Assembly: GCF_004114935.1 (NCBI RefSeq)
Contig: NZ_CP022221.1
Location: 2,377,001-2,441,000, forward strand
Reading direction: 5' to 3'
Length of the DNA stretch: 64,000 nt
DNA from: Bradyrhizobium zhanjiangense
GTDB taxonomy: Bacteria > Pseudomonadota > Alphaproteobacteria > Rhizobiales > Xanthobacteraceae
Shown: positions 1 to 64,000 of the stretch, piece after piece
How the letters are laid out: each line of letters opens with the position of its first letter
Numbering within the stretch: position 1 is the stretch's first letter
The notes under the pieces: model-generated
What the model was told of the DNA's origin: nothing
The model's input: only the letters and a program-made list of their open reading frames with translations
Database searches by the model: none
Translations under genes and position numbers: made by a program

Positions 1-390
1 AGCAATCGTATCGCGGACATGCGATCGTCTCCCGTCCGAAGCTCTTCAATTTCTGAACGTCTCCTGCGATTGTTGAAGCAACGAAATACGACTTTCTGGA
101 AAAGAGCAATAATCAAGGGTTGAGGAAATGATACATTTCAATTGTGCGACTTTGCGGCAACACTTCTGGCTCGTAGGCGAGGTCGAAAGATGTCGTCGTG
201 AGTACCCGGTTCGGCCTCCGTTGGACTCGCGGGCTAGGAAAGCGGATTTGCATCTGGCGGAGACGGGGGAGATAATGGCCGGCAGTTCAGGGGGCGCTTG
301 GAGCGCCGCGCTGGTCGGTTGCTTGAGCGGCCGCGCCGCCCGCACGCGGGGGCGACAGGCTGGATCGTGCTTGCCGTCGAACATTCGCAA

Positions 391-1435
391 TTACCGAGTG
401 TGGCTTCCCACAATGGCTCCAGGCATGACGACAACAGCTGGGATTTTAGCCACTCCAATTTTCAACAGCGGCGGGGCGCCAGCCGGCAATGAATAGGTCT
501 CCCCAATACGACGGCACATCTTATCATAAGCGTCGATCGCTAGTTGAATTGACGTGTTTGCGGACTTTAGAAACTCGTCTGCTTGCTTTTGCATAGGCTC
601 GGTTAGTGGAGCGATGCGTCGTTTGATGCTTTCGCGCATAACCTCAAAAGCGTCTCTGCCGTTGATCGTCGGGGGAGCTCGATAGAGAGGTGTTATCGGT
701 GCCCCGTCTCGAACTCCGATGCAGGTGTAAGTCGTTTCGCCAACTATGGTGCAATTTATTTTGAAGTGAGCGTCAGGCGACATTTGACGGCCAACTTTAT
801 CTCTAATGACACTAACTCGCCTCACAAAGTCGTCCATCGTTGGTCGTGCGCTCCTGATGTGGCCCTGATCATGGTCGAGCTCGTAGAGCGCATAGAGCGT
901 AAATAGCCGGTAAGCCATTGCGGTCGTCGTGACAAAGAGCGCCTGGTCGTAATTTAGCGACAGCGGGACCAAGCTTGCGGTCGTCGTGTCGCATGTTTCA
1001 AGAAGGTACTTGTTACGCAATCGATTGCTCGCCCGCAGGCTCGAATACTGATAAAGATTGGTGTTGATGCCCTGCAAGTCCGCGCGACATCTGCTCGATC
1101 ACTCTTTCATCCAGCTGACGTCTTAGTTCAGCAGAGACAAATGCCTCTAATTCAGCGATGGCGTTTTTGAGCCAGGACTGTACATCCGAAATGACCGGAT
1201 CACCTAACGCACTGGCCAACAACCGGCCTCCGACGTAACTGATCGCGCCTTGCAGCAGTGCAAGTCCAACAAACGCCGCTGCGGATCCAAGTGTAACCGG
1301 CTCTTGTGCTGCGGCCGATCTGCTGAACGGCAGCGTCGTTGCCATCAGGCCGCAAATCATCTCGCGCCGCGAAGCGAAGATTCGATTTTCGGTCCGATCC
1401 TGCATTTTTCCCGCCAGATCCGTACGTCTAGTCAC
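391..1435 (-). pseudogene. Frameshifted exported protein of unknown function
   Basis: Two overlapping reading frames together make one protein of about 345 residues. The upstream frame (1013-1435) starts MTRRTDLAGK and has a signal-like segment, SRREMICGLM followed by a hydrophobic stretch and AAAQEP, which resembles a twin-arginine export signal with a signal peptidase site. It is followed by helical, glycine-rich sequence. The downstream frame (391-1077) has no ATG and would need a TTG start. Joining the frames after EQMSRG, by removing one base near 1078-1080, gives a smooth continuation (LQGINTNLYQ). I therefore read this as one gene with a single-base frameshift. It is convergent with nothing recognisable and lies just downstream of the large beta-propeller gene on the same strand. 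Family not recognised. Confidence 0.55.
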
Positions 1436-1457
1436 CCTGAACCATGCTCAATGTTTC

Positions 1458-3989
1458 CTATTGCAGCGAAAGTTCATATAAGCCTCTCCCGTGCGTCGCC
1501 GCCCGCATTAACCGCTGAGTCGGGTGAATTTGCAGATCGAAAACCGGCGCATCGGGCAAGCCGTTCTCAAGCGGATTCCAATTGAGACCGCCGTCGGGAG
1601 AATGCCAGACGCCAACATCAGCGCCGACGTAGACGTTATTGGGGGCCGTCTGGTCAACGGCCAGGGCGTTATGCTCAACGTCAAGGAGGCCGGTCGCTCC
1701 GGCACCACTGCGGACTTCCCAGCGTGTTCCGTCGAAGTGCCAGACCCTGCGACGGTCTCCTATTCCTCCAAAGGCGACATAGATGGAGCCGCTATTCGCG
1801 TCGGCCCAGTCCACTGCAACATCGGCGATAAGGCCCGATACTCCGAGCGGCGCGGCGGGCGCGTCGTCGAGCCGCCTAATCTGCCATGCATTGCCCGAGC
1901 GATCCGCTCGAAACACTTGGCCGCGCGTCGTCCCAATGAACAGACGGTTTGCCGAGGCAAATGCAAGTGCGAACGCGTCACCCGTCGAAGCCCCACCGGG
2001 GAGGGTGATCGGCGAGAGCCAGTTGCTCGCGAAGTTGTTCGATAGAAATACAAGCTGACCAGCCCCGACCGCCACCAAGTCTGCGCTGGATGGGCTTGAA
2101 GGATTGTACGGCACGCCGACAATCGGCTGTGTCATCGTCGCCCAACCGAAGTTCCACACCGGCGTCCACCCCGCGTGCGATGTGCCTCCCGTCGTGGAGC
2201 GATACACGACCCCATTCATGTATACGAGCACTTGGTTAGGCGTGTTCCAGTTAATCAAACAGTAGCCACCATCTCCACCACTGACGTGCGTCCAGATTGC
2301 CCCCGACGACGTCCGCGCCGTGCCGTTATCTTGCAGGCCACTGAATAGGATGTTGGGATCTGTTGGATGCTGCGCGATAAAATTGCTGCAGAGGCACGCG
2401 AGTCCATTATTTTGACTTACGAACTCACCGGTACCTTTGGGGGCGCGGTTGAGAAATACCCCGCCGTCGCATCCGCACCACAGCTCGTTCGGATCGCCGG
2501 GCGTGTGGCAAATGATGTGAATATCGGCGTGGGCATGGGTACCGATCGATGCCGAGTTGCTCACCTTGAAGGCCGAACCGCTCGCCTGGATAGTGCAACG
2601 CCAGACCGATCCGCCCCACGGCGGGGCGTCCATGCGATCGCCGCCAAGGTAAATTAGGTTGGTATCGGCAGGATCAACGACGATCGTTAGGTCGTAAGCC
2701 CCCTGACCTCCGGGCAGGACGTTGGGCACAGCGTTAACGGGTTTCCAGGCCTGCGTAATGCCATCAAGGCGATAAACGCCCTGGAGCGATCCGCTCGAAG
2801 TTGTAACAAATGCATAGAGCAGATTTGGCTTATCTGACTGCACCGCAAGTGCTATGCGCCCAATGTTGGTACTTGGGAAATTAGTGCCGGTGGTAGCCCA
2901 GGTTGCTCCGCCGTCGTCCGAATGCATCACCGTTGACCGAGAGGGGCCCTGTCCCCACTCCGCGCTGAAGAACCGTGTAGCGCCGCCGCTCGATGCGGCA
3001 ACGACGCTCGCGTGCACTCCAGTGCGCACCTGCACCCATTGGAATTGACCTCCGGCTTGAGGTACACGGCGGTAGAGCCCAGCGGTCGTCGCACCAACTA
3101 CATTCTCGCGATTGCCGGGATCGATCGCGAGCGCGAAGAAAGCTTCGCCTGCAAGGTCCGGCGAGCTTGCTTCGACGACCCAATTTGCGCCTCCATCGTC
3201 GGTGCGGATCACGCCGAGCCCGCGGTAGGCTGGAAGGGCTCCCGTTACGCGAGAACGGAAGAGCTGCAACGTGTCCCCTTCTCCAGTGCCAACATAGACC
3301 CGGTTCGGATCTATCGGGTCGAGTGCGATCGCTCCGCAGACCAAGCTTGCTGTGGCAAAATTCGTGGGATCCAAGTCGAAACGGTCCATCATGGACCGCC
3401 ACGTTGTTCCGCCATCGGCGGAGCGAAACACGCCGCCGTTGGCCGACGCGGCATAAACCACCGCACCGCCCGGCGCGACCGCGAGACGCGAGACACGCCC
3501 CGCGACCGGCTGATTGCCGACGGTTTGGCCATCCATCACGACGCTCGGGCCCAGCGGGAGCCAGTTGCGCGCACCTGGGACCAATGGCATCGGCGGAGCG
3601 CCGGGCGCTACCGCCGGCCCTGCGACTGCGGCGGCCTTGCGTTGCTTGTATTCGAGGAGCACGTCGCGCCAGATTGTAGGCGTAGCCGGCGCGATTAGCG
3701 CCTCGCTGCTTGAATCGAGACTGCTTGCAGTTGCGGTAGTGACTGAGTGAGCCGTTGCGCCTCGTCCCTCCAGTGGGGTGTAGCTCGACTCCAGCATCGG
3801 TAGCAGCCACTCAAGTGGCCCGCTTCCATCTGTCTTCTTTTTCTTCTTCTTTGCCGCGACTTTTTGCTTACTGAGCCTGAGCGGCTTCAATAAGGGTGCG
3901 GCAGGTGCAGGAGCGCGTTTGCTCTTGCGTACATATCGCTTGTTGGATGTTGAGGAGGAGCTTCGCTTCCGCTTTGTCGATTTGCCCAT
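1458..3989 (-). CDS. Large BNR/Asp-box beta-propeller (sialidase/VPS10-like fold) protein with basic N-terminus
   Basis: 843 residues. Asp-box repeats (S-x-D-x-G-x-T-W type) are visible as SADGGTTWRS, RTDDGGANWVV, HSDDGGATWATT and HSPDGGLNWNPL, spaced across the protein as in multi-bladed beta-propellers of the sialidase or sortilin/Vps10 kind. No signal peptide is seen. Residues 1-55 are instead extremely basic (KRKRSSSSTSNKR, then KKKKKK), followed by a Ser/Thr/Ala/Pro-rich linker to about residue 165, where the propeller begins at NWLPLGPS. The start is supported by GAGG 8 bases upstream of the ATG. Catalytic sialidase residues are not obvious, so a binding or scaffold role is as likely as hydrolysis. 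The basic tail could bind DNA or polyanions, or act as a nuclear-targeting signal if the protein were secreted into a host. That last idea is inference only. Confidence 0.8.
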   Translation of the reverse strand: MGKSTKRKRSSSSTSNKRYVRKSKRAPAPAAPLLKPLRLSKQKVAAKKKKKKTDGSGPLEWLLPMLESSYTPLEGRGATAHSVTTATASSLDSSSEALIAPATPTIWRDVLLEYKQRKAAAVAGPAVAPGAPPMPLVPGARNWLPLGPSVVMDGQTVGNQPVAGRVSRLAVAPGGAVVYAASANGGVFRSADGGTTWRSMMDRFDLDPTNFATASLVCGAIALDPIDPNRVYVGTGEGDTLQLFRSRVTGALPAYRGLGVIRTDDGGANWVVEASSPDLAGEAFFALAIDPGNRENVVGATTAGLYRRVPQAGGQFQWVQVRTGVHASVVAASSGGATRFFSAEWGQGPSRSTVMHSDDGGATWATTGTNFPSTNIGRIALAVQSDKPNLLYAFVTTSSGSLQGVYRLDGITQAWKPVNAVPNVLPGGQGAYDLTIVVDPADTNLIYLGGDRMDAPPWGGSVWRCTIQASGSAFKVSNSASIGTHAHADIHIICHTPGDPNELWCGCDGGVFLNRAPKGTGEFVSQNNGLACLCSNFIAQHPTDPNILFSGLQDNGTARTSSGAIWTHVSGGDGGYCLINWNTPNQVLVYMNGVVYRSTTGGTSHAGWTPVWNFGWATMTQPIVGVPYNPSSPSSADLVAVGAGQLVFLSNNFASNWLSPITLPGGASTGDAFALAFASANRLFIGTTRGQVFRADRSGNAWQIRRLDDAPAAPLGVSGLIADVAVDWADANSGSIYVAFGGIGDRRRVWHFDGTRWEVRSGAGATGLLDVEHNALAVDQTAPNNVYVGADVGVWHSPDGGLNWNPLENGLPDAPVFDLQIHPTQRLMRAATHGRGLYELSLQ

Positions 3990-4162
3990 TTGAGTGACCT
4001 CGCACTATCCGGCGACCTTAACTTGAGAACGACACGTGCTGCGAGTGCCGCAACAGGACTGACTTCGCAGTTGCTTGTCCTCCGTCAGCAAAATCGAAAC
4101 CGAGACCGGGTGGAGCACCGCCGGCCTTTTCGAAAGTTCGGATCGCTATTGGTCGATCGCGA

Positions 4163-4333
4163 TTATGCGCGATTGCTCACCCGTAACAGATTTCGCACGT
4201 AGTCTCGTGCCTTGGGCATGCGAGCAAAAGCAAGGATTGCAACGACCACGCAGACGGCAAAAACAATCATCATTTCAGTAGTGCCGTCGCCTCCATCGGG
4301 GCTAAAGCCCAGCAACTGCTCTATCCAATCCAT
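4163..4333 (-). CDS. 56-residue single-pass membrane peptide
   Basis: A short reading frame of 56 codons, MDWIEQLLGFSPDGGDGT onward, ending VSNRA. It has a strong Shine-Dalgarno sequence GAGGGGAG 6 bases before the ATG. Residues about 21-37 (MMIVFAVCVVVAILAFA) form one hydrophobic membrane segment, preceded by an acidic, glycine-rich N-terminus and followed by a basic C-terminal tail (RMPKARDYVRNLLR). By the positive-inside rule the N-terminus should face the periplasm. Family not recognised. It sits about 170 bases upstream of the beta-propeller gene on the same strand and could be co-transcribed with it. Confidence 0.6.
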   Translation of the reverse strand: MDWIEQLLGFSPDGGDGTTEMMIVFAVCVVVAILAFARMPKARDYVRNLLRVSNRA

Positions 4334-5265
4334 CTAATACTCCCCTCGTATTGGGCTTTGTATTGACGCCTAGGTTTCGGTCCGACAGTGACGATCAAGA
4401 CCAAGCTCTGGCAGGAGGCGGTGTAGGGCCGGTTGCGTCGTACTAACGAATTGGCCAAGCACATCCATGCGCGCGTGCCTGCCATGCTCAACGCGCCCGC
4501 AACAGACGCTGCGTCCCCCGATTGAAATGCCTCGATACCCAAAAACTAGATACCAAAAAAGGACGAATGAAGCAGACTGATTAGATGCTAGTTTTGTCCA
4601 TTTCGCAACTAGAAAGCGATGCACGTAGAAATAGTCTGGAGACCTGACAGATTGCGCCTACCGGCCGAGGGAGCAGCACCCTCCGGCAAGCCAGTTCGGG
4701 AAAACAAAACTAGGGGCAGTTAATGAGCAGTCGATGTCAGGTTTATGATAGTTCGGGCATTTTGGGTGATCGGGTTCAGGGGTAGTCGCGCTCCTGAACG
4801 AGTTGAAGGCGCTCCGTAGTCGGCTGCGAAGGGCGGAAGCGAGAAGCCATCAAAGACCGCGGCGCGCCAGACGCGCCTGTGAACGTCGTTTCTTCGGCGC
4901 CAGGTAGAGGAGGATGTCGGAAACACCGCTGACTCGACGTGATCGATTGTCGACGGAGAGCCATGAAAGGTTCTGGGCGAGTTTGCCACCAAAGAGAGAT
5001 CGTCGCGCACGCACCGAGTGAGAAGTATTTTTGATCCGAACACCTGGGTAGTCAGCCCTTCTAAGCGCTTGCGTAGCAGACCAGCAGTCGGTTGCTCGCC
5101 GCAACTGAGCTCAAATTTGAAGGAATGGCCCGCCCTCCCGCGTCCCGTACTTACAAATGCGAAAATGCCGAACTTTATCCGAGCCGGACTTAATTTTCGT
5201 TATACTCTCGCAGCTGGAAAGCTGTATTCTGCCATTTGATTTGCTGATCAATTTTTTACGAGAGC
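4334..5265. other. Region without a supported gene
   Basis: Several short open frames on the minus strand (for example the one ending near 4850 with LRRADYPGVRIKNTSHSV) have no clear start, ribosome site or recognisable motif. Probably decayed accessory DNA. Confidence 0.4.
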
Positions 5266-5577
5266 ATGTTAATGCCCCAGCGAGCGGTATCGCGTGAGGA
5301 TTTTCGAGGCTTATTCGCCTTCTATGTGTTTGTTGCCCGACATAACAACAAGCATGACGGCGCATCTCGCCTGTTGAAGTTATTCACGTCGAGCCAAAAC
5401 ATTTCCGATGAACTTCTGGATCAGTGGTCAGAGCGCGCTGACGCACTCGGTGGGGAGAGGGTTGGTAGCGTGCTGGGCCCACGCACCCGCGCCGTAGCGA
5501 ATGGCGATGCAAACTACGACCATGCCAGCGCGTTTCTCCACGCTTTGCTCAAAGCGTTGGATCAAACCCAGCACTAA
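5266..5577 (+). CDS. Small hypothetical protein
   Basis: 103 codons starting MLMPQRAVSREDFRGLFAF. A second ATG two codons on (MPQRAV) is equally possible; the upstream sequence TACGAGAGC is a weak ribosome site. Composition is plausible for a soluble helical protein (ASRLLKLFTSSQNISDELLDQW). No domain recognised. It stands alone between non-coding stretches, so a decayed or spurious frame cannot be excluded. Confidence 0.35.
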   Translation: MLMPQRAVSREDFRGLFAFYVFVARHNNKHDGASRLLKLFTSSQNISDELLDQWSERADALGGERVGSVLGPRTRAVANGDANYDHASAFLHALLKALDQTQH

Positions 5578-5587
5578 ACGTCGTTGA

Positions 5588-6038
5588 TCAGCCCATGGTC
5601 GACGCAGTGCCGTTTATCGCGATCTCGTGGGAAGCTATTGCGCCAAGCAACTTAGCAGACAGCTTGCGCCAACGCGTGAAGCGCAATTGTGCCGCAATCA
5701 GCCGATCAGTCGGCTTGCCTGAGATGGCAACTACTAGGAGTGGACTTGCTTGCAACGGCGAGCACGTCGGCTTCGGATGCCTCCAACCCGATCTTCTGGG
5801 CGAGCATGACGTCGCCGATCGGCAGAAAGCTATCGGCATGAAACACGATTTCTTCTGTAAATGACTTCTTTCGCCAATCTCGCAAACTTTGGCCGAGGCT
5901 AACGTAGACTCTTGTACCGCTTCCCGCTCTCGTTCCCGCCACAGCCGGGCCAGCCGTCCTCGTGTGCAGCGGCTCCGGGCCGCCCATGAAGGTTTCTCCT
6001 ATCCGAGGCGTGGCTCCAGCAAGCAGCGAGGTCCGCAA
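5588..6038 (-). pseudogene. Possible decayed gene, function unknown
   Basis: Two minus-strand frames join into a coherent protein-like stretch: the upstream part contains GQSLRDWRKKSFTEEIVFHA and EASEADVLAVASKST, and a one-base shift near 5745 continues as PLLVVAISGKPTDRLIAAQL to the stop at 5588. Codon-like composition supports past coding. No family recognised. Confidence 0.3.
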
Positions 6039-7019
6039 TGAAAAGACGGCTTTGTACGGGGGGAGGGCAGGTACGATTACCTACTTCAAAGGCGCGCTGT
6101 ACTGCATCAGCGACGAGCTAGGCAGACCTGTTCGAGTTGAGAAGCTGGACACGCGATCATTAGTAGTGCTCGATTTACTATTCAGATTTTGAAAAACGAT
6201 TTCCAATGAGCGAAACGATAGTTTTGCATACAACCCACCGGCAGGTTGTCCGAGGCATTGTCAAAGATAGTTCAGTCCTTTACACCGCCATCAGCGCTGA
6301 TGTCTACGTTCACAGTATCACCAAGGAAGGTACGGCCGAACTTCATCAGGGCGCGATGGCACGGTCATCCCCAAAATGACACCGATCAGATTTTATGTCT
6401 TCCGGACAAATACAGGCAACGAACCGTTCTCCGCCACCGTCACGGTAACTGACCTGCCTGCCGCGGCTGGAGCGCGTAGCGACGTGCTCATGACGCCGTT
6501 TAGTCTTGTCAAACATAAGCCCGACGGCATTAAACCCGCTTACAGGACCTCCGGTCGAGGCATGAGCTTGGCCGTGTGCTGGATCCAAGCCGTGCACCTG
6601 AGCGATTGCGGCCGACCGCCCCGCCCGGGTGAAAGAACCTTCGCGACAACCGGAGCCGCCTCGCAAATAAAGTCGCCTCACTTGACCTGGGTCTTTCATT
6701 CGAGATCAACTGTTGGCCGTAACCGGCATGAGGCCCCCACCTCGCCACCGCGAGTTTCGCCAGCGATACGGCTTGGCATGAGCAGATCGGCGGAGGTGCA
6801 ACGATGGCAAATGCCATGCTTAATGCCAGGCAGGAAGGTGATTCCCATCCTCGCGTCGAGATGATCACCGGACAGCGCCCGGCGACGCGAGCGCGCTCCT
6901 GCTCGCGGCCGCGGCATCAGCCAGGCAAGTGGCGACTCGCGTTCTGGCCGGCGGTGCATAGATGCCGGCCATGTCGAAGAATACGGCACCGGAGATTATT
7001 ACCCATCGTGGAAAGACGA
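6039..7019. other. Region without a supported gene
   Basis: Only fragments. The plus-strand segment at about 6956-7049 reads IDAGHVEEYGTGDYYPSWKD in an open frame ending at a stop overlapping the next gene, and looks like the 3-prime end of a lost gene. Nothing else could be assigned. Confidence 0.35.
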
Positions 7020-7256
7020 TTATGACCGGGCCTTCGTGACGGTGAGGTGAAGCCTCTGCCCGTCCTCCAGGAGAACAGATAGTAGCGGGCAGTCGCCGGT
7101 GGTCTTGCCGATGGAAACCGCGGCCTTGCGCTGCCCGATGGAGTAGTGCCTCAGGAGGGCTTCCTTGAAGTCCTCCGCAAGGATTTCCAGCGGGTCTGAA
7201 GGCATGGTGGTTGCCATGGCTTTGATTTCCCTGCGCTCGTTATCTTTATTCAGCAT
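7020..7256 (-). CDS. Small conserved-looking hypothetical protein (78 aa)
   Basis: 78 codons, MLNKDNERREIKAMATTM onward. AGGA lies 7 bases before the ATG. The C-terminal half (DCPLLSVLLEDGQRLHLTVTKARS) looks like a beta-rich fold and the middle (EILAEDFKEALLRHYSIGQR) is helical. An internal ATG at codon 14 (MATTMPSDPLE) is an alternative start. The gene diverges from the Lrp remnant that follows. No family assignment. Confidence 0.5.
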   Translation of the reverse strand: MLNKDNERREIKAMATTMPSDPLEILAEDFKEALLRHYSIGQRKAAVSIGKTTGDCPLLSVLLEDGQRLHLTVTKARS

Positions 7257-7361
7257 ACTCTTGTCCTGAACCTATTTGCGGCGCACTTTCCTGAGGTTTT
7301 GACGGTTTCCTGCATCGCACGGGAATTTCGCGACGAAATTCACCTCAGCGGGAGCTGGATC

Positions 7362-7732
7362 ATGCGATACGATCGAGTAGACGCCCAAATGCTCGAGATT
7401 GTGCAAAAGAACGACCGCCTAACTTCCGAGGTGCTCGGCGAAATGGCCGGGCTTTCTGCTACCGCCCTGTCAAGACGATTGAAGAGGCGCTCCGCTCAGA
7501 GGGCATCATCGAAGCCGACGTCTCAATCGTCTCGCCGAAGGCGGTGGGAAGACCTATTCAAATGCTTGTGCTGGTCACCCTGGAGCGGGAGCGCGCCTCC
7601 CTTGCGAAATCGATCCTATCCGCCATTGCTACAAGCTGCGTTAGGGCGGCGGCAGTCCTAGACACGAGATCTTGCCGGATCGGCTCGCATGACCAAGCGC
7701 TCACCCACAAGGATTTCGTGTCCAACTTCTGA
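7362..7732 (+). pseudogene. Lrp/AsnC-family transcription regulator, frameshifted
   Basis: The N-terminus MRYDRVDAQMLEIVQKNDRL with GEMAGLSATALSRRLKR is the winged helix-turn-helix of Lrp/AsnC proteins (compare the usual pattern LDRIDRKIL..LSPTPCLRRVKRL). Near 7484 the frame breaks. A one-base shift restores IEEALRSEGIIEADVSIVSP and AVGRPIQMLVLVTLERERAS, the linker and start of the ligand-binding (RAM) domain. The product stops at about 123 residues, shorter than the usual 150-165, so the RAM domain is also truncated. Its stop codon lies inside the NifA-type site that serves the next gene. Confidence 0.75.
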
Positions 7733-7734
7733 CA
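7719..7734 (+). promoter_or_regulatory. NifA upstream activator site (TGT-N10-ACA)
   Basis: TGTCCAACTTCTGACA is an exact match to the NifA enhancer consensus TGT-N10-ACA. It is centred about 110 bases before the -24/-12 element, within the normal working distance. Confidence 0.65.
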
Positions 7735-7830
7735 CGGGACAAAGTCCGTCAGGTTCAAAACACCGGCTGCGTTTGGGGCGCCTTGGAGTTTTCAAAGCGT
7801 AGTCAGGCGCTTGATGCGTGCTGACCGAGG

Positions 7831-7846
7831 TGGCACGGCTGTTGCT
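7831..7846 (+). promoter_or_regulatory. Sigma-54 (RpoN) -24/-12 promoter
   Basis: TGGCACGGCTGTTGCT matches the RpoN consensus TGGCACG-N4-TTGCW at every defined base, with the required 10-base spacing between GG and GC. Transcription should start near 7858, about 145 bases before the thioredoxin/TPR gene. Confidence 0.8.
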
Positions 7847-8002
7847 ATTGGGATGCAGAAACACGGAGTGAGGGCTGAGCGCACACCAGATGCGCAAAGC
7901 GAGTGATGCTCTCCTTCTCTTGAACCCGTGTGCTCCGTTTCTGAGAGAGACAGGCTAGCGCATAAAGTCGCGCAATGAGTGGCAATAGTTTTGGAGAGCA
8001 AC

Positions 8003-9187
8003 ATGGTGCTGCGCATGGAGTCCCCAGCTCCTCCGATCAAGGTGGAGAACTGGCTGCGCGGCGAGCCCCTCACGAGCTTCCAGCCCGGGAAGGTGTACAT
8101 CGTCGAATTTTGGGCAACTTGGTGCGGACCATGTGCGGCAGTGATGCCTCATCTAGTACAGCTGCAAGAGAAATACAAAGACAGCGGACTTGAGCTGCTC
8201 GGCGTCGCAGCTTACGAACGAGCTCCAACGGCGGACGAGGCCCGAACAAGCTTGGACGCGTGGTTGACCGACAAGTTCTCGAACCTGAACTATCGGATCG
8301 GGTTCGACTCCACAGGCGAAATGAGCAAGCTTTGGATGGAGTCCAGCTTTTCTGTCGGGATTCCCACCTCGTTCGTCGTTGACCGTGACGGCCACATCGC
8401 CTTTATCGGTCCTCCGATGCAGCTCGATGACGTCTTGCCGAAAGTTCTTAACGGCAGCTGGCGGACCAGCGATGAAGCTAAAGCCGCCGATACAGAGCGG
8501 ATCGACAGCGGAAGACGCGAAATGCGCGAAATGAAGCGTAAGCGGGCGCTGACTGAGCCGATTCTCGCCAAGCTTTCGCCGGCGATGAAGGCGGAGGATT
8601 GGGCAAAGGCGGTTTCGGCGGTCGAAGAGGCCGTCGCGGTGATGCCGGACGACCTCAACTTCCGCGCGCTCCATGCGGATCTATTGCTTCACAGGCTGCG
8701 CAACTTGCAGACCGGCTTGCCGGTTATGAGGCAATTCGCTCGCGACGCGATCGACAAAAACGATGAGCAGTGGATGGAAGGGGCGCTGCGCCAACTCTTT
8801 GATCCGGCGAATGACAACTCCCACTTCCCGTCTGCCGAGCGCCTTGCGATGGGCAAAGAGTTGTCCGAACACATTCTTGCGCTGAATCCTCCGCAAGGGG
8901 ACGGTGACTTCAAGTACCTGTCCTATGGGGCGGTCGCTCAGTATTATTACGAGAGCGGCAACAAGGATCGCGCAATCGAATTGGTCGAGGTGGCGTTGAA
9001 CTCGCTAGGCGGTCCTGAGCCTATCTCCGACGAACTGAAACAGGACGTCATGTCGACGTTGGTCGAAGCGCTGGCCAACTACAAGGGTGAGAAGGCTTGC
9101 TATGGGACGGTTTGTGCAACTCCGCAAGACGGATTTCCGAGAGCGTCAAAGCGCAGGCAACGAAGCAAACAACATAAAGAAGGGTGA
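8003..9187 (+). CDS. Thioredoxin-fold (TlpA/ResA-like) protein with C-terminal helical repeats
   Basis: The N-terminal 150 residues form a redoxin domain. VYIVEFWATWCGPCAAVMP carries the active-site CGPC (Cys41 and Cys44 from this start) and GIPTSFVVDRDGHIAFIGPP carries the cis-proline region. After a charged linker, residues about 175-370 are alpha-helical and TPR-like (EDWAKAVSAVEEAVAVMPDD; YYYESGNKDRAIELVEVAL). I chose the ATG at 8003 because GGAGAG lies 4-9 bases upstream; an in-frame GTG at 7979 is less likely. No signal peptide or membrane anchor is seen, so it is probably cytoplasmic. An exact sigma-54 promoter and NifA site upstream imply expression under symbiotic or microaerobic nitrogen-fixing conditions. 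The last 25 residues are basic and atypical, possibly from a late frameshift. Confidence 0.85.
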   Translation: MVLRMESPAPPIKVENWLRGEPLTSFQPGKVYIVEFWATWCGPCAAVMPHLVQLQEKYKDSGLELLGVAAYERAPTADEARTSLDAWLTDKFSNLNYRIGFDSTGEMSKLWMESSFSVGIPTSFVVDRDGHIAFIGPPMQLDDVLPKVLNGSWRTSDEAKAADTERIDSGRREMREMKRKRALTEPILAKLSPAMKAEDWAKAVSAVEEAVAVMPDDLNFRALHADLLLHRLRNLQTGLPVMRQFARDAIDKNDEQWMEGALRQLFDPANDNSHFPSAERLAMGKELSEHILALNPPQGDGDFKYLSYGAVAQYYYESGNKDRAIELVEVALNSLGGPEPISDELKQDVMSTLVEALANYKGEKACYGTVCATPQDGFPRASKRRQRSKQHKEG

Positions 9188-9393
9188 TTAGTCGGAATTG
9201 CTGGCTGGCCATCATCCATTTCTCCAGCGGCCGGTGCCAACTAAATCTGACGGTCTGACGGTTTACACGAAAATGCTAAACGACTTCTCCGGCATCAAAA
9301 TGCACGAAGGCACAGCCATCGGGGCGGCCGGAGCTAGGCCGGCATCCCCCTCCGATGCACGTCCTTAGTTTCCGCTGCGAACGCAAGAGCTCG

Positions 9394-10017
9394 TTACACT
9401 GGAAGGTACCGCTTCCAGTGCGGCTCGGAAACAATGCTGATCGGAAACCCTTTGTCTCGCCAGTCACAGGCCTTCATGATCTTGTTCCCAAACGAGGAGT
9501 GTTTCCACGAATCGGTAGCGTAGATGCCGATCACAAGAACGTTTGTTTTCTGTGTCAGGCTACCGACTTCGGCGCCGAGGCCTTCGACCGCGCTCTCACA
9601 TTCCTTGCGGCAGCCGAAATTGAATGTGCCTGTGAAGCAGTATCGTTGACCGGCGAATGTCAGTGGCGGCTCGGGATCGTTCAGCGGCAGCGATGTTGAT
9701 TTGAGAACTTCACCCAAGCCATCAATCTCTCGGTTTGAAAACTGATTGAGTGTATCGAGTAGCTCCGTCTTCTCGTCGTCATCGAGCACGCCGTCACTCA
9801 GCATCTCGTCGACCCGCTTGTAAAGCACTCGCACGACGGGCTGATCGCTGATGTGAAGATTGGCGCCGAGCCACTTCTGCAAGAATTCGACTTCAGCTTG
9901 GTTGATCTGGTTGTCTGCCACCAAGCCGCGGGCGATCCCAATCAATTCATCGATCTGCCTGCTGCCGATCCTGTCGCCACCCACACGATTGTAGAATTCG
10001 TCTGCGCCAGCCATCAT
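9394..10017 (-). CDS. BRCT-domain protein
   Basis: 207 residues. The C-terminal half (about 115-205) is a BRCT domain like the one in bacterial NAD-dependent DNA ligase: FAGQRYCFTGTFNFGCRKEC, then AVEGLGAEVGSLTQKTNVLV, and the conserved tryptophan region SEPHW near the end. The N-terminal half is a helical domain with an acidic EF-like stretch (LSDGVLDDDEKTELLDTLNQ). No nuclease or ligase domain is present. Such stand-alone BRCT proteins are commonly found near mobile DNA and probably bind DNA ends or phosphoproteins; the exact role is unknown. It is monocistronic. Confidence 0.75.
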   Translation of the reverse strand: MMAGADEFYNRVGGDRIGSRQIDELIGIARGLVADNQINQAEVEFLQKWLGANLHISDQPVVRVLYKRVDEMLSDGVLDDDEKTELLDTLNQFSNREIDGLGEVLKSTSLPLNDPEPPLTFAGQRYCFTGTFNFGCRKECESAVEGLGAEVGSLTQKTNVLVIGIYATDSWKHSSFGNKIMKACDWRDKGFPISIVSEPHWKRYLPV

Positions 10018-10343
10018 CTAAAATACTCCCCAAACCGATAAATAACGGCATCAAATCGCAACCGGAGGGCGAGCGCAAGGGGGGCTAACGATTGACCTCA
10101 ATCGGTCACGTAAGCTTCACCTTCCCACAACGATCCTATCCGCGCCATAAAGACGGATACTGCTGGGATTGGGGCGCCGATCGGTCTGGAAACGCCATCA
10201 CGCTGAAGCGGATTTCCCCAAGAGCGGGGATGGTGCGAACGCCTATTCGATCGGTTGTGTTCAATCCCCCCACATGCGCGATCGAAGCGTTCGCCGCGGC
10301 CGTGGGCGGTCGCTAGCGCTGCGCTCACACGGAGGACCTAGTC
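10018..10343. other. Intergenic region, no gene seen
   Basis: Short frames on both strands lack ribosome sites and motifs. It contains the divergent promoter region between the BRCT gene and the gene at 10344. Confidence 0.4.
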
Positions 10344-10781
10344 ATGACCGAGCCCACACGTCAAGCCGTTGCTGCTCAGAACCGCTCCGGCAAGCTCACC
10401 GTCCCAGGCAAGCTCAAGACCGCCGTCGACCTGATGCTGTACGAGGGCTCACGTAGGGCCGATGCTGCCATGGCCGCCGGGATGACCGACCACGGGCTCA
10501 GAGAGGCGTTCAAGAAGCCTCACGTGAAGGCCTACTGCAATGCGGGCTTGCAGGTGCTGCGAGAGAGCGAACGCGCCCGAAATATCCGCCGGCTGGCCGA
10601 GATCCGCGACACAGGTAACGGAACGCCCGCGGTGAATGCTGTTCGTGCGCTCGAGCAGATGGTTGAGCGAGACGGCGAGGCGGGTGCATCCGGACAGCAG
10701 CGCGTGCCTGGGCTCACCATCGTCATCCGCAACCAGATCGGCGGCGTCGATAACGTGATCGCACCTCCGGCGTGCAGGTGA
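10344..10781 (+). CDS. Hypothetical protein, possibly phage terminase small-subunit-like
   Basis: 145 residues, MTEPTRQAVAAQNRSGKL onward, with GGAGG 12-16 bases before the ATG. Residues 25-60 (LKTAVDLMLYEGSRRADAAM, AAGMTDHGLREAFKKPHVK) look like a helix-turn-helix of the kind in terminase small subunits or related DNA-binding proteins. The C-terminus seems shifted: inserting one base near 10771 would read on as VQVIDSHVLPSRGVARPQ to a stop at about 10873. Function is inferred only from the helix-turn-helix-like pattern. Confidence 0.5.
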   Translation: MTEPTRQAVAAQNRSGKLTVPGKLKTAVDLMLYEGSRRADAAMAAGMTDHGLREAFKKPHVKAYCNAGLQVLRESERARNIRRLAEIRDTGNGTPAVNAVRALEQMVERDGEAGASGQQRVPGLTIVIRNQIGGVDNVIAPPACR

Positions 10782-11001
10782 TCGATTCCCACGTGCTTCC
10801 CAGCCGCGGCGTGGCCCGCCCGCAAGAGGCAAATTTGCCACTGGACCAGCAGACGGCGAGGAGAACCCAGTGATTGACCAGTGTTGGCAAGGCTGTTTCA
10901 GCCTTTCTCATTCTGTCTCAAGTAATTGAGACTGCTTATTTTAGATTGTTGCCCCTGGGGCAACAACGCAAACCTAATCGCCTGTCGAAAGTGATGGGGG
11001 T

Positions 11002-11446
11002 CTATCGCGCCGTCCCATCTCCTCGCGCAGGCGCTTGAGGCGGTTCGCGACCTCGGCCTCGTCGTCCACTGAACCCCCCGGCCGAATCCGCGTTGGCGGC
11101 CATCCACTCGTCGGTGACGATCTGGATCGCGCCGGCGCAATCCTCTCCGACCTTCGATAGCAAAGCGAACGCGCTGTTCGGCGACACGCCGTAGATCTGT
11201 CCCCATTTCTGCAGGGTCTGGTCGCTGTCCGGAAGCAGTTTCCAGAGATAGTTGGCCACCTTCGCGCCGGAGTGCTTCTTGGCGGCGAGAAGCAGGGACA
11301 TCGAAAAGCGGAATTTGAACCCTGTCGGCCGCGAGCCAACGATCGGCATACTCGATGGCTAGGACGCCGGCATCCATCTGCTCGAGACGGCCGATCGGGA
11401 CGCCGCCCATCAGGACGTTCATGAATTTTCTCATCGCCGCCGTCAC
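11002..11446 (-). pseudogene. hipA-like toxin kinase, N-terminal remnant
   Basis: Starts with GTG overlapping the stop of the upstream hipB-like frame (GTGA overlap), the usual hipBA coupling. One frame gives MNVLMGGVPIGRLEQMDAGV and EYADRWLAADRVQ. A shift then gives GFKFRFSMSLLLAAKKHSGA and NYLWKLLPDSDQTLQKWGQI, with SAFALLSKVGEDCAGAIQIV, which is the conserved N-terminal subdomain of HipA. The kinase core is absent because the frame is lost after about residue 130. No active toxin can be made. Confidence 0.7.
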
Positions 11447-11781
11447 TTGAGGAAGCTCGGCTCGTCGAGCGCGAGATCACCGGTATCCAAGTCGTCGTTC
11501 TGCAGAGATCCCGGCACACTGTCGATGTTCAGGTCGATCCCGAGCGTGGCGAAGGCCTTTAGCACCGTTTCGAGGCTCGGATTCTCCAGGCGCCCAGTCT
11601 CGAACTGCGAGATCCGCTCCTGGGTTGGTCCCCAGCGTCTGGTGCTTCGGTGCGCGTCATCGACGGCTGTTCCTGCTCTCGAGACCGCAAGTAGGCGCGG
11701 AGACGTTGGAGGCGTTCCCTTGCCGGTGGATGTGACCGAGGCGCGGTCTCTTGGGACAGATCCCTCAATCCATGCGGCCAA
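11443..11781 (-). pseudogene. hipB-like XRE antitoxin, frameshifted
   Basis: The C-terminal part TQERISQFETGRLENPSLET with VLKAFATLGIDLNI is an XRE/HipB helix-turn-helix. The preceding segment (ARERLQRLRAYLRSREQE) is found only in another frame, so the gene carries at least one frameshift near 11620. It overlaps the hipA-like remnant. Confidence 0.65.
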
Positions 11782-12553
11782 TGTCAGGATCAGCCACGCC
11801 CCAGAGTGCCCGGTATAGCCACATCATCTCCATCGACAGAGCCGATCGATTCCCGAAACGCAAAACCATCAGCAGCCAATTCCATCTCGAAGTGACTTGC
11901 GTCTGTTGTCTTCTCGATCCACAGGTCTCCAGCTGCCACATGCCCGCACCCAGGAGAAGGAACTGAATCGCGAAGAATCTAAGGTTGCTCCCAGCCTCAA
12001 GTGGGTGCCCCCAACGGCGGACGTCGGTGACAAGTGGAATTGCTCCAAGTTCCCTGAGCACGTCCGGCGTGTCAGCTGTTCCGAGCTGAACGTACCGGTG
12101 GATCATCATTCCGAACTGCCAGCCGATCTGTTTAGAGAACCGCCTGGCGAGGTAGGGCCGGCTGGAGAAGCGGTTCAGCCGACGCCTTAGCCGCAGCAGC
12201 CACGGCTCTAAATCCTTTCCAAGCCCCTTTTTGGTCAATGCGTTTCCGAGCGTCTCGCATAGACTTGTGTCCGCGAGCAGCATGAGCATTTCGGCACCGC
12301 TCGAGATTAACGGCATGGGCCCCATCGGCAACGCGATCACGTAGCCAACTCCTGGTGATGACCTGGAGGAGTAGACGTGTCCGTTGAACTCTGCATCGTT
12401 GACGGTTCCGGACGCGATCCCCGCGTCCGCTCGGCAGGTTTGGCGGAGAGCCGGAGGCTTCGAAATCAAGTCCTCGAAGGCGTTGTGCACCCAGTCTGTC
12501 CGCTTCAGAAACGAGGAGTAGCGATCGATAAACGTCCCCCCGCCAAAGCCCAA
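11765..12553 (-). CDS. Hypothetical protein (262 aa)
   Basis: Long open frame on the strand of the RiPP locus, starting MGFGGGTFIDRYSSFLKR. Distinct features: a short hydrophobic run (GVGYVIALPMGPMPLIS), an Arg-rich helical segment (WLLRLRRRLNRFSSRPYLAR) and a hydrophobic C-terminal third (RFFAIQFLLLGAGMWQLE). No family recognised. It lies downstream of the RiPP genes by about 180 bases, so co-transcription is possible but unproven. Confidence 0.5.
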   Translation of the reverse strand: MGFGGGTFIDRYSSFLKRTDWVHNAFEDLISKPPALRQTCRADAGIASGTVNDAEFNGHVYSSRSSPGVGYVIALPMGPMPLISSGAEMLMLLADTSLCETLGNALTKKGLGKDLEPWLLRLRRRLNRFSSRPYLARRFSKQIGWQFGMMIHRYVQLGTADTPDVLRELGAIPLVTDVRRWGHPLEAGSNLRFFAIQFLLLGAGMWQLETCGSRRQQTQVTSRWNWLLMVLRFGNRSALSMEMMWLYRALWGVADPDIGRMD

Positions 12554-12731
12554 AGCCCGCTCCCCGGCCGGTCGCTTCCGCGACGATCTGGCAGTGCAAT
12601 TACCGCGGCCGCCGCAAACAGGCGTAATAGGACGGCAAAATCAGTGAAGTCATTGGGATTACGGTGTTACGACCTGTCCCGCCCTTGTCATCAAGCTGTT
12701 CTGGCTCGCAACCGCGTACGGATCGTGGTGA

Positions 12732-13075
12732 TCATTTCGTGATCCGGTAGGTGGACCAGCCGTTCGCTAGTGGCGTCTTGTGGATCACGATCCTGAGGTG
12801 CGGCTTAGCTACCGGATTGGGAAACGCGAACAAATCTGTCGAGCCTTCGACGAACATGTTTGCTCCGACGGGCGTGAGGGACGGCAGATGATCTTCAAGA
12901 TCATCCACATGAGGTCGATTTGGAAGCAAGCCGGTCCGACGGATAGAACGTGTAGCGCCCGCACAAATCGGCCGCGATAATCTCAATCGCTACAAAGTAC
13001 GTTCCGCCCCGGTGAACACCCGGCGCGACTGCAGCATCTTTAAGATGCTCCCATTTCCAGCGACCAGGAATCAGT
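12732..13075 (-). pseudogene. Hypothetical gene, frameshifted, downstream of RiPP locus
   Basis: One frame reads ETELIPGRWKWEHLKDAAVA then HRGGTYFVAIEIIAADLCGR and YTFYPSDRLASKST before a stop. A shift near 12910 continues as LPSLTPVGANMFVEGSTDLF to the stop at 12732. Together they give roughly 115 residues with good coding character. No ATG is visible at the 5-prime end; the frame begins right after the stop of the gene at 13076, so it may rely on reinitiation or be truncated. Family not recognised. Confidence 0.4.
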
Positions 13076-13387
13076 TCAGTCTCTCAGGTAATTGAGCATA
13101 CTGTTGCAGGCGTCCTCGGCCTCAGCGAAGCTCCGCAGCGGCGAGCCGTGCACCCTGATCGAGCCACGGCTCTGGTCAAGCGGACGCCACGAAGCGACGT
13201 AGCCGAACCTTCCGCGAAAGCCAGGACCGGTCGGGCTCTGCAAGCTTATAACGAACGAGTAGCCGCCGCTGCGTGCACTCCAAATTTCCATGTTTTCGAC
13301 TGCGCGGTGGAACTGCAGGGGCATCACGCACCGTTCGCCTGGGCAACCCGACAATGAAATTCTTCCGGCGGACTCACTGGCGTACAA
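13076..13387 (-). CDS. Small hypothetical protein next to the epimerase
   Basis: The frame opens at a TTG (103 codons); an ATG at 13324 (MPLQFHRAVENMEIW, 82 codons) is a likely alternative start. The body (SGGYSFVISLQSPTGPGFRG, FGYVASWRPLDQSRGSIRVH) is beta-rich and ends in a helix (FAEAEDACNSMLNYLRD). It starts only about 12-75 bases after the epimerase and is on the same strand, so it probably belongs to the same transcript. Role unknown; a RiPP accessory function is only a guess from position. Confidence 0.5.
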   Translation of the reverse strand: MYASESAGRISLSGCPGERCVMPLQFHRAVENMEIWSARSGGYSFVISLQSPTGPGFRGRFGYVASWRPLDQSRGSIRVHGSPLRSFAEAEDACNSMLNYLRD

Positions 13388-13398
13388 AATCCGAAACT

Positions 13399-14890
13399 CT
13401 AACCGCTGCCGGATGAAAGCGCAGTAACAGGTAAGCTGGTCTGCCAGGCGAAGCTGTCGTCTAAGTCTTCTTCAATCACCCCGGCCGCGTATAACTGATC
13501 GAGCAGGTCGGCTACTGCGAGCACGCTCGCTCCGTCAGTCGTGACCTGCCTAACCAGCTCCGACGCTGTGCAGTTGCCGTAGGCGATTAGATGGCCAACG
13601 GAAGTCGGAGCGATGTCGTCCAGCACCCGGTGTTCCATGTTGCGTGAGCGGAGATGAAAGCAATCGCTTCCCAGCCTTGTATTGCAGGTCCCTGCGGAAG
13701 CGGATCGGCAATTTGGGAGCTGGACTCTCGAGCATATGCTGGTCGATCATGCGCTGCAGCCCGTTGCGGAACTCGTCAGGCGTCCTGAAGAAGCGTTCAC
13801 TCAAGACGCGGTAGCCGAGCGGCCAGCGTTTGCTACCCGGCACCGGCGTCACCAATTGTAAACGTCCCTGCAGCATATTTACGAGAAAGCCGAACACACA
13901 GGCAATCGTCGTGTGATCGCCCTCCAGCAAAGCGATTGCATCATCCTTGTTAGCGGTCCTAAGTTTCTCGCTCCGCTCGCGCGCGCGCGCCCAGCAAAAG
14001 CCTTTGCAGTCAGCGCCTCCTTGCCCTGCAGGACGAGTTCGACATCCATCAGCTCCTCAGGCGAAAACGCCATGTGAATCTGGTCGAGATGTGTTGTGCT
14101 CAGCACAGAGAAACGATTCGTCACGGTCCGATAGCGCTTGAACAGTTGGAGCACGCGCTTGGTGAGTGCGCGATCCTTGAGCGGGGCCGCCGTCGTTGTT
14201 TGGGGCAATGCGCCCGTGATCTGATAGTAGTCGAATAGAAAGCGGTCGTAGTGTGGGTTGTCCATAGGCTCTGTGGCCCAGTAGCAGAAACCAGTACGGG
14301 CTGCCGAACCAAACATCTCGCGTGTGATACCGACCACGCCGCGCCAAAGCGCTGCATGCTCTTCGCTATATTCGTAATAGCCTTTGAAACGCTCGGCCGA
14401 GAGGCCGCAGAACCAGCAACCGACGGTGCAGCCGTCGCTCAGCTCGAAAGCGATGATGGGGTACGTGACCGAGGCCGCCGTTCCGCCCAATTCGTCGTTG
14501 CAGCGCCGGATTTGGCGCTCACGCCAAGCATGAAAGCGAGGGTTGATCGTCGACATTTCGCCCTCTTCGCGCAGGAGGTCGCGATGGCGCAACATCTCGC
14601 AGATAAACTCGTCCCACATCATAGCGAGGGGCCAGGGCGTAGACTCCGGCTTAAAGCGGTGTTTCAGGTAGCCGCCGCGCCAGAGCGGCAGCATCTTCAT
14701 TGGGTCAACTTCGATGCCGTAGCGCTCTGTTACCGCTCGAGGAATCAACGTTCTCCGAAAGCGCCCTGCGGAACTCCAAGTCACCAGCCAGCCGCTCCAT
14801 GAAGCGCTTGACGTGTGACAACGTGCGCAGTTGCTCGGGGGTACGCCGGTCAAAAATCTGTCGGCAGTGTTCGGTGGCAGTGTGCGTCAT
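13399..14890 (-). pseudogene. PoyD-like radical SAM peptide epimerase, frameshifted
   Basis: Read across three frameshifts, the minus strand encodes one protein of about 495 residues. The N-terminus is HVKRFMERLAGDLEFRRALS. After a shift near 14730, the main frame holds AFELSDGCTVGCWFCGLSAE, whose Cx3Cx2C motif binds the radical SAM iron-sulfur cluster, then GFCYWATEPMDNPHYDRFLF and GALPQTTTAAPLKDRALTKR. A second shift in a GC-dinucleotide run (about 13979-13990) leads to LLEGDHTTIACVFGFLVNML and GSKRWPLGYRVLSERFF. A third near 13650 leads to MEHRVLDDIAPTSVGHLIAY and the stop at 13399. The CWFCG signature and layout fit RiPP-maturation amino-acid epimerases (PoyD family), which turn L- into D-residues in a precursor peptide. 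A Nif11-type precursor lies 120 bases upstream. Family assignment is from memory of the motif, not a search. Confidence 0.7.
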
Positions 14891-15011
14891 ACGGTACGGG
14901 TGCGCCCTGAAGCCGCATCTCTAGGCCTGAAAGCAATGATCTCACTCCTGACGAGGCGTGCTTTCAGTTCTCTTCGCACCGGATCGTCGACGAGCCAGAA
15001 CTAAAAATATG

Positions 15012-15386
15012 TCATGCCGCGACGGCGACAACAACTACAATAAGTAAAACGATAGCGACTAGGTCACGGCCCGCTTCCGCGGCTTGCACGGCCCTCGTGG
15101 GTGCCTCCGACGTTGAACTAGCCAACGCTGAGGTATGCACAATCCTGCTCAAGCCCGCACCGCTCAAATCCTGCTTGGCGCCGACAATCGCGTCGAGCTG
15201 CATCAGCTCGTGTCGGCCTGGCACTCGGATGCAGCTCCTAACCTCGTCAAGCGTGAAATCGTAGCCGTGGCTCTTTCCGACCGCTACAATCGGTGCAAGA
15301 CCTGTAGCACTCTGCTTAAGGTTTTCGAGCAGACTACCCTCTTTTGCTAGATTCTTGACAAACCGTTCTACCTCAGCCTGCGACAT
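15012..15386 (-). CDS. Nif11-type RiPP precursor peptide
   Basis: 124 residues. Residues 1-70 match the Nif11 leader pattern: MSQAEVERFVKNLAKEGSLL, then SHGYDFTLDEVRSCI, then a terminal LDAIVGA resembling the usual double-glycine-type processing site. Residues 71-124 would be the core. They are Ser/Thr/Ala-rich and end in VAIVLLIVVVVAVAA, the beta-branched hydrophobic tail that PoyD-type epimerases act on in known systems. The ATG follows AGAGG by 7 bases, and a sigma-54-like promoter lies about 71 bases upstream. Alternatively the hydrophobic tail could be a membrane anchor, but the combination of leader and adjacent epimerase favours a RiPP. No transporter or protease gene was found nearby. 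Confidence 0.75.
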   Translation of the reverse strand: MSQAEVERFVKNLAKEGSLLENLKQSATGLAPIVAVGKSHGYDFTLDEVRSCIRVPGRHELMQLDAIVGAKQDLSGAGLSRIVHTSALASSTSEAPTRAVQAAEAGRDLVAIVLLIVVVVAVAA

Positions 15387-15456
15387 AGCCGGGCCTCTGC
15401 TAAATGTTGCTACCTATCCGTCGCCTTGGAAGCGATCGGTGACGACGCCGTAACAA

Positions 15457-15472
15457 AGCAATCCGCATACCA
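15457..15472 (-). promoter_or_regulatory. Sigma-54-like promoter of the RiPP precursor
   Basis: On the minus strand TGGTATGCGGATTGCT fits TGGYAYR-N4-TTGCW with correct GG-N10-GC spacing. It would start transcription about 60 bases before the precursor ATG. A perfect TGT-N10-ACA site was not found upstream; CGT-N10-ACA at about 15515-15530 is one mismatch away. Confidence 0.55.
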
Positions 15473-16635
15473 AACTGAAATTGCTGCTTTCGCGCTTTGT
15501 CTGACCGTGCGTATCGTCAACTTGCCGACATTGGTCTCTCTAACAAGCGCTCTGTACAGCGGGATGAAATCTCGTTGTGGGTAGCTAATCCAGCAGCGCA
15601 AGCGGTCGCCATCTACAAAAGCTCGGTCAGAACCGTGCTCAGCAGCGTCTGTTCACGGATTAGAAACGGCGCGCATTCCGTCCAATGCGCCCGGTTCTGC
15701 GAGAGGCTGGAGGTGAAATCCCGCCGGCCTAGTCACCACACCATCCGTATCTTGGCGAATGGCAAGTGTACAACCGGGCGGTTCTGCACTTGTGTGCGGG
15801 ATGGCCGGCCACCGGGCCTGCGCCGCCGGCGGCAGTCTACGGCGGCTCGAGCGACCGACGAGGCGAGCATCTCCAGAAGAATCTGGCCGCCTTCGCGCCT
15901 GCATCCCGTACGCCGATCGCTACAGCGGGTTCGAACCGGTGTTCGACCGGCAGAAGTAGGTGCGGCCGATTACACCGGGTTTCGCATTGCCCATGCGCGG
16001 CGGGGCTTCTTCAAGCTGGCTAACATGGAGAAGAATGAAGTATTTTCTCTGCGGTATAGGCGGGGCCAGCACAGACTTCAACGAACCCGGTCATCGCGAC
16101 CAGGAAATTGGTCTTAGAGCATGCGTGTGCGCACAGCATGATGATGCATTGGTAGTCTGTTCAGTTGAAGAATCGTCCTCAGAGAGTGGATGGTGCGCGC
16201 CAAATTCGTATTCGCTTGGCCTCATATTCGTAAAGGGCGGAACAGGCTGCGCAACGTGCTGTCGACCGTACCGGACCAGTGTAGTGGGCAGGCAGCCTTG
16301 CTACCCTGGCTATATCGCGTGTCAATCGGCTAGGTGGTCGGCTGGCGAGCTGTTCAAATAACGAATTCACATTCGTTGACTGCATCCCCACAGCGGCAGG
16401 AAGTCGCAGTGGATCACCGTCTCCAATTAACGGCCAGTCGCGAGGAACGGGTTCATCAGGCGCGAATAAAGCTCAGGATCGTCAACCTGCCATCGATGAG
16501 TCGAGGCGATATCACATGGCTCCGGGCCCGCGCCGCCCCGTTTTCCGAGCTGCAGCCAACGCCATCGACTCCGATCGGTTCGATGCGACAGCATCGGGTC
16601 TGCGAACTAACGCGCGCCACCGCGTAACTACTGCA
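15473..16635. other. Region without a supported gene
   Basis: Frames on both strands are interrupted or have unlikely composition. A minus-strand stretch ending at 15410 (RCWISYPQRDFIPLYRALVR) may be the tail of a decayed gene. Nothing else could be assigned. Confidence 0.4.
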
Positions 16636-16639
16636 TAAG

Positions 16640-17585
16640 AGTGCTGTCAATTATCACTACCAGGTCTGAGTGTTTGAGAAGCAGTACTTGCATCGTAAGG
16701 TTACGGAAAGGTCGGATGCACATATGCGTGTTCCCATCAAGCTTCGAGACGCGCAATGCCATGGCAAACATGAACCTCAGCTCCCAATCCTTTGCCGACG
16801 CATGCGCGCGACAGCCGACCGTCACCGATCAAAAACTCACCAAACTTAGAGCACTGGTCCCGAGACGTTCAGGTTTCCAGATGAGACGTGTCATGAAGCC
16901 AATATCGCGGGTCGCAGCAGCAATAAAGCGCGCGCGGGCACTCTCCGATCTCGACCGGTGCTGCGCAATCTGGTGGCTCTATCGCCTCCATTTCGGCATC
17001 AACCGCGACGTGATGTTGGGCCTTGCCGCGGTCACGATCGCCCAGGAGAGATCCCGCTGCGGCATTTAGGCCTCGCGACATCGGCCACCTTTCATGCGAG
17101 CGCTGGTACTGCCCCACCAACCCTGCCACCAGGTTGCGCGTTGGCTGGCGGACAAAAAATCTCAGCCTAACGCCAAACGTCTCAAGTCTCCCACAGCCCA
17201 GGTCGCAATCACATCTAGTACCGGCGGACTGCCCGGGGGGCACAAATGGCGCCTGGAAATACGGTGATCAGACCGCACAAGCCGAACTAGTGCTTCTCGC
17301 CGTTCGCAGCATCAGCAGGCTGAGATTTGTGGCGTGGATGATGCTACTCATGCAGTCCAGCATCGTTGAATTGACGGGCCCGAATAGCTTAGCGGAGAGC
17401 GCCAAATCGGACCGCTTGATTTGTAAAGTCTGCCGATCGGGAGCAAGGACGCGACGCTCGCATTTCACCAGATGATCTTAAGCGGAAAGGAATATGCCGC
17501 GCCGAGTCCGCAAAGGCCGTGGAAAGTGGTCGAGTAGCTCATCAAGCAAGTCTGGCGAGCGCATTGCGATGGATTAATCCTCGCG
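16640..17585 (+). repeat. Diverged long repeat, copy A
   Basis: About 950 bases similar in order and sequence to 44709-45665 on the same strand. Shared landmarks include GAAGCAGTACTT.CATCGTAAGGTT, CAGCTCCCAAT, TCTCGACCGGTGCTG, CCCAGGAGAGATCCCGCTG and GCAAGGACGCGACGCTCGCAT, in the same order. Neither copy has a long intact frame. Copy B runs into an IS256-type transposase remnant, so the repeat may be part of an old element. Confidence 0.65.
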
Positions 17586-18359
17586 CAGAGGCCGCCCGTG
17601 GGCAGGCTGCGTCTCTGTCGATCGAAGTCTCCGTGAGCCATACGTTCCTGCGGACGGCCAGCCGTTCACCGTGCGCCGCCCGGGAAATATGCGCTCGGCG
17701 CCTATCCACAGCGGTTTGTGCTCGCCCCCTGGGCGCTACGCGATGATACGACGCCTCAGTTTCCAGCTCGCGTTATCCATAGTCATAAATCAATCTCCCG
17801 GAGCTATTCGGATTTAGGTGACGACGTGGTCGGGCGCTTTGCCGGTGCCCACACTTGGATGACGTCAAGGCCGTGCTTGGGAGTGCTGCTGCGAGCTTCG
17901 ATAACTCGTTGTAATGTTGAGGCGCCGCCGGGTCCTTGTTGCGGCGATCACTGGCCCACCATCGGTCTGGCGGTGGTTACGGTAAGAAGCCTTTCGTCCG
18001 TTCCAGCTGTATCGCCGGGGTGGCCAACACGCTCTCGATGGGTTGGTGGTGCCGGCTCAAGTGCCGGGAAATCGGACAGTTACGCTAATCACAAGCCGTA
18101 ACGAGCCTGTCGGCGCGTTGATTGCGGGTGCCATGCAGACGATGGCAGGTCACTACAAGAGTAGGTAGGTGCCAAAGTGGACGCGGGGTCCTAGCGTCCT
18201 CCTGTTCCTCTGCCGATCATCGAGGAAACAGAAGTGAATCAAAGAACGAGAAGCCAAGATACGGATGAACCGTATGACTTGCGGAATCAGGGTGGCTACG
18301 TAATGCACACCTCGATCAGGAGCGTTGGCGCTCTGATTTGAACGCCGCAGAAGCGACGA
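17586..18359. other. Region upstream of the NRPS gene, no gene seen
   Basis: No convincing frame. It must hold the NRPS promoter. A weak -24/-12-like match (CGGCGCGTTGATTGCG at 18111-18126) has the right spacing but three mismatches. The stretch before the NRPS ATG has only a poor ribosome site (GAAGCGACGA). Confidence 0.4.
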
Positions 18360-21300
18360 ATGGCGGGGCGCGTGTCTACGGAAAATCAATCAGGCGAAAA
18401 TGAGTCCGTGGAACGTCAACCGGTCAACGTGATCACGGCGATCGATCGACTTGCAGGATCGGATCCGGAGAGGGTTGCGCTGAGGTACGGCGCAGACGAA
18501 CTCACATATGAGGCGCTACGATTAAGATCGGATGCCCTTGCAAGGAACTTACGAGAGCAGGGCGCTCAAGGGGCGGTTGTCGGCTATTGGGGGGAGCGGG
18601 ACCTCGACTGGGCGACGGCGGTCGTCGCAATATTGAAAGCTGGATCAACGTACCTACCGCTCGATCCATCGTTACCGGCTTCCCGTACATCATTCATGAT
18701 CGAGCAGAGCCGCTGCGCTCTGGTGATTGGCCGAGACCAGCCGACTTCGCTGAGCCTATTGCAGGCGAGCAGCAAAGGCGCCACGCAATTCGTAGCGATA
18801 GCGGCGGCGCTGCGCCAGGGCCAGAGTTCGTCTGTGGTGCCATCGCCGAGCGAGGATGGACTCGCCTACATTCTGTTTACGTCTGGTTCGACGGGCCAGC
18901 CTAAGGGCGCAATGATTGAGCGCGGCGCCCTAAACAATCATTTGGCGGCCAAGATCGACGCTCTAAGTCTCACTCGGACGGATTGCGTCGCGCAAACCGC
19001 GTCGCATTGCTTTGATATCTCGCTGTGGCAGCTTCTGGCTGGGCTTTGCGTCGGAGCCTCTAGCGCGATCATTGATGATGCAACATTGAGATCGCCATTG
19101 TCCCTCCTCCAAGCAATTCAAGGAAGCGGCGCTGCGGTTATCCAATTCGTTCCGTCGATGCTGGCAGTGTTTGTTGAGTATCTGCAGTCGCTTACTTCGG
19201 CGGAGCGAGCTCTGGATGGTTTGCGGATTATTTCTACGGTCGGAGAACCGCTAACACCCGGATTGGCACGTGCGTGGCTTGGCTTATATCCCCGCGTCCC
19301 CATTCTCAATCACTACGGGCCGACCGAGTGCGCGGACGGCGTTACGCATCATCTGGTTTCCATGCCCCCTGCGCTGGCTGAGCCTTATGTGCCGATCGGC
19401 AGACCGATTCATAACGTTAAGGTTTACGTCGCCGACGGACTGCGGCTGTGCAACATGGGGGAGGTCGGCGAAATCTGTGTAAGCGGCGTTGGTGTCGCTG
19501 CCGGTTACGCCAATGACGATGTCCGCACCAAGGATGCCTTTGGGCCGAACCCGTTCTCAAACGACCCGTCGTTCCGGCGCCTATACCGGACAGGTGATCT
19601 TGGGCGCGTTCGTTCCGACGGGCTTCTGGAATGTCTCGGTCGACGGGATCGTCAGGTCAAAATTCGCGGGCACAGAATCGAGCTGGGAGAAATCGAAGCT
19701 CGTTTGTCCGCTCATCCCTTGGTTCATGGCGCCGTCGCAGTCGCCTCTGTCTGTGCAGGTGTAAAGCTTACGGCGCGAGATATAGCTGGGTCGGACGCGC
19801 AAGCCGAATCGCGGCGACTGATTGCGTATGTGTCGGCTCCAGCTGAACTGGCGGAAAGCGAGCTCCAGAACTTTCTTGCGGAGGCGCTTCCCAGCTACAT
19901 GCTCCCAGAAAGAATCATCCACGTCAGCGGTATTCCACTGACCAGGAACGGAAAGGTCGATTTTGGAGCGTTGCCCGACCCGGGCAGTGTTCGTCCTCCG
20001 TTGGCAACGCCATTCGAGGAGCCACAAACAGACCTCGAAGCCCGACTGCGTAAAATCTGGTCCGGCATTTTGCGCATTGAGAAGATTGGTGTGAATGACC
20101 AGTTCATAAGCCTCGGCGGAGACTCGCTGCGGGCAATGCTCATATTGGGACAGTTGCAGACTCTGCTCGGGGTGAAAGCGGATTTCAGGATGGTCCTGAA
20201 TGGGACGATTCGGTCTCTTGCCGCTTCGATCGCGGCTCCAGCCGATTCCAAGCCCTGCACAGCCCTGACGTACGGAAGGCCCAGCCGATCGCCTCTGACG
20301 CGAGTTCAGGAGCACCTATGGTTTCTCTCTCAGCTCGATCCATCTGCCAGGAACTACATCATTCAAGGCGGCCTGCGGATTAAGGGAAACATCGATTTAG
20401 CTCGGTTCAATCGCGCCTGGACCGAGGTCATTCATTCCCACCAGGCACTTTCGGCGCGCTTTATCGACGAAGACGGTCCGGTTCAATGCTTTGATGCCCC
20501 GCCATGCACCAATCTTGAATTGATCGATGCATCTCATCTCACCTCCTCCGAGGCTGAGGAGCTCATCGCACAGTTTCGGCGAACGGAGCTGAAAGACAAT
20601 TTCGATCTCGGACAGGGCCACTTGTTTCGCGCGCGCATGGTCCGGCTTGGTCCTGACAATCATCTCATATTGATCACCGCTCACGAAATCATCCTCGATG
20701 CTTGGTCGATTTCTGTGCTCCTCAGAGATCTTCAGCAAAGATACGTAGATGCCGTGGCGTTTTGCCCAGAGAACCGTGCGTCACTCTCGGGCTATGCGGC
20801 GTGGGAAACACAACACGTTCCGCCAGAGGCGCTGGAGAGCCAACGTCACTATTGGCGTCGTCAGATTGGTGATGATCCACCGGTGCTTTCGCTTGGAAGA
20901 GCGCGCCCGCAAACAAATTCATACCGCGGCGGCTCGCATCCAGTGCTGCTTGGCAGCAATCTATCCAGTCGGGTAAGAGAATTCGCGCGCCGGAATGGCT
21001 GCACCACGTCGACAACACTGCTGGCGTGCTTCCAGCTGCTGCTACGAATGTATAGCGGTCAGGACGATATTGTCGTCGGCATGCCACACGCTGTACGGGA
21101 TCAACCTGGCAGCGCCGACATCATTGGCTTTTTCCTGAATATGCTGCCGATCCGTGCCGCGATCGATGCCGGTCAGTCCTTTGCTGTTCATGCCACGCGC
21201 ATCCAGGGCCTGGTCAGCGATGCCATCGCAAATTCGGCCTATCCATTCGGATGGATGGTCAGGGATACAAGGTTATGTCGCGAACCGGGTCGATCTCCGA

Positions 21301-24300
21301 TCTTCCAGGTCATGTTCAACATGTACTCCGAGGCCGCCGAACCCGTTGGTCGGGACGAGTTGGCTCTGACATTCCGCGAGTACGACACAGGCTATGTCAA
21401 ATTCGACCTAACATTGTACGCACAAGATCACGGCGATGAAATTGCGCTCCAGCTGGCGTATGCGGAAGACATATTTTCGAGTGATCTAGTTGTTCGCATG
21501 GCCAACAATCTGCGCTGTCTGATTGAGGCCTGCGTTGACAAACCGCTTGCGCCCATTGAGGAGCTGAGCTGCCTCAGCGCGTCAGACGTCACTCTACTGA
21601 ACTCGCTGGAGGGGGCCAGGCAGCCATATGAGTCAGAATGTCCGCTTGTTGAAGCCTTCGAGCAGATCAGTGTCTGCAATCACAGCAAGGTAGCATATTT
21701 TGGCGAGTTCGGGGAAGTCACATTCGGCCAGCTGCGTGAGCGCGTAGCAGCTATCAGGTCCTTCCTGCGGGATTTGGACCTGGGCGCTGGCGATATGGTC
21801 GCCATGCTGGTCGACCGGTCGCCTGACGTTGCCGCTGTTATGCTGGCGGCGCGAGCTTTGCACTCTATTGTCGTGCCGATACCGCCGGATTATCCGCCTG
21901 ATCGGATCCAACACATCCTGCGAGATAGTCAGGCAAAGGTGTTGGTTCACGCAAATACCACGGTGACTGGCTTTGACATACCTTCGATTTGTCTATTGAC
22001 GTTAGACAGGTGCAGGGCGCTGACGGATAATTTCGAATCCAGCGACTCACCCTCAGATCACCAAATTGCGAACCTTATATACACGTCGTCCTCAACAGGG
22101 CGGGCGAAGGGGGTTCTTATTCCGGAATCGGCCATTCTCAATCGGCTGAACTGGATGTGGCGACGCTTTCCTTTCGATAGTACCGACGTGATGGTTGTCC
22201 AGAAGTCCGCTTCCCTTGTTGCGTCCGCTTGGGAGTATTTTGGTGGGCTTCTGAGAGGTGTGCCCACGCTGATCCTCACCCAAGGGCAGGTGCTAGATCC
22301 GGATCTGTTGTTGTGCAGTTTGGCAAAACGTCGTGTGACACGCTTTTTTGCCTCTCCGCCAGTCCTGTCCGGTCTCATTGGGTCCCAGGAACGGCAACCG
22401 CAAAGGACCGCCTTGAGATTGGTCACAAGCAGCGCCGAACCGATGCCTTCCTCGCTGCCCGCTCGCTGGCGCGGGTCTTTTCCGGGCGTGCCGTTGTGGA
22501 ACTTCTATGGTGCGACGGAATGTGCGTCCAATGCAGCCGTGCACGAAACGTCGGATGCTGATGACAACTCGGCGCTTGTGCCGGTGGGGCGGCCAATCGA
22601 CAACGTCAAACTCTACGTGCTCGATCCACGATTGAAGAGAGTGCCTGTTGGAGCCCCCGGCGAACTGTGCATCGCGGGCCGCTGTCTCAGCGCTGGGTAC
22701 TGGCGGGATCAAGATCGGACTGACCGCTGTTTCGTGCCGAATCCGTATGATAGCGGACAATATAACGTGCTTTATCGAAGTGGGGACATCGCACGCATCT
22801 CGACCAGCGGCCTTCTCCAGATTTGCGGCCGATCGGACAACCAGATCAAGGTGAGGGGCTTTCGCATCGAGCCGGAGGAGGTCGAAGTTGCCCTTGAGTC
22901 TCATCCGGCGATCGCAAAGGCCGCGGTCTTCGCAGAAGGCATCGATGACGATCGCCGCTTGACGGCGAGCGTGGTGCCCGCTCGCAAGAATCTAAGCTCT
23001 GGAGAGATTCTCGCCCACCTGCGGAACAGATTGCCATCTCCCATGGTTCCCACAGCCTTCAGGTTGGTTGACAGTGTCCCCCTGACGACAAGCGGAAAGA
23101 TAGACCGTGCTCGCCTATCCTCCGTTCCTTACCGCGAGATAGAAACTAATCCATCTGCTGAGCCCCGCACCAGGAACGAGCGAGTTCTTGCTCGGATCTG
23201 GGAGGATCTATTAGGCGCCAAGGGGGTAGGAATCGACAGCAGTTTCTTTGATATCGGCGGCGATTCTCTTCTGAGCGTACGTTGCGTCACGCTGGCGCGC
23301 AAAGCCGGGCTGAATCTCAGCGTCAACCAGCTTTATCGAACACCGACCATCAGGGAGTTGGCGGCCGGGGAAGCGGAGGCGGCACCCCACAACGTGGCTT
23401 CCGCGGATGGCTTACTGCCTGTGCCCCCCGTAATATCGTTTTGGAATTCTCTTGTCGGCTTTGACGAGCATTTTAACATCGGCGATCTGTTCTTCTTGCG
23501 CGGCGGCATCCTGAACATCAAGATCCTGGACCGCGCTCTCGCCCATGTCATCGAGAGGCACGAAGGCCTCAGGCTCCGCGTTGCCAGAACCCAAGATGGA
23601 CTACGGCTGGGGATTGGGCCTTGTCCGGCCGAGCGCATCGTGGAGGAGATCGATCTCGTCCGGATGACCGGCCCAGACCAGCGCAGGACAATCGAGAGCG
23701 TCTCGGCAAGACGTCAACACATGTTTCGGTTTGACGGCCACACGCCTCTTATTCACGTCGCGGCCTTCCGTACTTCGGAAAGCGGCGATTACTATTTGCT
23801 GGTGTTGATGCATCATTTCGTAGCGGATGGGATGGGCTATCGGCTATTTCTGGAAGCATTGGAGGGCGCATACCACGCTCTTGCCGCAGGCCACGATGTG
23901 AATGGTCCCGAGACCGTACAAAGGCTCTCTCCCTGGTTGAAGCGCCTCGAGCACTACGCGAACAGCGAAGCACCAGACGAACTCAAGCACTGGGAGGACA
24001 TCGACTACGACCAATTCAACTTGCGTGTCAGCGACGCGTCATCGCGCGGCACGAGTGTTGCCGAAGGAAGCGCGAGAGAGTTTCACGATGCAAGTGTCGG
24101 AGGTCGTCGGGACGTTGCGAACGGCAGTTCGCTTTGTGTAAATCAGGCCAAGTACCATCTTGAGATCGACGGGGAAGCGACAGCGGGTCTCCTCAGTATT
24201 GGAGCCAGATCAGCGCATTGTCAGGACTTTGATGTGTTTCTTGCTGCCCTGTCCGGTGCGTTTGGCGCCCTGTTCGGAAACTATTCGCTCTGGATTGATA

Positions 24301-24830
24301 GCCTGACCTCGACACGAGGCCGGCTGTTTGACGATTTCGATTCATCTCAGATCATTGGTCTTCTCAGCGAGCTCGTTCCGCTTTCATTGAATGTCACAGG
24401 AACGGAGTCGCGTTCCGACCGTGCTCGTTTGATATACCGGCAGCGCAATGCGCTGCCGCGCGGGGGAATAGGCTTTCGGGCCCTGAAATTCCTAAACCGG
24501 GATCCAGCCGTGCGGTGTCGGCTTGATCGCCTGCCACTCCCCAGAATTGGGGTGAATTATCGCGCCCGTTTGCAGCGCCATTTCCCACGCCGTTTTCTAG
24601 ACACAGACCCTTATCCACTCTGGATCGGCGAACACATGCATCAAGCGGCGGCGATCCACGTCTTCTGGTTCGATGTCGGATATCAATCGGGCGATCTACA
24701 GATTGACATCACGTATGATCCGAGCATGGTCGATTATGAGGTGACCCGCCATCTTTGCACGGTCTTGCAACAGGAGCTGTTGCAGACGATCAATGAAATT
24801 CGGAAGATCTCGGGACACATTCATCCATGA
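18360..24830 (+). CDS. Dimodular non-ribosomal peptide synthetase (A-T-C-A-T-C)
   Basis: 2156 residues. Domain order with approximate residues: adenylation A1 22-535 (FTSGSTGQPKG near 173; FDISLWQ at 218; NHYGPTE at 317); carrier T1 (GGDS, Ser589); condensation C1 about 644-1080; A2 about 1115-1600 (TSSSTGRAKG at 1242); T2 (GGDS, Ser1636); terminal condensation C2 about 1680-2150 with intact HHFVADG at 1818. Oddities: C1 has HEIILDA at 775, so the catalytic second His is Glu776. A2 has LVASAWE at 1286 where FDxxxWE is expected, so the Asp that holds the alpha-amino group is Val1287, suggesting a non-alpha-amino substrate or an inactive domain. There is no thioesterase, so release may be by C2. 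The gene starts with an A domain, so the product is likely a short dipeptide-like molecule. The stop overlaps the MATE exporter start. Confidence 0.9.
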   Translation: MAGRVSTENQSGENESVERQPVNVITAIDRLAGSDPERVALRYGADELTYEALRLRSDALARNLREQGAQGAVVGYWGERDLDWATAVVAILKAGSTYLPLDPSLPASRTSFMIEQSRCALVIGRDQPTSLSLLQASSKGATQFVAIAAALRQGQSSSVVPSPSEDGLAYILFTSGSTGQPKGAMIERGALNNHLAAKIDALSLTRTDCVAQTASHCFDISLWQLLAGLCVGASSAIIDDATLRSPLSLLQAIQGSGAAVIQFVPSMLAVFVEYLQSLTSAERALDGLRIISTVGEPLTPGLARAWLGLYPRVPILNHYGPTECADGVTHHLVSMPPALAEPYVPIGRPIHNVKVYVADGLRLCNMGEVGEICVSGVGVAAGYANDDVRTKDAFGPNPFSNDPSFRRLYRTGDLGRVRSDGLLECLGRRDRQVKIRGHRIELGEIEARLSAHPLVHGAVAVASVCAGVKLTARDIAGSDAQAESRRLIAYVSAPAELAESELQNFLAEALPSYMLPERIIHVSGIPLTRNGKVDFGALPDPGSVRPPLATPFEEPQTDLEARLRKIWSGILRIEKIGVNDQFISLGGDSLRAMLILGQLQTLLGVKADFRMVLNGTIRSLAASIAAPADSKPCTALTYGRPSRSPLTRVQEHLWFLSQLDPSARNYIIQGGLRIKGNIDLARFNRAWTEVIHSHQALSARFIDEDGPVQCFDAPPCTNLELIDASHLTSSEAEELIAQFRRTELKDNFDLGQGHLFRARMVRLGPDNHLILITAHEIILDAWSISVLLRDLQQRYVDAVAFCPENRASLSGYAAWETQHVPPEALESQRHYWRRQIGDDPPVLSLGRARPQTNSYRGGSHPVLLGSNLSSRVREFARRNGCTTSTTLLACFQLLLRMYSGQDDIVVGMPHAVRDQPGSADIIGFFLNMLPIRAAIDAGQSFAVHATRIQGLVSDAIANSAYPFGWMVRDTRLCREPGRSPIFQVMFNMYSEAAEPVGRDELALTFREYDTGYVKFDLTLYAQDHGDEIALQLAYAEDIFSSDLVVRMANNLRCLIEACVDKPLAPIEELSCLSASDVTLLNSLEGARQPYESECPLVEAFEQISVCNHSKVAYFGEFGEVTFGQLRERVAAIRSFLRDLDLGAGDMVAMLVDRSPDVAAVMLAARALHSIVVPIPPDYPPDRIQHILRDSQAKVLVHANTTVTGFDIPSICLLTLDRCRALTDNFESSDSPSDHQIANLIYTSSSTGRAKGVLIPESAILNRLNWMWRRFPFDSTDVMVVQKSASLVASAWEYFGGLLRGVPTLILTQGQVLDPDLLLCSLAKRRVTRFFASPPVLSGLIGSQERQPQRTALRLVTSSAEPMPSSLPARWRGSFPGVPLWNFYGATECASNAAVHETSDADDNSALVPVGRPIDNVKLYVLDPRLKRVPVGAPGELCIAGRCLSAGYWRDQDRTDRCFVPNPYDSGQYNVLYRSGDIARISTSGLLQICGRSDNQIKVRGFRIEPEEVEVALESHPAIAKAAVFAEGIDDDRRLTASVVPARKNLSSGEILAHLRNRLPSPMVPTAFRLVDSVPLTTSGKIDRARLSSVPYREIETNPSAEPRTRNERVLARIWEDLLGAKGVGIDSSFFDIGGDSLLSVRCVTLARKAGLNLSVNQLYRTPTIRELAAGEAEAAPHNVASADGLLPVPPVISFWNSLVGFDEHFNIGDLFFLRGGILNIKILDRALAHVIERHEGLRLRVARTQDGLRLGIGPCPAERIVEEIDLVRMTGPDQRRTIESVSARRQHMFRFDGHTPLIHVAAFRTSESGDYYLLVLMHHFVADGMGYRLFLEALEGAYHALAAGHDVNGPETVQRLSPWLKRLEHYANSEAPDELKHWEDIDYDQFNLRVSDASSRGTSVAEGSAREFHDASVGGRRDVANGSSLCVNQAKYHLEIDGEATAGLLSIGARSAHCQDFDVFLAALSGAFGALFGNYSLWIDSLTSTRGRLFDDFDSSQIIGLLSELVPLSLNVTGTESRSDRARLIYRQRNALPRGGIGFRALKFLNRDPAVRCRLDRLPLPRIGVNYRARLQRHFPRRFLDTDPYPLWIGEHMHQAAAIHVFWFDVGYQSGDLQIDITYDPSMVDYEVTRHLCTVLQQELLQTINEIRKISGHIHP

Positions 24831-26224
24831 ATGAGCCCGATGCGGAATTCGCCGCCGAGGCCGATCACGATGTGATGCCGAACAAGAACCCGCGCATCGA
24901 TCTATCAGACCCCAGTCTGTTCAGACTTATCCTGCGGCTCGCCATTCCGTCGGTTGTTGGCCTGTCGATCAATGCGTTGCAGCAGGTTGTCAACGCGATC
25001 TTTGTTGGCACACTCGGCGCGCAGGCAATCGCAGCTGTCAGCATGACCTTGCCGATCGTGGTCATGCTCGCGGCGGCCGGACAGGGGATAGGTGTTGGAG
25101 CAGCGTCGTTCATATCTCGTCATCTTGGTGCTGGTGAGTACCTGGAGGCGAGTCGAGGCGCCAGTACCGCTCTCGCGCTCGCCGCGCCAGTCGGCATCAC
25201 GGTCGCAGTCGCTCTGTTTCTAAACATGCGAGAGATCTTCCTAGCGCTCGGGGCAACTCCAACCATCATGCCCCTGGCGCTCGACTACGCGACGACACTT
25301 TTGTTCGGATGCACCCTGATGCTTCTGAATATCGTCAACGGCTTCATCGTCCGAGCCGAAGGCAACACACGATTCAGCATGTGGACGATGATGACCGCCT
25401 TCATACTGAACGCTGGCCTTGATCCGGTGCTCATATCCGTGCTGAACCTCGGTGTGCGAGGCGCCGCTCTCGCAACGCTTGTGTCTCAAACTGCGGCCAT
25501 TAGCCTCTATATCGCGTATTTTACCAAGCGACGCGGAATGGTTCTCGTCAGGATGTCTCACATCTCGTTGCGAGCAGATCGCATCAGACAGATCGCGCTC
25601 GTGGGGGCGCCAGCGACCATGACCAGCATCTTATCTGCTATTGCCGTTATGCTCTTGTACGGAGCAGCTGCGCCCTTCGGCGAAGAGTCCATCGCGGCCG
25701 TGGGAATAGCCGTGCGAATCTTAACAATTGGCGCACTGCTTATCAGCGGTTTCTGTATGGGTTCTCAAGCTATCCTGGGTTTTGGCTGGGGCGCACGCGA
25801 TTTTTCTCGTGTACTGAGGGCTGCAAAAGTCTTGCTCTCTATGACTGTCGCTCTTTCGGTGACATATTCCGCCGGCGTTGTGATTTTTGCCCGACCTTTG
25901 GTCAGGCTGTTCAGTGATAGCGATAACGTCAGGGAAATTGCCGTTTCTGCCTGCACTGTCTTCCATCTGTTTTTTGGACTGTATGGTATTGAGAGTGTCG
26001 TCACGGCGATGCTTCAATCGCTTGGCAGAGCGCGTCTCAGCGTGGTTGTGTGTTTCGCGAGGCATTATCTCTTCATTCCGGCTGCACTGTTGTTCCCTGC
26101 CATATCGGGCTTTAGCGGAGTGTTGGCCAGTCAAGCCATTGCTGAGCTGGGCGCCGGAATGATCGCGCTGTTTGTCATGTTCCGCCAGTTCGCTGAGCTC
26201 AGACAAGGGGACCGGTACATTTAG
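24827..26224 (+). CDS. MATE-family efflux transporter
   Basis: 465 residues with about twelve hydrophobic segments in the pattern of MATE (multidrug and toxic compound extrusion) transporters, which export small molecules against a sodium or proton gradient. Typical stretches: LAIPSVVGLSINALQQVVNA, FVGTLGAQAIAAVSMTLPIV, and in the second half FCMGSQAILGFGWGARDF. The ATG overlaps the NRPS stop (ATGA), so the two are translationally coupled. The neighbour strongly suggests it exports the NRPS product. The N-terminal 20 residues are acidic and cytoplasmic. Gene looks intact and full length. Confidence 0.9.
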   Translation: MNEPDAEFAAEADHDVMPNKNPRIDLSDPSLFRLILRLAIPSVVGLSINALQQVVNAIFVGTLGAQAIAAVSMTLPIVVMLAAAGQGIGVGAASFISRHLGAGEYLEASRGASTALALAAPVGITVAVALFLNMREIFLALGATPTIMPLALDYATTLLFGCTLMLLNIVNGFIVRAEGNTRFSMWTMMTAFILNAGLDPVLISVLNLGVRGAALATLVSQTAAISLYIAYFTKRRGMVLVRMSHISLRADRIRQIALVGAPATMTSILSAIAVMLLYGAAAPFGEESIAAVGIAVRILTIGALLISGFCMGSQAILGFGWGARDFSRVLRAAKVLLSMTVALSVTYSAGVVIFARPLVRLFSDSDNVREIAVSACTVFHLFFGLYGIESVVTAMLQSLGRARLSVVVCFARHYLFIPAALLFPAISGFSGVLASQAIAELGAGMIALFVMFRQFAELRQGDRYI

Positions 26225-26854
26225 CCAGGAATCGAAAGTGCTCTTTGATCTGATAAGAGGATCATCGGAGTCGGCATTTAAGCCTGCATGGCCGGCGAGG
26301 GGATGGCTCCAAAATTAGTGTGATGTGCAAGAGCGAGTCGGTATGTATCGGTCTTTATCGCTGCGATCGCGATGAAGCCAAAGCCGAGTGTTGCACGCGC
26401 CGGAAGCGACGCTGATGGACATTTTCAGAGCGGTCAAGGCGGAGGCGTGCTTGTTTAAATGCGATCCAGGTCGCGTTAGCCAAGTAGTCCAGCTCGGCGC
26501 CGCAGGCGTCGCCCTCGTTGCTACTACCTGACTCGCCGATCGCATCGACGGACATCACCACACACTCATTGGAGTGGACCCATCTCAGCGCCGGACTCCC
26601 GACGGGCTTCTGTGCAAGCCACCAGGTATACGCGCCTTGAGACTGCGATGATTGTGCACCTCGGCGCTCAAATGCGCGACTTGTCGCAGCTGTGGCCGGT
26701 CTTGTCGGCTATCCGACGTGGCGATGGAAAAAATCGAATACGCAGTGTTCAGGGGGCACGGATTCTGCTCACTGCGACCGTCGTGGGAGCGACGCCAGAA
26801 CAACGACCGTTCGGGGTACGTTGCGGATGGCTCGCATGTTATCTGTGAGGTGAT
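26225..26854. other. Intergenic region, no gene seen
   Basis: Short frames only. It separates the NRPS-MATE unit from the outer-membrane protein gene. No terminator hairpin with a T-run was found after the MATE stop. Confidence 0.4.
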
Positions 26855-28493
26855 ATGCGAACTGGAGTTCTCGTTTGCGGCGCGGCAGTAGTTTCGCTTG
26901 CAACATGCAGTCTCGCTCACTCAGCGGACCTGACCCCGGCGGCGAGGGTCTCGTCGACATGGAGCTGGACTGGAGGATATGTTGGCTTTCACGGCGGTGG
27001 TGGTTATGGCCGCACGTCCTTCACTGATCCCTACGGGCCGTCAATCTATGGCGACATCGTCAACACCCCAATATTCCTGGCCGGCGGTCAGATCGGCTAC
27101 AATTGGCAAAGCAACGGACGGGTTCTTGGCGCCGAGTTGGATGTAAGCCATGCTGTGGCCGACGGCACAAATAGCTGTCTTGCCTTCTCCGGTAATGTTG
27201 TGATCGCCACCTGCAAGGCAGGTCCGAACGTCTTTGTCACAGGCACCGCTCGGGTCGGTTACACTTTTGGTGCCCAGGGTCGCACGCTCACCTATGTCAA
27301 GGCCGGCGCAGCCTGGCAGAACAATCGCGGGAGCATCGCTAAGAACGACGAATTTCGCGACGACGGGTCTCCTGGATTTCCGCAGCCACTACGCAATTTA
27401 ACTACTGTCGTTTCGGATGGACTGTCGCGATTCGGTGTGGAGCAAGCCTTGACGGCTGACCGCACCTGGCGACGCCCCCGACCCATGCAGTCCCCGCCGC
27501 TCGCCGTCATCCCCGCCAGCGCAAGCGATTTATCGAGCAGTTATCAAGTTGGAAAGATCGGCTTGAATTATCATTTCGGAAGCGGCCCGACTCAGTCGGA
27601 ATGGTCCCATGGATCGCTGTTCCCCGACAGAGGGGTGGCCGGTCATCGTGCATATCCCGATGATTGGTCGATTGAAGGCGGCTCACGGGTCTGGCTCACC
27701 AGGGGACATTCCAATGGGACTACAATCCCCCCCTCCGATGCCTGGCGATAGCGTCATTCCGAGTTCGAGGCTCACCTATCACGGGCTGGACGGCATTTCC
27801 GGCGAGCTTTTCGCACGTCTTGATAGTCCCTGGGGAATATTCATGAAGGGCAATGTTGGCATCGGACGCTTCGAGAAGGGAAAGATGAACGACGAGGATA
27901 CGAGTGTCTACGGCATCGGCTATAGCAACACGTTATCAGACCAGGCGAATGGGCAATTCATGTACTACACGGCCGACGCCGGATATGACTTTCTGCGCGA
28001 TAAGGCTTACAAATTAGGCGCCTTTTTCGGATGGGGCTACTACGGCCAAAAATCGGATTCCATGGGATGCGCGCAGATCGCCTCGCCGGTGGGGCCATGC
28101 GCGGTACCTGTCTCGAAACGGCTCGTCGGCAGTCAAGATCGGAATGCGCCGCGCATCGGCATGAGCGCAGAGGCTATGCTGCTCGAGCGCTGGCGCGTGA
28201 GCGCCGACGTTGCTTACCTGCCGTGGACCGACTTTACTGGTCGCGACAACCATCTCCTACGGCCTGCAACAGCTTTCTACGATCAGCGCGGGCGAAGTGG
28301 TGCGGGCGTTCAGGTGGAAGGAACATTGTCTTACTTTCTCAGCAAAAACTTGAGCATTGGTGTTGGGGCCCGGTATTGGGCGATATGGACCGGCAGTATC
28401 AGCGATGTCTCTTTTAATTACGGCGCACGCACCCCTGCGAAGTACAGCATGGAACGTTCGGGCCCGTTCTTTCAGACCTCCTACAAGTTTTGA
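26855..28493 (+). pseudogene. Outer-membrane beta-barrel protein (Omp25/RopB-like, two-part), frameshifted
   Basis: The N-terminus has a signal peptide (MRTGVLVCGAAVVSLATC, cleaved around AHSA), then WSWTGGYVGFHGGGGYGR and GGQIGYNWQSNGRVLGAELD, the start of the Omp25-type barrel common in Rhizobiales. The first frame ends at 27751. A second frame (from about 27740 to 28493) carries the rest: LTYHGLDGISGELFARLDSP, YTADAGYDFLRDKAYKLGAF, SADVAYLPWTDFTGRDNHLL and the terminal aromatic FQTSYKF expected of a barrel. A stretch near 27400-27540 also reads poorly, so there may be further lesions. Intact homologues are single proteins of about 500-550 residues. Role would be an outer-membrane barrel or porin-like protein. 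Confidence 0.75.
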
Positions 28494-28580
28494 CTGAATC
28501 GGGCAGCAAACCCGGGCAGGCCAAATGTTTTTGTGGGCCGGCCTGTACTGGTCCGGTATCCGCAAGAAAAACACAGGGAC

Positions 28581-28605
28581 GGCAGCGCTATATATGAGCG
28601 CTGCC
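28581..28605 (+). terminator. Hairpin after the outer-membrane protein gene
   Basis: GGCAGCGCT and AGCGCTGCC form a perfect 9-bp stem around a 7-base AT loop, 88 bases after the stop codon. There is no T-run after it, so terminator function is only likely. Confidence 0.4.
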
Positions 28606-28673
28606 GCGGCTCTCGAATTGCAAATGGAGGCTTTCCTCGAACTTGAGATGATTACGACAGCATTCGTAGTCAC

Positions 28674-29300
28674 TTACGTATGCTTGCACCAAGGCGATAG
28701 CCGCAGCGGCATTTCGCGCGACAGCATCCCAGAAAAACTGCGCAGCTCGCTGAACGAGTTGAACGGCACCACGCACCGATGCGCCGGACCCAGCCAACGC
28801 GCCCAATGTTTGCTTTTCACGCTACGGATATTCGTCGTGCCGCCATCCGGCTCCATCCGGAGGAGTTCCTTGAAGTCGACCGACTTACCCTTGGCTTCCA
28901 GCTTCGCAGCGCGTTTTTTGGTTGCCTCCATTTGCGCATGCTGCGAGGACGGCATACCCAGCGCGCGGTCGCGAGCTCGCGACCGTCGGCGCCGGTCCGG
29001 ACGATCGGCGCTTTGTAATCCGGAAAGACTCCGGGCATCGGTACGAGATTGCCGACGAAGCGGTTGATCACCCGGATCAGGGCGCTGATCGCCGCCTCGT
29101 TGAGGTGATGAGGCACATCTCCACGTTTCTCGATCAGCGTGACGTGATCGCTGCGCAAGCTGTAGCAGGGTCGCCGAAGGGCGGCGGCGCATTTGCTGAA
29201 GCGGAGTCGGCTGGCCTGTTCTTGACGAACGTCGTGCGCGGGTGGCGCAGCGCGGCGAGGTCGACGTCGCGCCTGGTCTTGGCGAGCACTCGATCTCAAG
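28674..29300 (-). pseudogene. SRAP (YedK/HMCES-like) peptidase remnant
   Basis: Frames joined on the minus strand give IRVINRFVGNLVPMPGVFPD, YKAPIVRTGADGRELATARW, GMPSSQHAQMEATKKRAAKL, DFKELLRMEPDGGTTNIRSV and HWARWLGPAHRCVVPFNSFS, the SOS-response-associated peptidase family that crosslinks to abasic sites in single-stranded DNA. The N-terminal MCNLYS with the catalytic Cys is not intact, the frame shifts at least once near 29000, and the protein is cut off after about 120 residues, so the C-terminal half with the active-site His is missing. Non-functional. Confidence 0.75.
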
Positions 29301-29324
29301 CCAAGGATAAGAGAGAGCGATCAT

Positions 29325-30220
29325 GAGGAAGCTACATCCGTGGCTTATGATCTGAAATCCGACCGCCCTTCAGTGTCGTGTCGCTCATAGTGAGGCAAGA
29401 TAGCCAGCCGGAATTTGCGGCTTGCAGTCTGAGAACGCAGAGCGTTATTCCTGGCCCTGGGCGCTCTGTTTCGATTGTGTGTGCCCAAGTGCCAGGAAGC
29501 CAAAATGGCATGCACGCCGTAAGGAAAATCTACGTCTCCGGGTAGAACGAAAGACACGGCATCACGTGGGCGACCCGCATTCGTGCCGAGTGCAAATTTC
29601 GAAAATCGAGGGATTAAGTCCGTTGTTAAACTGCATCGGAAGTTGCAGCCTTTGTATTTTGCGTTTCTCCCGCTAGTCCCAGGCATGACAGTAAGTGATC
29701 AGCTGATGAAACAAGTCGCGCATTGAACAACTCCAAGTCGCAAAAATATGATTATAAGCCCGTTGAAGTAGTTTGTTGCATCGTATACATCTTTAGGTAG
29801 TTTATTTTCGAGACGGTGGGTCCTATCCGCTTCGCGAGTGCATGGCCGCGAACCAGTTCTAATCTTCATCGTGCGCATGAGCCTTGCGGGATGAATGAGG
29901 TACGACACAGTCGTTGTTCGAGGATTTTCCAAGCATGAGTTCTGGGACGAGGCGAACGTTACGCGAGCTCAAAAAGAAAGCTGGTTTCGTTTCATGGACT
30001 GGACATGGATTGCGCCTATGATCTGCACTGTTGATCAGGCTGTAAATCGATCTGGTGGTCTCATATGCGAGTGTCTTTCGATGAGAACGGCACTAGCCGT
30101 GTCGACACGCAGCATGCTCAGACAGTTCGGGTGTGTAGCATCAAGCTTGTTTTGCCGGGTTTGTCGCCAGACGCGACCACCACTGAGCTTGTTTAGACAT
30201 TCACAGAAAGAGGCGCCGTC
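29325..30220. other. Region without a supported gene
   Basis: Only short frames with no recognisable motif. It contains the promoter region for the dioxygenase-like gene at 30221. Confidence 0.4.
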
Positions 30221-31108
30221 ATGAGTGGAACAATTGCTGTTGAAAATGTCATTTCGCGAGCAGACATCGTCAAGCACGCGGACCGGCTTGGGGCCGAAAT
30301 CAAGAACATTGCGCTGTCGGACGATTTGCCTGACGATGTCATCGTAGCGTTCAACCGGCTTCTGCTAGAGCATAAGGTCATCTTCTTCCGTGATCAGGGA
30401 CATCTCGACGATGCACAGCAGCAGCGTTTTGTGCTTCGGCTCGGCTCGCTGATACCGAATCCCACAATCGCGGACACAATGGGCGGTTTAACGATCCGGC
30501 AGGAGCTGTCTGATCGCGCCTGCAGTCATCTCAACCAGATGAACGATGAGCGGGTCCCCACAGCCATTTCGGTGCTGCGGCTCGCAGCGGTCCCGCCTTT
30601 TGGCGGCGACATTGCTTGGTCGAGCAGGGCGGCCGCTTATCTTGATCTTCCCGATCCCCTGCGGATGCTCGCAGATAACCTCTGGGCTGTGAGCTTCGTC
30701 GCATCTGATCTCACTGCGACAGAGAAGGCCACCGAAGCCAACAAGCGGCATTGGTGCGGCGTATCCACTGGAACGATCTACGAAACCACACATCCGGTTG
30801 TTCGTGTTCATCCCGAGACCGGCGAACGCATGCTATCGCTCGGTCGTTCAGTGAACAACTTCGTCGGCCTGCAGCGCTACCCCAGCCAAAGACTGTTTGA
30901 ACGGCTGCAGTCCTATCTCACCGCCCCGCAGAACACCCTGTGCTGGAACTGGAAATCAGGCGACGTGACAATCTGGGACAATCGCGCGACTGAGCCGCAC
31001 CCCGTGAACAAAATCGGCAGTCCTCACTGGGTCATGGACCAGCTTGCGATTGACGTCGGCGTACCGAACGTGAACGGGCCAAAATCAAGGGCCGCAAAGG
31101 CTGCCTGA
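30221..31108 (+). CDS. TauD/TfdA-family dioxygenase-like protein with altered iron ligands
   Basis: 295 residues; AGAGG lies 8 bases before the ATG. TauD-family landmarks: HADRLGAEIKNIALSDDLPD (N-terminal), LLEHKVIFFRDQGHLDDAQQ, VLRLAAVPPFGGDIAWSSRA, HPVVRVHPETGERMLSL and GDVTIWDNRATEPHPVNKIG. Family members are Fe(II)/2-oxoglutarate oxygenases with an HxD...H iron triad. Here the HxD position reads HLN (His103, Asn105), and the distal His (His260) sits in RATEPH, one residue later than in the usual RATQH. The Arg of the 2-oxoglutarate site cannot be placed with certainty. The enzyme may be inactive or may bind metal differently, as in halogenases that lack the carboxylate ligand (those have Ala or Gly there, not Asn). 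Single gene; possible tailoring role for the NRPS product is inference. Confidence 0.75.
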   Translation: MSGTIAVENVISRADIVKHADRLGAEIKNIALSDDLPDDVIVAFNRLLLEHKVIFFRDQGHLDDAQQQRFVLRLGSLIPNPTIADTMGGLTIRQELSDRACSHLNQMNDERVPTAISVLRLAAVPPFGGDIAWSSRAAAYLDLPDPLRMLADNLWAVSFVASDLTATEKATEANKRHWCGVSTGTIYETTHPVVRVHPETGERMLSLGRSVNNFVGLQRYPSQRLFERLQSYLTAPQNTLCWNWKSGDVTIWDNRATEPHPVNKIGSPHWVMDQLAIDVGVPNVNGPKSRAAKAA

Positions 31109-31576
31109 CACCGTCCACACCTCCCAGATTTCATAAGACGCCTGGGGACCAAAGACTAGGTTGCGGCCCTGCAATGTCGAGCGGAGCCCGGCCTTCGAGC
31201 TTATCCCGCCAGGGCCGGCTAACCAGCGTTGGCAATCTGTTTCTTTTTCTTGTCCATAAGACTTTCTGAAAAGGCGCGAGCAGGCGGTGCCATTCTCGTG
31301 CGAGAGGGTACAATGCGAGCCGGCTCTTGCCTATCGGTGCCGGGCATTGAAAAGTTGGCGCGGATCGAGCTTGGCGATGGTCGAGGCGCTATTCAACCTA
31401 AAGCGGGCTCGCACGCTGATATCACATATGAATGTCAGCCAGGCACCAGGTCCTGATTCCGATGAGGGCTGTTCAAGGGTGTCCTTCGCAATTGGGAGGG
31501 CGCTCAACCCGATTTGAGGAGGCGGCGGTCGCTTGTTTGTACAGACTGAAAGGCATGGGCGCGCTTGTCGCACATA
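31109..31576. other. Intergenic region, no gene seen
   Basis: Short overlapping frames without motifs between the dioxygenase-like gene and an IS630 remnant. Confidence 0.4.
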
Positions 31577-32110
31577 TTAGGCATGCTGCGCGGTTCGCTG
31601 GAGCCTGTCGCGATCAAAGGGATTGTATCCGCAATGACGGACGTAGTTGGCACATTCTTCAGAAGTGAACATGCTCAGGCTGCGTCCGATGAGATCCCAG
31701 GTTGCATCGACGGTTCTGGCTGGGGCTTGTCGCAGCAGTTCTTTGACTTTGGCGAATGCCATCTCAATTGAGAGCGGGGCGTAGGGCGGCAGGAAGAGTG
31801 GGCGCGCCGGCGCCTGCGATGAGGTACGCGGCCTCTTCGTTCTTCTAGCTCGATACATTGTGGGGATCACCGTCTCGCCCTCGCGCAGCGGGGGGAGGAG
31901 GATTTGCTCGACATGGGGTCAGGAAGCACTCGCCGTTGATTCGCCCGTCGAGCACGCAAGATGCAATCACCCCTCGCAGGTGAGGGCCGCAAGGAACATC
32001 GTCGTCTTCCAAGGGCCGTTCGGCACATCGCCGATGGCGCGTGCACTGACATCGGCCTAGGCGTCACGACGCGCCATCACGGTTCCCTTGCGAGTCATTC
32101 GACCTCAACA
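31577..32110 (-). pseudogene. IS630-family transposase remnant
   Basis: Minus-strand fragments read GVIASCVLDGRINGECFL (the DGxINGE motif before the second catalytic Asp) and, nearer the end, FLPPYAPLSIEMAFAKVKEL with FTSEECANYVRHCGY, the C-terminal DDE region. The usual PDLNPIE has decayed to PLSIEM and frames are broken, so this is a dead element. Confidence 0.7.
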
Positions 32111-32193
32111 CGTTCTAGTCGCTGCGACTTAGGTTCCCCTCTCGCCGCTATCCTCCATCTGGTACCAGGGCGCCTTTCTCAACTCTCGAGTCC

Positions 32194-32201
32194 GATAAGT
32201 C
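32194..32201 (+). repeat. Target-site duplication of the IS66 element (left)
   Basis: GATAAGTC, identical to 35343-35350. Eight bases is the duplication length expected for IS66. Confidence 0.85.
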
Positions 32202-32339
32202 GTGAGCGTCACGAGAGGATCACCGCGCCCGGCCTTGACTTGCGCGGAATGCTTTGGATTGCCCGATCGAGGTGATTGACGCTGCCGTTGCGTGATGATG
32301 GGGTGATCGCGGGTTGGAGCGGGCAACGGGGACCTCGGA

Positions 32340-32776
32340 ATGACCAGCGAGTCGCAGCTGCGCGAGAAGCTTCGGAAGATCGAGGCGTTGTTCGCGGGTG
32401 CGGGAACTGCTGGTGAGCGCCTACGGCGGAAGCTGCGCTGCAGCGGGTGCGTGCCCGGGTCGAGGAGCTGGCTCGCCACGATCCGCCGATCGAGCAGCAA
32501 TTCTCACTTCCTGACCAGTGGTCGCGGCACCTTTTTCTGGCGCTTTGCCGTCGATATGGACTGCGGCCGTTTCGTTATCACCGGCAGCGACGCAACACCG
32601 TGATGATCCGTGCGTCACGAGGCTTCGTCGACAAAGTTCTGCTGCCGGAGTTCACCGAGCTGGAGAGGGCGTTGCAAGTCTATCTGCACGAGATGACGCT
32701 GCGCGTGATCCGCGAGGAGATCTATGACGACGCCAGCGATGCGCAGGAAGTTCCAGATGCTCTGCCGTCGAACTGA
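32340..32776 (+). pseudogene. Passenger gene in IS66 element, frameshifted, unknown function
   Basis: Begins MTSESQLREKLRKIEALFAG, then one base must be shifted near 32425 to continue as LQRVRARVEELARHDPPIEQ, QFSLPDQWSRHLFLALCRRY, GLRPFRYHRQRRNTVMIRAS and FVDKVLLPEFTELERALQVY to the stop at 32776. The N-terminal LREKLRKIEALFAGAGT pattern recalls DUF2786-type proteins. It is convergent with tnpC, their stops touching. It lies inside the element boundaries set by the target duplication, so it moves with it. Confidence 0.65.
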
Positions 32777-34405
32777 TCAGGCGGCGAGCTTTGCCTGCGA
32801 ACTGTCGCGCTCGGCCTTCCAATTCCACGGCAACAGCATGTGCAGCTGATTGATCTTTGTACGTCCAGAGACGATGCGCTCGAGAACATCGGTCAGATAA
32901 TGCCGCGGGTCGAGGTCTTGCAGCTTTGCCGTGTTGATGAGCGACGCGAGAATGGCCCATGTCTCGGCGCCGCCTTCACTGCCGGCGAACAAGTAGTTCT
33001 TCCTTCCCAGGCCTATTGGCTTGATGCTGCGCTCGACCGTATTGCTGTCTATTTCAATGCGTCCGTCGTCGATGAAGCGCGTCAGGCCGTCCCAATGGTT
33101 GAGGGTGTAGCGGATGGCTTTGCCCAGACCGGACTTCTTCGAGACTTCCAGCAGTCGCGCCTCGAGCCAGGGTTTGAAGTCCTCGATCAGCGACCTGGTG
33201 TCGGTTTGCCGCACCGCAGCCCGATCCGCCGCCGGCAGACCGCGGATGCGATCCTCAATGGCGTAGAACATCGCGATCCGTTGCAGCGCTTCCGTGGCAA
33301 TCGGCGACTTCGTCGCGACGTGAACGTCCCAGAACTTCCGCCGCACATGCGCGAAGCAGAACGCCAGCTGCACCAGAGAGCCGCCGTTCCTGATCAGGCT
33401 CTTGTAGGCGGCATAACCGTCGACCTGCAGGATGCCGTCGTAAGCTCCAAACAGCTGCCTGGCGCGGATCGCCTTGCGATCCTCGGCGAACACGTAAACC
33501 ACCGCCGGCGGCGCCGGGCCGCCCCACGGACGGTCGTCGGTGGCGATCGCCCAGAACTGGCAGACTTTGGTCCTGCCACGGCCGGGATCGAGAACCGGCA
33601 GCGGCGTCTCGTCGGCAAACAGCCGCGGGTAGGACATCACTTTGTCGCGCAACAGCGTGTGAAGCGGCTTCAGCCACCAGGCGGCGCGGCTCATCCACGA
33701 GGCCAGCGTCTGCCGGTCGAGCGTGATGCCTTGGGCGGCAAACATCTGTTCCTGGCGATACAGCGGCAGCTGGTAGCCGTATTTCATCACGGCGATGTGG
33801 GCCAGCAAGGCTTCCGTCACCATTCCACCGTCGATCGCCTGGGCCGGCGCGGGTGCCTGTACCACACCCTGGCGGCATCCCCGGCACCCGTACCGCGGAC
33901 GCACAATGCGCTTGACCCGGTACTGCATCGGAATGACGTCGAAGGCTTCCTTGACGGTCTCCCCGATCTTGTGCAGCCGCTCGCCGCAGCAGGAGCAGAT
34001 GTGGCTCTCGATATCGATCACGACATCGATGCGCGGCAAATGCTCCGGGAGGCTCCCCCGGTTGCGTCGCGCCGATCGCTTTCCACGGCCCTCCGCTCCG
34101 TCAGGCAGCCTGCCTCCGGTCACGTCGTCGTTGGTGGCGGCACGAGCCGCCTGTGCCGTGATGGTGAAGAGAGACAGCTGTCCGGGATCCAGTGTCTCGG
34201 AGCGTGGACCGAAGATCGTGCGCTTGTACTGGGACAGGATCATCAGGAGCTTGTCGTTCTCCTGGACTGCAGCGTCGCGTTGGGCGATCGCCGCATCACG
34301 CTCGGCCGAAAGCGTGCTGCATTCCGCCGACAACGCCGCAAGCCGTGACGACAGCGTCATCACGGTTTGTCGCAGCAATGCTGGATCGGAAGGCAAATCA
34401 CTCAT
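32777..34405 (-). CDS. tnpC: IS66 transposase TnpC
   Basis: 542 residues, the normal size for IS66 TnpC (DDE transposase). Features: N-terminal leucine-zipper-like coiled coil (residues 10-60, ERDAAIAQRDAAVQENDKLL), a CxxC zinc-binding pair (HICSCCGERLHKIGE), VMKYGYQLPLYRQEQMF, the first DDE motif region YPRLFADETPLPVLDPG, the second ILQVDGYAAYKSLI, and the third around IEIDSNTVERSIKPIGLGRK. C-terminal IS66 tail NLHMLLPWNW-like (INQLHMLLPWNWKAE). Start is about 55 bases after the tnpB stop. Intact. Confidence 0.95.
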   Translation of the reverse strand: MSDLPSDPALLRQTVMTLSSRLAALSAECSTLSAERDAAIAQRDAAVQENDKLLMILSQYKRTIFGPRSETLDPGQLSLFTITAQAARAATNDDVTGGRLPDGAEGRGKRSARRNRGSLPEHLPRIDVVIDIESHICSCCGERLHKIGETVKEAFDVIPMQYRVKRIVRPRYGCRGCRQGVVQAPAPAQAIDGGMVTEALLAHIAVMKYGYQLPLYRQEQMFAAQGITLDRQTLASWMSRAAWWLKPLHTLLRDKVMSYPRLFADETPLPVLDPGRGRTKVCQFWAIATDDRPWGGPAPPAVVYVFAEDRKAIRARQLFGAYDGILQVDGYAAYKSLIRNGGSLVQLAFCFAHVRRKFWDVHVATKSPIATEALQRIAMFYAIEDRIRGLPAADRAAVRQTDTRSLIEDFKPWLEARLLEVSKKSGLGKAIRYTLNHWDGLTRFIDDGRIEIDSNTVERSIKPIGLGRKNYLFAGSEGGAETWAILASLINTAKLQDLDPRHYLTDVLERIVSGRTKINQLHMLLPWNWKAERDSSQAKLAA

Positions 34406-34459
34406 GCAGAGTGATTCTACAACAGCTCCGCATGAGTGACGAACTACTATCGATACGGA

Positions 34460-34810
34460 TCAACCAGCTCGTGATGGCTGATCCACAACACGCATCGGCA
34501 CACGCTTCCAGTCTGAGCCATCGAGCAGCACCGAGAGCTGAGTATGAGATAGCGGCATGACGCCTTCCTTGATCGGCGGCCAAGTAAACTGTCCTTCGAT
34601 TCTCTTGTAGTAAAGGACGAGGCCGCTTCCGTCCCAGGTCAGGATCTTCACGCGATCCCGGCGCTTGGAGCGGAAGACATAAAGTCCGCCGTCGAACGGA
34701 TCGGCTCCAAACGCCTCGCTCACCAGCATCGCCAGCGAGTCCATGCCGCGACGGAAATCGACCGGCTGCGTCGCAATCCAGATCGACAACCCGGGTCGCA
34801 GCCCGATCAT
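34460..34810 (-). CDS. tnpB: IS66 accessory protein TnpB
   Basis: 116 residues, MIGLRPGLSIWIATQPVDFR then RGMDSLAMLVSEAFGADPFD and GGLYVFRSKRRDRVKILTWD, the hallmark IS66 Orf2 sequence. Its ATG overlaps the tnpA stop (ATGA), the usual coupled arrangement. Required for transposition in family members; biochemical role not well defined. Confidence 0.95.
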   Translation of the reverse strand: MIGLRPGLSIWIATQPVDFRRGMDSLAMLVSEAFGADPFDGGLYVFRSKRRDRVKILTWDGSGLVLYYKRIEGQFTWPPIKEGVMPLSHTQLSVLLDGSDWKRVPMRVVDQPSRAG

Positions 34811-35259
34811 CGGCCAACCGTCCCGACTGCGGCCAGCACCTCGCACAGCGCCCGCCGGTCGACCGTCCCCCTGACGCGGATGCGAACCGCGCCGACCTCG
34901 ATCTCGATCGCCGCCTGCTCCTCGCACGACGGCAATGTGCCCCTGCAGCCGGTGATCGCGACCGGCACAAAGCCAGCTGGTACGTCTCCGGCCAAGCGAT
35001 CCGCGACCTTCGCCCGTGTCGTTTGACGACGCCACAGAAACAACAGGCTTGGGCTGATGTCATGTCGCCGCGCCACCGCGGATACGCTTGCACCAGGCGC
35101 AAAACTCTCCGCGACAATCGCCCCCTTCGCATCGGTCGACCAGCGCCGGCGCCGGCCGATCCCGGTGATGATCTCGACACGTTGCAGCGTATCGGCGCCG
35201 TCTTCGAGGATAGGCGTATGCCTATCCTTATCGCCATCCCTACGACTATCCTTTGACAT
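34807..35259 (-). CDS. tnpA: IS66 protein TnpA (Orf1)
   Basis: 150 residues. RRRRWSTDAKGAIVAESFAP followed by SVSAVARRHDISPSLLFLWR is the helix-turn-helix of IS66 Orf1 proteins, and the C-terminus is the family's short acidic domain (AAIEIEVGAVRIRVRGTVDR). First gene of the tnpA-tnpB-tnpC operon reading away from the KamA-like gene. Confidence 0.9.
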   Translation of the reverse strand: MSKDSRRDGDKDRHTPILEDGADTLQRVEIITGIGRRRRWSTDAKGAIVAESFAPGASVSAVARRHDISPSLLFLWRRQTTRAKVADRLAGDVPAGFVPVAITGCRGTLPSCEEQAAIEIEVGAVRIRVRGTVDRRALCEVLAAVGTVGR

Positions 35260-35342
35260 GGTGACCTCGTGACCAACATTCCACGAGATCTTCCTAACCG
35301 ACCAGATCAGCCCTCAGCACGTGGTCCCTGGATGACGCTGAC

Positions 35343-35350
35343 GATAAGTC
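35343..35350 (+). repeat. Target-site duplication of the IS66 element (right)
   Basis: GATAAGTC, the partner of 32194-32201. Confidence 0.85.
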
Positions 35351-35451
35351 CTCACCACACTAGGTAGGTATCGATCCACTGTTGATGCTGTATTTAGACG
35401 AGGAAGATCGCATTGAATCAAACGCGCTGATACGGCAAGACGAGGTGCGCA

Positions 35452-36546
35452 ATGGAAACAGCAGCTAATCCGCTGAATTGCAGAGCACGCGTGTTGAAGT
35501 TCATTGAAGAAACCCGCGTCGTTAGCGAGAGTGAACTGCAAGTCAACAACATCACACCTTATCATGTCACAAAGTCTTATCGCGAACAGATCATCAAAAG
35601 CGGTTACTACGATCAGCTGAAGTACATTGTCGAGCCCTCAGTCAAGGAGTTCGAAAGCCCAGGCACCTTAGATACGAGCGGCGAGCACGACAACACGGTC
35701 GTGCCGGGGCTCCAGCACAAGTACGCTCAGACCGGTTTATTGCTGGTGACGGAACGCTGCGGCTCATATTGCCGTTACTGTTTTCGCAAGCGCATTGTGG
35801 GCAAGGTTTCGGATGAAATCGCACCGGACTTCCATCAGGCCGCGCAATATATTGCGCGCCATTCTGAGATGACGAACGTACTCCTTTCCGGAGGCGACCC
35901 GTTCGTGCTCAGGACCGCAAATCTGAGCAAGATCGTTGACCACCTGCTGCCAATAAATCATTTGAATTCGATCAGATTTGGCACAAAAATGCTGGCCTAT
36001 GAGCCAAGGCGGTTTGAAGATTCCGCTCTACCAACGCTATTCCAGCGTATCCACAAGGCGGGTAAAACCCCAATCATCGTCACGCATTTCGATCACGTAG
36101 GTGAGATCTCATCCGACGCGGAGCACAAAGTTCGCAGTTTGCGAGCACAGGGCGTGCAGTTCCTTAATCAGTCCGTGCTTCTCGCCAAAGTCAACGATGA
36201 TCCCGAAATATTGGCCGCGACCTTCGCCAAATGCCACGAAATCGGAGTGCGACCTTACTACTTATTTCAAGCAAGGCCGGTGAAGGGTGCATCGCACTTC
36301 CAAGTCGCACTTCGGCGCGGACTAGAAATTGTACGCGGCATCAACCAACGTCTGAGCGGGATCGAGAAGACATTTAAATACATCATGTCCCATTACACAG
36401 GAAAAATAGAGATATTGGACTTAGGACAGGATGGCCGCGTGTATATGCGATACCACCAGAATAAAGTTCCCGAAAAGATCGGTAAGATCTTTTCCCGACC
36501 GCACGTCGCGACAGCCTGTTGGCTTGATGATCTGCCCGCACAATGA
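35452..36546 (+). CDS. KamA-family radical SAM aminomutase (lysine/glutamate 2,3-aminomutase-like)
   Basis: 364 residues; GAGG precedes the ATG by 6 bases. ERCGSYCRYCFRKRIVG holds the radical SAM cluster motif Cx3Cx2C (Cys103, Cys107, Cys110). Other KamA landmarks: NVLLSGGDPFVLRTANLSKI, FGTKMLAYEPRRFEDSALPT, QGVQFLNQSVLLAKVNDDPE and RPYYLFQARPVKGASHFQVA. SHYTGKIEILDL aligns with the PLP-lysine region GGGGK of lysine 2,3-aminomutase, with the Lys kept. Members move an amino group from C2 to C3, giving beta-lysine or another beta-amino acid. It is shorter than the classical 416-residue enzyme, mainly at the C-terminus. Substrate cannot be told from sequence. IS66 sits about 100 bases upstream and may have replaced its native promoter. 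Confidence 0.85.
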   Translation: METAANPLNCRARVLKFIEETRVVSESELQVNNITPYHVTKSYREQIIKSGYYDQLKYIVEPSVKEFESPGTLDTSGEHDNTVVPGLQHKYAQTGLLLVTERCGSYCRYCFRKRIVGKVSDEIAPDFHQAAQYIARHSEMTNVLLSGGDPFVLRTANLSKIVDHLLPINHLNSIRFGTKMLAYEPRRFEDSALPTLFQRIHKAGKTPIIVTHFDHVGEISSDAEHKVRSLRAQGVQFLNQSVLLAKVNDDPEILAATFAKCHEIGVRPYYLFQARPVKGASHFQVALRRGLEIVRGINQRLSGIEKTFKYIMSHYTGKIEILDLGQDGRVYMRYHQNKVPEKIGKIFSRPHVATACWLDDLPAQ

Positions 36547-36950
36547 TCTACCCCAGCTTCCCAGCCCACGAACTCGGAGGGCGTACGGTGCCCTGCCGCC
36601 CCACGAAGCGCATTCAAGTTGAACCGCTGGAAGCGCACCCTGACGGTAGTAAGGTTCGGATGGCGCTCGATTGTCCGCTGCACTGAACCTAAGGACCTGT
36701 GGAGCTCCCTATTCCTGCACTGACAGGGAGGTAAGCTCTATGCCCTTGGAGCGGGCATGGGCTCAGCCATTTCGAGAAAACCTGCCTCAAGCGGCCCTCA
36801 ATAGGTTTACGCGAGCGGCGTAAGGGTTCATTTCAAAGATACTGGTCTTATAACGGGCCGCTCTGCGGGGCTTTAAGCGGCACCGTGCTGGCGCGACATC
36901 CGCTCGAGCAGGAGATCGGAACCGGCGGCCGCAGATTCGAAGGGAGTACG
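36547..36950. other. Intergenic region, no gene seen
   Basis: No convincing frame between the KamA-like gene and the IS3 element. Confidence 0.4.
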
Positions 36951-36953
36951 TAG
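36951..36953 (+). repeat. IS3 target duplication TAG (left)
   Basis: TAG directly before the left inverted repeat; the same TAG follows the right end at 39810-39812. Three bases is normal for this IS family. Confidence 0.7.
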
Positions 36954-37012
36954 TGAACCTCCTCCGAATGAGTGGACACCTGTAGTAGGCTCATTGAGCC
37001 CGGAGGTGTCGA

Positions 37013-37286
37013 ATGGAACGTCAACGTCGGTCATTTACCGAAGAGTACAAGCGCCAGGCCGTTGAGCTGGTGGTGTCGAGCGGTCGCTCGATCACGTCGG
37101 TAGGCAAGGAACTCGGGCTGCGCGACTCGGTGCTGCGGCGCTGGGTGGATAAGGCCGGGCAGCAGCCGGCATCGGCGGCGTGGCGCCCCACCACGCAGGC
37201 GACGCCGATGTCGGCGGACCAGGCTTCGGAGATCGCCCGGTTGCGCCAGGAGAACGAACGGCTGCGCATGGAGCGCGACATTTTAA
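37013..37286 (+). pseudogene. IS3 OrfA, 5-prime part (split by IS110)
   Basis: MERQRRSFTEEYKRQAVELV with GKELGLRDSVLRRWVDK is the IS3 OrfA helix-turn-helix, followed by the leucine zipper EIARLRQENERLRMERDILK. The sequence then leaves the family. The missing tail ([11 protein letters not shown]) is found intact at about 38889-38925, after the IS110 insertion, and its stop overlaps the orfB start as usual. Confidence 0.85.
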
Positions 37287-38888
37287 AAAACGGTCCAGCA
37301 CCGTGGCGCGCCTGTGCGGCGTAGAAACAGCCTTGTGCTATCCTCGGCGCTGGGAGGGTAGCGGCCGCTCGATTATTGGAGGCACAATCCCCGTTAAAAA
37401 ACATGGTCCATGGGTGCATGCGAACTTGAGAGTGGTGACGTCGCCTGGCGACGATCCCGATTAGGAAGATGACGATTGGCATAGCCCAGACCCTCCTGCT
37501 CATCATTGAACGGAGGATTGCCATGCTCAAGAGGACGGCCGGCGACCGCCCGGAACTGAAGCTGGTCAATGTCGGGGCCGCCGCCATCGACATTGGATCA
37601 AAGATGCACATGGCCGCGGTGGACCCCGCTTGCACCGACGTGCCGGTGCGCTCTTTCGGCACATTCACGCGAGACCTGCATGAGCTGGCGGACTGGTTCA
37701 GAGCGTGCGGCGTGACGAGTGTCGCGATGGAATCCACTGGGTCTATTGGATCCCGGTTTACGAGATCCTGGAGCAGCGCGGGTTTGAGGTGATCTTGGTC
37801 AATGCGCGGTACGCCAAGAACGTGCCCGGGCGCAAGACCGATGTCAGCGATGCCGCGTGGTTGCGCCAGCTTCATTCCTATGGCCTGTTACGCGGCAGCT
37901 TCCGACCTGATGCCGAGATTGCAACCCTGCGCGCGTATCTGCGCCAACGGGAGCGGCTGGTGGAATATGCCGCCGTCTTATCCAGCATATGCAGAAGGCC
38001 CTGATGGAGATGAATCTGCAGCTCCATCATGTGGTCTCGGATATCACCGGCGCGACCGGCATGCGGATTATCCGAGCCATTGTTGCAGGCGAGCGGAATC
38101 CTGACGTCTTGGCAACCTATCGGGACGTGCGATGCCATTCATCCATCGCGACGATCCGTGCGGCACTGGTGGGCAACGACCGGCACGAACATGTCTTCGC
38201 GCTGACCCAGTCGCTGGAACTCTACGACGTCTACCAGGCCAAGATGCTGGACTGCGACCGCAAGCTCGAGGTCCTGATCGCAGCACTGAACAATAAAGGC
38301 GCAAAGCCGGTCGGAAAGCTATCCAAGCCACGCATCAAGACCAAACAGGTCAACGCGCCCACCTTCGATGTCAGGACCGCGCTGTACGGCGTGCTCGGCG
38401 TCGATCTGACTGAGATCCACGGGTTGGGTCCATCACTGGCATTGAAGCTTATCGGGGAGTGTGGCACCGATCTGAGGGCTTGGCCGAGCGCCAAGCACTT
38501 CACCTCCTGGCTGTGCCTTGCGCCAGGCAACAAAATCTCTGGTGGCAAGGTGCTTTCTTCACGTACCCGAAGGTCTTCGAGTCGGGCAGCCGCACTGTTG
38601 CGGTTGGCAGCCACAACCGTTGGCAGAAGCGATACAGCGCTCGGCGCATTCTATGGTCGGCTAGCCTCCCGAGCGGGCAAGTCGAAAGCCGTGACGGCGA
38701 CCGCCCGCAAGATTGCGGTTTTGTTCTACAACACACTCCGGCATGGCATGAGCTACAAAGATCCGGGTGCCGCCCATTATGAGCAACAATATCGCAGCCG
38801 CGTCCTCGCCAACCTACAACGCAGAGCCAAATCGCTGGGCTTCGTCTTACAGGCCATTCCGGAGGACGCCAATCCGGCTGTTTCTTAG
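37287..38888 (+). mobile_element. IS110-family element inserted in IS3 orfA
   Basis: About 1.6 kb sits between the two halves of orfA, within the codons for [12 protein letters not shown]. No target duplication or inverted repeat is obvious, as expected for IS110. It has about 235 bases of non-coding DNA before the transposase and almost none after it, the layout in which IS110 bridge RNAs are encoded at the left end. Exact ends are uncertain by a few bases. Confidence 0.75.
37523..38888 (+). pseudogene. IS110-family transposase, two frameshifts
   Basis: First frame: MLKRTAGDRPELKLVNVGAA then AIDIGSKMHMAAVDP (first catalytic Asp of the RuvC-like DEDD domain) to VTSVAMESTG. Second frame after about 37735: VYWIPVYEILEQRGFEVILV, NARYAKNVPGRKTDVSDAAW (further catalytic residues). 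Third frame after about 37985: MQKALMEMNLQLHHVVSDIT through EIHGLGPSLALKLIGECGTD and WLCLAPGNKISGGKVLS, the C-terminal serine-containing transposase domain. Two single-base shifts make it inactive unless they are sequencing errors. Confidence 0.85.
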
Positions 38889-38921
38889 GAAGTCGATCGC
38901 GATCTTTGCCGGAACCCGGAC

Positions 38922-39781
38922 ATGAGCTTCCGCTTCATCGAGGACCATCGCGACGCCTATCCGGTACGATTGATGTGCGCCGTGCTCGAGGTCTCGCCGG
39001 CCGGCTATTACGCCTGGCGCGATCGCCCGGCGAGTCAGCGGACCAAATCCAATGCCACGCTGCTGGCTGCGATCCGGCAGGCCCATCACGACAGCCGCGG
39101 CCGCTACGGCAGTCCCCGCGTCCATGCCGTGCTGCGGACGCAGGGCCGTGGCGCCAGCCGCGGCCGGATCGAGCGGATGATGCGCCGGCACGGTATCCGC
39201 GCCATCACGGCGCCGCCGCGCCGGGTGCGCACCACCGACAGCCGTCACGACCTGCCGATCGCCCCGAACCTGATCGCGCGCGACTTCACAGCGGAAGCCC
39301 CGAACCGCGTTTGGCTCGCCGATATCACCTACATCCCGACCGCGGAGGGCTGGCTGTATCTGGCGGCCGTCATGGATCTCTTCAGTCGAAAGATCGTCGG
39401 CTGGGCCATGCGGGATCACATGCAAGTCGAACTCGCATCCGCGGCGTTGACGATGGCCATCCAGCAGCAACGGCCGCAGGCCGGATTGATCCACCACTCC
39501 GATCGCGGCGTGCAGTATGCCTCACACGCCTATCGCGCGCTCTCACGGGCGCCGGCATCGTTGCATCGATGAGCCGCAAGGCCGATTGCTACGACAATGC
39601 CCCGATGGAGAGCTTCTTCCATACCCTGAAGACCGAGCTCGTTCACCATCGCGACTACCAGACCCGCGCCGAGGCCCAGCGCGATATCTTCGCCTTCATC
39701 GAGGGCTTCTACAACCGCACCCGGCTCCATTCCGCGATCGGATATATCGCCCCGATCGAGATGGAGCTAAAAGCCGCTTAA
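38922..39781 (+). pseudogene. IS3 OrfB integrase, frameshifted
   Basis: [40 protein letters not shown], then the DDE core [20 protein letters not shown] and [14 protein letters not shown], and [16 protein letters not shown]. At about 39541 one base shifts the frame; the rest ([40 protein letters not shown], ending IEMELKAA) is in the next frame. The ATG overlaps the orfA stop. Confidence 0.9.
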
Positions 39782-39865
39782 ACCCGTCCACTTTTTCGGG
39801 GGAAGATCATAGGCCGCTCCGGCTCGCTCCCTCCGTCGTTAGCTGAAGGATGGCTCTCTCAATAA

Positions 39866-40147
39866 TTACGTCCTGTTCCGACAGGGGCGCGCCGGTTTGC
39901 GTCCTCTAGGCATCGGCTTGGGGGGCATCGCACCCTTGGCCGGCTCAGCGAACAATTCGGACAGGTGAATACCCAAGGTCATGGCGATACGGTCCAGGAG
40001 ATCAATGGTCGGGTTCTCTTTCTTCTGCTCAATACGCCCCATGTATGAGCGGTCGATCCCGGCATCATAGGCCAATTGCTCTTGCGGAATGCCGCGCTCT
40101 ACGCGGATCCGGCGCACATTCCAGGCCACAAGCGCACGAGCGTTCAT
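39866..40147 (-). CDS. XRE-family helix-turn-helix regulator
   Basis: 93 residues. NVRRIRVERGIPQEQLAYDA then IDRSYMGRIEQKKENPTIDL is a classic XRE/Cro DNA-binding domain, followed by LLDRIAMTLGIHLSELF and a basic Pro/Arg tail. It is a close paralog of 43274-43555, and both copies flank the DUF2285 module and the LysR gene. Likely a small repressor controlling accessory genes. Confidence 0.85.
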   Translation of the reverse strand: MNARALVAWNVRRIRVERGIPQEQLAYDAGIDRSYMGRIEQKKENPTIDLLDRIAMTLGIHLSELFAEPAKGAMPPKPMPRGRKPARPCRNRT

Positions 40148-40742
40148 GCGCAGAGGCAGCCATTCCGATGATTATAAAACCACTGGTTATAGCCATACTA
40201 TTACGATAAGCTCGCACGAGCAGTGGCTGTCCTCCCCAATTGCTTCGAGGAATCAGGCAACGGTGAGATGTAGACGCAGCTAGTGCGTGCCGTCTTCTCG
40301 TTGACCACCACAAGCGTTCTCGTCGGGCAATAGCTTGCCATTAGCGCAGAGAGGGAATCGCACTCAGTCCGGGGACCGCGACTATAATAGGACGAATGCT
40401 CGACTGTGGCTCGAAAGGGAAACGAATATTCTCCAGTTCGCTAGTTCTGGCTATTGCCTTTCACGAGTGCGACCGGGCCGGTCACCACGGAGCACCATGC
40501 CTTCCGCCAGGAACAGCAAGGACAACCAGGGCACATCTGCAATCCCTTCCAGTATGGACTGCGATGAAAAAGGGAAAGCTCAGGATGGAGCCACCAGGTC
40601 AATGTGAGCCGATATGCGATTGCCGTCTCAGCGCGAAAAGGAGGTTGGCGTGCGACCATTGGACGGGTACCAAAACGACCTCAAATTAGTTATCGTTGCT
40701 CTGATTTCGGTAGACTTTTCAGCTGGGTAGGAGTTTCAGGCA
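40148..40742. other. Intergenic region, no gene seen
   Basis: No supported frame. It separates the XRE gene from the divergent DUF2285 gene. Confidence 0.4.
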
Positions 40743-41015
40743 GTGCCAGCCGAGCCGAAGATCGCAGAATTGGCGCCCAGCGTCGACGAGCTCACGTCAT
40801 ATGACAAGGAGCACGCTGTTGCCTACATGCGACTTCTTGATGCGGACGCGGACAAGGCAGATTGGCGCGAAATCGCGCGAATTGTGCTTGGGCTTGATCC
40901 CACCGTTGAACCGGATCGTGCGCGACGCACATTCGAAAGTCATCTGACGCGGGCCAAGTGGCTAGCGGGCCGCGGCTATCGCGATCTGCTACGTAGCGGT
41001 TGGCCAAAACAATGA
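40743..41015 (+). CDS. Single-domain DUF2285 protein (QseM-like antiactivator candidate)
   Basis: 90 residues from a GTG start; AGGAG lies about 9 bases before it. EHAVAYMRLLDADADKADWR, EIARIVLGLDP and FESHLTRAKWLAGRGYRDLL form a compact three-helix domain of DUF2285 type. In Mesorhizobium loti symbiosis islands, QseM is a stand-alone DUF2285 protein that blocks TraR and FseA to hold back ICE excision and transfer. The next gene here is FseA-like, which supports the same kind of pairing. Assignment is by family and context, not by direct alignment to QseM. Confidence 0.65.
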   Translation: MPAEPKIAELAPSVDELTSYDKEHAVAYMRLLDADADKADWREIARIVLGLDPTVEPDRARRTFESHLTRAKWLAGRGYRDLLRSGWPKQ

Positions 41016-41178
41016 TCAGCGCGGATGTCAGGGGCGCCGGAATGTGTCGCGATCGCAAAACTTGATCATTCCATCGATTAAGTGCGTGCAAGGCGCGTAT
41101 ACGATAAGCAAGCACCGGAAAGAGCCACAATCATCGGATGCATTTCGCCGCGTCTGAAGATTGTGCGGGAAAGGTGCG

Positions 41179-41956
41179 ATGCCGGATACTGATTGGAGAT
41201 CTGAGGAAGCGTACAGCGGCCTGAAGAAGGCGGATGCTGCCGACCTGGCCTGGGAGTGGCTGCGCCGGGATCGCGACTACCAAGAGGATTATAAGCGGCT
41301 ATCTCGCCGCGAACGTTCAAGCGCAGCGGCGGGCCAGTTCCGACGCAAGTGGGGGCTCTCGTTTTCCTGCTGATCCGCAAAAGACTTTCGACAAGCATTC
41401 AGTCTTTTGGGCACCCGAGGTGCTGCCGACCATACTGTCTGTGCGGGCGGCCAACTGCATTGCGCCCAAAAGCTATCAGCTCGATTTCGACCATTTGCCC
41501 GGTGGCGAGCTTCGCCGTGCGCCGGATGGATGGCATGCGATCGTGCCGCTCGGGGGCACGAAGCATCGCCTATGGCTAAGAGAGCTTCCGGCGAGCGGAT
41601 ATGCTGTCGTCGTTGATCTGCCGCTCGACGCCGATTTCGAGCTTCGCTTGGGGGCCGCACGTCGATTTTGGCTCGCCCTTGAGCGTCGGACGCTCGGAGT
41701 GCCTCCTCTTGCTTTGCCTGCTTTGAAGCAGCGTCGGCTAATCCTTGCGCTTCGCGCAGTGGATGGATGGCTGGAAGGAAATAGCTACCGCCAAATCGCG
41801 CAAGGCCTGTTTGGAAGTCATCGTATCGCCCAGCGCGCTTGGAAAACAGACGATTTGCGCAGCCGAACCATTCGACTTGTTAAGCTGGGACGGCGCCTCA
41901 TGCGCCTTCGCTGGCGAGCATTGCTCGACAAACGCAGGGGCAGGGATGACAAGTAA
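41179..41956 (+). CDS. DUF6499-DUF2285 transcription activator (FseA-like), joined by +1 frameshift
   Basis: Frame 0 starts MPDTDWRSEEAYSGLKKADA (AAGG 4 bases upstream), DLAWEWLRRDRDYQEDYKRL, the DUF6499 domain, and ends QFRRKWGLSFSC at a TGA (41371-41373). The +1 frame continues FPADPQKTFDKHSVFWAPEV through LILALRAVDGWLEGNSYRQI and LRSRTIRLVKLGRRLMRLRW, a DUF2285 domain, to 41956. Skipping one T in the four-T run at 41362-41365 joins them into 258 residues. Msi172-Msi171 of M. loti are likewise joined by programmed +1 frameshifting to make FseA, the activator of the excisionase gene rdfS. The alternatives are a plain mutation or a sequencing error. Confidence 0.7.
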
Positions 41957-42205
41957 AGGGTTGCGGCGCGATAAACGGCATACCTTCCGTTCTGCCTGCC
42001 AATTCTTCTGCTGACATGGCACGATGCCGGCTAGGATAAAGTCTTTGCGCTCCGATCTCTCATTATTGGCGTCTTGATTGCTGCAAAAGAGGCGCGTTAT
42101 CTCCGTAGGCCTTGACGACCGTGCTCAAATAGTTTTCTTAGGTTGAGCGCTCTCGGCTTGAGCATTGATCTCCCGCTGTACAGGATTGAGGGACACCGCG
42201 AGAGG
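41957..42205. other. Intergenic region, no gene seen
   Basis: Short gap between convergent genes; no hairpin with T-run noted. Confidence 0.4.
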
Positions 42206-43114
42206 TCAGGCAGACTGCGCAAGTGCTACCTTTTTGCATAGACGAGCCAGCCATCGGCAAAAAGAACGTGCGATCTCGGGGTGCGCGCTGCGATCTACGG
42301 AATAGGCGCGATATTGCATGCCACTCGGAGTGCGGGAGCCAGGGATGATTTGCAAAGCGCCTCCTCGCACTAGGTCACTGACGATGATTTCCGGCGCGAC
42401 AAGAAGGCATTTCCCTGTCATGACGGCCGGCAGAGCAAGATAGTTGTGATCATACCGCGCGCCCGCTCGTATGTCGCTTGAAGACAGGTTCATGGCCCTC
42501 AGCCATGTCGGCAGGATGTCGGGGCGGGAGGTGATGTTCAGTATAGGGGTTGAGCGAACAATCGAGAGCTCTTTGCCCCCGACGAGATTTGGCGGGCCGA
42601 CGCACACCAGCTCCTCTTTGTAGATCTCCCAACTGTCGGCGGGCTCGATGACGGAAAGATCCCGTGTAATCAAAATATCGAAATCATCCGAAGATGTCGG
42701 CGGCGCTAGCGAGCTGACGATGTCCACGATAACGCCACCCGCTTCGGAAGAGAAAGCCTGCAGATTTGGAATAAGAAGAGAGAAAGCAAAGGTCGATAGT
42801 GACGTGCGGACCACAATCCGATTCGTTCCTGCGCCTGCACGGCGTCGCATTCTCTTCGCGGTGAAGCTGACGGTTTCGAGCGGCTCAGATACCGCGTTTG
42901 CGAATAGCCTCCCGAACTCGGTCAAATCGCTGCCCCGTCCACGCCGCTCGATGAGATCAGCACCCAGATAATCCCGCAGTACAGCCAAATACCGGCTGAC
43001 CGAACTTTGCGTTGTTCCCAAAGTGGTGGCCGCGCGCGTGACGCTGCCTTCGCGGGCAACGGTCACAAACGCGCGGATGGCATTTAAAGGAACTTCCTCG
43101 TCTTGAGTCGCCAT
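42206..43114 (-). CDS. LysR-family transcription regulator
   Basis: 302 residues from the ATG at 43114, chosen because GGAG lies 6 bases upstream (an ATG 9 codons earlier is less likely). The N-terminus NAIRAFVTVAREGSVTRAAT, TLGTTQSSVSRYLAVLRDYL and GADLIERRGRG form the LysR winged helix-turn-helix. The rest is the two-lobed effector domain, with VVRTSLSTFAFSLLIPNLQA and DFDILITRDLSVIEPADSW as typical pieces. Divergent from nothing obvious (the XRE gene is on the same strand upstream), so its target is unknown; a 130-bp gap upstream may hold its operator. Confidence 0.9.
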   Translation of the reverse strand: MATQDEEVPLNAIRAFVTVAREGSVTRAATTLGTTQSSVSRYLAVLRDYLGADLIERRGRGSDLTEFGRLFANAVSEPLETVSFTAKRMRRRAGAGTNRIVVRTSLSTFAFSLLIPNLQAFSSEAGGVIVDIVSSLAPPTSSDDFDILITRDLSVIEPADSWEIYKEELVCVGPPNLVGGKELSIVRSTPILNITSRPDILPTWLRAMNLSSSDIRAGARYDHNYLALPAVMTGKCLLVAPEIIVSDLVRGGALQIIPGSRTPSGMQYRAYSVDRSAHPEIARSFCRWLARLCKKVALAQSA

Positions 43115-43273
43115 TGTCTGCTCCGGCGCCAGAATGAACATCCATCACATTATTCGATGCCCATAGCCGGATCGCCGCGTATATGGGGCGGCTACGCATG
43201 AAATCCTCGTGAGAGCGTGATACCTGCGCCAGTACCGCACAAGATCTGCGTCTCAGCTGGTGTTTGTCAGGGG

Positions 43274-43555
43274 CTAAGTCCTTTTGCCGCGTGCCGGCTT
43301 CGGCTTGCGACCTTTAGGTAAGGTTGCCGGTGGCGGCGCGCCCTTGGATGGCCGAACAAACAGCTCGGAGACAGCTACGCCGAGCGTCTCGGCAAGGCGA
43401 TCGAGAAGATCGATTGTCGGGTTCGCTTGTTGCCGCTCAAGTCCGCTCATGTAGGAGCGATCAACTCCTGCATCGTAAGCCAATTGCTCTTGCGGAATAC
43501 CGCGCTGGACGCGGATCCGGCGCACATTGTAAGCCACAAGCGCACGAGCTCTCAT
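43274..43555 (-). CDS. XRE-family helix-turn-helix regulator, paralog of 39866-40147
   Basis: 93 residues. NVRRIRVQRGIPQEQLAYDA then VDRSYMSGLERQQANPTIDL, followed by LLDRLAETLGVAVSELF and a basic tail. It has the same length and domain layout as the gene at 39866, with about two thirds of positions identical by eye. The pair suggests a segmental duplication around the DUF2285/LysR block. Confidence 0.85.
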   Translation of the reverse strand: MRARALVAYNVRRIRVQRGIPQEQLAYDAGVDRSYMSGLERQQANPTIDLLDRLAETLGVAVSELFVRPSKGAPPPATLPKGRKPKPARGKRT

Positions 43556-43936
43556 GCGCGAAAGCAGCCATTTCGATGGCCATCAAACCACTGGCTATAA
43601 CCGACATAAAAACCTCCCGAGATTAGAGGCTTTGGATCCAATTATTCGATGCGTGTCACCGAATCCCTCTACCCCGGCGCTACTGGGAGGCCGCACAAGC
43701 GCTGGTACGTCGACCGTCTATCAATTTGCAGCAGCGCAGATTTTGCGGGCGCTGACCGGAACTCAGCCGTTCCGCTGGCAGCGGTTCGATTCCGCCGCCC
43801 CTTGTCGCGAGCCATGGAAAACTGTCCCCTCGGCTTCACGAGGAATTGCCCACTCCTTGGACTGCCGAGGAGAGAGCGAATGAACTAGGAACGAATCACG
43901 GAAGGCTCATCGTAGATTGATCCACGGGAGTAGGTG
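43556..43936. other. Intergenic region, no gene seen
   Basis: Short frames only, between the XRE gene and an IS21 remnant. Confidence 0.4.
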
Positions 43937-44331
43937 ATGAAGACGCCGGGGCGACGTGACGGAGCTGTTGCGTCTGAGAGCGGGTGGCTGGGGTCTGAAG
44001 CGGATGCGGCTGGGGTGCAGCCATCACACGGTGAAGGACTACGTGGCGGCGGGCGGGGTGAAGGCGTTCAAGTCGCCTGAGCGTAAGAAGTGGCTCGATG
44101 GCCTTGAAGGCTGCCTGCGCGAGGGGTTCATTCGGCACCGCGGCAATGCGGATGTGGTGCGGCAGGCCTAGGGGACGAAAAAGGCGTGCAGTCAGCCGGC
44201 GAACCCTGCAGGGTGCCGTGCAGCCCTATCGTCAGGCGCTAAAGGCCGAAGCGCTGGCGACGCGGTTCGAGGCAGGGGCAAAGCCCTCCCAACGGTTGAC
44301 GCCTCACGGGCGAGACAGGCGACGCGCTTGA
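43937..44331 (+). pseudogene. IS21-family IstA remnant (N-terminal part)
   Basis: TELLRLRAGGWGLKRMRLGC, SHHTVKDYVAAGGVKAFKSP and GLEGCLREGFIRHRGNADVV are the N-terminal DNA-binding part of an IS21-type IstA. A stop at 44169 and a shift give LQGAVQPYRQALKAEALATR before homology ends. No DDE domain or istB remains. Confidence 0.75.
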
Positions 44332-44708
44332 CGCCGTGATTATACGAACAACATCATGCGAACAGTATAGGTCGCCGTGGAAGATCGCAGCGCAGTCGAC
44401 GAACTGTCCTCGTGCTAAGCCATAACGAGGATGCAAATATTCTCGAGGAGAACGGTCACATGGCTCTGGTCGAAGTCGCGCCAGGTGTTCGCTCAACCAT
44501 TCGGCACGCACCGTCATCTTCGTGTTAGCCGCTGGACGACTGCAAATCCAGCCGTCAGTTAGCACGCCCGGCAAGCGGGCGATGCAGATAGTCTTGGCGG
44601 ACGCGGAGGTATTTCTGAAGGAGGTGGTAGCAAAGTTAGGGTAGGCGCAACGTCAGTCGCAAGTGGCGCAGGTGCTTTGTTAGCAGTACGATTACGTGCG
44701 CGGACTTA
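44332..44708. other. Region without a supported gene
   Basis: No motif or ribosome site found. Confidence 0.4.
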
Positions 44709-45665
44709 TAGGTTACAACTCCTGTCAATTGTCACAACCAGATGTGGACGTTTTGGAAGCAGTACTTCCATCGTAAGGTTGCGGCGAGGCGTGTTCTCAA
44801 CCAGCTTCGAAACGCGGAAAAGAATGCCATGGCGAACACCAATCTCAGCTCCCAATGTATTGCAAGTGCACGCGACCGACAGCGAGCCATCACCGACCGA
44901 AAACTCACTTAATGGAGAGCCACTGGCCTCGAGACCTCGAGGTTTCCAGATGACAGTGGAATGAAGCCGATGACGCGGATAGGTTTAGGAATAAAAGCGC
45001 GCGCTGGCCATTCCCGATCTCGACCGGTGCTGTCTGGTGGCTCTATCGCCTCAATTTCGGATTAACCGAAAACGTGATGTTGGTGCCTTGCTGCGGTCAC
45101 GGTCGCCCAGGAGAGATCCCGCTGTGCCATTTAATAAGTGTGACATGGAGCGCCTTCCATGCGGGCCAGGCGCAGCCCTACCGAACGTGCCACAGGTTGG
45201 GCGCTTGACTGGCGGGCAAAAGTTTGAGGCCAACGCTAATCGCCTTAATTCTTCCTCAGCCTACAAGCCCGCAATCACATCTAGCACCGACGAACTGCCC
45301 AGGGGGTGCACAAATAGTGCCGGCAAATATGATCAGCAGACCGCGAAACTCGAACTGGTGCCCGCACTTCACACCATCAGCAGGCTGAAAGTGACATCGC
45401 GGATGATGCTGCTCATGGAGGCCCCCCCCCCAGCGTTGAAACGACGGGCCAGGTGAGCTGAGAGCGGCGAGCGTCAAAATGGCCCCGCTTGGGTGGTAAA
45501 ATTTCGCGATCGGGAGCAAGGACGCGACGCTCGCATTCTACCTCGTGATCTTCAGCGGCTACAAGAAAAAAGGAATGCCGCGCCCGAGTCCACGAGACCC
45601 ATGGAAGGGCCGGCCGAGCAGTTCATCTAGCAAGTCTGGCCAAGTGCGCCTTGCGCTGGATTGAT
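44709..45665 (+). repeat. Diverged long repeat, copy B
   Basis: Colinear with 16640-17585 on the same strand, with many small differences. It leads directly into an IS256-type transposase remnant at its 3-prime end; copy A shares the first bases of that junction (CAAGTCTGGC then TGGATTAATCCTCGC-like) and then diverges. Confidence 0.65.
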
Positions 45666-46000
45666 CCTCGCAGCCGAAGGCGAACACGTCGTGCTCGCCT
45701 ATATGAGCTTCCTGGTTCAGCACCGCGCCAAGCTGCACTCGATAATCCGATTGAGCGCTTCAACGGCGAGATCAAGCGGCGGACTGAAGTCGACCGCATT
45801 TTCCCCAATAAGGATGCCATCGTTCGCCTCATCGGCGCGAACCCGCTCGAACTAGAACGACGAATGAGCGGTCCAGCGAGCCAGTGGCATGACGCTGGAA
45901 ACCATCGCGCCGTTGAGCGACGATCCCATCGTCGGCTTGCCCGCCGTGGCAGGCTGACGCCTTCCGACCCGCCGGAAAATCACCGGTGACTCGCCGCCAC
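45607..46000 (+). pseudogene. IS256-family transposase C-terminal remnant
   Basis: Across frames: AEGEHVVLAYMSFLVQHRAK and LHS, then NPIERFNGEIKRRTEVDRIF and PNKDAIVRLIGANPLELERR. This is the region around the third catalytic residue (NPIERLNGEIKRR) of IS256 transposases. Several frameshifts and no N-terminal part, so it is dead. Confidence 0.8.
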
Positions 46001-46336
46001 CTACACCACGCGAAGGGGGGCGATCCGTTAGCCTGCACTTCCCGGCTGTCGTCTAGGATCACGGAGTGTTACTAGCCTTTACGTGATATCAGGCTTTAAG
46101 AGGAAGCGCTGATAGGCTCACAGCACTTTGCTGCGCTACGGCGAGTAGCTGTCGGACGTCACGTTCGATTGCCGAATTTCACCGGAGACCGCGCTATCCG
46201 CGCCGAAATCCGGCAGACTGCAGGTTCAAATTCTCACAATTTGCTATCGAATTGGCATTAGCATGCCTCTGGACGGAGCGCATCTCGGTCGCGACTTTCG
46301 GATGAAAGAAGAATTGGGATTGGAGAGACAACATCA
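46001..46336. other. Promoter region of the PhyH-like gene, no gene seen
   Basis: A TGGCATTAGCATGCC sequence at about 46253-46267 resembles a -24/-12 element but has 9 rather than 10 bases between GG and GC, so I do not call it. Confidence 0.4.
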
Positions 46337-47101
46337 ATGCTTGCAATGAACAGCGAAGAAGTTGCGGCGTACTCACTAAACGGCTTCGTCGTGCGCAAGA
46401 ATTTGATTAGCAGCAAAGAGATCTCATTGTACCGCGATAGAGCGCGCGTACCGATAGAAGCGGAGATTGACGGTGGATCCGTATTTGCCAAGAAGGATAA
46501 GGATGGCAAGACGAGCCTCTTCAAGAGATTGATGAAGGCCGACGAGGATCGATATGGCTTTCTCGGCCGCGATACCCGACTAGTCGATCTCGCTCAGGAC
46601 GCCGTCGGCAAGCCGATCTACCGGTACTACCATGAGATGATATTGAAGCAACCAATCAACGGCGGCGCCTGGGAGTGGCATCAGGATTTCGGAACTTATT
46701 TCACCCACGGCTGCTTGGCGCCGCAAATGGTGGCTATCTACGTTGCGCTTGACCAAGCGACAAAAGAGAGCGGTTGCATGCGGGTCCTAAAGGGCTCGCA
46801 TAAACTAGGCAGGCTCGATCATGTCCGGCAGGGTGAGCAGATCACCGTCGACGAGGGGCAAATCGAGGCGGCGCTGAAGCGCTTCGAACCCCATTACGTC
46901 GAAATGGAGCCCGGTGACGCGATGGTCTTCGACGGCAACTTGCTGCATCGCTCCGACGCGAACCGGTCGAGCAGACATCTGTGGGCGTATATCTGTTGCT
47001 ATAATGCTGTCGATAACGCGCCTTTCAAGCACGTGTGCGACTATGGGCACTACGAGCCGTTGGAAAAGATCACAGCCGCCGCTTTCCTGAGGTCCGCTTG
47101 A
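46337..47101 (+). CDS. Phytanoyl-CoA dioxygenase (PhyH)-family oxygenase
   Basis: 254 residues; GGAGAG lies 9 bases before the ATG. PhyH enzymes are Fe(II)/2-oxoglutarate hydroxylases. The iron triad is visible: EWHQDFGTYF gives His115 and Asp117, and NLLHRSDANRSSRHLW gives His204, followed by the Arg that binds 2-oxoglutarate (in SDANRSSR). Other landmarks: YRYYHEMILKQPINGGAWEW, PQMVAIYVALDQATKESGCM and RVLKGSHKLGRLDH. The gene looks intact. Substrate unknown; with racemase-like and reductase-like neighbours on the same strand it may belong to a small amino-acid or secondary-metabolite pathway, but no operon is proved (about 1.3 kb to the racemase). Confidence 0.9.
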   Translation: MLAMNSEEVAAYSLNGFVVRKNLISSKEISLYRDRARVPIEAEIDGGSVFAKKDKDGKTSLFKRLMKADEDRYGFLGRDTRLVDLAQDAVGKPIYRYYHEMILKQPINGGAWEWHQDFGTYFTHGCLAPQMVAIYVALDQATKESGCMRVLKGSHKLGRLDHVRQGEQITVDEGQIEAALKRFEPHYVEMEPGDAMVFDGNLLHRSDANRSSRHLWAYICCYNAVDNAPFKHVCDYGHYEPLEKITAAAFLRSA

Positions 47102-47460
47102 GAGAGGCCAATCGCGCCCCACGGCTCGGAAGCGCGAACACCCAGTTGGTTCCTTAGCGATCCTGGTTCGGATGCTGCTCCTATCCCTAAAGCAAAACTG
47201 AGTGTTGTGCTTCACTCACGCGCAAGAGACCGGTCAGCCAAGCGAGCCCATTCCACATCGCCGACAACATGGAGTTCTTCGTCTTTATGCTTGAGGGGCA
47301 GGTCGAGTTCGGGGTCGGCTCGAAAACCGCGTGACCTCCAGCACTTTCGAATAGAGGCAATATGATACGTTGCTTCGGAATGGTCCGCAGCTGTGGCTTA
47401 AGCGCGAAGCCACGAAATGGCTTTTTGATTTACGTCCGCTCACAAGTACAGGAGCTATTC
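47102..47460. other. Intergenic region, cupin-like fragment
   Basis: The plus strand near 47255-47330 reads HIADNMEFFVFMLEGQVEFG, like a cupin fragment, then stops. Otherwise nothing was seen. Confidence 0.35.
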
Positions 47461-48298
47461 GTGGCTATTGGGCCGATCGCGGCAACGACACGGGTCATCA
47501 CCTTGGCCTCGCGGCCACTCGACCGTCCTGTTCCGGAAAAGTGCCGGATCGAGGAGCTTCCGCTCCCTGAGCTCTCGGACGGACAAATTCTGGTCCGAAA
47601 CATCTACATGAGCGAAGACCCGGCCCTGCGGAGGCGCATGGAGCAAACCGACGAGATCGGCGCACCGCTTAAGGGTCGCAGGGCCGGCCGAGTCGTGGCC
47701 AGCCGGAATCCGTCCGTCAGCGATGGTGACTACGCGCGCCACCGACTCGGTTGGCGCAACCACGCGGTCGTTGACGCTAAGCTGGCTGCGATGTGGATAC
47801 GCCGGGCATTTCGCGCACCTACTGGCGGCTGCACGAGTGATCGGCAGTGCTGGCAATGCCGATAAGGGTCGGCTGCTCGTGGATGAGCTTGGCTACGACG
47901 TCGGAATCAACTCCCGCGGCGACATGCTCGCAGAGCTCGCCCACCCGGCGCCGGGGGAGGATCGATCTGTACCTCGGCAACGTCGGCGGCGATCATCTCG
48001 TCGCTGCGTTCTACGCGCTCAAGGTCAACGGCTGCGTCGCCCTGTGCGGAGTGATCTCCGCAATGGAGGACGCTTCACGGGACGTCCGCCCGAGTTCGAG
48101 ACCCGGATTGCTGGTTGGCTGCGCAGCAGCAAGTTACTGTCCAAGGCGACAGTTGTGGAAAGGTTGGATCATGAGACGAACGCGTTCATCGGGCCGCTGT
48201 CCGGAGCGAACATCGGCAAGATGCTCGTGCGCCTCGCCGACGAGAATTCTGCGCTCAAAACGGAGCCTAGGCGTGGTAAACGGCGGCGCTTAAGAGAT
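47461..48298 (+). pseudogene. MDR-type NADPH-dependent alkenal/quinone reductase, broken
   Basis: N-terminal frame: TRVITLASRPLDRPVPEKCR, IEELPLPELSDGQILVRNIY and MSEDPALRRRMEQTDEIGAP, the GroES-like domain of the CurA/leukotriene-B4-dehydrogenase branch. The Rossmann region is partly deleted, and the remainder in other frames reads ARVIGSAGNADKGRLLVDEL, LYLGNVGGDHLVAAFYALKV and NGCVALCGVISAMEDASRDV. At least two frameshifts and a deletion; inactive. Confidence 0.8.
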
Positions 48299-48408
48299 CG
48301 TAGCAACGCTAATAGTTCGCTGGGCGGATACCAAAACCTCGGGGTATTCTGTTGGGTTTTCCCTGTATCAACTGCGTTACAATAGCCAAGGACAGGCTGG
48401 TGTGTGAG

Positions 48409-49194
48409 ATGACTAATTCTTTTAACGGGTTAGTTCGGATGGCCGCGCCGAATCGCAATCTGCAGTTTTACGGCGCGCCCGTAGGCATTTTGATGGTCCA
48501 GCGCGCTGTCACCGATGATCCCTTTGATCGCTTCTACCCTCCTGGCAGCGTTAATAACGCCTGCACGTGGAGTGTTCCCGTGCGATATAAGCCGATGCCG
48601 GGGCTCACATTTCCCAAGCTTCAAGTCCCCAATAACGCTGCAACGGAGTCGATCGCTGTTCAGGCTGCAATCGAGCTTGCACGCGAGGGGGCGAGCCTGA
48701 TCACCGCAAACTGTGGGTTCATGGTTAGGTACCAGGAAGCGGTGCGGGCGGCGGTCGACATTCCTGTTTGTTTGTCGCCGCTTCTTCTGGCGCCCTTCCT
48801 TGAGGTCATGCTTCCGCCCAACAGATCCGTGGGCATTATCACGGCTAAGGCGCCTGGGCTGACTCCTGACCTCCTAAACGCGTCGGGAATCTCGCGGGAG
48901 TCCGAGCGCATTGTCATCGGAGGGCTTGAGAATTCGCCTGCATTTGCGGCTGCTCTTCTGACGGCCAGCGGCAACCTAGACAATGCTGCGGTCGAGGTCG
49001 AAACTGTTGAAGTTGCCATGGAGCTAATGCGTCGGCGGCCAGATATTGGCGCCCTTTTGCTTGAGTGTTCGGAACTTCCACCTTATGCTGCTGCAGTCCA
49101 GCGAGCGACTGGTGTCCCGGTTTTCGATTACACGTCCATCATAGAGTTTTTCGTCCAAGGGCTGGTCCGTCGTCCGTTTCATGGGATCATTTAA
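48409..49194 (+). CDS. Asp/Glu/hydantoin racemase-superfamily protein
   Basis: 261 residues from the ATG at 48409 (a TTG at 48352 would add 19). The two catalytic cysteines of the superfamily are visible: ITANCGFMVRYQ (Cys102) and LLLECSELPPYA (Cys220). Other features: GILMVQRAVTDDPFDRFYPP, LLLAPFLEVMLPPNRSVGII, TGVPVFDYTSIIEFFVQGL. Family members racemise or isomerise amino acids, hydantoins or maleate with a two-base cysteine mechanism. Which substrate applies here cannot be told. The ribosome site is weak (GTGTGAG). It follows the broken MDR gene on the same strand. Confidence 0.85.
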   Translation: MTNSFNGLVRMAAPNRNLQFYGAPVGILMVQRAVTDDPFDRFYPPGSVNNACTWSVPVRYKPMPGLTFPKLQVPNNAATESIAVQAAIELAREGASLITANCGFMVRYQEAVRAAVDIPVCLSPLLLAPFLEVMLPPNRSVGIITAKAPGLTPDLLNASGISRESERIVIGGLENSPAFAAALLTASGNLDNAAVEVETVEVAMELMRRRPDIGALLLECSELPPYAAAVQRATGVPVFDYTSIIEFFVQGLVRRPFHGII

Positions 49195-49622
49195 GGGCGA
49201 ACCGTGGACCCGGGCACAATGGTAGCCACGTTCTAATCCTTTTCATAATCGAGGACGCGACGGTAATCGGCGCCGCGGAGCGCGAAAGAAAAAGATAGAA
49301 GTTGTTTGGAGCTACAGCCACAACTTGCAATTTCGATTGTGGACGCTCTTTCACTGCGGTCATCGGAGGGGGCGACCCGGCTGAGGAAGCGCCACGGGGC
49401 GTGATTGAACAATCTGTTCCGGCGCGGCTGAACCAGATCATCAGCTTGAAGCGCGAACTTGCTCTGCTTGCCGGCAGACTCACCTGTGGCTCGGATCGAG
49501 AGCGAGATCACACGAGAACGGCCGCCCTAGCATCGAGGCCCTCTTCGTCGGACTGTTGTTGCTCAAGCGCGTTCATCGGCGATCCTACCCCGGGGTGTGG
49601 TGTTTCTAGGAGCATGATGTCT
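49195..49622. other. Intergenic region, no gene seen
   Basis: Frames present are short and without motifs. Confidence 0.4.
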
Positions 49623-50031
49623 TTATACGGAAACATAGCCTGAGTTTTGGAAGTAGTTGGTGCACTCCGCCCTGGAGAAGAGATCGAGGAGTTCACCAAC
49701 CTTTCTCCAGGTTGCCTCCACGTCATGGGGCTCGGCAGCTCGCATGAGATGTTTGAGTTTGGCGAAGACCTGCTCGATCGGATTGAGGTCAGGGCTATAT
49801 GGCGGCAAGAAGATGCGGTGGGCGGCCTCTGGCGCGGATAGCTTGGCGAGCCGCTTTGCCCTTGTGGCTGCCAAGGTTGTCGAGAACGACGATCTCGCCC
49901 GGTGCGAGGGTGGGTGCCAACACCTTCTCGACGTACAGGGTGAAGAACTCACCATTGATGGGACCATCAATCACCGAAGGCGCGCTGATCCGATCGTAAC
50001 GCAGCGCCTCGGACTTGTGCCATTGGCGCAA
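49623..50031 (-). pseudogene. IS630-family transposase, C-terminal part, frameshifted
   Basis: First frame: SAPSVIDGPINGEFFTLYVE, KVLAPTLAPGEIVVLDNLGS and HKGKAARQAIRARG (second catalytic Asp in DNLGSHKG). After a shift near 49825: FLPPYSPDLNPIEQVFAKLK and HLMRAAEPHDVEATW (third catalytic Glu in NPIE) to the stop. The N-terminal third is missing. Confidence 0.85.
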
Positions 50032-50051
50032 GCGCCTCGCGGAGGAGTTGA

Positions 50052-50336
<285 letters not shown>

Positions 50337-50426
50337 TGTGAGCTTTCAGGAGGTTGTCCATCCGGTCCGGAACGAGGAAGCTGAAGTTGTCGAAGCTTTA
50401 GCCAATCCCCGGAGGACCGAATAGAC

Positions 50427-50905
50427 ACCCATAAGAATGCGCCTCTGACGCCGAAAGGTCGAGAGGCCATGGTGCGAGCCGTGATCGAAGGCGGCCTGAC
50501 GAAGGCCGCAGCCGCGCTCCAGTTCAATGTTACTGCGAAGACCGTCGCCAAATGGGTCAGCGCTTCCGCGAGGAAGGTGTGGAGGGATTGCGTGATCGCT
50601 CCTCAAGGCCCCTTTCATCGCCAAGCCAAACCCCTGTCACCACGTGCACCGCCGTCGAGGCGTTGCGCCGGCAGCGCCACACGGGCAGGCAGATTGCAAC
50701 CGAGGTTGGTATCTCACCAGCGACTGTCAGCCGGATCCTGCGGCGGCTGGGATTGAACCGATTGCGCGACCTGGAACCGGCCGAGCCGGTGCGGCGCTAT
50801 GAGCGTGAACATCCCGGCGAGCTGATTCACATCGACATCAAAAAGCTCGGCAAGTTCAACCGTATAGGCCATCGCATCACCGGCGATCGAACGGGGCAGA
50901 GCAGG
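50427..50905 (+). pseudogene. IS481 transposase, 5-prime half
   Basis: THKNAPLTPKGREAMVRAVI, EGGLTKAAAALQFNVTAKTV, then (one-base shift near 50560) RFREEGVEGLRDRSSRPLSS, RQIATEVGISPATVSRILRR and ELIHIDIKKLGKFNRIGHRI: the two helix-turn-helix domains and first catalytic Asp (HIDIKKL) of IS481. The frame is lost after GDRTGQS. The expected ATG is ATA here. Confidence 0.85.
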
Positions 50906-51075
50906 CTGCGGGCGCGCGGCTGCGGATTCCGACGAAGTCGCCCGGGTGTACCGATTTGGCTTGAATCTGCTTTTTCTTCTGCTGCGGTTGCTGTGATGGG
51001 GTGGACGCCCCCTCGACGGCATCGATGTGCCAAAGTGAAGGGTGTTGAACAGCCATCACGAGAGAGGAAGCGTCC
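50906..51075 (+). ncRNA. Candidate IS110 bridge-RNA region
   Basis: About 170 bases of non-coding DNA between the left end of the IS110 element and its transposase. In the IS110 group a structured bridge RNA is transcribed from this position. Only position and length support the call; I did not fold it. Confidence 0.3.
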
Positions 51076-52100
51076 GTGAACGAAGTTAGCACGATTGGAC
51101 TAGATTTAGCGAAGTATGTCTTTCAGGCCCACGGAGCCGATGCCGCCGGCAAGGTCGTTTTTCGCAAACAGCTGCGCCGGAATAAGCTGCTGGCATTCTT
51201 TGCCGAGCAGCCGGCTTGCCTCGTGGCGATCGAAGCCTGCTCGGGCGCGCATTAGTGGGCTCGTGAGATTGGCAAGCTCGGCCATGAAGTGCGGCTGATC
51301 CCACCGGCTTACGTGAAGCCCTTCGTGAAGCGGCAGAAGAACGACATGGCCGATGCAGAGGCGATCTGTGAAGCGGCGCAGAGGCCGACCATGCGTTTCG
51401 TTCCCGTCAAGAGCGAAGAGCAGCAAGCGAGCGCGGTGGTGTTTCGGACCCGCGACCTGCTGATCCGGCAGCGGACCCAGGCGATCAATGCTTTGCGTGG
51501 TCATCTCGCCGAATACGGGGTGATTGTGGCAAAGGGCACGGCCTATGTCGCAGAGCTTGTCGAGCGCGCAATGGATCCAAAAACCGACGTCCCCGAAGCG
51601 GCACGGTTCGTACTCGAGATATTGATCAAGACGATGGTGACGCTGGAAATGCAGATCAAGAAACTCGACAGCGAGATCACCCGTCGCGCCCGAAAAGAAA
51701 AAGATGCCCGCCGTTTGATGACAATCCCAGGCGTGGGACCAATGACGGCGACGGCTTTGCTTGCCCTTGCGCCTGCCGCCGGAAGCTTCCGGTGCGGACG
51801 CGACTTCGCAGCATGGCTGGGGTTGACCCCGTTGCAGCGCTCCACGGGCGGCAAACAGAAACTGGGTGCGACGTCGAAAATGGGGGAGCGAACGTTGCGA
51901 CGGTTACTTATCATCGGCGCAACTGCGGTCGTGCAGCAGGCACGCCGGCGAGGCGCTTCACCGTCATCGTGGCTCGGGCGCATGATTGCCCGCAAGCCAC
52001 TATGCTGGTAGCCACCGCTCTTGCCAACAAGATGGCCCGCGTCGTCTGGGCTTTGATGGCCAACGGTGGGGTCTATAAAGCTCCGGCTGTGGCGGCATAG
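51076..52100 (+). pseudogene. IS110-family transposase, nonsense and frameshift
   Basis: GTG start: NEVSTIGLDLAKYVFQAHGA (first catalytic Asp). A TAG at 51253-51255 interrupts EACSGAH/WAREIGK where homologues have Tyr. The frame continues LIPPAYVKPFVKRQKNDMAD, AEAICEAAQRPTMRFVPVKS, LMTIPGVGPMTATALLAL and FAAWLGLTPLQRSTGGKQKL. Near 52000 a shift leads to TMLVATALANKMARVVWALM and the stop at 52100. Inactive as written. Confidence 0.9.
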
Positions 52101-52420
52101 CCGTCCGGTCAGAGGTCGTCGAGATGTAGGAAGGTCAAACGGAAGGTATGGCGCAACAGTCGAGAGACGGGGTTGGGAGAACCAGTACATGCCCAAGTGC
52201 TACCAAGCACGCCGCTGTGATTTGGACCTGATCCGCGAACTCCCATACGGGCCCGCGACAAATGACGGTCGCATTAAAGGCCGGACAGATGTCAGCACCC
52301 GACTACAGCGCAGCGCTTGACGAAAGATTCTTCTTGCATCCCCGGGGGCGTCCACAGAGGGCATGTGGGCAACGCCTTGACGTTGTCCAAGCGAAGCGGC
52401 ATGTCCACAGAGCCACGGGC
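52101..52420. other. Junction of the IS110 right end and the IS21 left end
   Basis: No gene. The motif GTCCACAGAG occurs twice (near 52349 and 52404) and may be part of the IS21 terminal repeats. The exact border between the two elements could not be fixed. Confidence 0.35.
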
Positions 52421-53164
52421 TCAGGCCTTTCGGGCGGATTGCCGGGTTCGGCGCAAGCTTTCGCCGGAGAGATCGAGCCGATGGGCGTTGTGGACGAGGC
52501 GATCGAGGACGGCATCGGCGTAGGTGGGGGCGCCGATGAGCGCGTGCCACTGCTCGACCGGGAGTTGGCTGGTGACGAGGGTGGAGGGGCGGCCGTAGCG
52601 ATCCTCCAGGATCTCCAGGAGGTCGTGGCGGGCGCCGGCATCGAGCGGGACCAGGCCCCAGTCGTCGAGGATGAGCAGATCAACGCGGCCGAGCGCGCGC
52701 AGCAGGCGCGGGTGGCGGCCATCGCCGCGGGCGAGCGCCAGATCGTCGAACAGACGCGGGACGCGCTGGTAAAGGACGGAGCGATTATCGCGACAGGCCT
52801 TGTGGCCGAGCGCCGAGGCAATCCAGCTCTTGCCGACGCCGGCCGGACCGCAGATCAGCAGGTTGGCGTGGTCGTCGATCCAGCGGCCCTCGACGAGGCT
52901 GGCGAATAGCGCGCGATCGAGACCGCGCGGGGTGCGGTAGTCGACGTCCTCGACACAAGGCTGCTGGCGCAGCTTGGCGTGACGCAGGCGAGTGGCGAGC
53001 CGCTTGTCGTGACGCAGCGAGACTTCGCGTTCGAGCAGCAGCGCGAGCCATTCGGCGTGACCGAGGCTGGCGGCTTCGCCAGTGGCCTCGATGTCGACAA
53101 AGGCTTTGGCCATGCCGTGGAGGCCGAGCGCGTTGAGCCGGTCGAAGGTCGGATGGGCGAGCAA
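52421..53164 (-). CDS. istB: IS21 IstB ATPase
   Basis: 247 residues from a TTG start with AGGAG 8 bases upstream. LAHPTFDRLNALGLHGMAKA, then NLLICGPAGVGKSWIASALG (Walker A, GPAGVGKS), VDLLILDDWGLVPLD (Walker B, LILDDWG) and PSTLVTSQLPVEQWHALIG (sensor region). IstB is the AAA+ helper that selects the target for the IstA transposase. It starts 12 bases after istA. Intact. Confidence 0.9.
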   Translation of the reverse strand: MLAHPTFDRLNALGLHGMAKAFVDIEATGEAASLGHAEWLALLLEREVSLRHDKRLATRLRHAKLRQQPCVEDVDYRTPRGLDRALFASLVEGRWIDDHANLLICGPAGVGKSWIASALGHKACRDNRSVLYQRVPRLFDDLALARGDGRHPRLLRALGRVDLLILDDWGLVPLDAGARHDLLEILEDRYGRPSTLVTSQLPVEQWHALIGAPTYADAVLDRLVHNAHRLDLSGESLRRTRQSARKA

Positions 53165-53175
53165 GGGATCATCTC

Positions 53176-54385
53176 CTAATTGTAGTAGCGCGGTCCGCGG
53201 ATGTTGGCATGCAGGATCGGCAGGTCGTCCGCGGAACGCTGGGGAGCAGGACGCCGATCGAGGTTGTTGGCGAGGATCGATTTGACCGAGCCATAGGTGC
53301 GCGCGCCGATGTCGATCGCCCGCGCGGCTGCCGCGTCCAAGCGCTCGCGCCCGTAGGATGCGGCGAGCCTGAGGATGCCGAGACAGGCGCGGAACCCCTG
53401 CTCGGGGTGCGAGCGCTCGTCGAGAATGAGGTCGCACAACGCGCTGGTCGCCGGGCCGATCGCAGCGGCGTCCTGGCGGATGCGCGCGATGGTCCAGCCG
53501 GCGTAGCGGCGATGGCTGGAGGCCATGTGCTCCGGCACGGTGGTATGCTTGTGATTGCCGCTCATGCGCTGATGCGCGGCAATCCGCTCGCCCTTGTGGA
53601 AGATCTCGACGGTGCGGGCGGTGAACCGGACCTCGACCTCGGCACGCGCGAAGCGATGCGGAACGCTGTAGTAGTGCTTCTCCACCTCGACGTGGTAGTC
53701 GAGGCTGACCGGCGGATACGCCACTCGGCGAGCACGTAGGGGCTCGCCGGTAACGGCTTGAGCGCCGGCCGGTCGACCTCCTCGAGCAGCCGACGGCGCG
53801 TCACGCCGAGCCGCTCCTCGTTGAGCCTGGTCAGCAACTCGCCGATCGCTGCGTTGACCTCGGCGAGGCTGTAGAAGACGCGGTGGCGCAGGCGGCCGAG
53901 CAGCCAGCGCTCGATGATGAGGACGGCTTGCTCGACCTTGGCCTTGTCGCGCGGCTTGCGTGGTCGCGCCGGCAAGACGGCCGTGCCGTAATGCGCGGCC
54001 ATCTCCGCATAGGTGCGATTGATCTGCGGGTCGTAGAGGCTCGCCTTGATGACCGCGACCTTGGTGTTGTCGGGCACCAGCAGCGCCGGCACGCCGTCGA
54101 TCGCCGCCAAGGTGCCGACGTGGGCGCTGATCCAGTCGGCAAGCCCCTGGGTCCACGTCGCCTGCGCATAGGTGAAGTTCGAGGCGCCGAGCACGGCGAC
54201 GAAGACCTGCGCCGTCCTCCGCTCGCCGGTGAGGCGGTCGACCACCACCGGCACGCCGTCGCCCGCGTAGTCGACGAACAATTTGTCGCCGGCCGCATGC
54301 GACTGGCGCATCGTCACCGACAGGCGGCCCTCCCAGGCGCGGTAAAGCTCGCAGAAGCGCGAGATATGTGATCGTGAACATATCT
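53176..54385 (-). pseudogene. istA: IS21 IstA transposase, 3-prime part, frameshifted
   Basis: [40 protein letters not shown] (first catalytic Asp), [40 protein letters not shown] (second Asp) and [20 protein letters not shown] (Glu) form the DDE domain. Near 53725 the frame shifts to [20 protein letters not shown] and the C-terminal domain to 53176. The 5-prime part of the gene is 3.4 kb away at 57772, beyond the RIT element. Confidence 0.85.
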
Positions 54386-54389
54386 CGCG
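54358..54389 (+). repeat. 12-bp inverted arms with 8-bp spacer at the RIT left border
   Basis: CGCGAGATATGT and ACATATCTCGCG flank GATCGTGA. Arms of this size around a 6-8 bp spacer are the architecture of a tyrosine-recombinase core site. It is present only at the left border; the right border shows just a CGCGAG half. Confidence 0.6.
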
Positions 54390-54489
54390 TTATGTTGCCG
54401 CCAGATTTATGTTGTCGCTGCTGGAGCGAGCCAAGGATTGCGCCAATTTCCTCGGCTCGCTCCGCAACATAAGAGTGTGACCTTTCGAC

Positions 54490-55485
54490 CTACAGGGCCT
54501 TCAGGAATGCCATCAACGACGGGAGAGAGGGTTGCCGAGGCGGCGGCCTCAGACTGCTGATGTCGACCCTGGCTAACGCCTCTGCTTTCATTTCCAGGTC
54601 GACTTCAGCATAGATGTGCGTGGTGTCTAATGACACGTGGCCCAGCCAAGCACGGATCGTGTTGATGTCGACGCCGGCGCGCAGCAGGTGCACCGCCGTT
54701 GTGTGCCGAACCGTATGTGGGCTTACGCGCTTCGTCGCCAACGTCGGCACCGTTTCGCCCGCCATGGCGGCATATTGCGTCACGAGACGGTGTATTCCGA
54801 AGCGCGTCAAAGGCTGGTTCGTCCGCCCGAGAAAGACCGCTTCACTTTTGTTCCGGTCGGCCACAAGACGAGTCAACGAGGTTGCGGTCGTTGACCACAA
54901 TGGACAGATTCTAACCTTGTTGCCCTTACCGTGAAGTCGCACTGACGGAGACGCACCCAGTTGGAGATTGCCGACCGTCAATTTTGCTGCCTCATCGGCG
55001 CGAGCACCGCTGTTGTATAGGAAAAGCAGCAGAACATGGTCCCGCACCCCAAGACTCGTGCGTCTGTCAGGTTGATTTAGCAACGCGTCCATCTCGGCCT
55101 TTTCGAGGTATCCGATCGCGGTCTTGGCCGTCTTCTTGAACGGCACTGCCCGTATCTCGGAACACCAGGCCAGGTGGATCGGCGAACGCGTCCCGATAAA
55201 GCGCGCCAGTGAATGGATGGTCGCCAGCCGTTGGTTGCGGGTAACCTCGCTGCACCGGCGATCGCGCTCCAGGTGGTCCAGGAACTTGCGGACGACTTCC
55301 GGCGTCAGCTCTTCCACGGTCATGCGATCGATGGCGCAGCCTCCCTGCTTGCTGGCGAACGGCAGCAACAATGTCAGCGTGTCGCGGTAGCTGGCTTGGG
55401 TGTTGCGGGAAAGATTGCGCTCGGCGACCAGATGTTCCAGCAAGAACCGCCGGATCCACGGACCAAGCAGGCTCTTATCCTTCAT
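54490..55485 (-). CDS. RIT tyrosine recombinase, third of three
   Basis: 331 residues from the ATG at 55485, chosen because GGAGG lies 7 bases upstream (a longer start at 55512 is possible). N-terminal SAM-like domain (LEHLVAERNLSRNTQASYRD), catalytic residues YNSGARADEAAKL (Arg I), HTVRHTTAVHLL (His-x-x-Arg) and LGHVSLDTTHIYAEV (His and nucleophile Tyr). It overlaps the second recombinase by 11 bases. Confidence 0.9.
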   Translation of the reverse strand: MKDKSLLGPWIRRFLLEHLVAERNLSRNTQASYRDTLTLLLPFASKQGGCAIDRMTVEELTPEVVRKFLDHLERDRRCSEVTRNQRLATIHSLARFIGTRSPIHLAWCSEIRAVPFKKTAKTAIGYLEKAEMDALLNQPDRRTSLGVRDHVLLLFLYNSGARADEAAKLTVGNLQLGASPSVRLHGKGNKVRICPLWSTTATSLTRLVADRNKSEAVFLGRTNQPLTRFGIHRLVTQYAAMAGETVPTLATKRVSPHTVRHTTAVHLLRAGVDINTIRAWLGHVSLDTTHIYAEVDLEMKAEALARVDISSLRPPPRQPSLPSLMAFLKAL

Positions 55486-56419
55486 GGTCGGCCTCCATCG
55501 CGTACAGGGCAAAGCGCTCGCTGGCCGCCTGGAGGAGATCTGGCGTCATCTGCAAATAGCGCTGGGTTGAACGGATATCGATGTGGCCAAGGTAGGTGGC
55601 GAGTTGCGGAAGCAGTCGCTGCACCTCCTGGCCGGAGCGATACCATGCAATTACCCGGTGCACCGCGGCTGTGTGGCGAATATCGTGCAGCCGTGGAGGT
55701 CGAGGCTCGCCGACAGGGCAACTGATTCCGGCGGCCCGGCGGACATGCTGAAACCAGGAGATGACCCGCACATAGTGCCACGGTCGACTGCCGCGCGTAG
55801 TGAATAATGGAGATTCTTGCCCGCGCGGCAGAGGGAGCCGGCGACGGCGCTCGACGTACTCGACCAATTCCTGGTTGAGCTTTGGTCCGATAGGCACGAG
55901 GCGCGTTTTGAAGAACTTCGTGTCACGGACGGTGATGACCTGATCAGTCAGATCCACGTCTTGCAGGACCAAACGAAGCGCCTCGCCAATGCGCATGCCG
56001 CTTCCGTACAGCAATAAGAGGAGCGTACGGTACATAGCTGGCACATGAGGGCGATGCCCAACCTCCAGGATCGAGGTCGCGTCCAACAGGCGGCGCAGTT
56101 CTTCCGTGGAATAAACATAGGGCGTTTGTTGCGGCAGCAGCTTTGGAAACGATGTCGGCAGTGGGGAGGATGCTGCGTACCCGCGACTGATGGCGAATCG
56201 ATAAAGGCCGCTCAAAACCCTATATCGCAGCATCCAGGTGGCACTGAGCGATCCTTTGCCTTGGAGGAACTCGGCTACCGCCTCTGGGGTGACTTCGCCG
56301 ATATCTCGATTGCCCATCGCTCGGCAGAACCTACGGAGCAGAACCTCAGCCGACTCGAAACGCGCCCCCAGTGAGCGCTGCTTGGCCAGATAGGCGTCGA
56401 CAACATGGGTCAGCCTCAT
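55475..56419 (-). CDS. RIT tyrosine recombinase, second of three
   Basis: 314 residues. YGSGMRIGEALRL (Arg I), HDIRHTAAVHRV (His-x-x-Arg) and LGHIDIRSTQRYLQM (His and Tyr) make a complete active site. The N-terminus (DAYLAKQRSLGARFESAEVL) is the DNA-clamping domain. Its ATG overlaps the stop of the first recombinase (ATGA). Confidence 0.9.
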   Translation of the reverse strand: MRLTHVVDAYLAKQRSLGARFESAEVLLRRFCRAMGNRDIGEVTPEAVAEFLQGKGSLSATWMLRYRVLSGLYRFAISRGYAASSPLPTSFPKLLPQQTPYVYSTEELRRLLDATSILEVGHRPHVPAMYRTLLLLLYGSGMRIGEALRLVLQDVDLTDQVITVRDTKFFKTRLVPIGPKLNQELVEYVERRRRLPLPRGQESPLFTTRGSRPWHYVRVISWFQHVRRAAGISCPVGEPRPPRLHDIRHTAAVHRVIAWYRSGQEVQRLLPQLATYLGHIDIRSTQRYLQMTPDLLQAASERFALYAMEADHEG

Positions 56420-57639
56420 TGGAGGCCTCCCAGGTCGAACGCTCCGACCTCGCGAAGCGCCTGCATGTTCACCTTGGCGTAGATGCTGGTTGACGCCGCG
56501 CTGCGATGTCCCAAATGGTCCCCGATCTCCTTTATCGACAGACCTTCGGCGAGAAGCCGGGAGGCGCAGGCGTGGCGCAACGCATGGCCACCGCGGTGGG
56601 CAGCGTCGATTCCAAGTGCAACAAATCTGCGGTTGGCGACATCATAAATGCTCCCTGCCTTCAACGGTCGACGGGGCGCGTGCATGCAGAGGAACACTTC
56701 CGGGCACGATGATAGCGGCCGCACCGTGTCGATGTAGCGGGCGAGCGCCTCAGCCGCAGAGGGAACCAGGGGATAGATCTGCGGCTGCCGGCGCTTCAGG
56801 CGGAAAAGCCGTAGCGTCCTACCGGCCCAGTCAATCTGATCAAGGCGCAATGCCGCCGCTTCGCCGCTGCGCATCCCGTAGACCGCGAGCAACAGCAGGA
56901 TCGCACGATCGCGGATGTCCCGGGGGTTGTCAGTCTCGGCGTCGGCCAACATGCGCTGCACGTCGAACCACTCTGGGGCATACGGCAGCGACTCCTGACG
57001 ATAAAGCCGAGGCCGGCAAATCGAGGCCGCTAAGCGGTCCGTACACATTCCCCGCTTTGCCGCGTAGCGCAGAAATCCCCGCAAGGCAGAGGCTGTGTTG
57101 GCCACCGAAACGCGGGACCATCGTCCCGTCGCCTGGGCGACAAAATAGGCGTCAACGTCTTCAGGCTGAAGGTCCCTGAGTTGCCGGTTGGTTTTGTCGC
57201 ACCAGCGCAGGAACCTGCCGATTATCCGGCTCCATTGCTCCACCGTCGATGGCGAGAATCCGCGCTCATTGCGCATCCATGTCACATACTGGTCGAGTTG
57301 GCTCTGGTACTGAAACACGACGGTTGGTTCACGCCACCAACCGAGAAATCGAAGCCAAGGCCGTCCGATGTCGACCACTCTTCGTGCTGCGGTGGCAGCC
57401 CCCGTCAGGCGCAGACGCTCGGTCGCGATCCGTTGGAGTGCCTCGATATCGATGCCCTGCGAAGCATCTGGACCGAGACGTGCGGCAATCCGCAACAGCT
57501 CGTTGCGCTTGATCTTGAGAGAAGCTGCGGTCGCACCGGCTTCTGCACAGTGGCGAAGGTACCGGTACCGCTCGTCGGTGAATGGCGCGTCATCACGGTG
57601 GGGTACGGTCAAGGGAATGGAATATATCGTCTGATCCAT
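56416..57639 (-). CDS. RIT tyrosine recombinase, first of three
   Basis: 407 residues from the ATG at 57639, supported by GGAGG 6 bases upstream; the longer open frame to 57801 runs beyond the inverted repeat into istA and is not the real start. Catalytic residues: YGMRSGEAAAL (Arg I), HALRHACASRLL (His-x-x-Arg) and LGHRSAASTSIYAKV (His and Tyr). The extended N-terminal half (residues 1-200) includes a helical core-binding domain (YVTWMRNERGFSPSTVEQWS). First gene of the overlapping trio. Confidence 0.9.
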   Translation of the reverse strand: MDQTIYSIPLTVPHRDDAPFTDERYRYLRHCAEAGATAASLKIKRNELLRIAARLGPDASQGIDIEALQRIATERLRLTGAATAARRVVDIGRPWLRFLGWWREPTVVFQYQSQLDQYVTWMRNERGFSPSTVEQWSRIIGRFLRWCDKTNRQLRDLQPEDVDAYFVAQATGRWSRVSVANTASALRGFLRYAAKRGMCTDRLAASICRPRLYRQESLPYAPEWFDVQRMLADAETDNPRDIRDRAILLLLAVYGMRSGEAAALRLDQIDWAGRTLRLFRLKRRQPQIYPLVPSAAEALARYIDTVRPLSSCPEVFLCMHAPRRPLKAGSIYDVANRRFVALGIDAAHRGGHALRHACASRLLAEGLSIKEIGDHLGHRSAASTSIYAKVNMQALREVGAFDLGGLQ

Positions 57640-57771
57640 AGCGAGCCTCCATTGGACAAAAGGTTCGCTACCCAGACGTCGAATTATGTTGCGTGAACAA
57701 TGCCCGCAGAGCTCAGGCTCCCCGCAATTATCGCTCCTCGCACAACATAAATCTGGCCGCAACATAACGCG

Positions 57772-58126
57772 AGTACCGGTATCCGCCGGGCTCGGCGGCA
57801 ATGTACTCCTCCCACAGGATCGACAGCGTCACGTGCTTGCGCTTGAGCTCGCGGTGCACCGCCGCCCAGTCGGGCTCGGCGATGCGGCGGTGACCCTGCC
57901 GGTTGCCGTTGCCGGTCTTGGCGAACAGGCGGGCCTCCAGGGCCGCGTCCGTGAGTTCGTCGGGCAACGGCCAGCTCAGGCCTGCGGCCTCGAACCGCCG
58001 GATGGTCAACCGCACTGTCGAGGGCGCCGCGCCCATCCGCCGCGCAATCTCGCGGCTCGGCAGTCCAGCCGCCTTCATCCTGATCACATCGCGCACACGG
58101 CGCATCGCAAGCCTCTCCGTCGGCAT
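57772..58126 (-). pseudogene. istA: IS21 IstA transposase, 5-prime part (cut by RIT)
   Basis: MPTERLAMRRVRDVIRMKAA, GLPSREIARRMGAAPSTVRL (helix-turn-helix), HRRIAEPDWAAVHRELKRKH and IAAEPGGYRYSR, where the RIT element begins. The continuation is [10 protein letters not shown] at 54385. Confidence 0.85.
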
Positions 58127-58185
58127 CCAGGGTCCCCCTTCGCAAAGCCGAAAGGGACGACCTATGGGAGCCAGAAGAGGCCTCG

Positions 58186-58282
58186 TCACCCGGGCGACAT
58201 CATCCCGGAAGCATGGGCGACTTCATCTCGGAATGGGTGGGCGACTTCAAATCGGAATGGTGGGCGAGATCATCTCGGAATA
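58186..58282 (+). repeat. Four short direct repeats at the IS21 end
   Basis: Variants of TGGGCGACTTCATCTCGGAAT occur four times in about 95 bases (near 58192, 58213, 58237 and 58260). This fits the multiple terminal repeats bound by IS21 transposase. Confidence 0.65.
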
Positions 58283-58290
58283 CTGGAGGG

Positions 58291-58348
58291 TTCAAATAGG
58301 TCCCGCGTCACAGATCTCGCCGCAAGTCCAGCGCGGGACCTATTTGAA
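58291..58348 (+). repeat. Inverted repeat at the IS91 end, copy 1
   Basis: TTCAAATAGGTCCCGCG (58291-58307) and its exact reverse complement (58332-58348) with 24 bases between. The same structure is at 60818-60875. Probably the replication origin or terminus structure of the element. Confidence 0.7.
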
Positions 58349-58636
58349 GCTGGATTGAACGAAGCCGCGTCTTGTGAGCGCGGACCTATGGGGGTTCGAT
58401 CTAGGCGCCGGTAGGCGCGATTGACCCGATGTCGGGCCCGCGAGCGAGTGTGGCCGCAGATTGTCGCTGATGTTGGCAGCAAAGGATGCCGCCGTCGATA
58501 GCGTCGAACGGCGCGTCAAGCCCAGGCGGCTGACTATCGCCCGTTCGGCGGGCGTTGTGAGCGTGCTTGATCGTTCCGACGGAGAACGTCGGCAGGGCAG
58601 CGCGTGCAGTGGGAGCGGACAAGTCGAGGTCGTCGG

Positions 58637-59830
58637 TCATGATGTATCGCAGCGAGGTGCTGCGCGTCGCTGCGCTGGCGCACGCGGCACAGGTCCAATC
58701 TCGACCATGCGGCCTCCGCAGATGGGGCACAAGTCGAGGCGGTGACCAAGGAGGATGGCGCAGCGCTCACGATAGTTGACAGCTTCGGCAGGCGGAGGTG
58801 GCTGCGGCGCGTCAAGCGCCGCTCGGATGCGCGCGAGTTTGGCGGCGCGGCAGGCGTTCGCCAGGAAACCAAAATGACGGATGCGGCGGAACCCCTTCGG
58901 CAATATGTGGAGCAGAAAGCGACGAAGGAACTCCTCAGTGTCGAGTGTCATCACTTTGGATTTGTTGCCAGCGCGATAATCCTTCCACCGGAAGCGGACG
59001 TGGCCCTGGTCACAGCTAAGGAGCCGGCCGTTGGCGATCGCAACGCGATGGGTGTAGCGCCCAAGATAGGCCAGAACCTGTTCTGGTCCGCCGAAGGGAC
59101 GCTTGGCGTAGACGACCCACTCGACCTTGCGGAGGGCGTTTAGATGGCTGGCGAATGCCGCTGGCTCGACGAGGTGCGCGAGATGGCCGAAGAATTGGAG
59201 CTTGGTGCCATCGAACGCCGCCTGCAGGCGCTCCAGGAATAGCCGACGATACAATCGTGACAGGACGCGAACGGGAAGGAAGAAGCCGGGGCGACAATGA
59301 ACCCAGCTTCCATCAGGGGCGATCCCGCCGCCTGGCACGAGGCAATGGGCATGTGGATGATGCGTCAGGGTCTGGCCCCAGGTATGGAGAATGGCGATCA
59401 TCCCGGTCTCGGCACCGAGATGCTTCGGGTCGGCGCTGATGAGACGGATCGTCTCGGCTGCTGCCTTGAGCAGGATGTCGTAGACCACCGCCTTGTTCTG
59501 CAGCGCGATGGCGGCCACGGGCGCCGGCACGGTGAAGACGACATGGAAATAGGGGACCGGCAGCAGGTCGGCCTGGCGCTCGACGAGCCATTGGGCGCGC
59601 GCGAGCGCTTGGCACTTTGGACAGTGCCGATCGCGACAGCTGTTATAGGCGACGCGGACCAGGCCGCAGTCGTCGCACCGCTCGACGTGGCCGCCGAGCG
59701 TCGCTGTGCGACACGCCTCGATGGCCGCCATCGCACGGCGCTGATCGGAGGACAGCCGAGGACCCTGCGCGGCACGGAACGCGCCGCCGTGGCGGCGGAG
59801 GATGTCCGCCACCTCGAGCACGGGGCGCAT
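58637..59830 (-). CDS. IS91-family HUH transposase, copy 1
   Basis: 397 residues. An N-terminal zinc-binding segment (CDDCGLVRVAYNSCRDRHCP, KCQ), the HUH motif THHPHAHCLVPGGG, and a two-tyrosine motif LAYLGRYTHRVAIAN (YxxxY) are all visible, as in IS91/IS801-type rolling-circle transposases. A second C4 cluster (CPICGGRMVE) is near the C-terminus. It starts 9 bases after the integrase and reads in the same direction. Identical to the copy at 61163. Confidence 0.95.
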   Translation of the reverse strand: MRPVLEVADILRRHGGAFRAAQGPRLSSDQRRAMAAIEACRTATLGGHVERCDDCGLVRVAYNSCRDRHCPKCQALARAQWLVERQADLLPVPYFHVVFTVPAPVAAIALQNKAVVYDILLKAAAETIRLISADPKHLGAETGMIAILHTWGQTLTHHPHAHCLVPGGGIAPDGSWVHCRPGFFLPVRVLSRLYRRLFLERLQAAFDGTKLQFFGHLAHLVEPAAFASHLNALRKVEWVVYAKRPFGGPEQVLAYLGRYTHRVAIANGRLLSCDQGHVRFRWKDYRAGNKSKVMTLDTEEFLRRFLLHILPKGFRRIRHFGFLANACRAAKLARIRAALDAPQPPPPAEAVNYRERCAILLGHRLDLCPICGGRMVEIGPVPRAPAQRRAAPRCDTS

Positions 59831-59839
59831 ATGCGCAGC

Positions 59840-60700
59840 TCAGTCGGGTGGGATCACCCTGACGGAGAGTCCATCGAATGGGCTGGTCGTGCGGGCGAGC
59901 AGATTGGTCGCGACCTGAGCGTAGCGCGCGGTCGATCCCAGCTCGGCATGTCCGAGCAGAACTTGAATGATGCGAATGTCGATCCCGCTTTCCAGGAGAT
60001 GGGTCGCAAACGAGTGCCGGAGCGTATGGACAGTAATCGGCTTGGCAAGCCGAGCGCGGCGGCGGGCGGCGCGGCAGGCCGCCTGGACGCAGCGGACGCT
60101 GACATGTTCACTGGGGTCTTGGCCTGGAAATAGCCATAGCCCCGGTCGGGCTCGCATCCAGTACGTGCGCAGAATCTCCAGCAGTCGCGGAGAAAGCATC
60201 GCGTAACGATCCCTGCCGCCCTTGCCGTTCTCGATGTGGATCAACATTCGTTTGCTGTCGATCGAGCTCACCTTCAGGCGGACGACTTCACTAGCCCGTA
60301 AGCCAGCCGCATAAGCCGTCGCCAGCACGACGCGATTGCGCACCCCTGTAACCGCGTCCAGGAAGCGCTCGATCTCTTCGGCACTAAGCACGAGCGGGAG
60401 CTTGTCAGGCTTCTGGCCACCGATGATCCGCTCGAATGCCTCCGTCTGCCCGAGTGTGACGCCGTAGAAGAACCGCAGCGCGCAGGCCACCTGATTGATG
60501 TGGGACCACGAACGCTTTTGGCCGATGAGATGCAGTTGATAGGCGCGGACCTGCTCGAAACTCAACCGGTCCGGGGCGTAGCCGAAATGGCGGCTAAACT
60601 TTGCGATCGCATAGATATAGGATTGTTGAGTCGACGGCGACAGATTGCGGACCGTCATGTCCTCGATCATGCGCTGCCGAAGAGGGCTCATGGTAGCCAT
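59840..60700 (-). CDS. Tyrosine recombinase of IS91 element, copy 1
   Basis: 286 residues from the ATG at 60700, chosen for AGGAG 6 bases upstream. MATMSPLRQRMIEDMTVRNL begins a XerC/D-like recombinase; catalytic residues lie in [13 protein letters not shown] (Arg I), [12 protein letters not shown] (His-x-x-Arg) and [15 protein letters not shown] (His, Tyr). Such integrases accompany a subset of IS91 elements; their role there is not settled. Confidence 0.9.
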   Translation of the reverse strand: MATMSPLRQRMIEDMTVRNLSPSTQQSYIYAIAKFSRHFGYAPDRLSFEQVRAYQLHLIGQKRSWSHINQVACALRFFYGVTLGQTEAFERIIGGQKPDKLPLVLSAEEIERFLDAVTGVRNRVVLATAYAAGLRASEVVRLKVSSIDSKRMLIHIENGKGGRDRYAMLSPRLLEILRTYWMRARPGLWLFPGQDPSEHVSVRCVQAACRAARRRARLAKPITVHTLRHSFATHLLESGIDIRIIQVLLGHAELGSTARYAQVATNLLARTTSPFDGLSVRVIPPD

Positions 60701-60817
60701 CTGGGTCTCCTGTCTTGAGAGGGGTGGTGCGAAGACCAACATCCTCTCAGACAGGACACCTCAGTTCACCAGGCTTGCCCCCACTCCCGCGTAGCGGGTT
60801 CGTTCAATACTGGAGGG

Positions 60818-60875
60818 TTCAAATAGGTCCCGCGTCACAGATCTCGCCGCAAGTCCAGCGCGGGACCTATTTGAA
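60818..60875 (+). repeat. Inverted repeat at the IS91 end, copy 2
   Basis: Same 17-bp arms and spacer as at 58291-58348. Confidence 0.7.
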
Positions 60876-61162
60876 GCTGGATTGAACGAAGCCGCGTCTT
60901 GTGAGCGCGGACCTATGGGGGTTCGATCTAGGCGCCGGTAGCGCGATTGACCCGATGTCGGGCCCGCGAGCGAGTGTGGCCGCAGATTGTCGCTGATGTT
61001 GGCAGCAAAGGATGCCGCCGTCGATAGCGTCGAACGGCGCGTCAAGCCCAGGCGGCTGACTATCGCCCGTTCGGCGGGCGTTGTGAGCGTGCTTGATCGT
61101 TCCGACGGAGAACGTCGGCAGGGCAGCGCGTGCAGTGGGAGCGGACAAGTCGAGGTCGTCGG

Positions 61163-62356
61163 TCATGATGTATCGCAGCGAGGTGCTGCGCGTCGCTGCG
61201 CTGGCGCACGCGGCACAGGTCCAATCTCGACCATGCGGCCTCCGCAGATGGGGCACAAGTCGAGGCGGTGACCAAGGAGGATGGCGCAGCGCTCACGATA
61301 GTTGACAGCTTCGGCAGGCGGAGGTGGCTGCGGCGCGTCAAGCGCCGCTCGGATGCGCGCGAGTTTGGCGGCGCGGCAGGCGTTCGCCAGGAAACCAAAA
61401 TGACGGATGCGGCGGAACCCCTTCGGCAATATGTGGAGCAGAAAGCGACGAAGGAACTCCTCAGTGTCGAGTGTCATCACTTTGGATTTGTTGCCAGCGC
61501 GATAATCCTTCCACCGGAAGCGGACGTGGCCCTGGTCACAGCTAAGGAGCCGGCCGTTGGCGATCGCAACGCGATGGGTGTAGCGCCCAAGATAGGCCAG
61601 AACCTGTTCTGGTCCGCCGAAGGGACGCTTGGCGTAGACGACCCACTCGACCTTGCGGAGGGCGTTTAGATGGCTGGCGAATGCCGCTGGCTCGACGAGG
61701 TGCGCGAGATGGCCGAAGAATTGGAGCTTGGTGCCATCGAACGCCGCCTGCAGGCGCTCCAGGAATAGCCGACGATACAATCGTGACAGGACGCGAACGG
61801 GAAGGAAGAAGCCGGGGCGACAATGAACCCAGCTTCCATCAGGGGCGATCCCGCCGCCTGGCACGAGGCAATGGGCATGTGGATGATGCGTCAGGGTCTG
61901 GCCCCAGGTATGGAGAATGGCGATCATCCCGGTCTCGGCACCGAGATGCTTCGGGTCGGCGCTGATGAGACGGATCGTCTCGGCTGCTGCCTTGAGCAGG
62001 ATGTCGTAGACCACCGCCTTGTTCTGCAGCGCGATGGCGGCCACGGGCGCCGGCACGGTGAAGACGACATGGAAATAGGGGACCGGCAGCAGGTCGGCCT
62101 GGCGCTCGACGAGCCATTGGGCGCGCGCGAGCGCTTGGCACTTTGGACAGTGCCGATCGCGACAGCTGTTATAGGCGACGCGGACCAGGCCGCAGTCGTC
62201 GCACCGCTCGACGTGGCCGCCGAGCGTCGCTGTGCGACACGCCTCGATGGCCGCCATCGCACGGCGCTGATCGGAGGACAGCCGAGGACCCTGCGCGGCA
62301 CGGAACGCGCCGCCGTGGCGGCGGAGGATGTCCGCCACCTCGAGCACGGGGCGCAT
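61163..62356 (-). CDS. IS91-family HUH transposase, copy 2
   Basis: 397 residues, identical in sequence to the copy at 58637-59830, with the same zinc, HUH (HPHAH) and YxxxY motifs. Intact. Confidence 0.95.
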   Translation of the reverse strand: MRPVLEVADILRRHGGAFRAAQGPRLSSDQRRAMAAIEACRTATLGGHVERCDDCGLVRVAYNSCRDRHCPKCQALARAQWLVERQADLLPVPYFHVVFTVPAPVAAIALQNKAVVYDILLKAAAETIRLISADPKHLGAETGMIAILHTWGQTLTHHPHAHCLVPGGGIAPDGSWVHCRPGFFLPVRVLSRLYRRLFLERLQAAFDGTKLQFFGHLAHLVEPAAFASHLNALRKVEWVVYAKRPFGGPEQVLAYLGRYTHRVAIANGRLLSCDQGHVRFRWKDYRAGNKSKVMTLDTEEFLRRFLLHILPKGFRRIRHFGFLANACRAAKLARIRAALDAPQPPPPAEAVNYRERCAILLGHRLDLCPICGGRMVEIGPVPRAPAQRRAAPRCDTS

Positions 62357-62365
62357 ATGCGCAGC

Positions 62366-63225
62366 TCAGTCGGGTGGGATCACCCTGACGGAGAGTCCAT
62401 CGAATGGGCTGGTCGTGCGGGCGAGCAGATTGGTCGCGACCTGAGCGTAGCGCGCGGTCGATCCCAGCTCGGCATGTCCGAGCAGAACTTGAATGATGCG
62501 AATGTCGATCCCGCTTTCCAGGAGATGGGTCGCAAACGAGTGCCGGAGCGTATGGACAGTAATCGGCTTGGCAAGCCGAGCGCGGCGGCGGGCGGCGCGG
62601 CAGGCCGCCTGGACGCAGCGGACGCTGACATGTTCACTGGGGTCTTGGCCTGGAAATAGCCATAGCCCGGTCGGGCTCGCATCCAGTACGTGCGCAGAAT
62701 CTCCAGCAGTCGCGGAGAAAGCATCGCGTAACGATCCCTGCCGCCCTTGCCGTTCTCGATGTGGATCAACATTCGTTTGCTGTCGATCGAGCTCACCTTC
62801 AGGCGGACGACTTCACTAGCCCGTAAGCCAGCCGCATAAGCCGTCGCCAGCACGACGCGATTGCGCACCCCTGTAACCGCGTCCAGGAAGCGCTCGATCT
62901 CTTCGGCACTAAGCACGAGCGGGAGCTTGTCAGGCTTCTGGCCACCGATGATCCGCTCGAATGCCTCCGTCTGCCCGAGTGTGACGCCGTAGAAGAACCG
63001 CAGCGCGCAGGCCACCTGATTGATGTGGGACCACGAACGCTTTTGGCCGATGAGATGCAGTTGATAGGCGCGGACCTGCTCGAAACTCAACCGGTCCGGG
63101 GCGTAGCCGAAATGGCGGCTAAACTTTGCGATCGCATAGATATAGGATTGTTGAGTCGACGGCGACAGATTGCGGACCGTCATGTCCTCGATCATGCGCT
63201 GCCGAAGAGGGCTCATGGTAGCCAT
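62366..63225 (-). pseudogene. Tyrosine recombinase of IS91 element, copy 2, frameshifted
   Basis: Identical to copy 1 up to MRARPG, then one missing C near 62668 shifts the frame ([13 protein letters not shown]...), removing the catalytic HxxR and Tyr. This may be a real mutation or a homopolymer sequencing error. Confidence 0.8.
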
Positions 63226-63334
63226 CTGGGTCTCCTGTCTTGAGAGGGGTGGTGCGAAGACCAACATCCTCTCAGACAGGACACCTCAGTTCACCAGGCT
63301 TGCCCCCACTCCCGCGTAGCGGGTTCGTTCAATA

Positions 63335-63811
63335 GCAGGCGACATCGAGCGGAATCCGCACGCGGCGAAGGACCTGGCTGGGAATACGTCCACGTCTGTA
63401 TCGACGATGCTCCCGGATCGCCTTCAGCAAGGTCATGAAGAGCGAACGACAGGGCTGCGCCGTGGCCTTCCTTAAGGCCGCGATCGCCTACTACGCGAGT
63501 CTGGGCATCACGGTCGAGCGGGTGATGACCGACAACGGCTCTTGCTACAAATCCTTTGCCTTCCGCAAAGCCTGCAAGCGCCTCGGCCTCAAGCACATCC
63601 GCACCAAGCCCTATACCCCAAAACCCAATGGCAAAGCTGAGCGCTTCATCCAGACCAGCCTGCGCGAATGGGCCTATGCCCGCGCTTACAACACCTCAAA
63701 AGAGAGAGCCGCTGAACTGCCGAGATGGCTTCACACCTACAATTGGCGCCGGCCGCATGGCAGTATCGGCTCGATGCCACCCATCAGCAGACTCGCTCTA
63801 ACCAGTCCACA
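63335..63811 (+). pseudogene. IS481 transposase, 3-prime half
   Basis: GPGWEYVHVCIDDA (second catalytic region), a one-base shift near 63400, then VAFLKAAIAYYASLGITVER, VMTDNGSCYKSFAFRKACKR, KHIRTKPYTPKPNGKAERFI and LHTYNWRRPHGSIGSMPPIS. This is exactly the part missing from 50427-50905. Confidence 0.85.
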
Positions 63812-63817
63812 GCTAGT
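63812..63817 (+). repeat. IS481 target duplication GCTAGT (right)
   Basis: Partner of 50331-50336. Confidence 0.8.
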
Positions 63818-64000
63818 GGTTGATACCTCGCTCTTCGGCACCCGGGCGGCATGGGAACTGGTCGGTTTGGATCGAGCTCCGAAGATGGTGGTCAGCGACA
63901 ATGGCGGCGAGCTCACTAGCAACGCCATTCTGAGATGGGCCGATCAGAGGGGGCCTGGCACTACATTGCGCCGGGCAAGTCCATGCAGAATGCCTTCATC
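63818..64000 (+). pseudogene. IS3-family OrfB, 3-prime fragment running off the window
   Basis: VDTSLFGTRAAWELVGLDRA, PKMVVSDNGGELTSNAILRW (catalytic Asp in SDNG) and, after a one-base shift near 63950, AWHYIAPGKSMQNAFI. It continues the fragment that ends at 50336. The gene extends beyond the window. Confidence 0.8.

What the first reader, a model, noticed from the sequence alone, without database searches (positions are those of the whole stretch)
13076..15472. RiPP locus: Nif11-type precursor with a V/A/I-rich core next to a PoyD-like radical SAM epimerase
The minus strand holds a 124-residue peptide with a Nif11 leader (MSQAEVERFV..., GYDFTLDEV, LDAIVGA) and a core ending VAIVLLIVVVVAVAA, followed by a radical SAM protein with CTVGCWFCG and the layout of peptide epimerases. 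This predicts a D-amino-acid-containing hydrophobic peptide in a rhizobial symbiosis island, where I know of no described product. Two small unknown genes follow on the same strand and may be accessory factors.
Basis: partly seen in the sequence, partly recalled or inferred. Interest (0 to 1): 0.88.

Follow-up and report, generated by a model that had tools for sequence, protein, structure and literature searches.

The report
Nodule peptide locus with broken epimerase
Root-nodule bacteria carry a little-noticed gene pair that should make a peptide with mirror-image amino acids, and the pair looks tied to the nitrogen-fixing state; in this particular strain the peptide gene is intact but the enzyme gene is broken.

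Summary
The precursor is real: window 15012-15386 (-) has a Nif11 leader over Pfam's cut-off, and its Val-rich tail is under purifying selection. The next gene is a PoyD-type epimerase (TIGR04517), but in this Bradyrhizobium it lies in four ORFs with three frame breaks, so it is probably a recent pseudogene. Intact copies exist in close relatives. The two small genes proposed as accessory factors are not supported.

The locus belongs to a family in rhizobia. Its epimerases form one branch and occur in 47 rhizobial plasmid records; all 28 epimerase-positive genomes of the genus carry nodC. Sixteen of 29 loci read add a B12-radical SAM C-methyltransferase. A sigma-54 promoter precedes the precursor here and in 28 of 55 rhizobial upstream regions. 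Published tables list precursors of this family in nodule bacteroids and one that falls in an rpoN mutant, without naming the system.

Best reading: a sigma-54 (probably NifA)-controlled, nodule-expressed, Nif11-led epimerised RiPP, crippled in this strain. Product and role are unknown. Public records annotate the genes one by one; my searches found no paper describing the system.

The parts
15012..15386 (-). Nif11-type precursor peptide, 124 aa; leader about residues 1-70 (ends VGA, where six close relatives have VGG), core about residues 71-124 with the Val-rich tail 108-124
   Evidence: Pfam Nif11 34.3 bits over cut-off; alignment A1 of 29 precursors; pN/pS 0.31 overall and 0.13 in the tail. 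The leader/core boundary is inferred from the GG/GA motif.
15457..15472 (-). sigma-54 (-24/-12) promoter TGGTATGCGGATTGCT, about 70 bp before the precursor start
   Evidence: one of two matches to TGGYNYRN4TTGCW in 64 kb, 0.54 expected, 12 of 100 shuffles reach two; the evidence for function is its conservation upstream of relatives
15515..15530 (-). possible NifA upstream activator site, TGT-N10-ACG (one mismatch to TGT-N10-ACA)
   Evidence: aligned with an exact TGT-N10-ACA site in Sinorhizobium americanum L036; weak: exact sites are no commoner in the window than chance (9 against 7.1), and the spacing to the promoter is short
14705..14890 (-). epimerase piece 1 (residues 1-50 of the intact relative)
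   Evidence: TIGR04517 18.4 bits, positions 1-29; 98% identical to L046
13879..14853 (-). epimerase piece 2 (about residues 51-304) with the radical SAM motif CTVGCWFC
   Evidence: TIGR04517 365.6 bits, positions 16-279; 92% identical to L046
13550..13930 (-). epimerase piece 3 (residues 321-409) with the invariant Cys in the IACVFGF stretch, a candidate H-atom donor
   Evidence: TIGR04517 101.3 bits, positions 298-383; 92% identical to L046; the Cys is invariant in 49 of 49 epimerases
13399..13638 (-). epimerase piece 4 (residues 418-485, C-terminal part)
   Evidence: TIGR04517 28.7 bits, positions 392-446; 96% identical to L046
13076..13387 (-). 103-aa ORF, judged not part of the RiPP system
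   Evidence: conserved in close relatives but also on Bradyrhizobium and Nitrobacter plasmids, the Nitrobacter copy near a cellulose-synthase gene; pN/pS 0.53-0.58, weak coding signal

Best explanation
This is one member of a rhizobial family of RiPP loci, in a form crippled in this strain. In the family, a sigma-54 RNA polymerase, most likely activated by NifA in the low-oxygen nodule, transcribes a Nif11-led precursor and the PoyD-type radical SAM epimerase behind it. The epimerase abstracts alpha-hydrogens in the Val/Ala-rich core and returns a hydrogen from a conserved cysteine to give D residues, probably at alternate positions. In many strains a B12-radical SAM enzyme then C-methylates the core, and a few also encode a GNAT or an NHLP exporter. 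The leader is probably removed after the GG/GA motif. In this strain the promoter and precursor are intact but the epimerase reading frame has broken, probably recently, so an unepimerised precursor, or nothing functional, is expected. Shown by computation: the families, the breaks, the promoter motif and the distribution. Shown in papers: precursor proteins in bacteroids, and lower expression of one member in an rpoN mutant (free-living cells). Inferred: NifA as activator, D residues, C-methylation and leader cleavage. Unknown: the product's function.
For: Nif11 and TIGR04517 matches. Epimerase in 28 of 265 genomes of the genus; all 28 have nodC over the cut-off, as do 135 of the 265 overall (Fisher p about 2e-9, relatedness ignored). 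Epimerase relatives in 49 plasmid records at E up to 1e-20: 47 in Rhizobium, Sinorhizobium, Mesorhizobium or Aminobacter and 2 in cyanobacteria. Precursor relatives in 49 loci of the genome collection, 40 of them in Bradyrhizobium, Sinorhizobium/Ensifer, Mesorhizobium or Rhizobium; an epimerase follows in 37 of these 40, and in the other 3 the stretch ends within 290 bases of the matched part. 35 rhizobial epimerases form one branch, support 98/98. Neighbours: nifHDKE in R. etli, fixABCX-nifA in R. hidalgonense, nifS in NGR234. Strict sigma-54 motif in 28 of 74 distinct 150-bp upstream regions, 0 of 74 on the opposite strand, 0.0007 per shuffled 120-bp region; 28 of 55 rhizobial and 0 of 19 other regions. 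The promoter of the DOA9 precursor (L107) is the site printed for DOA9 nif11, listed as reduced in the rpoN mutant (PMC13207237, passages). MCHK_12735, the precursor of L040, is listed among M. huakuii nodule bacteroid proteins (PMC10454058, passages). pRL100099, a Nif11 protein, is listed among pea bacteroid proteins (PMC7105596, passages). Two Nif11 genes and an epimerase fall together with nif genes in abiEi-mutant nodules (PMC8436566, passage). TIGR03975 C-methyltransferase, 761.6 and 727 bits, present whole or in part in 16 of 29 rhizobial-type loci.
Against: No product has been seen. 27 of 55 rhizobial upstream regions lack the strict motif, among them R. leguminosarum-type, R. etli and one Bradyrhizobium group; one search recovers only a few, so control may differ between lineages. 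The NifA site in the window has a mismatch and short spacing, and exact NifA-type sites in the window are no commoner than chance. The rpoN result is from free-living cells, not nodules. The three frame breaks could be assembly errors. Precursor pN/pS does not show that the core is modified. No C-methyltransferase was found in this genome, and only general ABC transporters.
Confidence: 0.75

Rival explanations
1. The epimerase of this strain is intact and the frame breaks are sequencing or assembly errors, so the strain makes the epimerised peptide.
For: The pieces are 92-98% identical to an intact relative, the precursor and promoter are intact, and one break lies near a run of alternating G and C.
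Against: Three separate breaks lie in one 1.5 kb gene of a single-contig genome, while the nearby 2156-aa NRPS ORF is unbroken. Other copies in the genus are split in other ways in several genomes. The precursor has also lost the second Gly of its GG motif.
Confidence: 0.2
2. The Nif11 protein acts unmodified as a small nitrogen-fixation-related protein, and the epimerase is incidental.
For: In two lineages with split epimerases (the window; L062/L063) the precursor ORF stays open. Papers list the protein with nif or regulatory genes.
Against: In loci fetched by the precursor alone, an epimerase follows in 37 of 40 rhizobial cases, the other 3 being cut by the stretch end. The Val-rich tail is more constrained than the leader (0.13 against 0.36), and S. 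meliloti has several tandem precursors before one epimerase.
Confidence: 0.15
3. The product is an antibacterial used in competition between rhizobia, with no symbiotic role.
For: A Mesorhizobium copy has an NHLP 'bacteriocin' exporter. Some copies sit on plasmids that may not be the symbiosis plasmid, such as S. meliloti pHRB800 (its accessory status is recalled, not tested).
Against: Sigma-54 control and bacteroid expression point to expression in nodules. I did not search for immunity genes.
Confidence: 0.25

Closest known systems
Polytheonamide pathway (PoyA/PoyD/PoyC)
   Same: Radical SAM epimerase of the PoyD family and a hydrophobic core; many relatives of the window locus also have a radical SAM C-methyltransferase. 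PoyD epimerises every second residue and one strictly conserved cysteine is reported (PMC8326336, passages).
   Different: Nif11 leader instead of a nitrile-hydratase-like leader; nodule-type regulation; in this window no C-methyltransferase and a broken epimerase. Two non-cluster cysteines, not one, are invariant in the set aligned here.
Cyanobacterial PoyD-type proteusins (PlpD, OspD, AvpD pathways)
   Same: Same epimerase type; the review reports epimerised Val and Ile in PlpA (PMC8326336, passages).
   Different: Different hosts and fewer epimerisations than polytheonamide; two cyanobacterial plasmid copies found here share 34-37% identity with the rhizobial epimerase. PlpD, OspD and AvpD themselves were not compared.
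Selidamides (GNAT-modified proteusins)
   Same: Two Mesorhizobium loci (L040, L042) encode a GNAT beside the epimerase.
   Different: No GNAT was recognised in the window locus; acylation is untested (selidamides from PMC9505594, passages).
Epipeptides (EpeE)
   Same: Radical SAM epimerisation of Val/Ile in a short peptide.

Membership tests
Nif11-leader RiPP precursors | Nif11 domain at the N-terminus of a short peptide | tested here: met
   Pfam PF07862 34.3 bits, cut-off 23.8
Nif11-leader RiPP precursors | NCBIfam leader_Nif11 (TIGR03798) over its curated cut-off | tested here: not met
   window 22.6 against 32.3 bits; of five relatives scanned, M. huakuii L040 passes (37.5) and four do not
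Nif11-leader RiPP precursors | leader ends in a double-Gly cleavage motif | tested here: inconclusive
   VGA in the window, VGG in six close relatives, absent or altered in several others
PoyD-type epimerase (TIGR04517) | whole-length match over the cut-off | tested here: not met
   piece 2 alone passes (365.6 against 325 bits) but the gene is split over several frames
PoyD-type epimerase (TIGR04517) | CxxxCxxC motif and a further conserved catalytic Cys | tested here: met
   encoded, but in different pieces; five Cys are invariant in 49 of 49 epimerases. Which of the two non-cluster Cys is PoyD Cys372 was not established.
PoyD-type epimerase (TIGR04517) | epimerises its precursor | not testable with these tools
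   needs expression and D2O mass spectrometry
Proteusins | nitrile-hydratase-like leader | tested here: not met
   only Nif11 and weak unrelated matches in Pfam and NCBIfam; so not filed as a proteusin
NifA/sigma-54 regulon | -24/-12 promoter | tested here: met
NifA/sigma-54 regulon | TGT-N10-ACA upstream activator site | tested here: inconclusive
   one mismatch in the window; two exact sites in S. americanum L036; exact sites in the window no commoner than chance

The most novel reading that the evidence does not exclude
Rhizobia make, under NifA/sigma-54 control inside nodules, a D/L-alternating and often C-methylated Val-rich peptide that folds as a gramicidin- or polytheonamide-like beta-helix and changes ion flow across the symbiosome or bacteroid membrane. 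Strains such as this one have switched it off by losing the epimerase, perhaps as a host-range adjustment.
Probability: 0.12. Interest if true: 0.92.

Novelty: new variant of a known kind. Interest (0 to 1): 0.62.

Why it matters
I found no paper that describes an epimerised RiPP of nodule rhizobia (searches listed under Tried and rejected). A conserved, nodule-expressed family that in several genera sits beside nif or fix genes would be a new class of symbiosis factor. It is directly testable, because unbroken copies lie in strains such as R. johnstonii 3841, NGR234 and M. huakuii. Repeated breakage of the epimerase with the precursor kept gives natural variants to compare.

Tried and rejected
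Accessory genes: the 103-aa ORF was tested by relatives, codon statistics and neighbourhood, and dropped. The 84-aa and 262-aa ORFs are only partly matched or interrupted in relatives. C-methyltransferase elsewhere in this genome: none (the tool warns that an empty answer without a positive control shows nothing). Solved structures of the epimerase: none by sequence. The count of 73 plasmid records is not used for the RiPP, because its Bradyrhizobium and Nitrobacter records probably match only the region of the 103-aa ORF; one search replaces it. A Paraburkholderia NifA paper found by search has no Nif11 or RiPP passage, so it gives no support (PMC8305402, passages). The NifA-RpoN regulon paper of M. 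loti R7A (PMC3538637, passages) has no 'radical SAM' in its main text. nifH as a partner: 27 of the 28 epimerase genomes have a full match, G108 only a weak one. The offsets printed in the last lines are 6 bases too small; the part coordinates were read.

Novelty searches (open-licence PMC full text only): rhizobia+Nif11+epimerase, proteusin+rhizobi, PoyD/epimerase/OspD (20 of 30 listed), radical SAM+nodule+Bradyrhizobium+RiPP, Nif11+nodule, Rhizobium+polytheonamide, radical SAM+epimerase+rhizobi, Nif11+rhizobi, Nif11+proteusin (15 of 20 listed), six gene tags. No title or abstract start in these listings names the system; nearly all were seen only as listings, nine papers as passages, none whole.
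Full report
What is there. The minus strand of the window holds a 124-aa ORF at 15012-15386 with a Nif11 leader over Pfam's curated cut-off (34.3 against 23.8 bits). NCBIfam's leader_Nif11 model matches below its cut-off (22.6 against 32.3). It is the only Nif11 match at E up to 0.001 in this 9.34 Mb single-contig genome. The last 17 residues are Val, Ala, Leu and Ile after one Asp, written with varied codons. Across seven copies, the window's included, pN/pS is 0.31 for the whole ORF, 0.36 for the leader and 0.13 for the tail, so the tail is kept as protein.

The epimerase. Behind it lies a PoyD-type radical SAM gene (TIGR04517). One ORF passes the family cut-off by itself (365.6 against 325 bits), but the family's profile is spread over four ORFs. 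Against the intact copy of relative L046 the pieces cover residues 1-50, about 51-304, 321-409 and 418-485 at 92-98% identity: three frame breaks, probably recent. The radical SAM motif and a further invariant Cys (residue 203 of L046) fall in piece 2; another, in the IACVFGF stretch (residue 331), is in piece 3. All five Cys are invariant in 49 of 49 epimerases aligned. A review reports a single strictly conserved cysteine, Cys372, as donor in PoyD (PMC8326336, passages); which of my two matches it I did not establish. Of 28 genomes of the genus with a match, seven (G000, G012, G025, G027, G057, G094, G104) show only split copies; G052 and G088 have a split copy and a one-piece copy. In L063 the precursor ORF is open although the epimerase is split.

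Small genes behind it. The 103-aa ORF at 13076-13387 is conserved in close relatives, but relatives also occur on 7 Bradyrhizobium plasmids, none of them among the epimerase-bearing plasmid records, and in Nitrobacter near a cellulose-synthase gene, with no epimerase in the 8.3 kb shown. Its pN/pS is 0.53-0.58. The next ORFs are only partly matched or interrupted in relatives. I do not count them as part of the system.

The family. Genomes of the genus: 28 of 265 have an epimerase match, and all 28 carry nodC over the cut-off, as do 135 of the 265 overall. A hypergeometric test gives 1.4e-9, ignoring relatedness. Three of the matched places (L032, L033 and an unlisted G112 copy; L059, L060 and L065 in the longer stretches) are a distant, 33-37% identical type; their genomes also hold the rhizobial type. 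Plasmids: 49 records hold an epimerase relative at E up to 1e-20, 47 in Rhizobium (24), Sinorhizobium (17), Mesorhizobium (5) and Aminobacter (1), and 2 in cyanobacteria. Genome collection: 49 loci hold a precursor relative; 40 are in Bradyrhizobium, Sinorhizobium/Ensifer, Mesorhizobium or Rhizobium, and 9 are elsewhere (two Microvirga, one Spiribacter, six metagenome bins). These were fetched by the precursor alone, so pairing can be tested on them: an epimerase follows in 37 of the 40 (in some it is split or cut), and in the other three (L071, L083, L085) the stretch ends within 290 bases of the matched part. Six of the 9 others also have one. In a tree of 44 epimerases (49 rows, 5 identical ones removed) 35 rhizobial ones form one branch, support 98/98; two epimerases of each Microvirga fall outside it.

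Partners. A radical SAM C-methyltransferase (TIGR03975, 761.6 and 727 bits for two copies) lies behind the epimerase in 16 of 29 rhizobial-type loci, three of these in pieces or partial (32 loci L034-L065 minus the three distant ones). It was not found in the window's genome or in the stretches read of its closest relatives. A GNAT is whole in two Mesorhizobium loci; an NHLP exporter is present in one, cut by the end of the stretch, and in pieces in L035. S. meliloti loci have four tandem precursors, one truncated in L039. Neighbours include nifHDKE (R. etli), fixABCX-nifA (R. hidalgonense) and nifS (NGR234). In the window genome nifH and nodC lie on either side, about 240 and 430 kb away.

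Control. A -24/-12 promoter lies at 15457-15472, one of two matches in 64 kb where 0.54 are expected; 12 of 100 shuffles reach two, so its weight rests on conservation. The strict form occurs in 28 of 74 distinct 150-bp upstream regions, on the opposite strand in 0 of 74, and in 0.0007 of shuffled 120-bp regions. Of the 74, 55 are rhizobial (28 with the motif) and 19 are not (0 with it); some of the 55 have a wrongly placed start. One search, a slightly looser pattern over 300 bp, was given 25 loci, most chosen because they had missed. It found the motif in W, L046 and L043 (already counted) and in L035, L040, L042, L048 and L079. It found none in 17: R. leguminosarum-type loci L037, L044, L045, L091 and L092, R. 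etli L038, Bradyrhizobium L054, L055, L061-L064, L089 and L095, Microvirga L094 and L097, and Spiribacter L105. The NifA site in the window is one mismatch off; S. americanum has two exact sites. Exact TGT-N10-ACA sites in the window number 9 where 7.1 are expected, so that motif alone is weak.

Evidence already in print, not named there as a RiPP system in the passages I saw. In Bradyrhizobium DOA9 a Nif11 gene is listed as reduced in the rpoN mutant, in free-living cells, with the site TGGCACGCTCCTTGC at -76 (PMC13207237, passages). That exact site ends 75 bases before the precursor of the DOA9 locus here. In M. huakuii nodule bacteroids the protein MCHK_12735 is listed, at ratio 0.50 in a hypE mutant (PMC10454058, passages); that tag is the precursor of L040. 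In pea bacteroids the Nif11 protein pRL100099 is listed (PMC7105596, passages); that it is the precursor of L037 is inferred from size and replicon. In M. huakuii nodules two Nif11 genes and an epimerase, listed on pMHa, fall along with nif genes in an abiEi mutant (PMC8436566, passage); which locus of mine they are was not established.

How it most likely works. Shown: the gene families, the breaks, the promoter motif and the distribution. From papers: bacteroid proteins, and lower expression of one member in an rpoN mutant. Inferred from the PoyD family: D residues, probably alternating, in the Val-rich core; in relatives with the methyltransferase, C-methylation; cleavage after GG/GA. For this strain I expect precursor without epimerisation. 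The function is unknown; a membrane-active beta-helix is the boldest reading and has no direct evidence here.

Novelty. Public records annotate the parts one by one. The searches listed under Tried and rejected found no paper that describes the rhizobial system. It is not filed as a proteusin because the leader is Nif11-type. I rate it a new variant of a known kind; the broken epimerase lowers the interest of this copy but not of the family.

Noticed in passing
window 7719-9187 (+): The other sigma-54 match in the window (7831-7846), with an exact TGT-N10-ACA site at 7719-7734, precedes a 402-aa thioredoxin/TlpA-like protein (below family cut-offs): a possible NifA target. A TlpA-family gene also lies near the S. 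meliloti RiPP locus L039.
   Followed up: partly
window 18360-26224 (+): A 2156-aa NRPS with two condensation, two AMP-binding and two carrier domains is followed directly by a MatE-family transporter. A TauD-type oxygenase (30221-31108), a radical SAM protein (35452-36546; KamA-like by recall) and a PhyH-type oxygenase (46337-47101) lie further on; whether they belong together was not tested.
   Followed up: partly
L039 6722-10506; L043 7361-11610: S. meliloti loci have four tandem Nif11 precursors before one epimerase, one of them truncated in L039; L043 also holds an epimerase fragment between precursors, which suggests amplification of the cassette.
   Followed up: no
L112: A Rhodospirillaceae metagenome bin has nine Nif11-type precursor ORFs in one stretch, with an epimerase at 49% identity and a C-methyltransferase.
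   Followed up: no
window 58637-63267: Two near-identical copies of a transposase-plus-integrase-like unit lie about 2.5 kb apart, start to start (the names are recalled from the sequence, not scanned).
   Followed up: no
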